This document shows, piece by piece, positions 1 through 49,182 of a stretch of 49,182 nucleotides of DNA. Source of the stretch: Deltaproteobacteria bacterium HGW-Deltaproteobacteria-8 (GTDB taxonomy: Bacteria; Desulfobacterota; Desulfovibrionia; Desulfovibrionales; Desulfovibrionaceae); the NCBI GenBank assembly GCA_002840405.1, contig PHAR01000004.1, positions 235,036 through 284,217 of the forward strand, given 5' to 3'. Position 1 is the first letter of the stretch, and every line of letters begins with the position of its first letter. The notes beneath the pieces were generated by a model, which was not told the DNA's origin, searched no databases, and worked only from the letters and a program-made list of their open reading frames with translations. The translations under genes and the position numbers were made by a program.

Positions 1-259
1 TGCCCCAGAACTGGTCGATGGCCTCGTTCATCTGACGCAGGCCCGCGTTCTCGCGCAGGATGACCTCGAAGCCCACGCTGCGCAACGCGGCCGCCATGTC
101 GCGGGCGTCGTTGGCGGGATTTTTCAGCGGAGCGCTTTTGTACGCGCCGTTGCCGATGACCAGCGCCACGCGCCGCTCTTGTTGCGGGGTCGCAAGGGCG
201 GCCGCAGCAAGGCCAAAGACGAGACAGGCGAGGAGAACGAGGGAGAGGATGCGGCGCAT
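1..259 (-). CDS. Caspase-family (peptidase C14-like) protein, N-terminal part only
   Basis: The gene runs off the left edge, so only about 86 residues are visible. It begins with an ATG at 259 preceded by a good GGAGG site. The protein opens with a typical signal peptide (MRRILSLVLLACLVFGLAAA, cleavage probably after ALA near residue 23) and then shows the start of a caspase fold: RRVALVIGNGAYKSAPLKNP followed by NDARDMAAALRSVGFEV. This pattern is characteristic of bacterial C14 caspase-like domains exported to the periplasm. The catalytic His and Cys would lie beyond the edge, so activity cannot be judged. The reading frame stays open upstream into the glycerate-kinase-like remnant, but the signal peptide and ribosome site fix this start. 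Confidence 0.8.
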   Translation of the reverse strand, partial: MRRILSLVLLACLVFGLAAAALATPQQERRVALVIGNGAYKSAPLKNPANDARDMAAALRSVGFEVILRENAGLRQMNEAIDQFWG

Positions 260-331
260 GAGCACCTCCAAGGATGAAGATGCGTTACCAGAAAGGCCAA
301 GCTCCAGGCAAGAGGCGGGCGCCCCTTTACT

Positions 332-457
332 CTCCCGCAGCAGGTGCAGGTCGCAGACGTTGGTCATGGTCGGGCCGGTCTTGTGCAGCCCGCCGAGGGG
401 TTCAAAGAAATGGCAGGAGTCGTCGGCCCTGAGCGCGGCGTGCATTACCTCTTTTGG
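332..457 (-). pseudogene. C-terminal remnant of a MOFRL-type glycerate 2-kinase
   Basis: In the same minus frame as the caspase gene, about 40 residues (EVMHAALRADDSCHFFEPLG, then GLHKTGPTMTNVCDLHLL) match the extreme C-terminus of glycerate 2-kinases of the TtuD/GckA (MOFRL) family, which end in a D-S-Y-x-F-F ... L-x-x-T-G-P-T-x-T-N-V-x-D-L pattern. The catalytic body of roughly 400 residues is absent: the sequence upstream codes in another frame for a membrane protein. No stop follows the motif before the caspase start. I read it as a decayed gene tail left by a deletion or recombination. An ATG at 445 overlaps the upstream stop, so translation of a short product cannot be excluded. Confidence 0.55.
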
Positions 458-867
458 CGGGCGATCACCCAGGCGGCAAGGCGCGGCCCGGCGTACAGGG
501 TCAGCAGCACCAGCACCCAGACGCGCCCGGCCAGGAGGTTGTAGTCGGCCAGCAGACGCGCCCAGGCGTGGCCCATGACGTAGTGGCCGAAGCCGAACTC
601 GAAGGCCATGGTGGCAAGGGTCCAGAACAGACCCAGGGTCACGAGGCGGTTCTTGCGGCGCGGGCTCGGCGTGTGCGCATCCGTCCAGCGCACAAAGCGG
701 AAGATGAGGGCCAGAAACAGCGCGCAGCCGACGAGGGTGCCGAGCACATGGGCTGCGGCCTCGCCCACGAGCGGCTGCAGGAACAGCACCCGCAGCGTGC
801 CCAGGCCCACGGCCAGCGCAGCGAAGAGGAACCAGGCCAGCGTCGCGTAGAGCCAGAACATGGGCAT
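445..867 (-). CDS. Small conserved-looking integral membrane protein (140 aa)
   Basis: I do not recognise a named family. The start chosen (ATG at 867) overlaps the stop of the cysteine synthase fusion in a TAATG arrangement, which implies translational coupling. The protein has about four hydrophobic segments: residues 1-22, 32-55, 73-92 and 107-128. Short polar loops lie between them and the tail is basic (ARQKR). A conserved-looking loop reads FRFVRWTDAHTPSPRRKNRL, and FEFGFGHYVMGHAW follows the third segment. It is probably an inner-membrane protein co-transcribed with the upstream gene. No function can be assigned from sequence alone. Confidence 0.7.
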   Translation of the reverse strand: MPMFWLYATLAWFLFAALAVGLGTLRVLFLQPLVGEAAAHVLGTLVGCALFLALIFRFVRWTDAHTPSPRRKNRLVTLGLFWTLATMAFEFGFGHYVMGHAWARLLADYNLLAGRVWVLVLLTLYAGPRLAAWVIARQKR

Positions 868-3206
868 TACAGCGAGTAAACGCGCGGACCTTGCGCCGTG
901 TCCTCCACGCGGAAGCCGCAGCCGGACAGCTTCTCGCGCAGGCTGTCCGAGGCCGCGAAGTCCTTGGCCTTGCGCGCGGCCTCGCGCTCCTCCACCAGGG
1001 CGCGGACGTCCGCTGGCAGGCAGTCGCAAGCCACGGGCATCTGGGAGAGGTCAAGGATGCCCAGCACCGCGTCCGCCGCCTCCAACTGCTGCAGGCACAG
1101 GCTGGCCGCCACGCCAGGGAAATTCCCGGCCGAGAGCCAACCATTGACCAGCTTCACGAAGGTGAAGAGCTTGGGCCAGTAGCGGTGCAGGGACAGGTCG
1201 TCCTCCAGGGCCGCAGCCAGCCCGGCCTTGAGGTCGAACACGGCCTGGGCCACGTCCTCAGGCACGTCCTTGCCACCACCAGCCCCCAGGGCCAGACGCA
1301 GACCGCAGGCGGTCTCCTGGACCTTGTGCCAGTTGCGCGCCCACATGGACAGGCTCTGCGTGGAGGCCGACAGCGGCTTGCGGTAGGCGGCGGAGAGCAG
1401 CCACAGGCGCAGCCCGCCCGCCCCCCCTGTCTGGCTGTCCGCATTGCCGCCGGTCTGGGAAATCAACGTGTCCAGGTCGAGCGTGACGCCCTCCTCGCGG
1501 GCCAGCTTGCGGTCCGCCAGCCAGGCCTTGGGCTCCACGCCCGCCGCGCTCCAGACCACGCGCAGGTTCTCCAGGTGCGGGAACTGGTGGTCCTCGCCCG
1601 CCACGAGCACGTCGACCCGGCCGAGCGCCGAGAGGCCCGCCACGGCGATCTGCACGAACCAGCTGGGCCGCACGTTGCCCCACTCGGTCTCGATGACGTC
1701 GCCGAGCTTCAGGTCCTGCAGAGTGGCGCGCTTGAGCAGGGTGAAGTCCAGCGGGTTGTCCTTGACGTAGTCGTCCAGGTCCACGGTCTTGCCCACGGAG
1801 AGCTTGTCCATGTCCATCAGGTGCATGTTGCCGTAGCGCTTGTCGCGGCGCACGTCGAAGTACACGCTGCGCAGCTTCTCGTAGGCCTGGCCCTTGCCCA
1901 AGAGCTTGCGGCAGATGTCCAGCGCCTTGGGCACCGAGGCCGAGGCGGGCTCGAAGATGGTCTCCGGCAACAGGCGCAGGGACTGGGCCCGCTTCGTGAT
2001 GCGCTGGACGACCCCGGCCACGTAGTCCGCGCGGGACAGCCCGGCCGCGCGGGCGGAAGAAAGGGTGCGGTCGTCCAGGTCGGCCAGGCCAACAGCCACC
2101 TTCACCTGCGCCCCGCTCTTGACGAGGTGCCGGGCCAGCACATCGGACAGCACCAGCCGCCGCCAGGCGTCCGGGTCGTCGGGCTCGTCCAGGCTGGGGC
2201 CGATGGTGTAGATGTTCAGGCTGCCTGTGGCGTCCACCACGGCCTTCCCGCCTGTGGCCAGGTTCATCAGGCGCAGGCCCTCCAGGGCCTTGGGCGCGAA
2301 GAGCGGGGTGGACAGGTAGCGCTCGCCGCTGTCCGGAAAGATGACCACGATATAGGCGCTCTGGCCTTCAACAAGGCCCTCGGACTCGATGCTGGCAGCC
2401 AGCTTGAGCGCCCCGGCCATGGCCGCGCCGGAGCTCATGCCCACGAACAGGCCCTCCTGCTGGGCCAGCTGGCGGCACATGGAGAAGGCCTCCTCGTCCT
2501 CCACATGGAGGATCTGGTCCAGGGCCTTCTTGTTGTAGATGCCCGGCGGATAGGACTCGTGCATGTTCTTGAGGCCCTGGATCTTGTGCCCGGCAAAGGG
2601 CTCCACGGCCACGACCTTGACGCCGGGATACTCGTGCAGGCGCTTGGCCAGGCCCATGGCCGTGCCCGAGGTGCCGAGCGTGGCCACCACGTGGGTCACC
2701 TCTCCGCCGGTCTGCTCCCAGATCTCCAGGCCCGTGCCGTTGTAGTGGGCCTCGATGCTGGCGGGGTTGTTGAACTGGTCCATGAGCACATACGTGTCGG
2801 GCTCGGTGCGGGCCAGGCGGTAGGCCAGCTCAATGGCCCCGTCCGTGCCCAGGCGGCCGGGCGTCAGGCGGATCTCTGCGCCGAAGCCGCACATGATGCG
2901 CTTGCGCTCCTCGCTGGCCGAGTCGGGCATGAGCAGGAGCATCTTGTAGCCCTTGACCGCGGCCACCATGGCCAGGCCCACGCCGGTGTTGCCGCTGGTG
3001 GCCTCGATGATGGTCTTGCCGGGAGTGAGTTCGCCGCTCTTCTCCGCCGCCTCGATCATGGCCACGGCCACGCGGTCCTTGATGGACCCGCCTGGGTTCA
3101 TGAACTCGATCTTCGCCATGATTTTGACGTTGGCGTGCGGGTTCAGGCGGCGGATTTCCACCAGGGGCGTGTTGCCCACAAGCCTCAAAATGTCCGTGCG
3201 CTGCAT
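867..3206 (-). CDS. cysK: Cysteine synthase fused to a degenerate cysteinyl-tRNA synthetase-like domain (779 aa)
   Basis: Residues 1-310 form a PLP-dependent O-acetylserine sulfhydrylase/CBS-type domain. The PLP lysine K43 lies in NPGGSIKDR, TSGNTG is at 71-75, the phosphate loop GTSGT at 178-182 and PDSGERY at 291-297. This half should make cysteine from O-acetylserine and sulfide. Residues from about 328 to the end follow a class I cysteinyl-tRNA synthetase with the active site erased. The YVCGPTVYD segment is YTIGPSLDE (zinc Cys lost), HIGH is missing, the second zinc Cys region reads WFVQIAVAG, FPHHENE is FPHLENL, and KMSKS is replaced near 565 by DRKLAREEG. It therefore cannot be a normal synthetase. 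The start is supported by an AAGGAT site. Divergent from the DUF115 gene, 90 bp away. Confidence 0.9.
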   Translation of the reverse strand: MQRTDILRLVGNTPLVEIRRLNPHANVKIMAKIEFMNPGGSIKDRVAVAMIEAAEKSGELTPGKTIIEATSGNTGVGLAMVAAVKGYKMLLLMPDSASEERKRIMCGFGAEIRLTPGRLGTDGAIELAYRLARTEPDTYVLMDQFNNPASIEAHYNGTGLEIWEQTGGEVTHVVATLGTSGTAMGLAKRLHEYPGVKVVAVEPFAGHKIQGLKNMHESYPPGIYNKKALDQILHVEDEEAFSMCRQLAQQEGLFVGMSSGAAMAGALKLAASIESEGLVEGQSAYIVVIFPDSGERYLSTPLFAPKALEGLRLMNLATGGKAVVDATGSLNIYTIGPSLDEPDDPDAWRRLVLSDVLARHLVKSGAQVKVAVGLADLDDRTLSSARAAGLSRADYVAGVVQRITKRAQSLRLLPETIFEPASASVPKALDICRKLLGKGQAYEKLRSVYFDVRRDKRYGNMHLMDMDKLSVGKTVDLDDYVKDNPLDFTLLKRATLQDLKLGDVIETEWGNVRPSWFVQIAVAGLSALGRVDVLVAGEDHQFPHLENLRVVWSAAGVEPKAWLADRKLAREEGVTLDLDTLISQTGGNADSQTGGAGGLRLWLLSAAYRKPLSASTQSLSMWARNWHKVQETACGLRLALGAGGGKDVPEDVAQAVFDLKAGLAAALEDDLSLHRYWPKLFTFVKLVNGWLSAGNFPGVAASLCLQQLEAADAVLGILDLSQMPVACDCLPADVRALVEEREAARKAKDFAASDSLREKLSGCGFRVEDTAQGPRVYSL

Positions 3207-3296
3207 GACTTATCCTTAGGTTGCGGGCATGCGATCCGGTCAGGGACGCTGGCCCGCGAATTGCATTCTCGATCCCAAACACAAGGGGTCGGCCTG

Positions 3297-5063
3297 ATGA
3301 CTGCATATCCGCATCTGAAAGAAAACATCACAGCTCTTCAGAGCGCCAACCCGGCGCTGCACGCCTGGCTCTCCAACAGCTCCTTCGACGAAGAATCCCT
3401 GAAAACGAACGTCTTTGTCAACCAATGGGGGCTCATCGACTGGCGCATGCCCTGCGGCAACGGCATCTTCGACGCCGTGGCGCCCGTCCGGCTGTACCAC
3501 GAATGGGTCGACATCGAGAAGGCCGACCTCTCGGCCACGGTCATCGTGGGCACCAACATTGGCTACGGCCTGAACCATGTCCTCGTCAACACGCCGGACA
3601 CCCACAAGGTGCTCGTGCTTGAGCCCAATCCCGCCGTGCTCCTGGCCTGCCTGGGCCAAACCGACTACCGCCCCTTTTTCGCCAACAAGAAGCTCCACTT
3701 CCTTGTGCCCTCGGAAGACTACCTCATGGAGGTCGTGAAGAGCCTGGATCTGCAGTACGTATATGGCAAGATATTCCTACGCGCCGACCTGCCCAGCCGC
3801 CAGATAGGCCCGGAGTACGCGCAGTGGATGAACACCGTCAAGAACCGGCTGGAAAACTTCAGCGTGGAGATGGTCACCCTGCGCCTGCGCCAGGACGTCA
3901 TGGTCAGCAACGAACTCAAGAACTTCCGCCGCGCCCTGGACGACGGCAGCATGAAGGTCCTGAAGGACAGCGCCGCAGGCGTCGGGGCCGTGGTCCTTGG
4001 CGCCGGCCCGTCGCTCGCCAAGTTCGCCCCGGAGCTGGCCCGAAACCGTGGCTACGCCCTGTACACCGCGGCCCTGCAAACCCTGCCGGCGCTCAGGCCC
4101 TATGACCTCAAGCCCGACTTCTGCCTGGCCCTTGACTACGACGACAGCATGCTCTCGCTCTACGACCGCCTGGACATGGACTGGGCCCGTGACATCCCGC
4201 TCATCTACTCCACCAAGGTCAACCCCGAGGTGGTGCGGCGCTATCCCGGCCCCACCCTGCCCCTGTGGACCCTGGGCGGGCTGGCCACCTTCGCGTTCAA
4301 GGACCGCGAGCTCGTGCTGGACGCCGGCGGCAACGTCTCCGTGACCCTGGTGCGCCTGCTGCGCTGGATGGGCATCGGCAGCATCCTGCTGGCGGGCCAG
4401 GACTTCTCCTGGCAGGGCGGGAGCACCCACGCCGACGGGCACCACGCCTCGGCCCCCATGCAGTTCAACCCCCAGATGCACCAGATTTTGAAGAACCTCT
4501 GGGGCGAGGAGATCTACTCCAGCGTCCAGTATTTGACCAGCAAGCGCGACCTGGAGAACGACATCAAGAGATCTCCGTTCCGCATCTACAACCTTTATGG
4601 CGGCGGCGTGGTCATAGAGGGCGCGCCCGCGCTGACCCTGGACGAGGCCGTGAAAGAGGGCTGCCTGTCCTCCGCGCCGGGCAGCAAGGACCGCTTCCTG
4701 GACCGGCTGGCCCGCGCCCGCACCCCCAGCCGGGACATCTGCTTCGAGCCGCGCAGCCACATCTGGACCAGCTCGATCCGGAACGTCGAGAAGCGCCTGG
4801 GCAAGCTGTTCAAGCACAACGACGCCAACCAGGAAGACATCCACAACACCCTGGAGCAGGCCCTGTTCTTCGTACGCCAGGACCCGCTGTACCTGCCCTA
4901 CCTGTTCAACGAGACCCTGGACCTGGCCGGCCTGGCCAAGACGCGGCGCAGCTACGAGCCCAAGGACATGATGGAGTTCAAGCGCATCGGCAAGAACATC
5001 TTGTCCAAGGTGCGCGAAGTCGACCGCTGCGTGGCGGGCCTGGGCAGCCACCGCGCCGCCTGA
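3297..5063 (+). CDS. DUF115 / motility-associated factor-like (MptE-like) protein
   Basis: A 588-residue protein whose central part carries the DUF115/Maf signature: VVLGAGPSLAKFAPELARNR, then YALYTAALQTLPALRPYDLKPDF and LAGQDFSWQGGSTHADGHH. Related bacterial Maf proteins transfer nonulosonic acid sugars to flagellin; archaeal MptE is a pterin pyrophosphokinase sharing the fold. The N-terminal ~200 residues contain a second Rossmann-like stretch (ATVIVGTNIGYGLNHVLVNT). The ATG at 3297 follows a purine-rich AAGGGG tract and begins where the codon pattern becomes protein-like. The long open frame extending left to 891 is antisense to the cysteine synthase and is not part of the gene. No flagellar genes are nearby, so a glycosylation role is only inferred. 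Confidence 0.8.
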   Translation: MTAYPHLKENITALQSANPALHAWLSNSSFDEESLKTNVFVNQWGLIDWRMPCGNGIFDAVAPVRLYHEWVDIEKADLSATVIVGTNIGYGLNHVLVNTPDTHKVLVLEPNPAVLLACLGQTDYRPFFANKKLHFLVPSEDYLMEVVKSLDLQYVYGKIFLRADLPSRQIGPEYAQWMNTVKNRLENFSVEMVTLRLRQDVMVSNELKNFRRALDDGSMKVLKDSAAGVGAVVLGAGPSLAKFAPELARNRGYALYTAALQTLPALRPYDLKPDFCLALDYDDSMLSLYDRLDMDWARDIPLIYSTKVNPEVVRRYPGPTLPLWTLGGLATFAFKDRELVLDAGGNVSVTLVRLLRWMGIGSILLAGQDFSWQGGSTHADGHHASAPMQFNPQMHQILKNLWGEEIYSSVQYLTSKRDLENDIKRSPFRIYNLYGGGVVIEGAPALTLDEAVKEGCLSSAPGSKDRFLDRLARARTPSRDICFEPRSHIWTSSIRNVEKRLGKLFKHNDANQEDIHNTLEQALFFVRQDPLYLPYLFNETLDLAGLAKTRRSYEPKDMMEFKRIGKNILSKVREVDRCVAGLGSHRAA

Positions 5064-5088
5064 CAGCCGCCCCTGAAAACACGACGCC

Positions 5089-5118
5089 GCGCCCGCCGGG
5101 ACCTCTTCCGGCGGGCGC
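5089..5118 (+). terminator. GC-rich hairpin after the DUF115 gene
   Basis: An 11-bp perfect stem (GCGCCCGCCGG / CCGGCGGGCGC, 8-nt loop) lies 25 bp after the stop. Only a weak T stretch (TGTTG) follows, so it is either a poor intrinsic terminator or an mRNA-stabilising hairpin. Confidence 0.5.
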
Positions 5119-5180
5119 TGTTGCGATTGCCAGAGGGGGGTGCCGGTTGCATGCGCACCGGATTCGCCCTATAAGGCCGC

Positions 5181-5843
5181 ATGCCGCCAATGACTTCCAA
5201 ACCCCTGGCCTGCCCGCCCCTGACCCCTGCGCCATTGGCTGCAAGGCCCCTGGCCGCCTGGGCCGTCCTCTCCCTGCCGCTGCTTCTGGCCATGGGAGCC
5301 TGCTACGGCCTCCTCGGCACGGAGGACGCCATCATCGCGCATTTCGACGCCTGGCGGCCGGAGCACCCGGAGGTTGTGGCCGCGCTCAAGCTCTACACCA
5401 ACTGGGGCAACCCGGCCCTGTACCTGGTCTACGCGGGCATCCTCCTCAAGGGGCTGAAGGCGCGCCGCCGCGAGCTCACCATGCTCGTACTCGGCTACCT
5501 GGCGGCGCAGCTCATCGTTTCCGTGGCGATCGAGCGCATCCTCAAGATCTCCATCGGCCGGCCCCGGCCGGACGTGGGCGGCCCCTTCGTGCCCTGGTCC
5601 CTTGATTCCGGCCACCATTCCCTGCCCTCGGGCCACACCACGGAGATCATGGTCCAGACCCTGCCCCTGGCCGCGCGAGCCAGGACATGGCTTGTGCCGC
5701 TCTGTTTGAGCCTCGTGGCGGGCCTCATGGCCGCAAGCCGCATCGCGCTCGGCTGGCACCACCCCTCGGACGTCCTGGCGGGCTGGCTGCTCGGCAGCCT
5801 GGGCGGCTATCTGGCGCTGCGCCTGGCAAGGAGATGGACATAA
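5181..5843 (+). CDS. PAP2-family membrane phosphatase
   Basis: A 220-residue integral membrane protein with all three type-2 phosphatidic acid phosphatase motifs: KISIGRPRPD (K-x6-RP), the PSGHT box near residue 154 and SRIALGWHHPSDV (S-R-x5-H-x3-D). Family members dephosphorylate phosphatidate, undecaprenyl diphosphate or related lipid phosphates at the outer face of the inner membrane. About six hydrophobic segments surround the motifs. The start ATG at 5181 follows an AAGG; an ATG nine bases later is also possible. The stop overlaps the next gene's ATG (TAATG), so it probably forms an operon with the glycosyltransferase, which would use a polyprenyl-phosphate sugar donor. Recycling of the polyprenyl carrier is a plausible but inferred role. 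Confidence 0.88.
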   Translation: MPPMTSKPLACPPLTPAPLAARPLAAWAVLSLPLLLAMGACYGLLGTEDAIIAHFDAWRPEHPEVVAALKLYTNWGNPALYLVYAGILLKGLKARRRELTMLVLGYLAAQLIVSVAIERILKISIGRPRPDVGGPFVPWSLDSGHHSLPSGHTTEIMVQTLPLAARARTWLVPLCLSLVAGLMAASRIALGWHHPSDVLAGWLLGSLGGYLALRLARRWT

Positions 5844-7555
5844 TGACAGAGAAGATGGCGGGCGAGACAACGGGAAAAACAGGGCTCGACCGCCTGTGGG
5901 GCCTCATCCGCCGACACCCCTGGCTCTCCCTGGCCGCGCTTGTGGCCACGCAGACGGCCTTTGCCCTGCAAAGCCGCGCGCTGTGGTTCTCCGATGAGGT
6001 GCGCTACGCCGACGCCTACGCCGGGCTGCTGCGCGGGCGCTGGCTGGTGCTGTCCCTAAACGGCGTGGCCTACCCGGACAAGCCGCCCCTGTACTTCTGG
6101 TTCTTGCGCCTGCTCGACGCCCTGCCGGGCATAAGCGACCCTGCGGTATTCTTCCTGGGCGCTGCCCTAAGCGGCCTGTTCATACTCTACGCCACCCTCG
6201 TCTGGGCGCGGGTGCTGGGCCTGCGCGACGAGGCCGGGATATTGGCCGGGCTGCTCCTGCTGACCACGGTCTTCTTTGCCGGGCTCTTGCACTACTCGCG
6301 CATGGACCTCTTGTTCGCGGCGCTCATCATCGCCTCCCAGGCGGCCTTCTGCTTGGCGTTTACGCCGGGCAAGGAAAACCGGCGCACGCGGCTGAACACC
6401 CTGGCCCTGGTGCTGGCCGGACTGGCCACCCTGACCAAGGGGCCGCTGGGCCTGCTGTTCCCGGTGCTGACCACCCTGCTCTATCTGGCCTGGCGCGGGC
6501 GCACGCGGGAGTTCTTCCGCAGGTCCATGCTGCCGGGCCTGGCCGCGCTCATCGTGCTCGTGTTCTCCTGGATCGCGGCCGCCTACTTCGTGGAAGGCCC
6601 CGGCTTCCTGCACAAGATCTTCTACGAGCAGATCTTCCAGCGCGCCACCAAGACCTTCCACCACGCCGAGCCCTTCTATTTCTACCTCGTGGCCTTCCCG
6701 CCCTGCTGGCTGCCCTGGACCTTCGCGCTCTTCGCCCTGCCGGTGCGGCGTTTGTTTGACGGGGCCTTCTGGCGCGGGCTCTGGGCTGGCCGCACGGTTT
6801 CCTCCCCGCTGGGCGACGCCAAGGCCTGGCTGTGGTTCTCCTTTTTGAGCGGACTGGGGCTGCTGTCGCTCCTAAGCGGCAAGGTGGTGGTCTACATCCT
6901 GCCGCAGCTGGCGCCCCTGGCCCTGCTGCTGTCCCTGGCCCTGTTGGACGACGCCGCGCCCCGGCCCTGGCAGCGCCTCTGGACGGCTTCAGGCCTGCTG
7001 TTCCTTGGGCTCGCCATTGTGACCACCCAGCTTGAGCGCTTCCTGCCCGTGCAGATGTCCTTGCCCGGCACCTGGGCCGTGGCCGGTGGCTTCGCCGCCT
7101 GCGGTGCGGGGCTCCTGGGCCTGCGCAGGCAGAACCCCCGGCGTGTGCTCACGGCCCTGGCCCTGCTGAGCGCCCTGTGGGTGCAACCAGCGGCCCAGGT
7201 CCTGTCCCCGGAGCTGGACGCCCTCATGAGCCCCAAGCCCCAGGCCGACATGCTGAAGGCTTACGCCGACAAAGGCTACCTGCCCGTGGCCCACGACATC
7301 TACCAGGGCATCTACTCGTATTATCTCGGCGGAGTCGTGCGCGAGACCGCAGGCTTCAACATCCTGGACCAGCTGGTGGCCGACCAGGACGTGGTGCTGG
7401 CCATCAAGAAGAAGCACTGGGAGAAGTGGGACACCCGGCCCAAGAACCTGACCATCGTGCTCGAGCAGTGGCTGGCCGGACAGCCTTACTACGTCATCGT
7501 GAGCCGCAAGGACGGCAGCCCGCCGCCCGAGCAGAACTTGCCGCCGTCGCCCTAG
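5843..7555 (+). CDS. PMT/ArnT-type membrane glycosyltransferase
   Basis: A 570-residue polytopic protein of the GT-C fold. The first periplasmic loop has the hallmark acidic motif and conserved block ALWFSDEVRYADAYAGLLRG followed by YPDKPPLYFWFL, as in ArnT and protein O-mannosyltransferases, which transfer sugars from polyprenyl phosphate to lipid A or proteins. About ten or eleven hydrophobic helices follow, then a periplasmic tail of ~90 residues (DALMSPKPQADMLKAYADKG). The ATG at 5843 is preferred because AAGGAG lies nine bases upstream and its A is shared with the PAP2 stop; an in-frame ATG at 5834 is less well placed. The acceptor is unknown; ArnT itself is only one possibility. Confidence 0.85.
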   Translation: MTEKMAGETTGKTGLDRLWGLIRRHPWLSLAALVATQTAFALQSRALWFSDEVRYADAYAGLLRGRWLVLSLNGVAYPDKPPLYFWFLRLLDALPGISDPAVFFLGAALSGLFILYATLVWARVLGLRDEAGILAGLLLLTTVFFAGLLHYSRMDLLFAALIIASQAAFCLAFTPGKENRRTRLNTLALVLAGLATLTKGPLGLLFPVLTTLLYLAWRGRTREFFRRSMLPGLAALIVLVFSWIAAAYFVEGPGFLHKIFYEQIFQRATKTFHHAEPFYFYLVAFPPCWLPWTFALFALPVRRLFDGAFWRGLWAGRTVSSPLGDAKAWLWFSFLSGLGLLSLLSGKVVVYILPQLAPLALLLSLALLDDAAPRPWQRLWTASGLLFLGLAIVTTQLERFLPVQMSLPGTWAVAGGFAACGAGLLGLRRQNPRRVLTALALLSALWVQPAAQVLSPELDALMSPKPQADMLKAYADKGYLPVAHDIYQGIYSYYLGGVVRETAGFNILDQLVADQDVVLAIKKKHWEKWDTRPKNLTIVLEQWLAGQPYYVIVSRKDGSPPPEQNLPPSP

Positions 7556-7695
7556 GCCCGATCCTTGCATTTGCCCCTTCACCTATCGCTATACCCAGTT
7601 GATAGGCGTATGAGTGAAGAAGCATCAGAGCGCCTGGGGCGTCCTTCTCATGGTCCGCCCCCAAGCACCTGCGCATTCTTCGCCGGGGGTCTTTG

Positions 7696-8295
7696 GTGCG
7701 AAAGCTCTGCCTCACCGCCCTTCTCTGCCTGCTCGCGCTCTGCACCGGCGGATGCTCGGCCTGGCCCATTCTCGCCATGGGCGATGTGCTTTCCATGGCC
7801 GAGGCCGGGAAGACGGGCTTTGACATGGCCGCTGGCCTCAACTCGCGCCAGAGCCTGATCCAGGACACCAGCGACGACGCCCAGGCCGAGGCCCGGCTGC
7901 GCGCCCGGCTGCAATCCCTGGGCGGCCTGGCGGCCCAGGCCACTCCCCACGTCACCCAGGGCCGCGCCTATATCGTCGGCACCTACGCAAGCCCCAGGGA
8001 GCTCGACCGCGTGCGCAACGCCACCAGCAGCGTCAAGGGCGTGCGCGAGCTGACCCTGTGCCTGTTCCCGGCCGGGTCGGGCAGGCAGTACGTCACCGAC
8101 GGCGAACTGCGCGACAACATCCTGCGCATGTCCGGGGTGCGCACCCGCGAGGTGCGCGTGCAGGTGGTGGAGGGCAATGCCGTGCTCCTGGGCAGCGTGC
8201 ACACCACCGCCGAGCGCCAACGCCTTGACGACAGCGCCCACGACGCCGGAGCCACCAGCGTGCGCAACTTCGTTTCGCTGCTGGCCGCCAAATAG
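7696..8295 (+). CDS. BON-domain lipoprotein (YraP/OsmY-like)
   Basis: A ~200-residue secreted protein. A GTG at 7696 (or TTG at 7693) follows a GGGGGT site and starts MRKLCLTALLCLLALCTGGC, a signal peptide ending in a lipobox-like TGGC, so it is probably an outer-membrane lipoprotein. Two BON-like units follow: one at about 70-125 (GRAYIVGTYASPRELDRVRN, VKGVRELTLCLF) and one at about 130-195 (LRDNILRMSGVRTREVRVQV, GNAVLLGSVHTTAERQRL). BON proteins bind phospholipid and support envelope integrity. It stands alone: 140 bp from the glycosyltransferase, and the next gene is on the other strand. Confidence 0.82.
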   Translation: MRKLCLTALLCLLALCTGGCSAWPILAMGDVLSMAEAGKTGFDMAAGLNSRQSLIQDTSDDAQAEARLRARLQSLGGLAAQATPHVTQGRAYIVGTYASPRELDRVRNATSSVKGVRELTLCLFPAGSGRQYVTDGELRDNILRMSGVRTREVRVQVVEGNAVLLGSVHTTAERQRLDDSAHDAGATSVRNFVSLLAAK

Positions 8296-8493
8296 CCCCC
8301 CTCCGCTTTTTCACTTCTCACGCCACTTCTCGCCTCCGCCTCTCGCTTCCGCCTGGTCCACAGCCCACGCCCGCGCCCTTCCCGCAGGGCTTCCGCCTGT
8401 GGTCTTCATCCGGTGCGGCAAGTCTTTGCCGCCGCGCTCCTAGCGGAACTCTCTGGCCAAGGCCAAGTCCCCCACTCATGAAAGCGGGCGCAC
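8296..8493. other. Intergenic space between convergent genes
   Basis: About 200 bp between the BON gene and the terminator of the TauE gene. It is rich in short C/T tracts and one weak GC hairpin (CCACAGCC...). No gene or clear signal is seen. Confidence 0.5.
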
Positions 8494-8526
8494 GAAAAAG
8501 GCGGCCAGGGCAAACCCTGACCGCCT
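8494..8526 (-). terminator. Rho-independent terminator of the TauE operon
   Basis: Read on the minus strand: an 11-bp stem (GGCGGTCAGGG / CCCTGGCCGCC, one G-U pair, TTTG loop) directly followed by a run of five T residues. It lies about 25 bp after the TauE stop. Confidence 0.85.
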
Positions 8527-8551
8527 CGGTCCTTGCGTCTTGCGTCTGGGC

Positions 8552-9619
8552 CTAGACCCGGACGATGGCTTCGCGTTCCTCTTCGGCGGCGTTGGCCTTG
8601 CGGGCCTTGTACATGCTGCCCAGGATGATCAGCGCGCCAAAGGTCAGCGCGGCGCACATGATGAGGAAGCTGGCCTTGTCCATGATGGACACGGTGCCCG
8701 GATCCACATCCATGAGCCCGAGCTCGGCGAGGTACTTGGGCACGGCCAGGCCGCGGCTCACCGCGACGATGAGCATGATCGAGCCCATGACGAACTTGAT
8801 GAGGGATTCCTTGACGATGGTGGTGCCGATGGCGCCGAGCTGCACGCCCAGGAGCGAACCGGCCAGGATGATGACCGTGAGGCGGATGTCGACCATGCCG
8901 TGCATGGCCCAGTTGACCGTGCCGCCCAGGCCCATGACAAAGGCGATGACCAGCTCCGTGGCCGAGGCCACGAGCCCGCTGCAGCCGATGATGTAGATCA
9001 TGCCGGGCACGCCCACGAAACCGCCCACGGCGATGGTGGCGGCCAGCATGCCGGTGGCCAGGCCGACCGGGATGGTGAACCACATGGAGATGCGCACGCC
9101 AGCGGTCTTGAAGGTCATCATGGGCCAGAGCTCGATCTTCTGCAGGCGCTGGGCCAGGGAGACGCCGGGCTTGGGCTTGCCGCTCTTGTCGGCGGTCATG
9201 GCGTCGTAGAACACGTAGCCGCCGACGAGGATCAGCACGGCCACGAAGGACAGGCTCACGTACAGGTTGGAGCCGGACTGGCCCCACTTCTCCAGGATGA
9301 TGCGCTGCAGCTTGATGCCGAACTGCACGCCCACACCGGCGCTGACGGCCATGACCAGGCCGAGCTTGATGTCCACCTGGCCGTAGCGGAAGCGCTTGAT
9401 GGCGCCGACAAGGGCCTTGGGGAACTTGTGGCACATGTTGCTGGCCACGGCCACGGTGCCGGGCACGCCCAGGCTCATCATGCCCGGAGTGAGCACGAAG
9501 GCGCCGCCCGAACCGATGAAGCCGCTCACCAGACCGCCGATGAAGCCGACGATGAACAGAAAGATGATCGAGGAAGTGGACAGGTCAATGAATCTCAAAG
9601 AGTCGAGAGCGACATCCAT
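8552..9619 (-). CDS. TauE/SafE-family transmembrane transporter (module 1)
   Basis: A 355-residue protein with about eight membrane segments and the duplicated TauE/SafE signature: first half IVGFIGGLVSGFIGSGGAFV, second half GLATGMLAATIAVGGFVGVP. Family members are thought to export sulfite, sulfoacetate or other organosulfur anions, but most are uncharacterised. A cytoplasmic loop (DAMTADKSGKPKPGVSLAQR) separates the halves. An AAGGAG lies just before the ATG. It is the last gene of a four-gene minus-strand operon with a small membrane protein, a Usp-like protein and a 58-aa protein, and ends in a clear terminator. It parallels the TauE/SafE protein of module 2 at 41983-42942. Substrate not determinable. 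Confidence 0.88.
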   Translation of the reverse strand: MDVALDSLRFIDLSTSSIIFLFIVGFIGGLVSGFIGSGGAFVLTPGMMSLGVPGTVAVASNMCHKFPKALVGAIKRFRYGQVDIKLGLVMAVSAGVGVQFGIKLQRIILEKWGQSGSNLYVSLSFVAVLILVGGYVFYDAMTADKSGKPKPGVSLAQRLQKIELWPMMTFKTAGVRISMWFTIPVGLATGMLAATIAVGGFVGVPGMIYIIGCSGLVASATELVIAFVMGLGGTVNWAMHGMVDIRLTVIILAGSLLGVQLGAIGTTIVKESLIKFVMGSIMLIVAVSRGLAVPKYLAELGLMDVDPGTVSIMDKASFLIMCAALTFGALIILGSMYKARKANAAEEEREAIVRV

Positions 9620-9648
9620 TGGAATCTCCTTTCAGGCTTGCGTGCGGG

Positions 9649-9945
9649 CTAGGCGTTCAGGGTGGCGCGCACTTCGGGGCGCTTGGCCGCGGTGGGCTGC
9701 AACGTCTTGGCCGGCTGCTTGGCGTTGATGCCGAGCGCGGTCCAAAGATTGGAAGCAAAGCTGCCGTGCACGTAGGAGACCAGGAAGACCGTGGCGATGG
9801 GCAGGGCCGCGTAGAATCCCCCGCGCGAGAAGATCTCGGTGATGGGGTTGGCGAAATGGAATATCGCCCCGAACACGGCGGCGCTGGCCGCGCCAAAACC
9901 TATCATCCGCATCACTGCCTGCTTCTTCGTCATCTCATGAGCCAT
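9649..9945 (-). CDS. Small two-helix membrane protein (98 aa)
   Basis: Unrecognised family. After MAHEMTKKQAVMRMIGFG there are two hydrophobic segments (about residues 14-32 and 42-62) and a soluble basic tail ending in ATLNA. Perfect-looking GGAGG lies seven bases before the ATG. It sits 29 bp upstream of the TauE gene in the same operon and is probably a partner subunit or accessory protein of that transporter. Confidence 0.75.
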   Translation of the reverse strand: MAHEMTKKQAVMRMIGFGAASAAVFGAIFHFANPITEIFSRGGFYAALPIATVFLVSYVHGSFASNLWTALGINAKQPAKTLQPTAAKRPEVRATLNA

Positions 9946-10027
9946 TGTATCCTCCAGCTGTATGTATTTGACGGCTCCCCGCCGTCGTATGGACCTTGTT
10001 CAGTGCCGCCCCGGAAAAGGCGGGCCT

Positions 10028-10567
10028 TCAGCACTTCAGCGAAAATTCCGGCACGGTCAGGGCAGCGTGGCGTCTCTCGGCCTCGGCCCTGCGGGTGATG
10101 ACGAACTCCACCCGCCGCAGCTCCACGCTCACGGTGTTCAGGAGCTCGTCGCGCAGGCCCCTGCGCAGCAGATGCGCGCAGGACACGCCGCGCCGGGCGG
10201 CCTCGTCCAGCAGGGGCTGCCCCGCAGCGCGCGCACGGTCCTCGAAGCGCACGCCACTGTGGGAACCGTCGTCCACGCTCAGGAGCACCAGGTCGAAGCC
10301 CAGGCGCTCGGCCAGGTTCACCGCGTAGACAACCATGGCCTCGGGCACGCCGTCTCCCTCCGCCAACACCAGGATCTTGCGGTGCTCGGCGTGGAACTCG
10401 CCCATGATCTCCCGGGCGATGTCGAGCTCCCCCACTTCGGCCATGGAGAGGGCCTCGCCATAGGCCTCCATGGCCTCGCGCAGGCCGCCCCGCTGCTGCA
10501 GGGAGATTCCCGGCTGCTTGGCGCCCAGGGACAGGCTCTCGCGGATCGTGTTCATCGACTTGCGCAT
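10028..10567 (-). CDS. Usp-like alpha/beta protein (module 1)
   Basis: A 179-residue protein with a universal-stress-protein-like core: HRKILVLAEGDGVPEAMVVY, then LAERLGFDLVLLSVDDGSHS and a later RRVEFVITRRAE strand. The first ~55 residues are an extra helical region (MEAYGEALSMAEVGELDIAR). The ATP-binding G-x2-G-x9-G-S/T motif of many Usp proteins is not visible, so nucleotide binding is doubtful. The start follows GGGAGCAACC. It is second in the operon, 22 bp after the 58-aa gene, and occupies the same place as the Usp gene of module 2. Confidence 0.7.
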   Translation of the reverse strand: MRKSMNTIRESLSLGAKQPGISLQQRGGLREAMEAYGEALSMAEVGELDIAREIMGEFHAEHRKILVLAEGDGVPEAMVVYAVNLAERLGFDLVLLSVDDGSHSGVRFEDRARAAGQPLLDEAARRGVSCAHLLRRGLRDELLNTVSVELRRVEFVITRRAEAERRHAALTVPEFSLKC

Positions 10568-10589
10568 GGTTGCTCCCGGAAACGGACGG

Positions 10590-10766
10590 CTAGGCCTTCA
10601 GGGTGGGGCGCGGACGGCGGGCCTTGGTGTCGGGACGGGCGGCATCGGCCTTGGGCTGATCCTTCATGTCCTTGCCCAGGACGGTCAGCGCCTCCTGCTC
10701 CAGGTTGCTCTCGGCAAAGGCGGCGGCGGCAAAAGTCGTTTCGATCGTGTCACGCAGAGTGCTCAT
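10590..10766 (-). CDS. 58-residue protein of unknown function
   Basis: First gene of the module 1 minus-strand operon. The ATG at 10766 has a strong GAGGAG site seven bases upstream. The product starts MSTLRDTIETTFAAAAFAES, a probable amphipathic helix, and ends in a basic, proline-rich tail. No family recognised. The ORF can be read further upstream to 10838, but that part covers the promoter and is not credible. Confidence 0.65.
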   Translation of the reverse strand: MSTLRDTIETTFAAAAFAESNLEQEALTVLGKDMKDQPKADAARPDTKARRPRPTLKA

Positions 10767-10829
10767 GGCGACTCCTCGGGTTGAAGTTGCTGTTGGCCCA
10801 CTTCTTTCAAGGTATGTGCCGCGGGCCAG

Positions 10830-10835
10830 ATTATA
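10830..10835 (-). promoter_or_regulatory. Perfect -10 box (TATAAT) for the module 1 operon
   Basis: On the minus strand TATAAT lies 64 bases upstream of the 58-aa gene. At 16-18 bp spacing there is no good -35 box, which fits an activator-dependent promoter. The palindrome array at 10898-11001 lies immediately upstream. Confidence 0.5.
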
Positions 10836-10897
10836 CATAACACCTTAGAATTGCAGTGTATGCACGATCATGCGGGAGAGTGGGGCGATGGAAGAGC

Positions 10898-11001
10898 GTT
10901 GCAGATCGCAACAGCAAGAACGGTTGAACTTCGCAACATACTGAAATCATTGGCGTGTACCTGTGCAACACTCTTTCGGTCAAACTGTTGCCGATTGCAA
11001 C
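10898..11001. promoter_or_regulatory. Array of four GTTGC-N5-GCAAC palindromes
   Basis: Four related 15-bp sites lie between the divergent module 1 operon and the lon-like gene. GTTGC-AGATC-GCAAC is at 10898-10912, GTTGA-ACTTC-GCAAC at 10923-10937, GTGTA-CCTGT-GCAAC at 10955-10969 and GTTGC-CGATT-GCAAC at 10987-11001. The first and last have perfect arms. Start-to-start spacings are 25, 32 and 32 bp; 32 bp is close to three helical turns. They look like operators for a dimeric regulator acting on both promoters. Confidence 0.7.
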
Positions 11002-11007
11002 ACAAGG

Positions 11008-11013
11008 TAAAAT
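11008..11013 (+). promoter_or_regulatory. Possible -10 box (TAAAAT) for the lon-like gene
   Basis: TAAAAT lies seven bases after the fourth palindrome and about 110 bases before the ATG. No good -35 box is present; the palindrome occupies the -35/spacer region, so binding there would directly affect polymerase. Confidence 0.35.
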
Positions 11014-11122
11014 CGGAGCGGACACGGGCCAACAACGGCCTTTGACACAAAGGGAAATGCGGGCGTAAGCAGGGCAGAACTGGCCGCGAACAGCGCCGTC
11101 CCACGGCGCGGGAGGACCTCGG

Positions 11123-13159
11123 ATGATATTTTTTCGAAAACCCGAAGAAGAGCAGTCGCCTACCACCGGCAAGGGCCTGGATGAACTGCGCGGACAGGTG
11201 AAGAGCGCGGCCCTGCCGGAGTCTGTGGCGGCCATCGTGGCCAAGGAAATGAGCCGCCTGGACAAGACCGATCCCTCGGTGGCCGAGTACTCCATCGGGC
11301 TCAACTACATCGACTGGCTGAGCAGCCTGCCCTGGACCACCGCCACCGAAGACTGCCTGGACTTCGCGCGCGTGGAGCGCATTTTGAGCGACCGCCACTT
11401 CGGCCTGGACCACGTCAAGGAACGCCTGCTGGAGTACCTGGCGGGGCGCACGCTGGCCGCCAGCGCGCCGCCGCACCTGCTCGTGGTCGACGACGAGGAG
11501 ATCGCGCGGAGCAACCTGGAGCACGTCCTCAAAAAAGAGGGCTACGCCGTGCAGACCGCGGCCAACGGCCTGGAGGCCCTGGAGCTGCTGCGCTCCTGGA
11601 GCTTCGACCTCATCGTCACCGACCTCAAGATGGACAAGATGGACGGCATGACGCTCCTGGCCGAGGCCAGGCGGCTCTCGCCCTCCACGCAGATCATCAT
11701 CGTCACCGGCTACGCCACGGTCAATTCCGCCGTGGAGGCCATGCGCACCGGCGCAGCCCACTACCTGACCAAGCCCATCAGCCTGGACGCCCTGCGCGAG
11801 AGCGTGCGCGAGGTGCTGGGCCAACGCAAGAAGCTGGCACCGGCGCGCGGACCGGTGCTCTGCTTCACCGGCCCCCCGGGCACGGGCAAGACCTCCATCG
11901 GCATGGCCATCGCCGAGGCCCTGGGCCGCAAGTTCCACCGCATGTCCATGGCCGGGATGCGCGACGAGGCCGAACTGCGCGGCCACCGCCGCACCTACGT
12001 CGGGGCCATGCCGGGCAAGATCATCCAGGCCATCCGCCGCCTGGGGGTGAACAACCCTGTGCTCATGCTCGACGAGATCGACAAGGTCGGCCAGGACTTC
12101 CGGGGCGACCCCGGCGCCGTGTTCCTGGAGGTGCTCGACCCCGAGCAGAACCGCTCGTTCATGGACCTCTACGTGGACGTGCCCTTTGACCTGTCCCAGG
12201 TGATGTTCATCGCCACGGCCAACGACCTCTCGCGCCTGGACGCGCCCCTGCAGGACCGCCTGGAGGTGGTGCACTTCCCCGGCTACACCGAGCCCGAAAA
12301 GGTGCAGATCGCGCTCAAGCACATGGTGCCGCGCCAGTGCGCCGAGCACGGCCTGACGCACCCCTACCCGACCTTCATGCCCGAGGCTGTGCGCACCATC
12401 ATCAGCGACTACACGCGCGAGGCCGGCGTGCGCAACCTGGACCGCGAGATCGGCAGCGTGTGCCGCAAGATGGCTCGCCTTGCCATGAAGGACAGCCCCG
12501 AGCTTGCGACCGTGGGCCAGGGGACCTACCCGGCCATCGTCGACGCCGCCCTGGTCACCAGCCTGCTGGGGCCCCGGCGCCACACGCATGAGTCCGCGCG
12601 GCCCGTGCTGCGCCCCGGCGTGGTCAACGGCCTGGTCTGGAGCGACTCCGGCGGCGAGATCGTGCTGGTGGAGGCCGCCAAGATGCGCGGCACCGGCCAG
12701 CTCCTGCTCACCGGCAACCTCGGCGCAGTGCTCAAGGAATCCGCCCAGACAGCGCTCAGCTACATCCGGGGCAATGCCGAGAAATACGGGCTGGACCCGA
12801 ACTTCTTCGCCGAGCAGGACCTGCACATCCACATCCCGGCCGGGGCCATCCCCAAGGACGGACCCTCAGCAGGCGTCACCATCCTCATGTCCCTGCTCTC
12901 GCTGTTGACCGGACGGGCCGCCAAGCCCGGCGTGGCGCTCACCGGGGAGATGTCGCTGGGCGGCGTGCTGCTGCCCGTGGCCGGCATCCGCGAGAAGATC
13001 CTGGCGGCGCTACGCGGCGGCGTGCATACCGTGGCCCTGCCCATGGGCAATAAGCCCGAGGCCGACGGCCTGGAGGCCGACATCCGCGCGCAGCTGACCA
13101 TCATCCTCGCCACCGACGCCGACGAGCTGGTGGACGTGGTGCTGGAGGCGAAAGCGTAA
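11123..13159 (+). CDS. Lon-type ATP-dependent protease with an internal response-regulator receiver domain
   Basis: A 678-residue protein. Residues 15-110 are a Lon-like helical segment (YSIGLNYIDWLSSLPW). Residues ~117-233 are a complete receiver domain with acidic pair D123/D124, phosphoacceptor D167 in VTDLKM and lysine K217 in LTKP. The AAA+ module follows: Walker A GPPGTGKT at 250-257, Walker B LMLDEID at 314-320, sensor IATAND. The protease domain has catalytic S582 (KDGPSAG) and K625, 43 residues apart as in E. coli Lon (S679/K722). The large N-terminal substrate-binding domain of LonA is absent. GGAGG precedes the ATG. The design suggests proteolysis gated by phosphorylation (inference). 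The receiver's first helix resembles that of the nearby NtrC-type activator. Confidence 0.92.
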   Translation: MIFFRKPEEEQSPTTGKGLDELRGQVKSAALPESVAAIVAKEMSRLDKTDPSVAEYSIGLNYIDWLSSLPWTTATEDCLDFARVERILSDRHFGLDHVKERLLEYLAGRTLAASAPPHLLVVDDEEIARSNLEHVLKKEGYAVQTAANGLEALELLRSWSFDLIVTDLKMDKMDGMTLLAEARRLSPSTQIIIVTGYATVNSAVEAMRTGAAHYLTKPISLDALRESVREVLGQRKKLAPARGPVLCFTGPPGTGKTSIGMAIAEALGRKFHRMSMAGMRDEAELRGHRRTYVGAMPGKIIQAIRRLGVNNPVLMLDEIDKVGQDFRGDPGAVFLEVLDPEQNRSFMDLYVDVPFDLSQVMFIATANDLSRLDAPLQDRLEVVHFPGYTEPEKVQIALKHMVPRQCAEHGLTHPYPTFMPEAVRTIISDYTREAGVRNLDREIGSVCRKMARLAMKDSPELATVGQGTYPAIVDAALVTSLLGPRRHTHESARPVLRPGVVNGLVWSDSGGEIVLVEAAKMRGTGQLLLTGNLGAVLKESAQTALSYIRGNAEKYGLDPNFFAEQDLHIHIPAGAIPKDGPSAGVTILMSLLSLLTGRAAKPGVALTGEMSLGGVLLPVAGIREKILAALRGGVHTVALPMGNKPEADGLEADIRAQLTIILATDADELVDVVLEAKA

Positions 13160-13253
13160 GCAAGAGAATATGCCTCCGGCGGCCGGGGGGCATGCTGTCC
13201 CCCCGGACCCCCTCATTGCGCAGGCGATCAATCCTTCGACCACATGGAGGCCC
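13160..13253. repeat. GC-rich palindromic spacer after the lon-like gene
   Basis: Contains GGCCGGGGGGCATGCTGTCC followed by CCCCGG, an imperfect G/C hairpin. A related but longer set of hairpins follows selO at 14740-14800, so this is probably a dispersed intergenic element acting as a weak terminator. Confidence 0.35.
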
Positions 13254-14732
13254 ATGCATCCCCACCCCGCCAAGACGACCCCGAGCCAGGGCTGGAACTT
13301 CGACAACACCTACGCCCGCCTGCCCGAGTCGCTGCATGTGCGCATGAACCCGGTGCCGGTGCGCGCGCCGAAGCTGGTCCTGTTCAACCGCCCGCTGGCC
13401 GAGGCCCTGGGCCTGGACCCGCAGGAGATGGACGGAGAGGCGGGGGGCGCCGTCTTCGCGGGCAACCGGCTGCCCGAAGGCGCGGAGCCCCTGGCCCAGG
13501 CCTACGCCGGGCACCAGTTCGGCCACTTCACCATGCTCGGCGACGGCCGCGCCATCCTGCTGGGCGAGCACGTCACCCCCGCCGGGGAGCGCTTCGACAT
13601 CCAGCTCAAGGGCTCGGGCCAGACAGCCTTCTCCCGCCTGGGCGACGGCCGCGCAGCGCTTGGCCCCATGCTGCGGGAGTACCTCGTCAGCGAGGCCATG
13701 CACGCGCTCGGCATCCCCACCACCCGCAGCCTGGCCGTGGTCTCCACCGGCGAGGCGGTGTACCGCGAGGACTCCCTGCCCGGAGCCATCCTCACCCGCG
13801 TGGCGGCCAGCCACATCCGCGTCGGAACCTTCCAGTACGCCGCCTCGCGCGGCGATGGCCAAGCCCTCCGGGCGCTTGCGGACTACACCATCAAGCGGCA
13901 CTACCCCGAGCTGGCCGAGGCCGGGAACCCCTACCTGGCGCTGCTGCACGCGGTCATGGAACGGCAGGCCTCGCTGGTGGCCAGCTGGCTGCACGTGGGC
14001 TTCATCCACGGGGTCATGAACACGGACAACATGTCCCTGTGCGGCGAGACCATCGACTACGGCCCCTGCGCGTTCCTGGACACCTACGCCCCGGACACGG
14101 TGTTCAGCTCCATCGACCAGGGCGGGCGCTACGCCTACGGCAACCAGCCGCACATGGCGCAATGGGACCTCGCCCGCTTCGCCGAAACGCTGCTACCCCT
14201 GCTGCACGCGGACGAGAAGCAGGCCATCGCCCTGGCCGAGGAGAGTTTGCTGTCCTTTGCGGACACCTTCCGGCGCTTCTGGCTCTCCGGCATGTGTGGC
14301 AAGCTGGGCCTGTTCACGCAGGAGGACGGGGACCTGGAGCTGGCGCAGGGCCTGCTCACCTGCCTGCAGGCCATCCACGCGGACTACACGGGCACTTTCC
14401 GCGACCTGGCGACAGCCGCCCTGGCCGAGGCCCCGGTGTTCGCGGACGCCGACTGCGCGCAGTGGCACGAGCGCTGGCAGGCGCGGCTGGCGCGGCAACC
14501 GCAGTCCAGACAGGACGCCTGCGCCCTGATGCGCGAGCGCAACCCCGTGGTCATCCCACGCAACACCTTTGTGGAAGAGGCGCTCAAGGCCGCCGTGGAA
14601 AACGACGATTACGCCCCGCTCACGCTGCTGCTCAAGGCCGTGTCCCAGCCCTTTGAGGACGGGCCTGACCAGGCAGCCTACCGCACACCGCCCGCGCCCA
14701 TCCCCGGCTACAAGACCTTCTGCGGCACGTGA
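13254..14732 (+). CDS. selO: SelO/YdiU-family protein adenylyltransferase (pseudokinase AMPylase)
   Basis: A 492-residue protein that clearly follows the YdiU/SelO family. It has AQAYAGHQFGHFTMLGDGRA, LGEHVTPAGERFDIQLKGSG, the catalytic-loop region HGVMNTDNMSLCGETIDYGP and GRYAYGNQPHMAQWDLARF. These enzymes bind ATP upside-down in a kinase fold and transfer AMP to protein Ser/Thr/Tyr, and are linked to redox stress. The C-terminal YKTFCGT carries a Cys where animal SelO has selenocysteine. The ATG at 13254 has GGAGG four bases upstream; the ORF begins earlier, inside the GC-rich spacer. It is slightly shorter at the N-terminus than some homologs but complete. Probably transcribed alone or by read-through from the lon-like gene. 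Confidence 0.93.
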   Translation: MHPHPAKTTPSQGWNFDNTYARLPESLHVRMNPVPVRAPKLVLFNRPLAEALGLDPQEMDGEAGGAVFAGNRLPEGAEPLAQAYAGHQFGHFTMLGDGRAILLGEHVTPAGERFDIQLKGSGQTAFSRLGDGRAALGPMLREYLVSEAMHALGIPTTRSLAVVSTGEAVYREDSLPGAILTRVAASHIRVGTFQYAASRGDGQALRALADYTIKRHYPELAEAGNPYLALLHAVMERQASLVASWLHVGFIHGVMNTDNMSLCGETIDYGPCAFLDTYAPDTVFSSIDQGGRYAYGNQPHMAQWDLARFAETLLPLLHADEKQAIALAEESLLSFADTFRRFWLSGMCGKLGLFTQEDGDLELAQGLLTCLQAIHADYTGTFRDLATAALAEAPVFADADCAQWHERWQARLARQPQSRQDACALMRERNPVVIPRNTFVEEALKAAVENDDYAPLTLLLKAVSQPFEDGPDQAAYRTPPAPIPGYKTFCGT

Positions 14733-14807
14733 GAGGAGTGGAAAAGCCAGGGGCTCCGCCCCTGGACCCCGCCAGAGGGCCTGAGGCCCTCTGGACTCCC
14801 CATTGCG
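14733..14807. repeat. Dispersed-type GC hairpins after selO
   Basis: GGGGCTCCGCCCC is followed by a perfect 11-bp palindrome (CCAGAGGGCCT / AGGCCCTCTGG, 14772-14794). The layout looks like a repeated intergenic element and could act as a terminator. Confidence 0.45.
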
Positions 14808-14850
14808 CCGAAAGGGCTGCTTCAGGAGGAACCTGAAACAGCCCTTTCGG
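14808..14850 (+). terminator. Long 19-bp hairpin downstream of selO
   Basis: CCGAAAGGGCTGCTTCAGG (14808-14826) pairs with 14832-14850 with a single G-U, leaving a 5-nt loop. T content after it is low. It is a strong structure and a likely 3'-end or transcript barrier for selO. Confidence 0.6.
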
Positions 14851-14984
14851 CTTGTGAGGATCATGATGAAACATGAGGGAGTGCACGTGGCCGTGACACG
14901 CAGACAAGCTCTCGACGCAACGCCCTTGAAGCCAACCGAGGGGGGAAACCAACCGAGGAGACCGCGTCACCTCGCACCAAATTG

Positions 14985-15020
14985 AAAGGGCCGGGAAGAG
15001 CGAAGTTCGACCGGCCCTTT
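14985..15020 (-). terminator. Hairpin after the NtrC-type activator gene
   Basis: Perfect 10-bp stem AAAGGGCCGG / CCGGCCCTTT (16-nt loop). On the minus strand it ends CCCTTTCAATTT, a modest T tract, about 70 bp beyond the activator stop. The rest of 14851-15087 shows no gene. Confidence 0.55.
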
Positions 15021-15087
15021 CTGCTTGGAATGGGGGGGGACCGGGGGGCCTCACGGCCCTTCCGGCCTGCGGAGCATAGTCCCTTGC

Positions 15088-17918
<2,831 letters not shown>

Positions 17919-18095
17919 GGGGACTCCTCAAGGGACCATGGCCGCAGCGGCCTGCGGCTCGCCCATGCATATGCCCAACGTGAAAGCAGCGTCAACAGCC
18001 TTGACGGATAGAATACATGGAGTTGGGGCATTGCCCCCCCGTGCGGCGCACAAAGGGCGCCCCCGCAGGCGGAGAAAACCCGATGGCGGCCTGGC

Positions 18096-18240
18096 AGACC
18101 GTTGAGAAAGCAAAAACACAGGCTGCCCAGAAGTGGTGAGAGGCAAGGCGCAAAAAGGTTCAAGGCTGAAGCACACTTCCAGTGCGTGAGGGTTTGAACT
18201 TTTTGTGGCAACGCAGCAGAATACCGTTTTTCAACAGCCT
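18096..18240. repeat. 145-bp MITE-like palindromic element
   Basis: Bounded by imperfect inverted repeats (AGACCGTTGAGAAA at the left; AGGCTGTTGAAAAA read on the minus strand from the right; 3 mismatches in 14). It has an inner pair, CAAAAAGGTTCAA and TTTGAACTTTTTG. It codes for nothing and ends one or two bases before the stop codon of the Rrf2 fusion gene, so it supplies that gene's 3' UTR. It is probably a non-autonomous or REP-like dispersed repeat; copies elsewhere in the genome cannot be checked here. Confidence 0.5.
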
Positions 18241-18241
18241 G

Positions 18242-19186
18242 CTAGGGCGCGCCGATGGCCCCCTCGACGATGCGCAGCACCTCTTCGGGATCAAAAGGCT
18301 TGCGCACGGTGCCCACGGCCTTGCGGATGGCCAGGTGGATGCCCGGCAGGCCGCTGATGACGATGACCGGCAGCTCGCGGAACTCCGGGATGCGCGAGAA
18401 CTTGCGGAAGAACTTCGGCCCCCACTCGTTGGGCATCTCCAAGTCCAGGGTGACGAGATCGGGAAATTCGCTCACCAGGACCTCCATGGCCACGTCGCCG
18501 TCCGAGGCGCTGCACGTGTCGTAGCCGCGCTCGCGCAGCACGGTCACCAGGTAGTCCACGATGTCCGGGTCGTCGTCCACGACCATGATCTTCTTGGGCG
18601 CGCCCTCGGACCGCACCGGACGGCCGTGGAGAGTCTGGGCCAGGCGATGCCTGAAGATGCGCCGCGCGAGCTTCTTGCGCAGCACCGGCTCGGACTGGAC
18701 CGCCGCCTCCGCCTTGGTCCCAGGCAGCTTCAGGGGCTTCAAGGCCTTGGTCCGCTCATTGTCCTTGCGGGCGATGCAGTTCTGCCCGTCGTTCAGGATG
18801 TCGCGCACGGTGACGGAGTCGAGCTTTTCGAGCATGGCCTGGTCGGCGGCGACCCAGATGGTGCGCGTGAGGCAGTGCACCGAGCGCGGGCAGGCCAGGC
18901 GGTTGTTGCTGCAGGCCAGCACGGCCGAGTCGCCCTCAAGCGCGCGCACCACGTCGCCCACTGTGATGCGCTCCGGAGCCATGGCCAGCAGGTGGCCGCC
19001 CTCGCGACCGCGCACGCTGCGCACGAACCCGGCCCGCTGAAGCTCTCCCACCAGGCGCTCCAGATACTTGACCGAGACATCCTGCCGAAGCGAGGTCTCG
19101 GCCATGGATACCGGGCCTTTCTCTTCGTGCTGGGCGATGTCCAACACGAGCCGCATCCCGTATCTTCCCTTGGTCGTCAGCCGCAT
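18242..19186 (-). CDS. Rrf2-family Fe-S regulator fused to a C-terminal receiver domain
   Basis: A 314-residue fusion. Residues 1-135 are an Rrf2/IscR-type winged helix (MRLTTKGRYGMRLVLDIAQH, SVKYLERLVGELQRAGFVRS, GREGGHLLA). Its three cysteines C92, C99 and C105 have spacing X6/X5, close to the C-X5-C-X5-C Fe-S ligands of IscR. A linker of ~60 residues, rich in basic residues, leads to a complete receiver at ~197-314 (D204/D205, phosphoacceptor D248, K296). The receiver is nearly the same protein as the stand-alone receiver at 28953, sharing EWGP, GIHLAIRKA and the VEGAIGAP end. It is divergent from tmcDCBA and probably controls it. AAGGGGG precedes the ATG. It could combine redox and phosphorylation inputs (inference). 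Confidence 0.92.
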   Translation of the reverse strand: MRLTTKGRYGMRLVLDIAQHEEKGPVSMAETSLRQDVSVKYLERLVGELQRAGFVRSVRGREGGHLLAMAPERITVGDVVRALEGDSAVLACSNNRLACPRSVHCLTRTIWVAADQAMLEKLDSVTVRDILNDGQNCIARKDNERTKALKPLKLPGTKAEAAVQSEPVLRKKLARRIFRHRLAQTLHGRPVRSEGAPKKIMVVDDDPDIVDYLVTVLRERGYDTCSASDGDVAMEVLVSEFPDLVTLDLEMPNEWGPKFFRKFSRIPEFRELPVIVISGLPGIHLAIRKAVGTVRKPFDPEEVLRIVEGAIGAP

Positions 19187-19337
19187 CTCATCCCCCTTGT
19201 GCCCCTTCCGCTCATCGCCCCGGCCTTGGTTTTGATCCCGGCCGCCAGGTCAGACCACAAACGATCTCGATGGTATTCATATACACTGCACAAAGACTTT
19301 GCAACTCACACTCAGCCTGTATGCTTTAAGTTCATAA

Positions 19338-19356
19338 ACATACTTTAGTCGTATGT
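19338..19356. promoter_or_regulatory. Palindrome ACATAC-N7-GTATGT between the Rrf2 fusion gene and tmcD
   Basis: A perfect 6-N7-6 inverted repeat in the AT-rich 368-bp divergent intergenic region. Further GTATG words lie about 30 bp to its left and 60 bp to its right. It is a plausible operator for the divergently encoded regulator. The minus strand also has a weak sigma-70-like pair (TTGCAA, 17 bp, TATGAA) in front of the regulator gene. Confidence 0.45.
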
Positions 19357-19554
19357 AAACATTATTTCCGAAAAAGTACTTCCCAGAAAGGGAGAATTGT
19401 GGCAACATTGCTTGTATGTACATCACAAAGCGCTTTCGCATCAATTGCAACCTGTTTTCATAGCACATTAACGTGGCGAGTTTTTGAGGTATTCCTAGCG
19501 GAGCACTCTGCGGTCAATACGTAGCGCACGCTCATGCGTGCGGGGGAGGGAGAC

Positions 19555-20814
19555 ATGCATCCACCAACCTTGTGGAATTGGGAGCCGGGCCAACGGGTCA
19601 TACTTTCTTCGATGAAAGCCCCGGAGGCCAGCGCCTGGGTCGAAGAGCCGTACGCCTCGCCCGACGGAGAGAGCCTGGCGGCTTTGACCACCCTGACGGA
19701 GGGCGGCTGCACGGCGCTGGTCAACGGCGAGCCGTGGGAGAACACCTTTGAGAAGGGCTGGCACCTGCGCTTCAGCCCGGACGGTCGGCTGACGGCCGTC
19801 GTCCAGCAGGACGGCATGTGGACCCTGGCCGTGGACGGCGAGGCCTGGGAGGAAAGCTACGACTACCTCTGGGGCACGCAGTTTTCCACCGAGGGCGACG
19901 TCATCGCGGCCTGCATCCAAAACGGCGGCGAGTACGGCCTGTGCCTTGAGGGCACGCCCTGGGAGACCCTTTTCGAGAACGCCAACCAGCCCACGCTCTC
20001 GGCCGACGGGCAGTCCTCGGCCGCAGTGGTGCAGCTCGCCTCGCTCAAGCCCGCAGACCTCGACGGCTTCGCCGCCGGCGTGTTCGGCGTGGCCGTTGAC
20101 GGCCAGGCCTGGGACGCCAATTTCCTGAACGTCTGGACCCCGACCTTCGACCCGGCAGGCAAGCGCGTGGCCGCGCAGGTGCGCACCACCCTGTACGACT
20201 ACTCCATCGCCGTGGACGGCCAGAAATGGGCCAACGACTACGGCTGCGTCTGGGAGCCGCGCTTCAACCCGGCCTCAGGCTCGGTGGTGGCGCCGGTGCG
20301 CGTGGCCGGGGCCTGGGGCCTGGCCCAGGACGACCAGATCATCTGGGAGCCCAAGTTCGCCCAGTGCTGGCAGCAGGTCATCAGCCAGGACGGCAAAAAC
20401 ATCGCGGCCATCGTGGCCCCGCAGTTCGGAACCTTCACCGTGGCCGTGAACGGCAAGCCCTGGGGAATCACCCTGCCCGTGGTCACGGACCTGGTCATCG
20501 GTCGCCAGGGCGAGGTCGTCGCCGCCCTGGGCAACACCGACAACCGCGACTGGCGCATCATGGTCGACGGGAAATTCTGGGACGGGTCCTGGGACATGGC
20601 CTGGCAGCCGGTCATCAGCGCCAACGGCGGACACGTGGCCGTGAAGGTGGAGAAGGCCGGACGCCAGACCCTGGTGGTCAACGGCCGGGTCTACCCGCGC
20701 GAGTTCACCAAGGTCTGGGAGCCCACCTTCAGCCCCGACGGAACCAAGATGCTCATCCGGGCCTTGGACAAGGACGCCTTCCTGCGCATCGTCGCAGAGG
20801 TAGGCCGCGCCTAG
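19555..20814 (+). CDS. tmcD: TmcD-like tryptophan-rich cytoplasmic subunit of the Tmc complex
   Basis: A 419-residue soluble protein made of WD40/beta-propeller-like units of ~45 residues, each with a Val-Asp/Asn-Gly-x-x-Trp motif (LVNGEPWENTF, AVDGEAWEESYDYLW, AVDGQAWDANFLNVW, AVDGQKWANDYGCVW, MVDGKFWDGSWDMAW). There is no signal peptide. In Desulfovibrio the Tmc complex links periplasmic type II cytochrome c3 to cytoplasmic sulfate respiration, and TmcD is its Trp-rich subunit of uncertain role. The start at 19555 is preferred over the ATG at 19534 because GGGAGGGAGA immediately precedes it. It is the first gene of the tmc operon, 19 bp before tmcC. Confidence 0.85.
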   Translation: MHPPTLWNWEPGQRVILSSMKAPEASAWVEEPYASPDGESLAALTTLTEGGCTALVNGEPWENTFEKGWHLRFSPDGRLTAVVQQDGMWTLAVDGEAWEESYDYLWGTQFSTEGDVIAACIQNGGEYGLCLEGTPWETLFENANQPTLSADGQSSAAVVQLASLKPADLDGFAAGVFGVAVDGQAWDANFLNVWTPTFDPAGKRVAAQVRTTLYDYSIAVDGQKWANDYGCVWEPRFNPASGSVVAPVRVAGAWGLAQDDQIIWEPKFAQCWQQVISQDGKNIAAIVAPQFGTFTVAVNGKPWGITLPVVTDLVIGRQGEVVAALGNTDNRDWRIMVDGKFWDGSWDMAWQPVISANGGHVAVKVEKAGRQTLVVNGRVYPREFTKVWEPTFSPDGTKMLIRALDKDAFLRIVAEVGRA

Positions 20815-20833
20815 CGCGGGAAGGAGGACGACC

Positions 20834-21493
20834 ATGAATGCTGCATACGAATTCGTCACCGGCCCCTTGGCCTGGTTCGCCTGGGGGATCTTCATCCTGG
20901 GCGCGGCCTGGCGGCTTTACTCCATGTATCAACTGGCCAAGAAAAAAGACGCCTCGTCCTGGGCCTTCATGGACCTGGGCTTCTCGCTTCGGTCCATCGT
21001 GAACTGGCTCATTCCCTTCAACGCCCTGGGCTGGCGCAAGAGCCCGGTCATGACCGTGGCCACCTTCGCCTTCCACATCTGCCTCATCCTCGTGCCCGTG
21101 TTCCTCGTGGCCCACGTGGTCCTGTGGACCGAGTTCTTCGGCATCTCCTACGCGACCCTGCCCGACAGCGTGGCCGACGCCATGACCCTGGTGGTGCTGG
21201 CGGCCTGCCTCATCTTCGCCGGCCGCAGGCTGACCCAGAAGGAAGTGGCCTACATCACCACAGGCAAGGACTGGCTGGCGCTTGTCATCGTGACCCTGCC
21301 CTTCCTGACCGGATTTCTGGCCTACCACCAGATCTTCGACTACCAGGTCATGATCATCGCCCACATCGTGGCCGGAGAGATCATGCTCGCAGCCATCCCC
21401 TTCACCCGCCTCTCGCACATGGTCTTCGCCGCCTTCACTCGCGCCTACATGGGCTCGGAGTTCGGCGGCGTGCGCCATGCGAGAGACTGGTAA
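20834..21493 (+). CDS. tmcC: TmcC, membrane cytochrome b-like subunit of the Tmc complex
   Basis: A 219-residue integral membrane protein related to NarI/DsrM-type quinone-interacting subunits. Five hydrophobic helices are visible (about 9-30, 68-95, 113-130, 147-166 and 172-195). Several histidines within or near helices could ligate heme b or lie at a quinone site (FAFHICLILV, VAHVVLW, FLAYHQIFDYQVMIIAHIVA). AAGGAGG precedes the ATG. It lies between tmcD and tmcB with about 20-bp gaps, as expected for an operon. Confidence 0.88.
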   Translation: MNAAYEFVTGPLAWFAWGIFILGAAWRLYSMYQLAKKKDASSWAFMDLGFSLRSIVNWLIPFNALGWRKSPVMTVATFAFHICLILVPVFLVAHVVLWTEFFGISYATLPDSVADAMTLVVLAACLIFAGRRLTQKEVAYITTGKDWLALVIVTLPFLTGFLAYHQIFDYQVMIIAHIVAGEIMLAAIPFTRLSHMVFAAFTRAYMGSEFGGVRHARDW

Positions 21494-21514
21494 GGTCCCA
21501 AGGAGGAACCACAC

Positions 21515-22834
21515 ATGGGCATCACTGAACGACTCATTGAGGATGTGGGGATTCGGCGCGGGGTCTCGCGGCTGACCCCGGAGAAGATCGAAAAGATCGT
21601 CAACGCCGTGCTGAAAGGCGAAACCGGCGCCCGGCTCAAAACATACGCCGAGACCTGCATGCGCTGCGGCCTGTGCGCCGAGGCCTGCCACTTCGCACTC
21701 TCGCACCCCGACGACCCGAGCTACACCCCGGCGGGCAAGGTGCACCAGACCATGAGCGTGCTGCTCGACAAGAAGGGCCGGGTGGACCCGGACTTCGTGT
21801 ACGGCATGGCCCAGCTGGCCTACACCGAATGCAACCTCTGCCGCCGCTGCGTGCACCTCTGCCCCATCGGCATCGACACCGCCTACATCATGAGCACGGT
21901 CCGGCGCATCTGCCACAAGCTGGGAGTGACCCCGCAGTACATGCAGGACACCGCCCACAGCCACGCGTCGACCTTCAACCAGATGTGGGTCAAGGACGAC
22001 GAGTGGACGGACTCGCTGATCTGGCAGGAGGACGAGGCGCGGGAAGAGTTCCCCGGCCTGCGCATCCCGCTGGATAAGGAAGGTTCGGACATCTACTACT
22101 CGGTCATCGCGCCGGAGCCCAAGTTCCGCACCCAGCTCATCTATCAGGCCGCCGCCATCATGCACATGGCCGGCGTGGACTGGACCATGCCCGCCAGCAC
22201 CGGCTGGGACAACTCCGACATGTGCATGTTCTCCGGCGACTTCGAGATGATGGGGCGGCTCAAGCGCCAGCACTTCGAGAGCGCCCAGAAGCTCAAGGTC
22301 AAGCGCATCGTCATGGGCGAATGCGGCCACGCCTTCCGCTCCGTGTACGACACGGGCAACCGCTGGCTTGGCTGGCGCCACCACCCGGTGCCGGTGATCC
22401 ACGCCGTGGAGTTCTACTGGGAGCTCATCCAGGAAGGCAGGATCAAGCTGGCCAAGAAGTTCCCCGGCCCGGTCACCATCCAGGACCCCTGCAACATCGT
22501 GCGCGGACGCGGCCTGCAGGAGAAGCTGCGCGAGGTCACCCGCTTCCTGGTGGACGGAGACATCATCGAGATGCACCCCAACCGCGAGCACAACTTCTGC
22601 TGTGCGGCTGGCGGCGGCGTCATCAACTGCGGCCCGCCGTTCAAGAACGTGCGCGTCGACGGCAACACGGTCAAGGCCGAGCAGCTCCGGGCCACCGGCG
22701 TCAAGACGGTCATCACCCCGTGCCACAACTGCCACGGCGGGTTGCATGACATCATCCACCACCACAAGTTGGGCATGGATCTCAAGTTCTTGAGCGACAT
22801 CATCTACGAATGCATGGAAAAGCCAGAGGCCTAG
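21515..22834 (+). CDS. tmcB: TmcB, HdrD/DsrK-like iron-sulfur subunit of the Tmc complex
   Basis: A 439-residue cytoplasmic Fe-S protein. Two ferredoxin-type [4Fe-4S] motifs are at C48/C51/C54/C58 (CMRCGLCAEAC) and C106/C109/C112/C116 (CNLCRRCVHLC). The C-terminal half has cysteine-rich CCG-type motifs (FCCAAGGGVINCGP, TPCHNCHGGL) that in HdrD/DsrK bind a special catalytic [4Fe-4S] cluster. It would accept or donate electrons to a cytoplasmic partner of the sulfate pathway. AAGGAGG lies before the ATG, and the next gene, tmcA, starts 12 bp after the stop. Confidence 0.92.
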   Translation: MGITERLIEDVGIRRGVSRLTPEKIEKIVNAVLKGETGARLKTYAETCMRCGLCAEACHFALSHPDDPSYTPAGKVHQTMSVLLDKKGRVDPDFVYGMAQLAYTECNLCRRCVHLCPIGIDTAYIMSTVRRICHKLGVTPQYMQDTAHSHASTFNQMWVKDDEWTDSLIWQEDEAREEFPGLRIPLDKEGSDIYYSVIAPEPKFRTQLIYQAAAIMHMAGVDWTMPASTGWDNSDMCMFSGDFEMMGRLKRQHFESAQKLKVKRIVMGECGHAFRSVYDTGNRWLGWRHHPVPVIHAVEFYWELIQEGRIKLAKKFPGPVTIQDPCNIVRGRGLQEKLREVTRFLVDGDIIEMHPNREHNFCCAAGGGVINCGPPFKNVRVDGNTVKAEQLRATGVKTVITPCHNCHGGLHDIIHHHKLGMDLKFLSDIIYECMEKPEA

Positions 22835-22845
22835 AGGAGGCAGAC

Positions 22846-23235
22846 ATGAAGCGCATACTTCCCCTTCTCATCCTGGCCGGACTGGTCTGCGTGTCGGCCC
22901 TGGTGGCGGTCCAGACCGTCATGGCCCAGGACGCCATCACCAAACTGGCCCCCGAGGCCTTTGGCAAGCTGACGCGGCCCGCGGCCGTGTTCGTCCACGA
23001 CAAACACAACGAAAAGGCCAAGCTCGAAGACTGCGTCGTCTGCCACCACGGCGGCAAGGACGGAGTCATCGACCGCACGGCCTCCACCGAGGGCACGCCG
23101 TGCTCCGAGTGCCACAAGGTGAAGCCCGCCGGCAAGGCCACAAGCCTCCAGCGCGCCTACCACAAGCAGTGCATCGACTGCCACCGGACCAAGGGCAAGG
23201 GTCCCGTGGCTTGCGGGCAGTGCCACAAGCGCTGA
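22846..23235 (+). CDS. tmcA: TmcA, acidic type II tetraheme cytochrome c3
   Basis: A 129-residue periplasmic cytochrome. A signal peptide (MKRILPLLILAGLVCVSALV, cleavage near VMAQD) is followed by four CxxCH heme motifs: CVVCH, CSECH, CIDCH and CGQCH. FVHDKHN supplies distal His ligands, and the length is typical of class III tetraheme cytochrome c3. The type II form receives electrons from periplasmic hydrogenase/type I c3 and passes them to TmcBC. GAGGAGG precedes the chosen ATG, and the open frame upstream lies inside tmcB. It is the last tmc gene here. Confidence 0.93.
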   Translation: MKRILPLLILAGLVCVSALVAVQTVMAQDAITKLAPEAFGKLTRPAAVFVHDKHNEKAKLEDCVVCHHGGKDGVIDRTASTEGTPCSECHKVKPAGKATSLQRAYHKQCIDCHRTKGKGPVACGQCHKR

Positions 23236-23249
23236 AGAACGTCCATTGT

Positions 23250-23293
23250 CCGACACGCCGGGAGGTCCGCCCCATGACCTCCCGGCGTGTCGG
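23250..23293 (+). terminator. Perfect 18-bp hairpin between tmcA and the heme-kinase gene
   Basis: CCGACACGCCGGGAGGTC (23250-23267) pairs perfectly with 23276-23293 around an 8-nt loop. No T run follows, so it is more likely a partial terminator or an RNA-stability/processing element that separates high tmc expression from lower expression of the signalling genes. Confidence 0.65.
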
Positions 23294-23321
23294 CAGTGTT
23301 GACAGGCCCGGGGAGTGAGCC

Positions 23322-25631
23322 ATGCGCAAGCTGTGGAACGCCATCCAGGGAAGCCTCATCTCCAAGCTCATCGTGGCTGCGGGGACGTCTCTCGTGGTGT
23401 GCGTCTCCGCCCTGTCGTACCTGGCCATCAGTCACCAGGAGGACATCCTGATGACCTATGTGGTGGCCGAGGCCGACCGCCTGGGCAACACCATCAAGCT
23501 CGGCACGCGCTACGCCATGATGCTCAACGCGCGTGAGGACCTGAACCAGATCATCTCCAATGTGGGCAAACAGGAAGGCATCCTGGCCATCCGCGTGTAC
23601 AACAAGGAAGGCCAGATCAAGTTCTCCAACATCCCGAGCGAGGTCGACTCGGTCACGGACATCAAGAGCCAGGCCTGCTACGTCTGCCACCAGTCCAACC
23701 CGCCCATGGCCGATGTGCCGCTGGAGCAGCGCACCCGCATCTTCGAAGGGCCGGACGGCCACCGTGCGCTCGGCATCATCAGCCCCATCCACAACGAGCC
23801 CGGATGCTCGGAGAACTGCCACTTCCACCCGAAGGACAAAAAGGTTCTGGGCGCCATCGACGTGGTGCTCTCGCTGGCCGCCACGGACCGCGAGACCAGC
23901 ACGGCCAAGACGCGCATCATCGGCTTCACGGTCATCGTGCTGCTGGCGCTCGGCCTGTCCATCTTCCTGTTCATGATGCGCTTCGTCCTGCGGCCCATCC
24001 GCAAGCTCATCCGAGGCGCCAAGCTCATCGCCGAGGGCGGCCAGTGCGCGGGCATCGACATCTCCCAGCGCGACGAGATGGGCACCCTGGTCACAGCCAT
24101 CGAGCGCATGGGCAAGAGCATCAGCGAGAAGCAGATCGAGCTGAACCGCCAGCGCGACGAGTACCAGTCGCTGTTCTCCCAGGTGCCCTGCATCATCACC
24201 GTGCAGGACAAGAATTTCCGGCTCTTGCGCTACAACCAGGAATTCCGCGAGAAGTTCCGCCCCCGCCCCGGCGACTTCTGCTATCACGCCTACAAGGGCA
24301 GAAGCGAGAAGTGCCCCAACTGTCCGGTGGAGCTGACCTTCAAGACCGGCAAGAGCCACTGCAGCGAGGAGACCGGCTATGACGCCGACGGCACCATCCG
24401 GCACTGGATGGTGACCACCGCGCCCATCACCAACTCCGAGGGCGAGATCGTCTCGGCCATGGAGATGTGCCTGGACATCACCAGCCGCAAGCAGCTCGAA
24501 GAGGAGCTGGAGAAGAGCGAGCACAAGTACCAGGCCATCTTCCGCAACATCCCCAACCCCGTGTTCGTGCTCGACGCCGCGACCCTGCGCATCCTGGACT
24601 GCAACGAGTCCGTGCCCATGGTCTACGGCTTCGAGCCCTTCGAGATCATTGGCCGCTCGTTCCAGGACCTGTACCCCGAGGAGGACCGCGACCGCTTCAA
24701 GAAGCGCCTGGCCCAGACCGACCTGCACGACCGCTCGGTGCACATGACCAAGGACGGGCGCAGGCTGTTCGTCACGGTGCGCGTCTCGCCGACAGAGTTC
24801 TCCGGACAGAAGGTGCTGCTCGTCACCACCAGCGACATGACCAAGCGCCTGGAGACCGAGCAGCAGCTCATCCAGGCCTCCAAGATGGCCACCCTGGGCG
24901 AGATGGCCACAGGCATGGCCCATGAGCTGAACCAGCCCCTGTCGGTGATCAAGACCGCAGCCAGCTTCATCGTGCGCAAGATCACCCGCCAGGAGCCGCT
25001 GGCCCAGGACATCCTGACCGAGATGGCCCGCGAGATCGACGCCCACGTGGACCGCGCCTCGCGCATCATCAACCACCTGCGGGAGTTCGGCCGCAAGCCC
25101 GAGATGAAGCTTGAGGCCGTGGACGCCGGGGCCATCCTGACCCGCTCGCTGGAGATCTTCAGCCAGCAGCTCAAGCTGCGCGAGATCGAGGTGGCCCTCG
25201 ATGTGGACCCGGACCTGCCCATGGTGCTGGCCGACGCCGGACGCCTGGAGCAGGTGTTCATCAACATGCTCATCAACGCCCGCGACGCCATCGAGGAGAA
25301 GTGGGGGGACCCTGAAAAGCTGGACAAGCCCGCCGGAGCCAAGCGCATCACGCTCTCCGCCAGCAGAAGCGGCAATTTTGTGGTGGTGTTCATCGCCGAC
25401 ACGGGCTGCGGCATCCCCACGGGCCTGCTGGAGAAGATCTTCCAGCCCTTCTTCACCACCAAGAAGGTAGGCAAGGGCACGGGCCTGGGCCTGTCCATCA
25501 GCTACGGCATCATCAAGGACTGCGGCGGCGACATCCACGCCTACTCCACCCCTGGCGAGGGCACGAGCTTCGCCATCTCCCTGCCCATCGAGAAGGACAC
25601 CGACCTGGCCGGGGCGGAGGGCCAGAAATGA
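23322..25631 (+). CDS. Histidine kinase with periplasmic heme-c motifs and two PAS domains
   Basis: A 769-residue membrane kinase. TM1 is at ~14-36 and TM2 at ~199-219. The periplasmic domain carries a CxxCH heme-c motif (C119-YV-C122-H123) and a C-x3-C-H motif (C162, C166, H167), so one or two covalent hemes are likely. HAMP is at ~222-270. A first PAS at ~283-385 has a cysteine set C320, C331, C334, C347 (EKCPNCP). A second PAS is at ~395-505, then HisKA (GMAHELNQPLSV), N box (FINMLINARDAI), DTGCGI and GKGTGLGL. GGGGAG precedes the ATG. It directly follows tmcA, suggesting that it senses periplasmic redox state. It overlaps the next gene by four bases. Confidence 0.92.
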   Translation: MRKLWNAIQGSLISKLIVAAGTSLVVCVSALSYLAISHQEDILMTYVVAEADRLGNTIKLGTRYAMMLNAREDLNQIISNVGKQEGILAIRVYNKEGQIKFSNIPSEVDSVTDIKSQACYVCHQSNPPMADVPLEQRTRIFEGPDGHRALGIISPIHNEPGCSENCHFHPKDKKVLGAIDVVLSLAATDRETSTAKTRIIGFTVIVLLALGLSIFLFMMRFVLRPIRKLIRGAKLIAEGGQCAGIDISQRDEMGTLVTAIERMGKSISEKQIELNRQRDEYQSLFSQVPCIITVQDKNFRLLRYNQEFREKFRPRPGDFCYHAYKGRSEKCPNCPVELTFKTGKSHCSEETGYDADGTIRHWMVTTAPITNSEGEIVSAMEMCLDITSRKQLEEELEKSEHKYQAIFRNIPNPVFVLDAATLRILDCNESVPMVYGFEPFEIIGRSFQDLYPEEDRDRFKKRLAQTDLHDRSVHMTKDGRRLFVTVRVSPTEFSGQKVLLVTTSDMTKRLETEQQLIQASKMATLGEMATGMAHELNQPLSVIKTAASFIVRKITRQEPLAQDILTEMAREIDAHVDRASRIINHLREFGRKPEMKLEAVDAGAILTRSLEIFSQQLKLREIEVALDVDPDLPMVLADAGRLEQVFINMLINARDAIEEKWGDPEKLDKPAGAKRITLSASRSGNFVVVFIADTGCGIPTGLLEKIFQPFFTTKKVGKGTGLGLSISYGIIKDCGGDIHAYSTPGEGTSFAISLPIEKDTDLAGAEGQK

Positions 25632-26800
25632 GCGCGCTTCCGAGAATCCTGCTGGTCGACGACGAGGAAGGCATCCGCAAGGTGCTGGGGCTGAGCCTGG
25701 CCGACCGGGGCTTTAAGGTGCACACGGCCGAAAACGCGGAGAAGGCCCTGGCCCTGTTCCGGGAGCTCAAGCCGCCCATCGTGCTCACCGACATCAAGAT
25801 GCCCGGCATGGACGGCCTTGAGCTGCTGCGGACCATCAAGGCCGAGATCCGCTCCTCCGGCGACCACGACGCCGAGGTCATCCTCATCACCGGCCACGGC
25901 GACATCGGCCTGGCCATCCAGGGCATCAAGCTCGACGCCACGGACTTCGTGACCAAGCCCATCAGCGACGACGCCCTGGACATCGCCCTTGCGCGCGCCA
26001 AGGAGCGCCTGGACATGCGCCGGGCCATCCGCGAGCACACCCAGGGGCTGGAACGCCTGGTGGAGCAGAAGACCCGCGAGCTGCTGGCCGCCGAGCGCCT
26101 GGCCGCAGTGGGCCAGACCGTGGCCGGGCTGTCCCACGCCATCAAGAACCTGGCCAGCGGGCTGGAGGGCAGCATCTTCCTTTTGGGCAAGGGCCTGGAG
26201 CTGGACCGCCGGACCTACCTGGAGCAGGGCTGGGAGATGCTCAAGGCCAACGTGGAAAAGATCAAGAACCTGTCGCTGGAGATGCTGCGCTTCGCCAAGC
26301 CCGAGGACCTCAAGCCCGCACCCTGCGACCCGGCCCTGCCCGCGCGCGAGGTGACCGAGCTTTTGCAGCTCAAGGCCAAGGCCGCGGGCGTGGAGTTGAG
26401 CCTCGCCGCGCCGGAGAACATGGCGCCGGTCGTGCTCGACGCCGAGGTCCTGCACCGCTGCCTGATGAACCTGGTGGGCAATGCCCTTGACGCCTGCCAG
26501 GCCGCCGGGTTCGGCCCGGAAACTCCGGGCGGGCGTGCACGGCTCACGGTTGAGCCCCAGCCGGGCGGCGGCGTGCGCTACAGCGTCTCGGACAACGGCT
26601 GCGGCCTGACTGAGGAAGCCAAGTCCCGGCTGTTCACGGCTTTTTTCAGCACCAAGGGCGAAGGCGGTTCTGGCCTGGGCCTCATGACCACCAAAAAGAT
26701 TGTGGAAGCGCACGGCGGAAGCATTGCAGTGGCAAGTGCAAACGGCACTGGAACAACGTTCAGCATAGTCATACCAGGCAGGGGTGAATTGTCTAGATGA
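25628..26800 (+). CDS. Receiver-histidine kinase hybrid without membrane segments
   Basis: A 390-residue cytoplasmic protein. An N-terminal receiver (D11/D12, phosphoacceptor D55, K110) is followed by a coiled linker (LERLVEQKTRELLAAERLAA), a HisKA-like helix with phospho-His H170 in GLSHAIKNLASG, and an HATPase (LMNLVGNALDAC, DNGCGL, GGSGLGL). It has the same order and style as the larger protein at 29423. The ATGA overlap with the heme kinase stop indicates coupled translation. It likely receives phosphate from the heme kinase and tunes its own kinase activity or passes it on to the downstream receivers (inference). Confidence 0.9.
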   Translation: MSALPRILLVDDEEGIRKVLGLSLADRGFKVHTAENAEKALALFRELKPPIVLTDIKMPGMDGLELLRTIKAEIRSSGDHDAEVILITGHGDIGLAIQGIKLDATDFVTKPISDDALDIALARAKERLDMRRAIREHTQGLERLVEQKTRELLAAERLAAVGQTVAGLSHAIKNLASGLEGSIFLLGKGLELDRRTYLEQGWEMLKANVEKIKNLSLEMLRFAKPEDLKPAPCDPALPAREVTELLQLKAKAAGVELSLAAPENMAPVVLDAEVLHRCLMNLVGNALDACQAAGFGPETPGGRARLTVEPQPGGGVRYSVSDNGCGLTEEAKSRLFTAFFSTKGEGGSGLGLMTTKKIVEAHGGSIAVASANGTGTTFSIVIPGRGELSR

Positions 26801-26838
26801 AAACATGTCATTTTTGCATAGAAATATTCTTCTCAACG

Positions 26839-26867
26839 TTGACTCCGACATCATTATGAAATACAGT
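26839..26867 (+). promoter_or_regulatory. Sigma-70-like promoter before the hypothetical/Usp genes
   Basis: TTGACT at 26839-26844, a 17-bp spacer, and TACAGT at 26862-26867 in a locally AT-rich gap. Transcription would start near 26874, about 50 bp before the next ATG. An inverted TTGCAT...ATGTGCAA repeat lies just downstream. Confidence 0.5.
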
Positions 26868-26923
26868 GAAATTGTACCAAGCTCATCTCGCTAGAGCGAT
26901 TGCATACACTTGGAATGTGCAAT

Positions 26924-27463
26924 ATGGACGAAGTCACACTGGCCGCAAATGGATTTCTGCTTCGGCACGACGGAACGCAAGAGACGGACCCTCTGCGCGC
27001 TCTTGGAGCACGCGTTGTGCTGGCGAAAGAGTTCAGTTTACGCAGCTTCGTCCTGATGCTCTGCCAGAACCCGCTGCTCCAACGCCTGAGCCCGTTCGCC
27101 CAGGACCTGGCCGGCGGGCTTGCGGGCTGGCCTGCCTCGGGCTGCGTGCCTGGGGGCGTCGAGCGCCTTGAGTTGTGCAAGACGGTTGAGATCATCGGGC
27201 ACCCCGCGCCGCCCAGGCTGGAGATATACCACGTCCTGCGCGGAGTGGGCGCGGACGGCCAGGACATCGAGGTCAAGCCCTATCCGGTGGAGACTCTGCT
27301 TGACCTGCCTCTGAGCCTGGGCCGCTTGCGGCATGTGGTCTTTGGCGACAGGATGGACGAGTTCCGTTTCGAGACCGTCTGCAACCTGTTCGAGTTTCAG
27401 GAAGGCATCGGTTGGCAACTCGCATTCCACGGAGCTCCCGTGGAATGCGCACTAAGGAGGTAG
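26924..27463 (+). CDS. Conserved-looking hypothetical protein (179 aa)
   Basis: No family recognised. The soluble protein starts MDEVTLAANGFLLRHDGTQE, and contains LRSFVLMLCQNPLLQRLSPF, RLEIYHVLRGVGADGQDIEV and a C-terminal FGDRMDEFRFETVCNLFEFQ. It looks like a mixed alpha/beta fold without cofactor motifs. ATG codons at 26915 and 26924 are both possible and neither has a strong ribosome site. Its stop is inside the AAGGAGG-TAG sequence of the Usp gene, which begins two bases later, so the two are co-translated. Its place in the tmc signalling cluster suggests a regulatory or accessory role only. Confidence 0.6.
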   Translation: MDEVTLAANGFLLRHDGTQETDPLRALGARVVLAKEFSLRSFVLMLCQNPLLQRLSPFAQDLAGGLAGWPASGCVPGGVERLELCKTVEIIGHPAPPRLEIYHVLRGVGADGQDIEVKPYPVETLLDLPLSLGRLRHVVFGDRMDEFRFETVCNLFEFQEGIGWQLAFHGAPVECALRR

Positions 27464-27465
27464 TT

Positions 27466-28413
27466 ATGTTTGAGAAGATCCTGTTCGCCACGTCGGCCTC
27501 TTCCACCTGCGATGACGCCGCGCACGTGGCCTTTGAACTCTCGCGCAAGAACCGCTCCAAGCTCTTCGTGTACCATGTCTTCGGCCTGCCCGGCCGGGGC
27601 TTCAGCCTTACCTACCGCGATGTGCGCACCGGCGAAGCCGAGAACGTGGACGAGAACCTGGTGAGCCTGGTCAAGGAAGAGATGGCCCAGTACTACGAGA
27701 AGCTCGGAAAGGACCACCCGGACTGCGTGTACGAGACCACCACCGGCGAGCCGCATACCGAGATTTTGCGCAAGGCCAGAAAAGACGATGCCAGCCTGAT
27801 CATCATGGGCGCGCACAACCGCGAGGAAGACATCGGCGCCATGCGCCACCGCGCCATCGCTGGCACGACCATGCAGAAGGTGGCCAAGAGCGCCCGCTGC
27901 CCGGTGCTCATCGTCAGCCGCCCCTGCGTCACCTGCTGGTCCTACTTCGCCAACATCGTGGTCGCCACGGACTTCAGCAAGCCCTCGGACTACGCCTTCC
28001 AGTTCGCGCGCAACGTGGCCAAGGAGATCGGCTGCAGGCTGCACGTGTTCCACTGCGTGGACATCGGCCCCGAGGGACAGCAGAGCAGCGCCACCCAGGC
28101 CTACATCGAGCAGCAGCTCGCCGTGGCCGAGAAGAAGATCCAGGACAAGTACGTGGCCAACATGGGCGACTTCGACAACTACGTCATCGCCCTGCGCGAA
28201 GGCACCCCGCACGTGGAGGTGCTCAAGTACGCGCGTGAGGCCAAGGCCGACCTCATCGTCATGGCCCACCACACCAAGGACGTGGACCCGGAGCAGGCCA
28301 TGCTCGGCAGCACCATCGAGCAGGTCGTGCTGCGCTCGGCCTGCCCAGTGCTCAGCGTGAACCACCCCGACAAGGTGGACGTGAGCCCCTACGGGGTGCC
28401 GCGCGCGGAGTAG
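27466..28413 (+). CDS. Tandem universal stress protein (two Usp domains)
   Basis: A 315-residue protein with two Usp folds. Domain 1 (1-150) starts MFEKILFATSASSTCDDAAH and contains ASLIIMGAHNREED and GTTMQKVAKSARCPVLIV. Domain 2 (~160-315) starts FANIVVATDFSKPSDYAFQF and contains ADLIVMAHHTKD and GSTIEQVVLRSACPVLSV. The second domain has the nucleotide-binding type G-x-G/S-T-x3-V pattern, so it may bind ATP. A perfect AAGGAGG precedes the ATG. It lies four bases before a receiver gene. Usp proteins in such clusters usually act as stress or energy-state responders. Confidence 0.9.
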   Translation: MFEKILFATSASSTCDDAAHVAFELSRKNRSKLFVYHVFGLPGRGFSLTYRDVRTGEAENVDENLVSLVKEEMAQYYEKLGKDHPDCVYETTTGEPHTEILRKARKDDASLIIMGAHNREEDIGAMRHRAIAGTTMQKVAKSARCPVLIVSRPCVTCWSYFANIVVATDFSKPSDYAFQFARNVAKEIGCRLHVFHCVDIGPEGQQSSATQAYIEQQLAVAEKKIQDKYVANMGDFDNYVIALREGTPHVEVLKYAREAKADLIVMAHHTKDVDPEQAMLGSTIEQVVLRSACPVLSVNHPDKVDVSPYGVPRAE

Positions 28414-28417
28414 GGCC

Positions 28418-28903
28418 ATGAAGGCGGGCGCGGGCCACGATACGGGCCACACGCCAGGACGTGGCCGGGTGCTTGTCGTGGACGACGAGATGCACCTCAG
28501 GCTGTACATCGCGGCGGTGTTTGAGACCGCAGGCTATGAAACGGCCATGGCCCGCGACGGGGACGAGGGCTTCCGCAAGGCGAGCGAGTGGAAGCCCGAC
28601 CTCGTCAGCCTGGACTTGATGATGCCGAACCAGGGCGGCATCCGGCTCTTCCAGCGGCTCAAGGCCGACGAAGAGCTGAAGCGGGCCGGGGTGCTCGTGG
28701 TCTCGGCCATCGGGGGGGAGGCTTTCCGGCACTCGCTTTCGCTTGTGCGCACGGGAAGCGGCGGACTTTTGCCCGATGTGGACGGCTATGTGGAGAAGCC
28801 CCCCGCCCCGGAGGCGCTGCTGCGCGAGGCCGCGCGGATTTTGGAAGCCCGAGGCGCCCAGGCCGAGGGGACGTTGGCGCAAGACGTTGACGCAGGACTC
28901 TGA
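28418..28903 (+). CDS. Stand-alone receiver (CheY-like) protein, 161 aa
   Basis: A single receiver domain with a ~16-residue N-terminal extension and a ~20-residue tail. It has VLVVDDEMHLRLYIAAVFET, phosphoacceptor in PDLVSLDLMMPNQGG, and the late lysine in YVEKPPAP. The segment between strands 4 and 5 is longer than usual (AIGGEAFRHSLSLVRTGSGG). There is no output domain. GGAG precedes the ATG, four bases after the Usp stop. Probably an intermediate of a phosphorelay with the neighbouring kinases. Confidence 0.85.
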   Translation: MKAGAGHDTGHTPGRGRVLVVDDEMHLRLYIAAVFETAGYETAMARDGDEGFRKASEWKPDLVSLDLMMPNQGGIRLFQRLKADEELKRAGVLVVSAIGGEAFRHSLSLVRTGSGGLLPDVDGYVEKPPAPEALLREAARILEARGAQAEGTLAQDVDAGL

Positions 28904-28952
28904 CGAAGGACTTTGGCGAGAACATCGACGCAGAACATGAAGGAGGCGTAAG

Positions 28953-29312
28953 ATGGCGAAGAAGATCATGGTGGTGGACGACGATCCGGAAATCGTGGAA
29001 TACCTTGTGTCCATCTTCAAGGAACGCGGCTACGCCACCTGCTCGGCCCCGGGCGGAGAGGCCGCCATGGCGGTCCTGGAGCGCGAAAAGCCGGACCTCT
29101 TGACCCTGGACCTGGAAATGCCCGACGAATGGGGCCCCCGGTTCTACCGCAAGTTCAGCCAGAAGCCCGAGTTCAAGGAACTGCCCGTGGTGGTCATCAG
29201 CGGCCTGGCGGGCATTCACCTGGCCATCCGCAAGGCCATCGCAACGGTGAACAAGCCCTTTGAACCGGCCCAGGTGCTGGCCATCGTGGAAGGGGCCATC
29301 GGCGCGCCCTAG
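28953..29312 (+). CDS. Stand-alone receiver, close paralog of the Rrf2-fused receiver
   Basis: A 119-residue receiver: MAKKIMVVDDDPEIVEYLVS, DLLTLDLEMPDEWGP (phosphoacceptor), VVISGLAGIHLAIRKAIATV and NKPFEP with the conserved lysine. It matches the C-terminal domain of the Rrf2 fusion at 18242-19186 along its full length, ending in the same VEGAIGAP. The unusual EMPxEWGP following the phosphoacceptor is shared. GGAGG lies upstream. It may compete with the fusion protein for the same kinase, or one arose from the other by domain capture. Confidence 0.92.
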   Translation: MAKKIMVVDDDPEIVEYLVSIFKERGYATCSAPGGEAAMAVLEREKPDLLTLDLEMPDEWGPRFYRKFSQKPEFKELPVVVISGLAGIHLAIRKAIATVNKPFEPAQVLAIVEGAIGAP

Positions 29313-29422
29313 CGGACGCCATGGAACCATTTCCTTTCCGTAGGAACTTGCAGTAGGCTTTGCGCCAGGACACAGGCGCGGTCCGGAACGATACGTTGCG
29401 GGCGGCGCCAGGGGCAGGCTCA

Positions 29423-31327
29423 ATGACGATGAATGTGCTTCTTGTGGATGACGAGGCCGGAATCCGCAAGGTGGTCGGCATCACCTTGGCCGACATGGGC
29501 TACAACGTGTTCGAGGCGGCCAGCGGCGACGAAGCGCTGGCTGTCTTCGAGCGCGTGCATCCCCCGATCATCCTCACCGACATCCGCATGCCCGGCATGG
29601 ACGGCCTGGAGCTGTTGCGCCGCATCAAGGCCCAGAGCCCGGACACCGAGGTCATCCTGGTCACTGGCCATGGCGACCTGGACATGGCCGTGGCCGGGCT
29701 CAAGCTCGACGCCTGCGACTTCATCGCCAAGCCCGTCGGGCCAGAGGTGCTGGAGATCTCGCTCAAGCGCGCTGGCGACAAGATCATCATGCGCGAGCGC
29801 CTGAGGAACTACACCGAAAATCTCGAAGTGATGGTCAACCAGCAAGCCGAACATCTGGTGGACGTGGAATGCCAGTGCGCGGTCAAGGGCGCGGTGGAGG
29901 GCCTGACCCAGCTCATCGGCGGCGTGACCGGCGATGTGGAAGGCGGGCTCGGCATCTTCAACGGCCTGTCCTGCCTGGTGTCCATTCAGGACGGCTACCA
30001 GCGCATCGTGTCCGCAAACCAGCTCTACCGCGAGCGCCTGGGCGACCGCGCGGGCCTGCCGGGCTACGAGATCTACGCCGATGCTTCGGGCACCGAGGCC
30101 GGCAGCCCCGTGGGCCGCACCCTCGCCACCGGCCTGGGCCAGAAGAGCCGCGAGAGCATCATCGGGCCGGACAAGACCCAGTACACGGTCATGGTGCACA
30201 CGGCGCCCATCCTGGGCGCGGACGGCACGGTGGACCTGGTGCTGGAGCTGGCCGTGGACGCGGGCGAGGTGCAGCGCCTGCAGGACGAACTGCGCGCCAC
30301 CCGGCAGCGCTACCAGCAGCTTTTCGACGAAGCCCCCTGCTTCATCACCGTGCAGGACCGGCACCTGCGCATCCAGGCCGCCAACCGCCGCTTCCGGGCG
30401 GAGTTCGGCGACCCTGTCGGCGGACTGTGCTACGCGGCCTTCTGCGGCACCGGGCGGCCCTGCTTCGGCTGCCCCACCCTCAAGACCTTCGAGGACGGCC
30501 AGCCGCACCAGATCGAGCTCACCGTGCGCGGCAAGGACGGCGACCCCGTGAACGTGGTGGTCTGGACCGCGCCCATCAAGAACGAGGCGGGCGAGATCGA
30601 GGCGGTCATGGAAATGGCCACGGACATCACCGAGCTTGCGCGCATGCAGGACCACCTGGCGAGCCTCGGCATGCTCATCGCCTCGCTGTCCCACGGCATC
30701 AAGGGCCTTTTAACGGCGCTGGACGGCGGCGTGTACAAGGTCAACGCGGGCTTCCGCGCAGACGACCAGCAGATGGTCCAGGTGGGCTGGGGCAAAGTCA
30801 CGGAACTCATCGGCCGCATCAAGGGCATGGTGCTGGACATCCTGTTCTACGCCAAGAAGCGCGAGCTGCAGCTGCGCCAGGTCGCGGCCGCGGAACTGGC
30901 CGCCCAGGTGTGCGAGACCGTGGCCCCCAAGGCCGAGCAGCTGGGCGTCACCTTTGTCAGCGAGCTGGACCCGAACCTGGGCAGCTTCGCCGTGGACAGC
31001 GTGGTGCTCTCGGCCGCCCTGGTGAACATGCTGGAGAACGCCGTGGACGCCTGCCTGGAAGACCACGCCAAGGAAAAACACGAGGTCGTGTTCCGCGCCC
31101 GGCCCGACGCCAACGGCGTGTTCTTCGAGATCCAGGACAACGGCATCGGCATGCAGCCGGAAACCCTCGCGCGCCTGTTCTCGGTGTTCTTCTCCACCAA
31201 GGGCTCGCGCGGCACAGGGCTTGGCCTGTTCATCGCCAAGAAGGCCGTGGACCAGCACGGCGGCCGCCTCGGGGCCGTCTCCGAGCCCGGCCAGGGCTCG
31301 ACCTTCCGCATCTGGATCCCGCGCTAG
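29423..31327 (+). CDS. Receiver-PAS-PAS-histidine kinase with a cysteine-rich PAS
   Basis: A 634-residue cytoplasmic hybrid. Receiver 1-120 has phosphoacceptor D53 and K103. A first PAS-like region is at ~175-285 and a second at ~295-405, the latter with cysteines C336, C341, C347 and C350 (GRPCFGCP), a possible metal or Fe-S/thiol redox site. HisKA has H424 in SLSHGIKGLL; the HATPase has VNMLENAVDAC, DNGIGM and GTGLGL. The cysteine PAS parallels that of the heme kinase at 23322. The start ATG at 29423 lacks a strong ribosome site; the open frame extends to 29360. It closes the tmc signalling cluster. Confidence 0.88.
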   Translation: MTMNVLLVDDEAGIRKVVGITLADMGYNVFEAASGDEALAVFERVHPPIILTDIRMPGMDGLELLRRIKAQSPDTEVILVTGHGDLDMAVAGLKLDACDFIAKPVGPEVLEISLKRAGDKIIMRERLRNYTENLEVMVNQQAEHLVDVECQCAVKGAVEGLTQLIGGVTGDVEGGLGIFNGLSCLVSIQDGYQRIVSANQLYRERLGDRAGLPGYEIYADASGTEAGSPVGRTLATGLGQKSRESIIGPDKTQYTVMVHTAPILGADGTVDLVLELAVDAGEVQRLQDELRATRQRYQQLFDEAPCFITVQDRHLRIQAANRRFRAEFGDPVGGLCYAAFCGTGRPCFGCPTLKTFEDGQPHQIELTVRGKDGDPVNVVVWTAPIKNEAGEIEAVMEMATDITELARMQDHLASLGMLIASLSHGIKGLLTALDGGVYKVNAGFRADDQQMVQVGWGKVTELIGRIKGMVLDILFYAKKRELQLRQVAAAELAAQVCETVAPKAEQLGVTFVSELDPNLGSFAVDSVVLSAALVNMLENAVDACLEDHAKEKHEVVFRARPDANGVFFEIQDNGIGMQPETLARLFSVFFSTKGSRGTGLGLFIAKKAVDQHGGRLGAVSEPGQGSTFRIWIPR

Positions 31328-31692
31328 AGCTGCCGCAACCAACTTCGGCGCCGACGGCTCAGGCTTTCGCGCCGACGCGCCCGGCGTTGGGCTGCCCGCA
31401 AGAATCAATCATCCGCGCCCGCGCCAGCATCCGTTGAGCTGAAAGCTCAGCAACGGTTCCCACGGCATGCACTGCGAAGCAGCCGCTGGGCACCCCACCC
31501 CGCAAGGCGATTTTCCGGGCAGGGTAGGTTTGATTCCTCTCAAACAGGCATGGTCTTTCCGCACAATCGGAGTATGCTGGGGCCGAAGATGGGCGTGGAC
31601 ACTGGCCCAAGGCGGCACCGCCTTTGCCAGCGCTCCCCCTGTAAATTCGGGCTGGCTGCGGCCGCCCCCACACCACCCGCGAGGAGTCTGAA
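31328..31692. other. 365-bp intergenic region
   Basis: No gene is convincing here. It holds a hairpin around 31433-31457 (CCGTTGAGCT-GAA-AGCTCAGCAACGG type) about 105 bp after the kinase stop, which may act as a terminator, and a less GC-rich stretch (31520-31580) that may contain the promoter of the SHOCT gene. Short GC-rich direct words (GCGCCGACG) occur at the left. Confidence 0.4.
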
Positions 31693-31986
31693 ATGTACAT
31701 CAGCGCCCTTGGATCCTTTGGTTTCCTGTGCCAGAACGGCCCTGGCTACGGCACAGGCTACGGCCCCGGCTACGGCCCGTACGGCGGTTTCCACATGATG
31801 TCCCCCCTGGGCGGCGGCCTGTTCCTGGTGCTGTTCCTGGCGCTGGTCTTCGTGGTGCTGACCAGGGTCACGCGCAAGTCCAGCGGCGTGCAGGAGTCGG
31901 CGCTGGACATCCTGAAGAAGCGCTACGCCAGGGGCGAGATCACCCGCGAGGAGTTCGAGCGCATGAAGCAGGAGCTCAAGGACTGA
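31693..31986 (+). CDS. Small SHOCT-domain membrane protein (97 aa)
   Basis: Begins with a Gly/Tyr-rich segment (GPGYGTGYGPGYGPYGGF), then one transmembrane helix (~38-57, GGGLFLVLFLALVFVVLTRV), and ends in a SHOCT motif (ALDILKKRYARGEITREEFE, RMKQELKD). SHOCT modules mediate oligomerisation or interaction of small membrane proteins. GAGGAG precedes the ATG. It appears to be monocistronic. Function unknown. Confidence 0.85.
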   Translation: MYISALGSFGFLCQNGPGYGTGYGPGYGPYGGFHMMSPLGGGLFLVLFLALVFVVLTRVTRKSSGVQESALDILKKRYARGEITREEFERMKQELKD

Positions 31987-32104
31987 GCGCCGCCCGCAGC
32001 CGAGCCCGCAACTGAGCCCGCAACTGAGATTGACGCTGCCTGCTGGCCAAACTACAAAGGTCCCATGCTGAACGCAGCCCCACCCCGCACCAGGACGCAC
32101 CGGA

Positions 32105-32830
32105 ATGCCGCCTGACAGCTCGCCTGTAGACGTGCCTCTAGACAGGCGTGAAGGCACGACCGCCGAGCCGCGCGTCGTCCGCCGCATCTTCGCCGTGGGC
32201 GACATCCACGGCTGCCACGCCAAGCTCGCGCGCCTGCTGGAGGCCCTGCCCCTGGAGCCCGAGGGCGACCAGCTGGTGTTCCTCGGCGACTACATCAACC
32301 GAGGCCCGGACACCCGCGCCGTGCTGGACCTGCTGCTGGAGCTGGGAGAAAATCGGCCGGACACGGTGTTCCTTCAGGGCAACCACGAGGAGACCCTGCT
32401 GGGCTACGCCCGCACCGGCGACATGGACCTCTTGCCCCTGCTGCGCTCCATGGGCGTGGAGGCCACGCTCAAGAGCTACGGCGCTGCCCTGCCCGACACC
32501 CTGCGCGACTTGAGCTTCATGCCGCGCGAGCACGTGGAGTTTCTGCTGCGCCTGGAGCCGCACTATCGCGCCGGGGGCTATCTCTTCGTGCATGCGGGGG
32601 TGAATCCGAAAGGCGACCTGGCCCCGGACTGCCCGGCCGGGGAGTCGCTCACCGTGCGCGGCATGTTCTTGTCCTGCGCGCCCGGCGGGCCGGAAACCGT
32701 GGTCTTCGGGCACACGGGTTTTGACACGCCCTTTGTGGCTCCGGGAAAGATCGGGGTGGACACCGGGGCCTGGCAGGGCAACCTGCTCACCGCCCTGGAG
32801 CTCCCGGCGCTGGTGTTCCACCACGCTTGA
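32105..32830 (+). CDS. Metallophosphoesterase (PrpA/PrpE/ApaH-like serine-threonine phosphatase)
   Basis: A 241-residue protein of the PPP/ApaH-like calcineurin superfamily with all metal-binding motifs in order: GDIHG (~35-39), GDYINRGPD (~63-71), GNHE (~96-99), an HAG box (VHAGVNP) and GHTGFDTPF. It ends near GVDTGAW. It would use two metal ions to dephosphorylate phosphoproteins or diadenosine polyphosphates. The first ~20 residues are poorly conserved and the ribosome site is weak, so a slightly later start is possible. It is convergent with the module 2 operon. Two tandem 14-bp repeats (TTCACATCCGGCGC) lie after it at 32863-32890. Confidence 0.85.
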   Translation: MPPDSSPVDVPLDRREGTTAEPRVVRRIFAVGDIHGCHAKLARLLEALPLEPEGDQLVFLGDYINRGPDTRAVLDLLLELGENRPDTVFLQGNHEETLLGYARTGDMDLLPLLRSMGVEATLKSYGAALPDTLRDLSFMPREHVEFLLRLEPHYRAGGYLFVHAGVNPKGDLAPDCPAGESLTVRGMFLSCAPGGPETVVFGHTGFDTPFVAPGKIGVDTGAWQGNLLTALELPALVFHHA

Positions 32831-32905
32831 GGCCGAAATTTTCGGGACATCACGTCCAACGTTTCACATCCGGCGCTTCACATCCGGCGCTTCAGGTTCA
32901 ACGCG

Positions 32906-35578
32906 TCAGGCCTGGGGCGTCACGCCCTGCTCCGCAGAAATCCCCTCCAGGGCGTAGTCGCCCTCCAGAAAGGCCCGCGCAACCTTGCCGGGCATCTCGT
33001 CGTCGACCATGGCCGCGTCCAGCAGACGGGTGAAGCCAAGCAGCCTGCCAAGCATGACCAGCCGCTCCCGGGCCTCGGCCAGGGTGGGCTCGGAGAGCGT
33101 GGCCGTGACCATGTCGCCCCGGCGGTCGGTGAAGAAGCCATGAGCCTTCAGGATCTCGGACACGGCCTGGACGCGGCGCTCACGCTGCTCCCTGGCCGTG
33201 CCGCCGCCCTTGAAGCGGAAGCGCACGTAGTTCTCGCCCTGTTCCGGCCCGCAGACCGCGTCGACCATGGCGAAATGGAACTCCACGCGGGCGTTGACGT
33301 TCAGGTAGTCGCGGGCCACCAGGGCGTAGTTGAAGTTGCCCACGGGCCGGGCGCTGCGCCCATCGAGCAGGGCGCGCGACAGGACCCCGCCGACGTTGCC
33401 CACGGGCGGGGCCTCGCGCCAGCGCAGGCCAGGGGTGGCCATGCCCTCGCACAGGGCCAAAAGCGGCACCGAGCGCACGTCTGCCAGGGTGATGTTCCGA
33501 TGGGAATGCTGCGCGGCCAGGCCGCCGCCGAAGTCGATGAGCAGGAACGGGATCGGGCTCTCGTTCAGCCGACGGAGCAGCACGCCCGCGTCCTCGAGCA
33601 CGGCGTCCCCGGCGTCGAACATGGCCAGCACGGCCATCTCGTGGACATAGCGCACCAGGTCGTGGGCGGTCTTGCACTCCACAGGCGAGAAGGTCGGGCC
33701 ATAGGCGTCGGTGAGGTTCAGGGGCACCAGCAGGTCGTGCAGCGCGGCCAGGTCCGGCGGCAGCGGGGCCGGGGCGGGCGCGGACGTCCTGCGGCGGCAG
33801 GCCTGCGGATCGCCGCCAGTCTGGCCGTGCGCGACAGGAGCGGCCCCGGCCTCGCCAGCCTCAGCCTGGCAAGACCAGGCCTCTTCCGGCGCTTCCAGCA
33901 CCTCGCCCTGGTCGGCGTCCAGGATGATCCACTGGCCGTCGCGCAGCGCGTCCATGGCCCCGGCCACCCCGGTGAGCATGGGGATGGAAAGCTCACGCGC
34001 CACGCAGGACAGGTGGTCGGCCGGGTTGCCCAGCTCCACCACCACCCCGTCGTATTCCGGAAGCACCTGGGCCGCCTCGACCATGCTGTGGCGCAGGACG
34101 AGAATGCGCAGGCCCTGCGGCGCGTGCTCGGGGTCGGCCTCGCGGGCCGAGCGCGCCGGGTGGGCCTGGCCCACGGCGCGTCCCGGCGAGGCGGTGACGC
34201 CGGAATCGAGCAGCACGGCCCCGCGCGCCAGCCTGGCCGAGGCCCTGGCGCGTCCGGCCAGGCGCACCGGCCGGGCCTGGAGGATGCGGAAATGGTTGTC
34301 CGGGGTCATGGCCCACTCGATGTCCTGGGGCTGCCCGGCCAGGCTCTCGATCATGCGCGCGTAGCGCACCAGCCGGCGCAGCTCGTCGGCGTCGAGGACC
34401 GGAACCCGGCGCTCGGCCTCGGACACGGCCACGCGGCGCAGCCCGCCGCCCGGCAAGAGCTCGTCGCGGAAGTCCTTGTCCGCGATCTCGGCGGGCATGG
34501 CGGCTTCTTCTGCTGGGCTGGCGTCACGGGCCGGGTGGAACACGTCCACCGGGGCGTCTCCGCCCACGGCGCTGGTGCCCAGGCCGTGCACCGCGGTGAG
34601 CAGCATGCGCCCGCTCTCCGGGGCCGCCGGGTCCACGGTGAAGAGCACCCCGGCGCAGCGGGCCGGGACCATGACCTGGCAGAGCACGGCCATGTCGAAG
34701 TCCACCAGCGGCAGCCCGGCCTGGCGGCGGTAGCTTGTGGGGCTTGGCCCGAAATTCCCGGCCACGACCTCACGGAAGGCCTCCAGCAGATCCTTGGCCG
34801 TGGTCACGTTGAGCTCGGTGTGGAACTGCCCGGCAAAGGAGTGCTCGGCCTTGTCCTCCACCAGGGCGCTGCTGCGCACGGACACGGCCGGCCCGGCTCC
34901 TGCTCCGCCTCCAAGGCGCTCCCACGCGGCCACCAGCTCGGCGGCCAGATCGCCTGGCACCGGGGCGGCCAGGATCTCGCGCCGGATCTCCTGGGTGGCG
35001 GCCTCCACGGCCTTGCCCAGTTCCACCGCGCCCAGGCTGCGCCTGATCTTGGCCTCCAGCCCGGAGGCCGACAGGAAGCGGCGGCAGGCCTTGGTGGTGG
35101 CCACGAAGCCGTCGGGCACGGGCAGGCCGGAGCGCCGCAGCTGGGCCAGGGTGGCGGCCTTGCCGCCGCAGAACCGGCGCTGGTCGGCGTCGATGTCGGC
35201 CAGGGCCAGGCAGGTGGGGGTCTGGTCCTCACTCGGGGCGATGGCCGCCAGGGACCGGCGCACGGCCTGGGCCAGGCGGTCCTGACGCTCGAAGAGCCCC
35301 ATGTGGCCCCCCCCGGTGATGCGGTTCAGGCCGTCCACCAGGTCGAAGGTCGTGTCCATGAGCCGGGTCGCGGCCTCGGACAGGTCGGAGCGGTCGCGGC
35401 TGGCCAGGGCGCGCTCCACAAGGGCCAGGCGCTCCAGGGCCAGCTCGTTGTCGGCCAGAAGCACGCGGAAGGCGTGGTAGCGGGCCTTGAGCCGCCCCAG
35501 CGCCTCGCTGGCCCGGGCGTTGCGCAGGTCGCGCCAGGCGCCCAGCGCCTTGTTGAACCAGCGGCTCACGAAAGTCAT
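32906..35578 (-). CDS. PEP-synthase-like protein 3 (ATP-grasp + phosphohistidine domain + novel C-terminal domain)
   Basis: 890 residues, last gene of the module 2 operon. A helical N-terminal region (~1-115) precedes a PPDK/PEP-synthase ATP-binding domain with the signature intact: CGGKAATLAQLRRSGLPVPD, VRSSALVED (R235, E241, D242), HSFAGQF, GVLFTVDP and FRILQARP. The mobile domain has SPGRAVG and the phosphohistidine H522 in PADHLSCVAREL. Residues after ~600 contain no PEP/pyruvate TIM barrel; instead there is a ~290-residue domain shared with the two neighbours (LLVPLNLTD, TAHDLVRYVHEMAV, YVRFRFKGG). Its ATG overlaps the upstream stop by four bases. The acceptor of the phosphate is unknown. 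Confidence 0.85.
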   Translation of the reverse strand: MTFVSRWFNKALGAWRDLRNARASEALGRLKARYHAFRVLLADNELALERLALVERALASRDRSDLSEAATRLMDTTFDLVDGLNRITGGGHMGLFERQDRLAQAVRRSLAAIAPSEDQTPTCLALADIDADQRRFCGGKAATLAQLRRSGLPVPDGFVATTKACRRFLSASGLEAKIRRSLGAVELGKAVEAATQEIRREILAAPVPGDLAAELVAAWERLGGGAGAGPAVSVRSSALVEDKAEHSFAGQFHTELNVTTAKDLLEAFREVVAGNFGPSPTSYRRQAGLPLVDFDMAVLCQVMVPARCAGVLFTVDPAAPESGRMLLTAVHGLGTSAVGGDAPVDVFHPARDASPAEEAAMPAEIADKDFRDELLPGGGLRRVAVSEAERRVPVLDADELRRLVRYARMIESLAGQPQDIEWAMTPDNHFRILQARPVRLAGRARASARLARGAVLLDSGVTASPGRAVGQAHPARSAREADPEHAPQGLRILVLRHSMVEAAQVLPEYDGVVVELGNPADHLSCVARELSIPMLTGVAGAMDALRDGQWIILDADQGEVLEAPEEAWSCQAEAGEAGAAPVAHGQTGGDPQACRRRTSAPAPAPLPPDLAALHDLLVPLNLTDAYGPTFSPVECKTAHDLVRYVHEMAVLAMFDAGDAVLEDAGVLLRRLNESPIPFLLIDFGGGLAAQHSHRNITLADVRSVPLLALCEGMATPGLRWREAPPVGNVGGVLSRALLDGRSARPVGNFNYALVARDYLNVNARVEFHFAMVDAVCGPEQGENYVRFRFKGGGTAREQRERRVQAVSEILKAHGFFTDRRGDMVTATLSEPTLAEARERLVMLGRLLGFTRLLDAAMVDDEMPGKVARAFLEGDYALEGISAEQGVTPQA

Positions 35579-38067
35579 TGCCCACCCCCCTGCCCGTCCA
35601 CGCGGGCTTGCATCTGATCCGGCAGGCCCAGGAAGGCGCTGGCCTGGCTGGCCACGGCCTGGTCCGAGGAGAGGTCCGTGTCGAGCTGCCGGGTGAAGGC
35701 GGTGAGCTCGCCCAGGCGCGCAAGCACGGCCTCCATGTCCGGGCGGTCGGCCACCTTGAACTTGCCCACCACCAGGTCCTGGTTCACCACCACCTGGAAG
35801 CCCAGGCCCTCCAGGATGATGCGGATGAGCTTGGCCCGGCGCTCCCGGCGGCTCTCGTCGGCCAGGCCGCCCACGAAGCGGAAATAGATGGCGTTCTGGT
35901 TCGGGTTGTCGCCCAGGTGCGCGTCGACCACGCTGAAGTGGTAGCCCAGGCGCAGGCTCAAGTTCATGTAGCCCCGGGCCACGATGGCCAGGTTCTGGCC
36001 AGCCGCGCCCGTGGGGTCGTTCATCAGCTCGTAAGTCTTGCGCAGGCCGCCCAGCACATCCCCGGCACTCAAGGCTGCCGGGTCGGTGCGCCAGGCGCTT
36101 TTGCTGCACAGGCCGCGCAGAAAGGCCACCAGCGGCGCGCAGGCCAGCTGGTCCACGGTGATCTCGTGTCCGGCGCTCTCGGCCACGCCCTCGCCCAGGC
36201 CCTCGCCGATGTCCAGCACGCGGATGTCCATGGGCACGCCCAGCTTGAGCCTGCGGGCGTCGGCCCCGTCCAGGCCGGGCTGGCGGGCGTGGATCTCGGC
36301 CAGCTCCTCCACGGCCTTCTCGTGGGCGAAATGGATGAGGTCGTGGAAGCTGCGGCAGCCCGCCGGGGTGAAGTCCGCCGCCTCCGGGTCCAGCAGGTTG
36401 AGCGGCTGGATCAGCCGCAGGATGCGCCGCAAAAGCGCGTACTCCTGGTCGCCGGGGTCGAGCTCCGGGCCAAAGGAGCGCAGCCGCAGCAGCGGCTCCA
36501 GCACACCCTGGTAGACCGTGCCGCTCTGGGCGTCGGCCGAGGCGTCCACCGTGACGTCCGCGCCCATGGGCAGCAGCGTGAGCGCGCCCGGCAAACCGAA
36601 CAGGGCCGGAACGCGGTACTCGCGCGCGATGGTGGCCAGGTGCCCCACCGTGGTCCCGACCTCGGTGACCAGGGCGCTGGCCCGGCGCAGCACCGGGCTT
36701 AGGCGCGGCGCGGCCACATGGGCCACGGCCACCGCGCCCAGGGGAAAGTCCTCGGGGTCGTCGCCCGCGCGCACGTGCACCACGCGCCCGGCCCCCACAC
36801 CCGCCTGGGCGACGCTGCCGCCGCAGGCCAGCACCACCGCCCCGGCCAGGATCTCGTCCAGCTCCTCCGGGGCCTCCTCCATGCGGGCCAGGGGCCGCGT
36901 GGACGTGAGCAGGAGCCGCCCCCTGGGGGTCAAGATCCAGCCGAGCTCCTGGGGCGCGCCCAGCACCCGCTCCACGGCCATGCAGGCCTCGGCCAGGTCG
37001 GCCAGGGTCTTGGTGGACAAGAGCGCCGTGCCGCGCAGCAGCCCGTTCTTCAGCAGCGACAAGGGGGAGCCGCCGTCCGGGTGGTCGAAGTTGCCGGGCT
37101 TGGCCAAAATCTCCGAGCGCATGGCCCGAAAGGGATAGCTGCGCCGCACCAGGTGGCGCTCCACGCCTTTGCCGGGGGCGCTGCCGCCGCCCGCGTCGCC
37201 TTCCACGGACTGCCCGGGCTTGGCTGTTCCAGGCTGGGACACGCTGACGGACAGGGCGTCACGCTTGGACCAGGTGTGGTCCAGGGTCCGCACCACCCCG
37301 CGCAGGGCCGGTTCCGGAGCCTCGCGCACGCTGACGGACAGCTCCGCGTCGGCCCGCGCGCCCGTGGCGCTAGAAATATGGCGCGTGAGGGCGAGGCGGA
37401 TGACCAGGGGCAGGTCGTCGAGGTGCCGGGCCAGGGCCAGGGGCTCGCCGGGCAGGTCCGCCGCGCCGAGCCGGTGCACGGCCACGGCCAGGGGGCAGGC
37501 CCGGCCGCAGCGGCGGCGCAGGGCTGCGGCCTCGCGCTGCAGGCTCTCCTTCAGCTCCGGGGGGCAGGTCTTGTGGGCCAGCAGCTGGCGCACGCCCGCG
37601 GCCGTGAGGGCGAAGCCGTCCTGCATGGGCAGGCCGAAGCGGTGCTTGAGCTCGGCCAGGCTGGCCACGCCCGCGCCCACGGCCTGCTCGGTCTCCCAGC
37701 CGATGTCGGTGAAGGACAGCACCGGAGGCAGGGCTGCGGGATCCGGCCCGCCAGCCAGGATGTCGTCCAGCAGGGTGCGCAGGGCCTGGTAGCGGTCGAA
37801 GAGCTCGACATAACGGTCGCCGGTCAGGTTGTTCAGGCGGTAGACCACGCGCTGCACAAGCAGGCCCAGGTCGCGCACGGATTTTTCGAGAAAGGCGCGG
37901 TCGAAGATGTACTCGCCGCCCAGGGCGCGCTCGAGCCCGGCCATGAGCTCCAGGGCGTCGGTGTTGTGCTCCAGGATCAGGCGGAAGTTGTGGAACAGGG
38001 AGCGCATGGCCACGGACGTGGGCCGCTTTGTGCGGTCCTGACCGGGCTTGGAGAAGAGCTTTCCCAT
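35575..38067 (-). CDS. PEP-synthase-like protein 2, ATP-binding site degenerate
   Basis: 830 residues, same architecture as its neighbours. The helical N-terminus has FRLILEHNTDALELMAGLER. The ATP-grasp region (~130-395) has lost VRSSA, the acidic pair and SFAGQ; a low-complexity Gly/Ser/Pro stretch (~278-302) sits in its place. Only the fringe motifs (FGLPMQDGFALT, LLLTSTRPL) remain. The phosphohistidine domain is kept, with H476 in TTVGHLATIAREY, and the C-terminal domain is kept (IQPLNLLD, FHDLIHFAHEKAVEEL, YFRFVGG). It is probably a phosphoacceptor or scaffold that depends on a partner for ATP (inference). AAGGGA precedes the ATG; the stop overlaps the next start. Confidence 0.83.
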   Translation of the reverse strand: MGKLFSKPGQDRTKRPTSVAMRSLFHNFRLILEHNTDALELMAGLERALGGEYIFDRAFLEKSVRDLGLLVQRVVYRLNNLTGDRYVELFDRYQALRTLLDDILAGGPDPAALPPVLSFTDIGWETEQAVGAGVASLAELKHRFGLPMQDGFALTAAGVRQLLAHKTCPPELKESLQREAAALRRRCGRACPLAVAVHRLGAADLPGEPLALARHLDDLPLVIRLALTRHISSATGARADAELSVSVREAPEPALRGVVRTLDHTWSKRDALSVSVSQPGTAKPGQSVEGDAGGGSAPGKGVERHLVRRSYPFRAMRSEILAKPGNFDHPDGGSPLSLLKNGLLRGTALLSTKTLADLAEACMAVERVLGAPQELGWILTPRGRLLLTSTRPLARMEEAPEELDEILAGAVVLACGGSVAQAGVGAGRVVHVRAGDDPEDFPLGAVAVAHVAAPRLSPVLRRASALVTEVGTTVGHLATIAREYRVPALFGLPGALTLLPMGADVTVDASADAQSGTVYQGVLEPLLRLRSFGPELDPGDQEYALLRRILRLIQPLNLLDPEAADFTPAGCRSFHDLIHFAHEKAVEELAEIHARQPGLDGADARRLKLGVPMDIRVLDIGEGLGEGVAESAGHEITVDQLACAPLVAFLRGLCSKSAWRTDPAALSAGDVLGGLRKTYELMNDPTGAAGQNLAIVARGYMNLSLRLGYHFSVVDAHLGDNPNQNAIYFRFVGGLADESRRERRAKLIRIILEGLGFQVVVNQDLVVGKFKVADRPDMEAVLARLGELTAFTRQLDTDLSSDQAVASQASAFLGLPDQMQARVDGQGGGQ

Positions 38068-38169
38068 GCGATCCCTTGCGGCGGCCCCTGCGGTGGGTCA
38101 TCCGCCTTTTCGTTTTGAAACATCCGCTGCGCCGGAAGGCCCCAGCAGCAGCCCTCCTTCAGTCCGGCC

Positions 38170-38586
38170 TCAACCGGCCCGCAACCCCTTGTCCAGGCGC
38201 TGCTTGTCCTCGATGCGCCGCACCGTGTCCAGAATGTCCGAGAGCTTGAACGGTTTGGCCACGAAGTCGAACGCGCCCTTGCGGAAGGACTCCTTGGCCG
38301 TGTCCAGCGTGGCGAAGCCGGTGATGACCACCACCCCGGTGTCCGGCGAAAGCTCCTTGACCCGGGTCAGGAAGCGCATGCCGTCCACGCCCTCCATCTT
38401 GAGGTCGGTGATGACGATGTCAAAGCGCGTCTCCTCCACGCGTGAGAGGGCGCTGGCGCTGTCCGTGAAGGTCTCCACCTCGTACCCGGCCTTCTGGAAG
38501 GAGGGCTTGAGGCGCTTGCAGACGATGGGCTCATCGTCCAGGATCAGGATGCGGGTCTTGCCACCCGGCTTGATGTCGTCAGTCAT
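38170..38586 (-). CDS. Stand-alone receiver protein between PEP-synthase-like genes
   Basis: A 138-residue receiver with D17/D18 in LILDDEP, phosphoacceptor D61 in IVITDLKMEGVDGM, and the late lysine in FVAKPFK. It has no output domain. Its first helix (VCKRLKPSFQKAGYEVETFT) resembles the receiver of the sigma-54 activator at 45179 (VCRRLSQMLARDGYEVEAFT). Because that region sets kinase specificity, both are probably phosphorylated by the kinase at 43688. The start overlaps the end of PEP-synthase-like protein 1 by eight bases; 102 bp separate its stop from the next gene. Confidence 0.9.
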   Translation of the reverse strand: MTDDIKPGGKTRILILDDEPIVCKRLKPSFQKAGYEVETFTDSASALSRVEETRFDIVITDLKMEGVDGMRFLTRVKELSPDTGVVVITGFATLDTAKESFRKGAFDFVAKPFKLSDILDTVRRIEDKQRLDKGLRAG

Positions 38587-41197
38587 TGCGCACCTCCAGA
38601 AGGGGCGTGATGCGTTTGAGAAATTCCTCGGCGTGGCGGCCGATGTCCTCGTCCTCGCGCAGGCACACGTCCAGTTGCCGAGTGTAGCCGATGAGCCCGC
38701 CCAGGACCAGCATCTTCTCCCGCATGCGGTCTGGCGGGAGCTTCTTGATGCGGCCCACCACCAGGTCGCCGTGGACCTCCACCCGGAAGTCCAGACGCTC
38801 CAGGATCAGGGCGATGCAGCGCGCCCGGCGGGACCGGCGCATGAAGTCCGTGACCCCGCCGAGGAAGCGGAAGTAGATGTAGTTGTCGTTGACGCGCTCG
38901 CCGATGTAGGCGTCGATGATGTTGAAGTGATAGCCCAGGCGCAGGTGCAGGTTCATGTACTCGTGCGACACCACGGCCAGGTTGCGGCCGATCTTGCCGG
39001 GCGCGGCCGAGGCCGAGCTGAAGGTCCGGGTGAAGCTCGACATGAAGCTGCCGAGGTCCACGCTCATGGGCTCGGTGGACCACATGCCGGACTGGGTGAG
39101 GCCGTCGAGCAACGCGCCCAGCGGCACCGAGTCCAGCTCGTCCTGGCGCACGTCGCGGTCCTCGGGCGAGGGCACGGGGCCGGAGTCCAGATCGATGACC
39201 ATGAGCCCCAGGGGTTGCGCCGAGGTCAGGCGCCTCTGCGTGGCCCCGCTGCGGTGCCAGTGGCGCTCGCTCACCTCGATGAGCTCCTCCACGGCCTTCT
39301 CGTGGATCCAGCGGGTGATGTCGTGGAAGGTGCGGCAGGCCGAGGCCTTGAACTGCTCGCTGTGCGGGTCCACCAGGTTCAGGGGCACGATGCGCTTCAA
39401 AAGCCGCCGCAGCAGCCGGTACTCGGCGGACTCCTCGAAGGACTCCTCGCTGGTCAGCTCAAACCTGCAGAGCTCCTGCACGGCCCCGCGGAACACCGCG
39501 TTCCGGGTGGTGTCCAGCGTGATCTCGTCGCCGGTCTTGAGCAGGCTGGTGGCCACGCCGGTGTTGACCACGGCAGGCACCCGGTACTCCCGCGCCAGGG
39601 CCGACATGTGCCCGGTGGCCGAGCCCACGTCGGTGATGATGCCCTGGGCCGCGCGCATGACGCGCGAAAAGCGCGGCGAGGTGTGGTGGGTGACCAGGAT
39701 GGCCCCGTTGGGGAAATGCGCCAGGTCCGCATCGTTGCGGGCCACAAAGACCTTGCCCACGGCCACGCCGTGCTGGACCACGGTGCCCTTGCCGGAAAAG
39801 ATGACCTCGGCGTTGCGCGTGGCGTCGACCACGCTCATGGACGGGTCCGGGCAGGACAGGGCCTGGCGCGGCTGCATGTTCAGCGGCCGGGCCTGAAGGA
39901 TGTACAAAACGTCCTGGGCGTCGAAGGACCACTCCACGTCCTGGGGCCGCTTGTAGAACCGCTCGATGGTCATGGCCGTCTGGGCCAGGCGCTGGATGCG
40001 CGCGGGCGAGAGGCAGGGCATGTCGCGCAGCGCGGGCTCCACGTCCGCAAGGCCCGTGCCGCCCCCGGCCAGGGCCGTCAGCCGCAGCGGCTTGTGCGCG
40101 ATCTCGGCGGAGCGCACCGCGTGCGTCGGGGTGCGGTCGATGAAATAGGTGTCGGTCTCGGCCGTGCCGTCCACCACGGGCGCGCCCAGGCCCCAGGTGG
40201 CGGAGATGACCATGGCGTCCTCCTCGCGCGCCAGGGGCGCGTAGGTGTACAGCGCGCCGCTGACCTCGGCCTCGACCATGGCCTGGCAGCCCACGGCCAT
40301 GGCCGTCTCGTTCTCCTTGTAGTTCCGGTGCAGGCGGTAGCGCCAGACCTCCGGCGAATAGGCCCCGGCCAGCACGCGCTTGTAGGCCGAGAGCACCTTG
40401 TCCGCAGGCACGGCCAGCACGCTCTCGTACTGCCCGGCGAAGCTGAACTCGGCGTCCTCGCCCCAGGCGCTGCTGCGCACCGCGAAGAGCGTGGCCTTGC
40501 CGCCGTGGCGGGCGGCCAGCACGTCGAGCATGGCAGCGATCTGCTGGGCCACGGGCCGGGGCACCTCGCCCTCCAGGATGCGCGTGCGGATGTCCAGGGA
40601 CAGCGCGTCCAGGGCGCCCTCGTCGGCCTCCGAGCCTGAAAGCGGCCCCTGGTCCAGACGGGCAAGGCCCTCCTCGACCCGGCGCGTCACATCGTTGTGC
40701 GCCATGAAGTCGAAGAAGGCCTTGCTGGTGATGACGAAGCCGTCCGGCGTGGGAAGGCCCAGGAGGTTGCGCACGTCGCCCAGGTGGGCCAGCTTGTTGC
40801 CGGCCTCCTCGCTCACGTCGCGGTTCAGGTCCTCCAGCGGCATGGTCAGGCTGGTGTTGGGAAACGAATGCCGTCCGGCCAGCTCCTCTTCGATCTGGTG
40901 CTGAATGCTCTCAAAGGCCAGGAACAGGTCCACGTTCTTGCGCTGGGTCAACACGCTCAAGTCCGAGATCAGCTTGAACACCAGGTCGCCCAGGCGCTCG
41001 CAGGCCGAGACAATGTACTGCCCGTCAAAGACGTACTCGCCGCTCAGCTTGTCGCCCATGTCGGCCATGAGCTCCAGGATGGCGTTGTTGCGCGTCAGGA
41101 TCATCTCGAACTTCTTGAACTGCACGGCAAAGGGGACCGGCGGCCTCTTGGGCCGCCAGAAGGCGAACATGTCCCGGATGCCGGAGAGACTCAACAT
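38579..41197 (-). CDS. PEP-synthase-like protein 1 (ATP-grasp + phosphohistidine domain + novel C-terminal domain)
   Basis: 872 residues. The N-terminal helical region is at ~25-125 (FKKFEMILTRNNAILELMAD). The ATP-grasp domain is at ~130-440 with VRSSAWGED (R241, E247, D248), FSFAGQYES, CQAMVEAEVSGALYT, WGLGAPVV and LYILQARPL. The mobile domain has phosphohistidine H530 in GSATGHMSALAREY. The C-terminal domain is at ~595-872 (IVPLNLVD, FHDITRWIHEKAVEEL, YIYFRFLGG, RRARCIALILERL) with no PEP barrel. Canonical PEP synthase forms PEP from pyruvate and ATP; here the carbon-substrate domain is replaced, so a different acceptor is likely. It starts nine bases after the TIGR02186 gene. Confidence 0.87.
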   Translation of the reverse strand: MLSLSGIRDMFAFWRPKRPPVPFAVQFKKFEMILTRNNAILELMADMGDKLSGEYVFDGQYIVSACERLGDLVFKLISDLSVLTQRKNVDLFLAFESIQHQIEEELAGRHSFPNTSLTMPLEDLNRDVSEEAGNKLAHLGDVRNLLGLPTPDGFVITSKAFFDFMAHNDVTRRVEEGLARLDQGPLSGSEADEGALDALSLDIRTRILEGEVPRPVAQQIAAMLDVLAARHGGKATLFAVRSSAWGEDAEFSFAGQYESVLAVPADKVLSAYKRVLAGAYSPEVWRYRLHRNYKENETAMAVGCQAMVEAEVSGALYTYAPLAREEDAMVISATWGLGAPVVDGTAETDTYFIDRTPTHAVRSAEIAHKPLRLTALAGGGTGLADVEPALRDMPCLSPARIQRLAQTAMTIERFYKRPQDVEWSFDAQDVLYILQARPLNMQPRQALSCPDPSMSVVDATRNAEVIFSGKGTVVQHGVAVGKVFVARNDADLAHFPNGAILVTHHTSPRFSRVMRAAQGIITDVGSATGHMSALAREYRVPAVVNTGVATSLLKTGDEITLDTTRNAVFRGAVQELCRFELTSEESFEESAEYRLLRRLLKRIVPLNLVDPHSEQFKASACRTFHDITRWIHEKAVEELIEVSERHWHRSGATQRRLTSAQPLGLMVIDLDSGPVPSPEDRDVRQDELDSVPLGALLDGLTQSGMWSTEPMSVDLGSFMSSFTRTFSSASAAPGKIGRNLAVVSHEYMNLHLRLGYHFNIIDAYIGERVNDNYIYFRFLGGVTDFMRRSRRARCIALILERLDFRVEVHGDLVVGRIKKLPPDRMREKMLVLGGLIGYTRQLDVCLREDEDIGRHAEEFLKRITPLLEVRND

Positions 41198-41206
41198 AAC
41201 CGCGTC

Positions 41207-41980
41207 CTAGTGTGCTCCCTTGCTCTGGAACACCAGCCCGATGGCCAGGCCGCTCAACAATGCCACGATGGTGGCCAGGATGCCATAGACAAGCGAATGG
41301 TTGAAGGCCACGTCGGCCAGCTTGGCCGGGATGCCCACCAGCTCCACCGGCACGCCGGTCTTGCCGCTGGCGGCAAGCTTGCCATCCTTCAGCGCCAGCA
41401 CCTCGACGCTGTACTCGCCGGGCAGGAGCTTCGAGGGCACGGGCATGACCGCGCGGAACTCCTGGCTCGCGCCGTCCGCAGGGCTCAAGGTCACGCCGCC
41501 CCGCACCTCGCGGTACAGGCCTTCCTCGCGCCGCAGCTTGAGCAGCTCCAGGCGATTGACCGGGGTGTCCTTGTCTGCCGGGGTGATGACGATGTCCTGG
41601 GACACCTGCTCCAGGCGATACGGGGCCGCAGCTGCGCCCAAGGCGTCCAGATCCTTGGAGGCCGTGACCAGATACACCGAGGGCACCTCGTCGATGGTCA
41701 GGGAAGCCAGGTTCATCCAGAGCAGGCCCAGGGCGCGGCCCTTCTCCTTCATGTGCAACTCGGTGCGCGCGCCCACAAAGCGCACCACCACGTCGCTGCC
41801 GGCCGGGGCCTTGCCCGTGACCGTGAGCGTGGTGCCATCATAGGTGGCGCCGATCTTCACCGAGGGCGGGCTCACGACGAGGTCCAGGCCGCCCGGAGCG
41901 AAGTTCGCGGCCAGGGCCGCCGCCGGAAGAACCAGCAGGACGGCGAACAGGGTGATGAGGCTTATCTTCAATCCGCGCAT
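41207..41980 (-). CDS. TIGR02186-type protein, exported with a C-terminal membrane anchor
   Basis: 257 residues. A signal peptide (ISLITLFAVLLVLPAAALAA) is followed by a beta-rich periplasmic domain (LDLVVSPPSVKIGATYDGTT, VVRFVGARTELHMKEKGR, LPGEYSVEVLALKDG) and a single C-terminal helix at ~228-250 with a short cytoplasmic tail. The overall pattern is that of the TIGR02186 conserved hypothetical family, which commonly accompanies TauE/SafE proteins. It may be the periplasmic partner of the adjacent transporter, two bases upstream. Biochemical function is unknown. Confidence 0.78.
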   Translation of the reverse strand: MRGLKISLITLFAVLLVLPAAALAANFAPGGLDLVVSPPSVKIGATYDGTTLTVTGKAPAGSDVVVRFVGARTELHMKEKGRALGLLWMNLASLTIDEVPSVYLVTASKDLDALGAAAAPYRLEQVSQDIVITPADKDTPVNRLELLKLRREEGLYREVRGGVTLSPADGASQEFRAVMPVPSKLLPGEYSVEVLALKDGKLAASGKTGVPVELVGIPAKLADVAFNHSLVYGILATIVALLSGLAIGLVFQSKGAH

Positions 41981-41982
41981 GG

Positions 41983-42942
41983 CTAGTGTCCTCCCACGTA
42001 GGCCAGCAGAACGCTTGGCGTGGCCAGCAGGCCGTAGAGCATCTTGCCCATGACCACCAGCACCAGCGAGGCCAGCAGAATCTTCAGTTGTTCGCCGTGC
42101 AGGCGCTTGCCGACCTTGGCGCCGATCTGCGCGCCGAAGGACGAGCCCAGGAGCAGGATCAGGGCCAGGACAAAGTCCACGGTGTGGTTCTCCACAGACT
42201 GCATGATGGTCACGTTGACGCAGGTGAACAGGATCTGGAACAGGCTGGTGCCGACCACCACATGCATGGGCATGCGCAGCAGGTAGACCATGACCGGGAC
42301 CATGATGAAGCCGCCGCCCACGCCCATGATGGCCGACAGCACGCCGACCAGCACGCCCAGCACCAGGGGCATGAGCACGGACAGGCGGATGCCGGAGCGC
42401 GGGAAGTCCATCTGCCAGGGCATGGCCTTGATGCAGCGCGCATAGGCCGACTCTTTCTTCGGCTTTTGCGGCTCGGCGCCGGCTTCCTGGGAGGACTGGG
42501 CCGGCTTCTTGTTCTTGCGCATGGCCTGCAGGCTCTCCAGGAACATGTAGCCGCCCACAAAGCCCAGCATGAGCACATAGGTGATGTTGATCAGAAAATC
42601 CGCGTTGCCCATGGCCCGCAAGACCTTGATGACCTGGACGCCAAGGGTGCCGCCCAGCACGCCGCCCACAAGCAGCAGCAGGCCCATCTTGAAGTCCACG
42701 TTGCCCATGCGGAAATGCGCCAGCGTGCCCGAGGTGGACGCGCCCACGATCTGGTTGGAGTCCGAGGCCGCAGCCACGGTGGGCGGGATGCCCATCATGA
42801 TCAGAAGCGGCGTCATCAGAAAGCCTCCGCCGACACCGAAGATGCCGGAGAGCAGGCCTACCGCGACGCCCAGGCCCAGGACTGCGGCCACGTTGACGCT
42901 GTTGCCAGCGATGGGAAGGTAGAGATGCAGCGGTATGGCCAT
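41983..42942 (-). CDS. TauE/SafE-family transmembrane transporter (module 2)
   Basis: A 319-residue protein with the duplicated TauE/SafE motif: first half GLGVAVGLLSGIFGVGGGFL, second half GVLVGVLSAIMGVGGGFIMV. Eight or so membrane helices are interrupted by a charged cytoplasmic loop (MRKNKKPAQSSQEAGAEPQK). The ATG at 42942 follows AAGGGG; a TTG three bases upstream is the only alternative. It starts just after the Usp stop and is followed two bases later by the TIGR02186 gene. It is probably an anion or organosulfur exporter; the substrate is not identifiable. Confidence 0.88.
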   Translation of the reverse strand: MAIPLHLYLPIAGNSVNVAAVLGLGVAVGLLSGIFGVGGGFLMTPLLIMMGIPPTVAAASDSNQIVGASTSGTLAHFRMGNVDFKMGLLLLVGGVLGGTLGVQVIKVLRAMGNADFLINITYVLMLGFVGGYMFLESLQAMRKNKKPAQSSQEAGAEPQKPKKESAYARCIKAMPWQMDFPRSGIRLSVLMPLVLGVLVGVLSAIMGVGGGFIMVPVMVYLLRMPMHVVVGTSLFQILFTCVNVTIMQSVENHTVDFVLALILLLGSSFGAQIGAKVGKRLHGEQLKILLASLVLVVMGKMLYGLLATPSVLLAYVGGH

Positions 42943-42945
42943 CAA

Positions 42946-43386
42946 TTACCCCTTGTGCGTCTGAAGGTTCACGTTCTTTTTCGGGGAAACCACTTCCACT
43001 CGGCAGGAAACGCGGTGGCGTATCCTCTGCAACCAGGACGACTCCGCATCCTGAGACCGGCCGTCCCCCCGACCGTCCCCATCCATGGCCTCGACCACAA
43101 GCAATGTGGTCCGGTCATGCTCCACAAAACGGATGACCTCTTCCACAAAGCCGCCCTCGGCCACGAAGTGCTGGATGCGCACCCCCTCGGCCTTGGCGGC
43201 CTCGATGCGCAGCTCCAGGCGGTTCTTCACGGCGTCCTCGCTAAAGGCCGCAGCGCCCACAAGCTGGGGCGGCAGCACCCGCAGCACCGAGACCTGGGCG
43301 CCGATGCGCCCGGCCAGGGCAATGGACCGGGACAAGGCCTCCCAGCCCCCGTGCGCGCCGTCCATGCAGACAAGAATCCGTTCCAT
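42946..43386 (-). CDS. Usp-like protein (module 2), first gene of the sigma-54 operon
   Basis: 146 residues in a single Usp-like fold: MERILVCMDGAHGGWEALSR, LAGRIGAQVSVLRVLPPQ, a central RLELRIEAAKAEGVRIQHFV and TTLLVVEAM. A C-terminal basic end (RHRVSCRVEVVSPKK) takes the place of the usual last strand. The Gly-rich ATP motif is not evident. GGGGAG lies just before the ATG at 43386; the longer open frame to 43524 runs across the promoter and is rejected. It is co-transcribed with TauE/SafE. Confidence 0.82.
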   Translation of the reverse strand: MERILVCMDGAHGGWEALSRSIALAGRIGAQVSVLRVLPPQLVGAAAFSEDAVKNRLELRIEAAKAEGVRIQHFVAEGGFVEEVIRFVEHDRTTLLVVEAMDGDGRGDGRSQDAESSWLQRIRHRVSCRVEVVSPKKNVNLQTHKG

Positions 43387-43415
43387 GTGTCTCCCCTGTC
43401 GAATGCAGGGTCTAA

Positions 43416-43431
43416 AGCAACGGCGGTGCCA
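43416..43431 (-). promoter_or_regulatory. Sigma-54 (-24/-12) promoter of the module 2 operon
   Basis: On the minus strand TGGCAC-CGCCG-TTGCT matches the sigma-54 consensus TGGCAC-N5-TTGCW exactly, with correct GG/GC spacing. Predicted transcription start is about 43405, roughly 20 bases before the Usp ATG. A sigma-54 activator gene lies divergently nearby. The AT-rich stretch at 43443-43475 could hold enhancer or IHF sites. Confidence 0.88.
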
Positions 43432-43687
43432 TGCAGTGCAACTTCCCGCAATATCGGTATTTTCTAAATCGTCATGGGGCCTGGCGCGCCTGGAAGGGGC
43501 CGGTGGCGTTCCAGATCGAAACACGCCTGGTCACCCCATCCGGGCCTTGTGCCGATTTGAAACAGGAGTATAGGAAAGGCAGCCCGGAGACGGCTGTTTG
43601 CCAGGGCCGCCAGTGGAACGATGCTTGCTCAAGCCTCGCAGGCGCGGCTTCCCGCGCGCCGCAACCCGAGCAGGAGAACGATTGACA

Positions 43688-45166
43688 ATGACCGGCCACA
43701 CGCACCCGCAGTCCGCCACGGCCCCGTCCCGGGAAGGCTCGCTGCTAAACTTCTTCCGCTCCATCAAGGGCAAGATGTTCCTGGTCTTCGCCCTGACCTT
43801 CCTCTCGGCCGGGCTTTTGACCGCGCTGAACCTCTGGACCATGGACACGGTGAAGAGCCGCCTGCTCATGGGCGAGCGCTACGAGTACCTCCTGGAGAAC
43901 ATCCTGGAGGTGCGGCGCTTCGAGAAGAACTTCCTGCTTTACGGCGACGGCGCAAGCATCGAGGAGGGCAACAGCTACCTGAAACGCGTGGGCGAGCTGG
44001 TGGCCGAGCTGGCCCCGGACATCGCGGACGTGGCCGGGCAGCAGGGTCTTCAGTCGTTCCAGGAGGCGCTGCGGGCCTACGAGGCCTCGGTGCGCTCCTT
44101 TGCCGCCGGAACCCGGCCCAACCGCGAGGAGGTGCGCTCACGCGGGAAGGCGCTTGTGGATTTCGCCCAGAAGATCATCCAGACCAAGCGCACGCGCATC
44201 CACCGCACCCTGGCCCGGGCCTCGGTGCTGCCCTTTGCCTACCTGGGCGTGTTCCTGCTGCTCATGGTGGTCATCATCAAGCTCATCTCGCGCGGCATGC
44301 TGCGCCCGCTGGACGTCATCCGCGTGACCACCGAGCGCGTGGCCCGGGGCGACTTCAGCCCCATCCCGCCGAGCCCCGGCCAGCTGGGCGAGATCGCCGG
44401 GCTGGTGGGCGCCTTCAACCGCATGGCGCACGAGCTGGAGGCCAACCAGGAGGACCTGCTCCAGGCCCGCAAGATCGCCGCGCTCGGCACCTTCACTGCG
44501 GGCATCGCGCATGAGCTGAACAACCCGCTGAACAACATCTCCCTCACCGGCGAGGCCTTCATGGAGGTCCACGGCGAGGAGCTCGACGCCGACGGCGCAG
44601 AGATGATCGACGACATCATGGCCCAGGCCGAGCGCGCCAGCGAGATCGTCAAGAACCTGCTGGACTTCTCGCGCACGGAGCACCCGACCTTCAGCCCCCT
44701 GGCCCCGGAGGACATCGCCCGGAGCACGGTGGCCCTGGTGCGCAACCAGGTCATGCTCTCCGGGGTGCGCCTGGAGATGCAGATCCCCGACGGCCTGCCC
44801 GCCATCATGGGCGACCTGCGCACGCTGCAGCAGGTGTTCATGAACCTGTTGCTGAACGCCATGCAGGCCACCCCGCCCGAGGGCGTCATCAGCCTGCGGG
44901 CCGCCAACGCACCGGGCGACTTCGTCCGCTTCGAGGTGCGCGACACCGGCTCCGGCATCCCGCAGGGGGCCCTGCAGCACATCTTCGAGCCCTTCTTCAC
45001 CACCAAGGAGGTGGGCCGGGGCACGGGCCTGGGCCTGGCCGTCACCTACGCCATCATCAAGCGGCACAACGGCCGCATCGACGTGAAGAGCGAACCGGGC
45101 CAGGGCAGCGTGTTCAGCGTGTACCTGCCCAAGGCCACGGCCCAGGACAAGGACCAGAGTCCATAA
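43688..45166 (+). CDS. Sensor histidine kinase with periplasmic helical-bundle domain (module 2)
   Basis: A 492-residue membrane kinase. A ~20-residue polar N-terminus precedes TM1 at ~30-50. The periplasmic helical bundle has ILEVRRFEKNFLLYG. TM2 is at ~180-202 (LPFAYLGVFLLLMVVIIKLI), then HAMP, HisKA with phospho-His in GIAHELNNPLNNIS, N box (FMNLLLNAMQAT), DTGSGI and GRGTGLGL. It is paralogous to the kinase at 16446-17918 in every domain. The ATG at 43688 is used here; an in-frame TTG at 43682 lies closer to the AGGAGAACGA site and may be the true start. The sigma-54 activator follows 12 bp later, so they are a cognate pair. Confidence 0.9.
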   Translation: MTGHTHPQSATAPSREGSLLNFFRSIKGKMFLVFALTFLSAGLLTALNLWTMDTVKSRLLMGERYEYLLENILEVRRFEKNFLLYGDGASIEEGNSYLKRVGELVAELAPDIADVAGQQGLQSFQEALRAYEASVRSFAAGTRPNREEVRSRGKALVDFAQKIIQTKRTRIHRTLARASVLPFAYLGVFLLLMVVIIKLISRGMLRPLDVIRVTTERVARGDFSPIPPSPGQLGEIAGLVGAFNRMAHELEANQEDLLQARKIAALGTFTAGIAHELNNPLNNISLTGEAFMEVHGEELDADGAEMIDDIMAQAERASEIVKNLLDFSRTEHPTFSPLAPEDIARSTVALVRNQVMLSGVRLEMQIPDGLPAIMGDLRTLQQVFMNLLLNAMQATPPEGVISLRAANAPGDFVRFEVRDTGSGIPQGALQHIFEPFFTTKEVGRGTGLGLAVTYAIIKRHNGRIDVKSEPGQGSVFSVYLPKATAQDKDQSP

Positions 45167-45178
45167 GGGAGAGCTTTG

Positions 45179-46525
<1,347 letters not shown>

Positions 46526-46739
46526 CGCGCGGGCCAGGGCGGGGCCTCCCCGGGGTCGTCTCGTGGACGGCCTTGCCGCAGCCCCCCCAAAGCTGTATGG
46601 GTAATACTTGAAGCCCGGCGCCCCTGGCCCGGAATGAAACACCGCGCTCTTCCAGAGGGCGACCCCAGACGCGCACCCCCAGGCGCACAAACAGTGGCGA
46701 AGCGGCGCGAGACGCCGTCCACCCACCGGAGTTCCAGCC
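46526..46739. other. Intergenic gap before the DksA/TraR-type gene
   Basis: 214 bp, very GC-rich. No convincing terminator after the activator gene and no clear promoter were seen; GGTAATACT near 46591 could be part of a -10 region. Confidence 0.35.
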
Positions 46740-46985
46740 ATGGCCAACGAAGCAGACCGCGCCCAGATCCACGAGGAGACTTTCCGCGCCGCCTCCCTTG
46801 CGCGCACCAAGAACGCCACCGGGCCGGAGCCGCTCGTCATCGACGGCCAGGTCTGCTGCGCGAACTGCGAGGAGCCCATCCCCGAGGCCCGGCTCAAAGC
46901 CCTCCTCGGCGTGGGGTTGTGCGTGAACTGCGCCGAAGAGGGCGAAGCGGCGGCAGAAAAGGAAGAAGAGAAAGAAGAAGAATAG
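46740..46985 (+). CDS. Small DksA/TraR-type C4 zinc-finger protein (81 aa)
   Basis: Contains the DksA/TraR C4 finger: VCCANCEEPIPEARLKALLG followed by GLCVNCAEE, which binds one zinc. The N-terminal part is short (~38 residues) compared with the coiled-coil of DksA, and the tail is an acidic run (EKEEEKEEE). Such small TraR-like proteins may bind the RNA polymerase secondary channel, although without the long coiled-coil the role is uncertain. CCGGAG precedes the ATG. It is followed by a strong terminator and appears monocistronic. Confidence 0.85.
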   Translation: MANEADRAQIHEETFRAASLARTKNATGPEPLVIDGQVCCANCEEPIPEARLKALLGVGLCVNCAEEGEAAAEKEEEKEEE

Positions 46986-47021
46986 GCACCAGGGCCTGCG
47001 CCCTGCTCTCTGCCAAGAATA

Positions 47022-47056
47022 GCCTCCTGCGAAAATCAACCGCAGGGGGCTTTTTT
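47022..47056 (+). terminator. Rho-independent terminator after the zinc-finger gene
   Basis: A 10-bp stem GCCTCCTGCG / CGCAGGGGGC (one G-U) with a 9-nt loop, followed by six T residues. Confidence 0.88.
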
Positions 47057-47125
47057 CTTTGGGGGAGTCCCGCCATAGGCAAAGGGAGGCGGCACAGGGG
47101 TGCACAAATCCCACCCACAACGAAA

Positions 47126-47155
47126 AGCCCCTTACGACTTCCATCGTAAGGGGCT
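47126..47155 (-). terminator. Perfect 12-bp hairpin with a T-rich side on the minus strand
   Basis: AGCCCCTTACGA / TCGTAAGGGGCT with a 6-nt loop. On the minus strand it is followed by TTTCGTTG. It sits just beyond the tRNA-like 3' remnant at 47166-47187, the normal position for a tRNA terminator. Confidence 0.7.
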
Positions 47156-47165
47156 GATCTTTCAG

Positions 47166-47187
47166 GTGGCGAGGGAGAGAATTGAGC
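47166..47187 (-). other. Degenerate tRNA 3'-end-like remnant
   Basis: On the minus strand GGCTCAATTCTCTCCCTCGC followed by CACC resembles a T-arm plus acceptor end of a tRNA (GGTTCRAATC...GCCACC), but the T-loop is altered and no D-arm or anticodon arm is recognisable upstream. A terminator follows directly. I interpret it as a leftover tRNA end, possibly an old attachment site. The rest of 47188-47296 shows no gene. Confidence 0.35.
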
Positions 47188-47296
47188 CCCCCACACGGGG
47201 GGGCCTGCCGAGCACGGATATGCGGGTGGGCGCCAGTGGCGTTTTGCTCTGGGCTCGTGGGGAAGAGTCTGGGGACGGCCTAGAGGCCAAAGAAAA

Positions 47297-47324
47297 AGGC
47301 GGTCAGGATTTCTCCTAACCGCCT
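47297..47324 (-). terminator. Terminator on the minus strand beyond direct repeat 1
   Basis: AGGCGGTCAGGA / TCCTAACCGCCT (12 bp, one G-U, TTTC loop). On the minus strand the stem is followed by TTTTTCTTT. It lies ten bases beyond the tRNA-Glu-like repeat, as a tRNA terminator would. Confidence 0.8.
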
Positions 47325-47333
47325 GTATTCTCT

Positions 47334-47376
47334 TGGCGTCCCCAGGGGTGGGCGAACCCCCGTTACCGGCGTGAGA
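47334..47376 (-). repeat. Direct repeat 1: tRNA-Glu 3'-half-like sequence (att-like)
   Basis: 43 bp, 40 identical to the copy at 49016-49058. On the minus strand it reads TCTCACGCCGGTAACGGGGG then TTCGCCC and ends ACGCCA. This corresponds to the anticodon loop (CUC), 3' anticodon stem, variable loop, T-arm and CCA end of tRNA-Glu. The T-loop TTCGCCC departs from TTCRANY, and the 5' half is missing, so it is not a functional tRNA. Confidence 0.72.
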
Positions 47377-47513
47377 GGACACGGAACCAAGCGCACTTCC
47401 CGTCTTAACCCGCATTTCACTGCGCTTCGGCGCAGGTCGTCGTAGCAGGATGCGGAGTTTTTTACGTCCCAGTTTACGTCCGGGGGATAAGTGCTTTGGG
47501 TTCGGTCTTTCCG

Positions 47514-48863
47514 TCAGTGATTGCGTCGTCTTGAAGATGCATCTGCAGCCATGCGCAAAACAAGATATCCGAATACGCCTGCCACAACTGAGGCTATGAG
47601 AACCGCGACTTTGGCCAGTTCTAGGTGTTGGGGTTCGTTTCCGAAGGCCAGGTTGGCAATGAAGATGGACATGGTGAAGCCGATTCCTGCGAGACAACTC
47701 GCGCCGTACAGTTGTATGATACCAGTTTTACTCGGGAAGGAGGCCCAACCCAACCGGTTGACAAGCCAGCATATTCCCGTGATGCCGACCTGTTTGCCAA
47801 TGATCAATCCTGTAATGATTCCGAGTGCTTCGGGATGGAGCACCCGAGCGGCAATGCCTCCTGGTATGGCGACTCCGGCGTTTGCCAGGGCAAACAGCGG
47901 CATGATGCAAAAGGACACCCACGGATGCAGGGCGTGTTCGATGTTCTGCAAAGGAGTGGTCGCCGCCGCATGCGCGTCTTCCAACGCATGGAGGGCTGCA
48001 TGCTGCTCCTTGTTCGTGAGCACGGTCTTCCCAGGAGTGATGGCATTTTCAAAGACAATGGCCGTATTCCGCAGTTCCTCAACAAAGCTGGAACAGTCCA
48101 TCTTGGTGCTGGCAGGAATGGTCATGGCAGCCAAAACTCCGGCCATGGTCGCGTGGATGCCGGACTTGAGGAAGGCCAACCAGACGACGATGCCCAGCAG
48201 GAGATAGGGCAGGGAGGAGCGCACTCCCCATCGCGTGTTGAGCAGTGCCATGATCGCGAGAGCACCGACGCCTACGGCCAAGACCGTCAGATTGAGCTTG
48301 GCCGTATAGAACAGGGCGATGACCAGAATGGCACCAATATCGTCGACGATGGCAACAGCAGTGAGAAATAGCTTCAAGCCGGTGGATGCGCGCTTGCCAA
48401 GCAAGGAGAGGACACCCAGGGCAAAGGCGATGTCCGTGGCCATGGGAATGCCCCAGCCTTTGCTGGTGGGTTCTCCAGTATTGATGACCGCGAAGAGGAT
48501 TGCCGGGACGACCATTCCGCCCAAGGCTGCGGCTATGGGCATGACTGCCTCACTCGGGGTGGAAAGGCCTACGACGAGGAATTCTCGCTTGATCTCCAAG
48601 CCTACCACGAAGAAGAAGATAGCCATCAAGCCGTCATTGATCCAAAGGAATGCACCTTTGGAGAGAGTATATGGGCCGATTCCTATTGTTATGGGGGTCT
48701 GCCAGAGGGCGTGATAATTTGCGGCCCAAGGGGAATTGGCCCAGACGAGGGCAACAATCGTGCAGACGAGCAGAATGATGCCGCCCGCGACCTCGATTTT
48801 GAAAAAGGCTTCGAATGATTTGAGCAAGGTCGAGCTGGATGTGTCCGGTTGGGGCTTGTCCAT
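47514..48863 (-). CDS. nhaA: NhaA Na+/H+ antiporter
   Basis: A 449-residue integral membrane protein with the NhaA signatures: WINDGLMAIFFFVVGLEIKR (TM2), PMATDIAFALGVLSLLG (Asp equivalent to E. coli D133), FLTAVAIVDDIGAILVIA (Asp pair equivalent to D163/D164) and CLAGIGFTMSIFIANLAF. It exchanges Na+ (or Li+) for protons across the inner membrane. A central loop (LTNKEQHAALHALEDAHAAA) is longer than in E. coli NhaA. AGGAGG precedes the ATG at 48863; the open frame further upstream is not coding. Its codon and base composition is visibly less GC-rich than the neighbours, and it is flanked by direct repeats, so horizontal acquisition is likely. Confidence 0.94.
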   Translation of the reverse strand: MDKPQPDTSSSTLLKSFEAFFKIEVAGGIILLVCTIVALVWANSPWAANYHALWQTPITIGIGPYTLSKGAFLWINDGLMAIFFFVVGLEIKREFLVVGLSTPSEAVMPIAAALGGMVVPAILFAVINTGEPTSKGWGIPMATDIAFALGVLSLLGKRASTGLKLFLTAVAIVDDIGAILVIALFYTAKLNLTVLAVGVGALAIMALLNTRWGVRSSLPYLLLGIVVWLAFLKSGIHATMAGVLAAMTIPASTKMDCSSFVEELRNTAIVFENAITPGKTVLTNKEQHAALHALEDAHAAATTPLQNIEHALHPWVSFCIMPLFALANAGVAIPGGIAARVLHPEALGIITGLIIGKQVGITGICWLVNRLGWASFPSKTGIIQLYGASCLAGIGFTMSIFIANLAFGNEPQHLELAKVAVLIASVVAGVFGYLVLRMAADASSRRRNH

Positions 48864-49015
48864 CGGACCTCCTGGAGAGGATTTTCTCTCATTGTGCCAA
48901 GGTTGAGGACTTGATGCAACGCTCTTTGACAATGAGCTGTATTCAAGATGCAAAAACCCAGAAACCGCCTTGCGCGGTTCCTGGGTATCCAATCGGAATA
49001 ATTCTCTTTTGACGC

Positions 49016-49058
49016 TGGTGCCCCCAGGGGGGGGCGAACCCCCGTTACCGGCGTGAGA
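49016..49058 (-). repeat. Direct repeat 2: tRNA-Glu 3'-half-like sequence (att-like)
   Basis: Second copy of the 43-bp repeat, with differences only at positions 4, 6 and 16. On the minus strand it ends CTGGGGGCACCA. The sequence to its right (minus-strand upstream) does not form a matching 5' anticodon stem or a D-arm, so this too is a fragment. ATTCTCTT lies to the left of both copies. 49059-49182 holds no gene that I can see. Confidence 0.72.
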
Positions 49059-49182
49059 ACCCGACGAGGGGTCTTGCTACCTCCGTGGACACTGGTACCA
49101 ATTCCGACAAGACGATCTGCCCCGGTGGATGATCAACACCTCACGGTCTATCCCACAAGCTAACGCTGCTTCACGGGCAAAG

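Follow-up and report, generated by a model that had tools for sequence, protein, structure and literature searches.

What three relatives of phosphoenolpyruvate (PEP) synthase do beside an anion transporter and a stand-alone receiver is the question raised by an operon of Deltaproteobacteria bacterium HGW-Deltaproteobacteria-8. The operon lies in a 49,182-nucleotide stretch of contig PHAR01000004.1, referred to here as the window. The reading favoured here, at a probability of roughly 0.4, is that it encodes a receiver-gated, ATP-charged phosphohistidine module controlling the TauE-type transporter. On the minus strand, a sigma-54 box is followed by the genes for Usp, TauE, Alph_Pro_TM, the first PEP-synthase-like protein (PEPS1), the lone receiver, PEPS2 and PEPS3. 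The head-to-tail order and the coordinates claimed for the Usp-to-PEPS3 genes in an earlier note on this DNA were confirmed, as were the overlaps and short gaps; the receiver gene overlaps PEPS1 by 8 nt, and the start of PEPS3 overlaps the end of PEPS2 (ATGA). The features are as follows, CTD denoting the C-terminal domain of the PEPS proteins.

43416..43431, minus strand: sigma-54 promoter box TGGCACCGCCGTTGCT, exact consensus, 29 bases 5' of the Usp ATG
42946..43386, minus strand: Usp, universal stress protein, an optional member (PF00582, E 1.5e-08; ATG at 43386)
41983..42942, minus strand: TauE/SafE (TSUP) anion transporter (PF01925, E 1.9e-51; 175.5 bits vs a cut-off of 32.6)
41207..41980, minus strand: Alph_Pro_TM / TIGR02186-type membrane protein (PF09608, E 2.2e-43)
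38579..41197, minus strand: PEPS1, 872 aa, with N-terminal helical domain, intact ATP-grasp, swivel H530 and CTD
38618..39412, minus strand: CTD of PEPS1, residues 596-860, fold without a match
38170..38586, minus strand: stand-alone receiver with D17, D18, D61, T89 and K111 (PF00072, E 4e-29)
35575..38067, minus strand: PEPS2, 830 aa, without the ATP-grasp catalytic residues but with swivel H476 and CTD
35623..36432, minus strand: CTD of PEPS2, residues 546-815, approximate
32906..35578, minus strand: PEPS3, 890 aa, with intact ATP-grasp, swivel H522 and CTD; a separate clade
32951..33751, minus strand: CTD of PEPS3, residues 610-876, approximate
32132..32830, plus strand: calcineurin-like phosphoesterase that looks like a PPP-type protein phosphatase (PF00149, E 2e-15), convergent with PEPS3
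43688..45166, plus strand: divergent histidine kinase (HAMP, HisKA, HATPase_c)
45200..46525, plus strand: divergent sigma-54 activator with a receiver domain (PF00158, E 4.6e-69; PF00072)

The operon had been described as sigma-54-driven, and the exact box before Usp bears this out; 0.09 exact matches are expected by chance per shuffled window. Related loci were represented by the best 79 of 171, a set biased to PEPS1 because PEPS1 was the query. Of the 64 loci scored for the promoter, 31 have a box with no more than one mismatch ahead of the same operon, against 1.25% of 1280 random segments, the other 15 of the 79 being unscored for want of a strong TauE or of enough upstream sequence. The position of the divergent HAMP histidine kinase next to the operon is conserved, and the sigma-54 activator beyond it is likely the regulator of the operon. 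The window TauE shares 79–94% identity with the corresponding transporters of seven other clusters, which exceeds the identity of the PEPS proteins. Its neighbour, the Alph_Pro_TM protein, falls under the TIGR02186 cut-off (77.8 vs 255.25 bits). The receiver has 138 aa and PF00072 as the sole family over cut-off, which fits single-domain response regulators. Among the window and related loci, D17, D18, D61 and K111 of the receiver are kept in 85/85 and T89 in 83/85.

All three PEPS proteins contain PPDK_N and PEP-utilizers domains, and neither a PEP/pyruvate barrel nor any other Pfam family was found in them at E ≤ 0.1, PEPS3 having been scanned in an 872-aa form without its first residues. 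Like PEP synthase and PPDK (TIGR01418; PDB 2ols, 8a8e), they carry an ATP-grasp followed by a swivel, and PEPS1 aligns to 8a8e over residues 122-579 with no match beyond 579. Unlike PEP synthase, they have an extra N-terminal helical domain, a linkage to a receiver and a transporter, and the unmatched CTD in place of the barrel. Within the genome, the helical domain matched PEPS-like frames exclusively (n = 8, the last two weak). None of the three reaches equivalog level for TIGR01418, the scores being 289 (PEPS1), 84 (PEPS2) and 224 bits (PEPS3) against a cut-off of 739.75. It is therefore very improbable that the PEPS proteins are plain PEP synthases, or other enzymes of central carbon metabolism, with an atypical C-terminal part, despite the resemblance over residues 122-579; a standard PEP synthase identity was rejected on the missing barrel and on scores far under the cut-off.

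Each PEPS protein ends in the shared CTD of about 290 residues, the PEPS2 and PEPS3 copies being 40–41% and 29–31% identical to that of PEPS1. The proposal that a shared domain stands in the barrel's place proved real, given copies 29–41% identical, no Pfam barrel and a predicted secondary structure other than that of a TIM barrel. Structure prediction and fold search, suggested earlier as a check, also indicated no standard barrel and matched no known fold. No convincing match was found in Pfam, NCBIfam or the PDB, and Foldseek gave none at E ≤ 0.001 against the PDB or viral models (best 0.057 and 0.021 respectively). RecJ-like and alanyl-tRNA-synthetase folds were set aside on low TM-scores. 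Judged by these searches, the CTD is a new C-terminal domain, absent from the libraries examined. Eight of its residues are invariant among 82 proteins (H625, D626, P692, H757, G780, G781, R791 and D843), and its many invariant polar residues are what is expected of a small-molecule enzyme, which counts against control of TauE.

The main rival explanation starts from this point. PEPS1 and PEPS3 would be small-molecule dikinases, the CTD would be a new substrate domain that phosphorylates and so traps an anion or metabolite imported by TauE, PEPS2 would borrow the ATP-grasp of a partner as HpeH uses HpeI, and the receiver would do no more than tune the system. The invariant residues fit this explanation, as does the start of the CTD where similarity to PEP synthase stops. 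ATP-grasp and swivel are likewise reused with another acceptor domain in rifampin phosphotransferase (RPH; PMC4844700) and in the HpeHI dikinase (PMC12167813); in HpeHI the kinase portion stands on its own as a protein, and dikinases divided into an ATP-grasp component and a swivel/substrate component are known. In RPH the swivel motif lies close to the C terminus, after ATP-grasp and substrate domain, whereas the window proteins have the order ATP-grasp, swivel, CTD. Library and Foldseek searches found no homology of the CTD to the RPH or HpeHI acceptor domain. The lines of evidence below stand against this explanation, which is somewhat unlikely.

The swivel domain (PF00391) is over cut-off in PEPS1, PEPS2 and PEPS3, and its histidine is retained in 80/81, 19/19 and 16/16 sequences respectively. 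The motif histidines named earlier, H530, H476 and H522, stand; the glycine said to precede them fails in PEPS3, which has aspartate there. The ATP-grasp residues scored here, which we take to be equivalents of the PPDK catalytic residues, are kept in PEPS1 (E422 in 81/81, Q435 in 80/81) and in PEPS3 (16/16). In PEPS2, each of E422 and Q435 is found in 2/19, and its PPDK_N is degenerate, matching profile positions 2-57 of 328 and no more, a feature absent from the earlier note. PEPS2 forms one clade and keeps the positions of His530 and of CTD residues H625, D626, H632, H757 and R791, each in 19/19. Its mean pairwise identity rises from 0.349 in the ATP-grasp region to 0.525 in the CTD and 0.570 in the swivel. 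PEPS2 is probably charged by a partner, since it lacks the ATP-grasp residues and yet has the histidine in 19/19. The same pattern, with most conserved CTD residues retained, upholds the multi-protein phosphotransfer arrangement proposed earlier. Residue 528 is threonine in 61/81 PEPS1, 6/19 PEPS2, 4/16 PEPS3 and 24/45 paralogs; in PEP synthase a regulatory threonine precedes the swivel histidine (PMC12167813).

Across loci, TauE and Alph_Pro_TM lie upstream of PEPS1 in 59/61 with room for them, and the receiver adjoins PEPS1 in 73/75 (HMM start; exceptions L131 and L145). Left out of these counts were L114 and L148, in which no PEPS1 passed the threshold, and L125 and L141, whose sequence was too short. 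Neither PEPS2 nor PEPS3 is shown in 51/77 scored loci, some of which are cut by contig ends. The core of the operon is TauE-Alph_Pro_TM-PEPS1-receiver, and the three tandem PEPS proteins were rejected as the defining system. The proposed tie to the TauE/TIGR02186 pair and to the receiver is real by the same counts. Co-occurrence in genome context was seen as well in whole-genome CTD samples, which are less biased (at most eight candidates scored per genome, best matches listed) and blind to neighbourhood: PF09608 lies within 3.5 kb of 42 of the 46 strongest CTD matches. The earlier interpretation as a whole keeps its phosphotransfer arrangement, its unmatched domain and its tie to transporter and receiver, and loses the PEPS triplet as core.

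The pairing of PEPS1 with a lone receiver speaks against the dikinase explanation and in favour of another, in which PEPS serves the receiver as phosphodonor or phosphatase, touching it through the CTD and exchanging phosphate between His530 and Asp61, and TauE is merely a regulated neighbour. The canonical acceptor residues agree with this, and receivers adjoin many CTD paralogs too. However, a histidine kinase able to serve the receiver is present in 52/65 loci longer than 9 kb, and TauE beside the swivel-less proteins described below would be left unexplained. Such a partnership is considered improbable.

The CTD belongs to a large paralogous family, with nine copies in the source genome, a number that also argues against a small-molecule dikinase. 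Twenty paralogs were hand-picked from the best-match list with their neighbours still unseen and compared with 20 displaced control stretches, about 16 kb each (L162 and L166 shorter). TauE was found near 10/20 paralogs and 1/20 controls (Fisher p 0.003). With 10/20 sampled paralogs lacking TauE, and 4/6 own-genome paralogs outside the operon (L017, L019, L020, L022) lacking it in the surrounding stretch, the family is not about TauE only. Two-component genes lay near 14/20 paralogs and 7/20 controls, and at p 0.056 a strong enrichment near all CTD paralogs was not upheld.

Thirteen CTD proteins lack the swivel, and all 13 adjoin a TauE gene. The first kind carries H625R and E633Q (11/11) and the second H632L and H757N (2/2); in one swivel-less protein, L021, the ATP-grasp is degenerate. 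Their persistence by TauE is at odds with a dikinase acting on an imported anion. Each kind may represent a single evolutionary event. L150/L151 align weakly (CTD 98–107 bits).

Phosphatase genes as neighbours are likewise not what the dikinase explanation predicts. A PF00149 phosphatase gene lies within 600 bases of PEPS3 in 12/14 loci, and a paralogous cluster carries a DSPc phosphatase gene. This cluster leads to a published one: the nitrate cluster DVU0251-DVU0245 / Dde_0597-0605 is described as TauE, a hypothetical protein, PtxB, histidine kinase, receiver, a PPDK-like protein and phosphatase (PMC4001038). TauE, PtxB, histidine kinase, receiver, CTD-bearing PEPS and DSP were found on one strand in 13/20 loci of the window's taxonomic family, these 20 being drawn from the matches listed. 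Judged by gene set, the published cluster shares the gene order of the paralogous CTD-PEPS cluster, and the passages that describe it mention no C-terminal domain. Like the window operon, it has TauE, a receiver and a PPDK-like gene together; it differs in having one PEPS in place of three, and PtxB and a DSP phosphatase where the window operon has Alph_Pro_TM and a PF00149 phosphatase. By Pfam, neither PtxB nor DSP is among the seven genes of the window operon. The own-genome member of the nitrate-type cluster, L022, falls outside the PEPS1-3 clades, and the nitrate phenotype was recorded for the paralogous genes rather than for the window operon.

According to the same report (PMC4001038), transposon insertions in TauE, the receiver or the PEPS-like gene of DVU0251-DVU0245 each gave nitrate resistance, and a mutant in the phosphatase gene DVU0245 showed none. 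In pools, DVU0250 and DVU0245 had negative fitness values, in contrast to their G20 homologs, and D. vulgaris carries the kinase gene DVU0248 as a pseudogene. A TauE mutant sharing the receiver and PEPS-like phenotype is unfavourable to the receiver partnership, unless polarity explains it, and trapping would also account for TauE and PEPS-like mutants behaving alike. Because these are transposon insertions, the TauE phenotype could stem from downstream genes; with the DVU0248 pseudogene, this makes the published support for control of TauE weaker.

The reading favoured here, control of TauE, would work as follows. The divergently encoded kinase and its neighbouring sigma-54 activator would turn the operon on, as layout and promoter box suggest, and TauE with Alph_Pro_TM, from their families and pairing, would form the membrane transporter. 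PEPS1 and PEPS3, given their conserved catalytic residues, would phosphorylate their own swivel histidine with ATP, like PEP synthase, and present the phosphoryl group to the CTD. Whether PEPS is charged or not, as sensed or gated by the lone receiver, would set TauE activity; PEPS2, charged in trans, would lengthen the relay, and the phosphatase adjoining PEPS3 would reset it. The conserved gene order, the PEPS2 residue pattern, the swivel-less proteins by TauE, the phosphatase neighbours and the match of the nitrate cluster to a CTD-PEPS cluster count for this reading. No biochemistry for any family member was found in the literature, which counts against it.

Control of transport by a phosphohistidine carrier is familiar from the nitrogen PTS. 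With its enzyme I, the PEPS proteins have the swivel domain alone in common (Foldseek E 3e-3 and weaker), and enzyme I is PEP-fed, whereas PEPS would be ATP-charged. A further, doubtful proposal is that of a new signal-transduction class, an ATP-charged phosphohistidine dikinase relay, neither PEP-fed nor a histidine kinase, in which the CTD signals to or gates a TSUP transporter under a lone receiver, with PEPS2 as kinase-dead relay and a dedicated phosphatase, and which is widespread and multi-copy in sulfate reducers.

TSUP (TauE/SafE) transporters are abundant in sulfate reducers. Prediction of their function is called not feasible at present in one source (PMC5840216). New here are the conserved core, the residue loss in PEPS2, the swivel-less relatives, the PEPS3 phosphatase and the link to the nitrate cluster. 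The dikinase superfamily would gain a new C-terminal domain, with an existing genetic phenotype for testing. If the module controls TauE, it would explain the signalling and PEP-synthase-like genes among nitrate-resistant Desulfovibrio mutants (PMC4001038) and would have a bearing on souring control with nitrate. This gene set of sulfate reducers, in which PEP synthase relatives with a swapped end stand beside a transporter and a signalling protein, suggests a new on/off switch for transport.

The coordinates bear out that the seven genes which the earlier note read as an operon (Usp, TauE, Alph_Pro_TM, PEPS1, a lone receiver, PEPS2 and PEPS3) are arranged head to tail on the minus strand. They are preceded by a sigma-54 box (43431-43416, minus strand) that matches the consensus exactly; a shuffled window is expected to contain 0.09 such matches. 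A histidine kinase with a HAMP domain and a sigma-54 activator with a receiver domain are divergent from the operon. Of 64 loci scored, 31 have a box with at most one mismatch ahead of the operon, versus 1.25% of 1280 random segments. The genome assembly consists of 13 contigs, one of which holds the window at positions 235036-284217.

Elsewhere in the window, a single 778-aa frame (870-3206, minus strand) combines a PALP domain of the cysteine-synthase type with the catalytic domain of a cysteinyl-tRNA synthetase, and a second TauE/SafE gene (8555-9598, minus strand) adjoins a small gene without a Pfam match. Beta-propeller repeat, Nitrate_red_gam, CCG/Fe-S and cytochrome c3 genes at 19612-23232 (plus strand), followed by a kinase, a receiver and Usp, resemble the Tmc electron-transfer complex. 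A receiver domain stands ahead of a Lon-type protease (AAA and Lon_C) at 11123-13156 (plus strand); a signalling set of Lon protease, kinase and regulator is described for D. vulgaris in the available part of PMC10102598.

Pfam detected PPDK_N and PEP-utilizers in each of PEPS1, PEPS2 and PEPS3, and zero domains in the last ~290 residues of each, the shared C-terminal domain (CTD). Identity to the PEPS1 copy is 40-41% for the CTD of PEPS2 and 29-31% for that of PEPS3, and the genome encodes nine copies. Comparison of 93 copies with Pfam and NCBIfam gave nothing convincing (best E 0.0079 and 0.038 respectively), each family listed being matched by just one or two copies, and a CTD profile had zero matches among PDB sequences at E<=10. 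AlphaFold2 modelled the CTD alone with pLDDT 81.7 and pTM 0.76, and full PEPS1 with pLDDT 87.4 and pTM 0.81. The first half of the predicted domain consists of helices and short strands; four strands, one helix, two more strands and further helices follow, a fold other than a (beta/alpha)8 barrel. Against the PDB, the CTD model gave no Foldseek match at E<=0.001; the whole PEPS1 model matched PEP synthase, rifampin phosphotransferase, HpeI and PPDK, and PEPS1 aligned in sequence to PEP synthase (PDB 8a8e) over residues 122-579 only. Thus, a standard barrel, which the earlier note named as a refutation, was not seen at the CTD. The N-terminal helical domain of PEPS1 (~110 residues; 40868-41197, minus strand) matches only PEPS-like frames in its own genome; our guess is that it serves as a receiver docking site.

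Of the 40 genomes in the relatives search, its own genome counted, 36 have the CTD, as do 107 of 297 sampled from the phylum. Named genomes were scanned with an alignment of PEPS1 proteins alone, which gave 171 loci, of which the best 79 were used. These are mostly labelled Desulfobacterota or Deltaproteobacteria, the exceptions being single MAGs labelled Abyssobacteria, Latescibacterota, Zixiibacteriota and Myxococcota. Among the best 79, 61 loci have room upstream of PEPS1, and 59 of these hold both TauE and Alph_Pro_TM there (misses L131 and L134); a receiver adjoins PEPS1 in 73 of 75, and the 65 loci longer than 9 kb include 52 with a strong histidine kinase match, 43 with a strong activator match and 30 with Usp. 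In the whole-genome sample, a PF09608 (Alph_Pro_TM) gene lies within 3.5 kb of 42 of the 46 strongest CTD matches; conversely, 42 of 59 PF09608 matches have one of those 46 within 3.5 kb. The co-occurrence of the domain with TauE and a TIGR02186-type gene, proposed earlier as a check, is supported. PEPS2 and PEPS3 are extras to the operon: by best-profile scoring, 77 of the best 79 loci, some cut by contig ends, carry neither (51), both (16), PEPS2 only (6) or PEPS3 only (4). A calcineurin-like phosphatase lies within 600 bases of PEPS3 in 12 of 14 loci (not in L143, farther in L147), and 65 loci without PEPS3 have one only in L131, which contains a PEPS3-like paralog.

Twenty CTD paralogs from other genomes, hand-picked below the strongest group of the phylum-sample list and each taken with its fetched stretch (~16 kb, two shorter), were compared with displaced stretches of the same contigs. 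TauE was present in 10/20 versus 1/20 (Fisher p 0.003), and two-component genes in 14/20 versus 7/20 (Fisher p 0.056). At the own-genome paralog locus L022, the genes run PtxB, histidine kinase, receiver, CTD-bearing PEPS and DSP phosphatase, with no TauE within the fetched stretch; this is the order of DVU0249-DVU0245 in the available part of PMC4001038. Among the matches listed in the window's family, 20 L022-type loci contain TauE (14), PtxB (17), DSP (17), kinase (19) and receiver (19). In 13, all of these and the CTD-bearing PEPS share one strand, two neighbours being swapped in L226 and L230 when sorted by open-frame start. The same part of PMC4001038 reports on isolated transposon mutants: those in DVU0246 (PEPS-like), DVU0247 (receiver), DVU0250 and DVU0251 (TauE) grew equally with or without 100 mM nitrate, which inhibited both the control and the mutant in DVU0245 (phosphatase). 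It also gives pooled fitness values at odds with the isolated mutants (DVU0250, -5.82; DVU0245, -6.04), records DVU0248 (kinase) as a pseudogene and suggests a leaky thiosulfate transporter. The mutants in DVU0246 and DVU0247 carry more weight, because that part does not address whether the TauE insertion is polar on genes downstream of it. Gene order and annotated domains are what link the CTD family to DVU0246.

At a further CTD locus (L066:2595-14416), the genes around a sigma-54 activator comprise two for CTD proteins, one each for TauE and a receiver, and a weak Usp-like frame. The region is reminiscent of DVU2956-DVU2967, whose regulator is linked to biofilm in the available parts of PMC4641369 and PMC8586430. 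The former places D. vulgaris TSUP and PSE operons under sigma-54 control, including DVU2957-DVU2964 under DVU2956, and its account, as available, names no PEPS-like protein. In the open PMC library, with subscription papers outside its scope, no paper was found naming PF09608, TIGR02186 or Alph_Pro_TM; DVU0246, DVU0247, DVU0251, two Dde tags and the nitrate cluster led to PMC4001038 and, for DVU0251, also PMC3431258.

A tree built on the swivel and CTD of 81 sampled proteins gives PEPS1, PEPS2 and PEPS3 one clade each and unites PEPS1 and PEPS2 with one divergent paralog (100/100). Residues K135, R241, E422 and Q435 of PEPS1, which we take to be equivalents of the ATP-grasp catalytic set of PPDK, are kept in 80, 81, 81 and 80 of 81 PEPS1 proteins respectively, and the set is intact in 16/16 PEPS3 and 44-45 of 45 paralogs. 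PEPS2 (n=19) has lost ATP-grasp residues (R241, E422 and Q435 kept in 2 each). Its swivel His and the equivalents of R536, E537 and P541 are kept in 19/19, as are H625, D626, H632, D669, H757, G780, G781, R791, D811, R840 and D843 in the CTD; E633 (18/19) and N772 (13/19) are less constant. Mean pairwise identities over the 14 loci holding all three proteins were, for ATP-grasp, swivel and CTD respectively, 0.349, 0.570 and 0.525 in PEPS2, 0.483, 0.621 and 0.577 in PEPS1, and 0.501, 0.507 and 0.588 in PEPS3. Judged from sequence, the loss of ATP use by PEPS2 looks old, with the remainder of the protein kept, because of the clades and the PEPS1/PEPS2 grouping in the tree.

Swivel-less relatives of a first kind carry H625R and E633Q in 11/11; L208 and L213, which otherwise share their residue pattern and have a swivel, retain both H625 and E633. 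The second kind, weakly aligned (L150 and L151), carries H632L and H757N in 2/2. A TauE gene adjoins the swivel-less CTD proteins in 13/13, including the following.

L021:9389-11704, swivel-less CTD protein beside TauE
L150:8725-10530, swivel-less CTD protein beside TauE (second kind)
L151:9456-11207, swivel-less CTD protein beside TauE (second kind)

The ATP-grasp of the L021 protein is degenerate as well. Since swivel-less relatives have changed CTD residues and adjoin TauE, these CTD residues are tied to the phospho-His and the CTD proteins to TauE, although perhaps just two events lie behind this pattern.

A dikinase phosphorylating the imported anion is the main rival; the invariant polar residues of the CTD fit it, and HpeHI is a precedent (available part of PMC12167813). 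However, swivel-less proteins persist beside TauE, and the pairing with a receiver and the phosphatase neighbours also speak against it, so that the balance tips, not decisively, towards a switch. We favour an ATP-charged phospho-His module that is gated by the receiver and needed for TauE-type transport, in which PEPS1 and PEPS3 would autophosphorylate with ATP, PEPS2 would be charged in trans, the phosphoryl group would pass to an acceptor, and the module would contact TauE.
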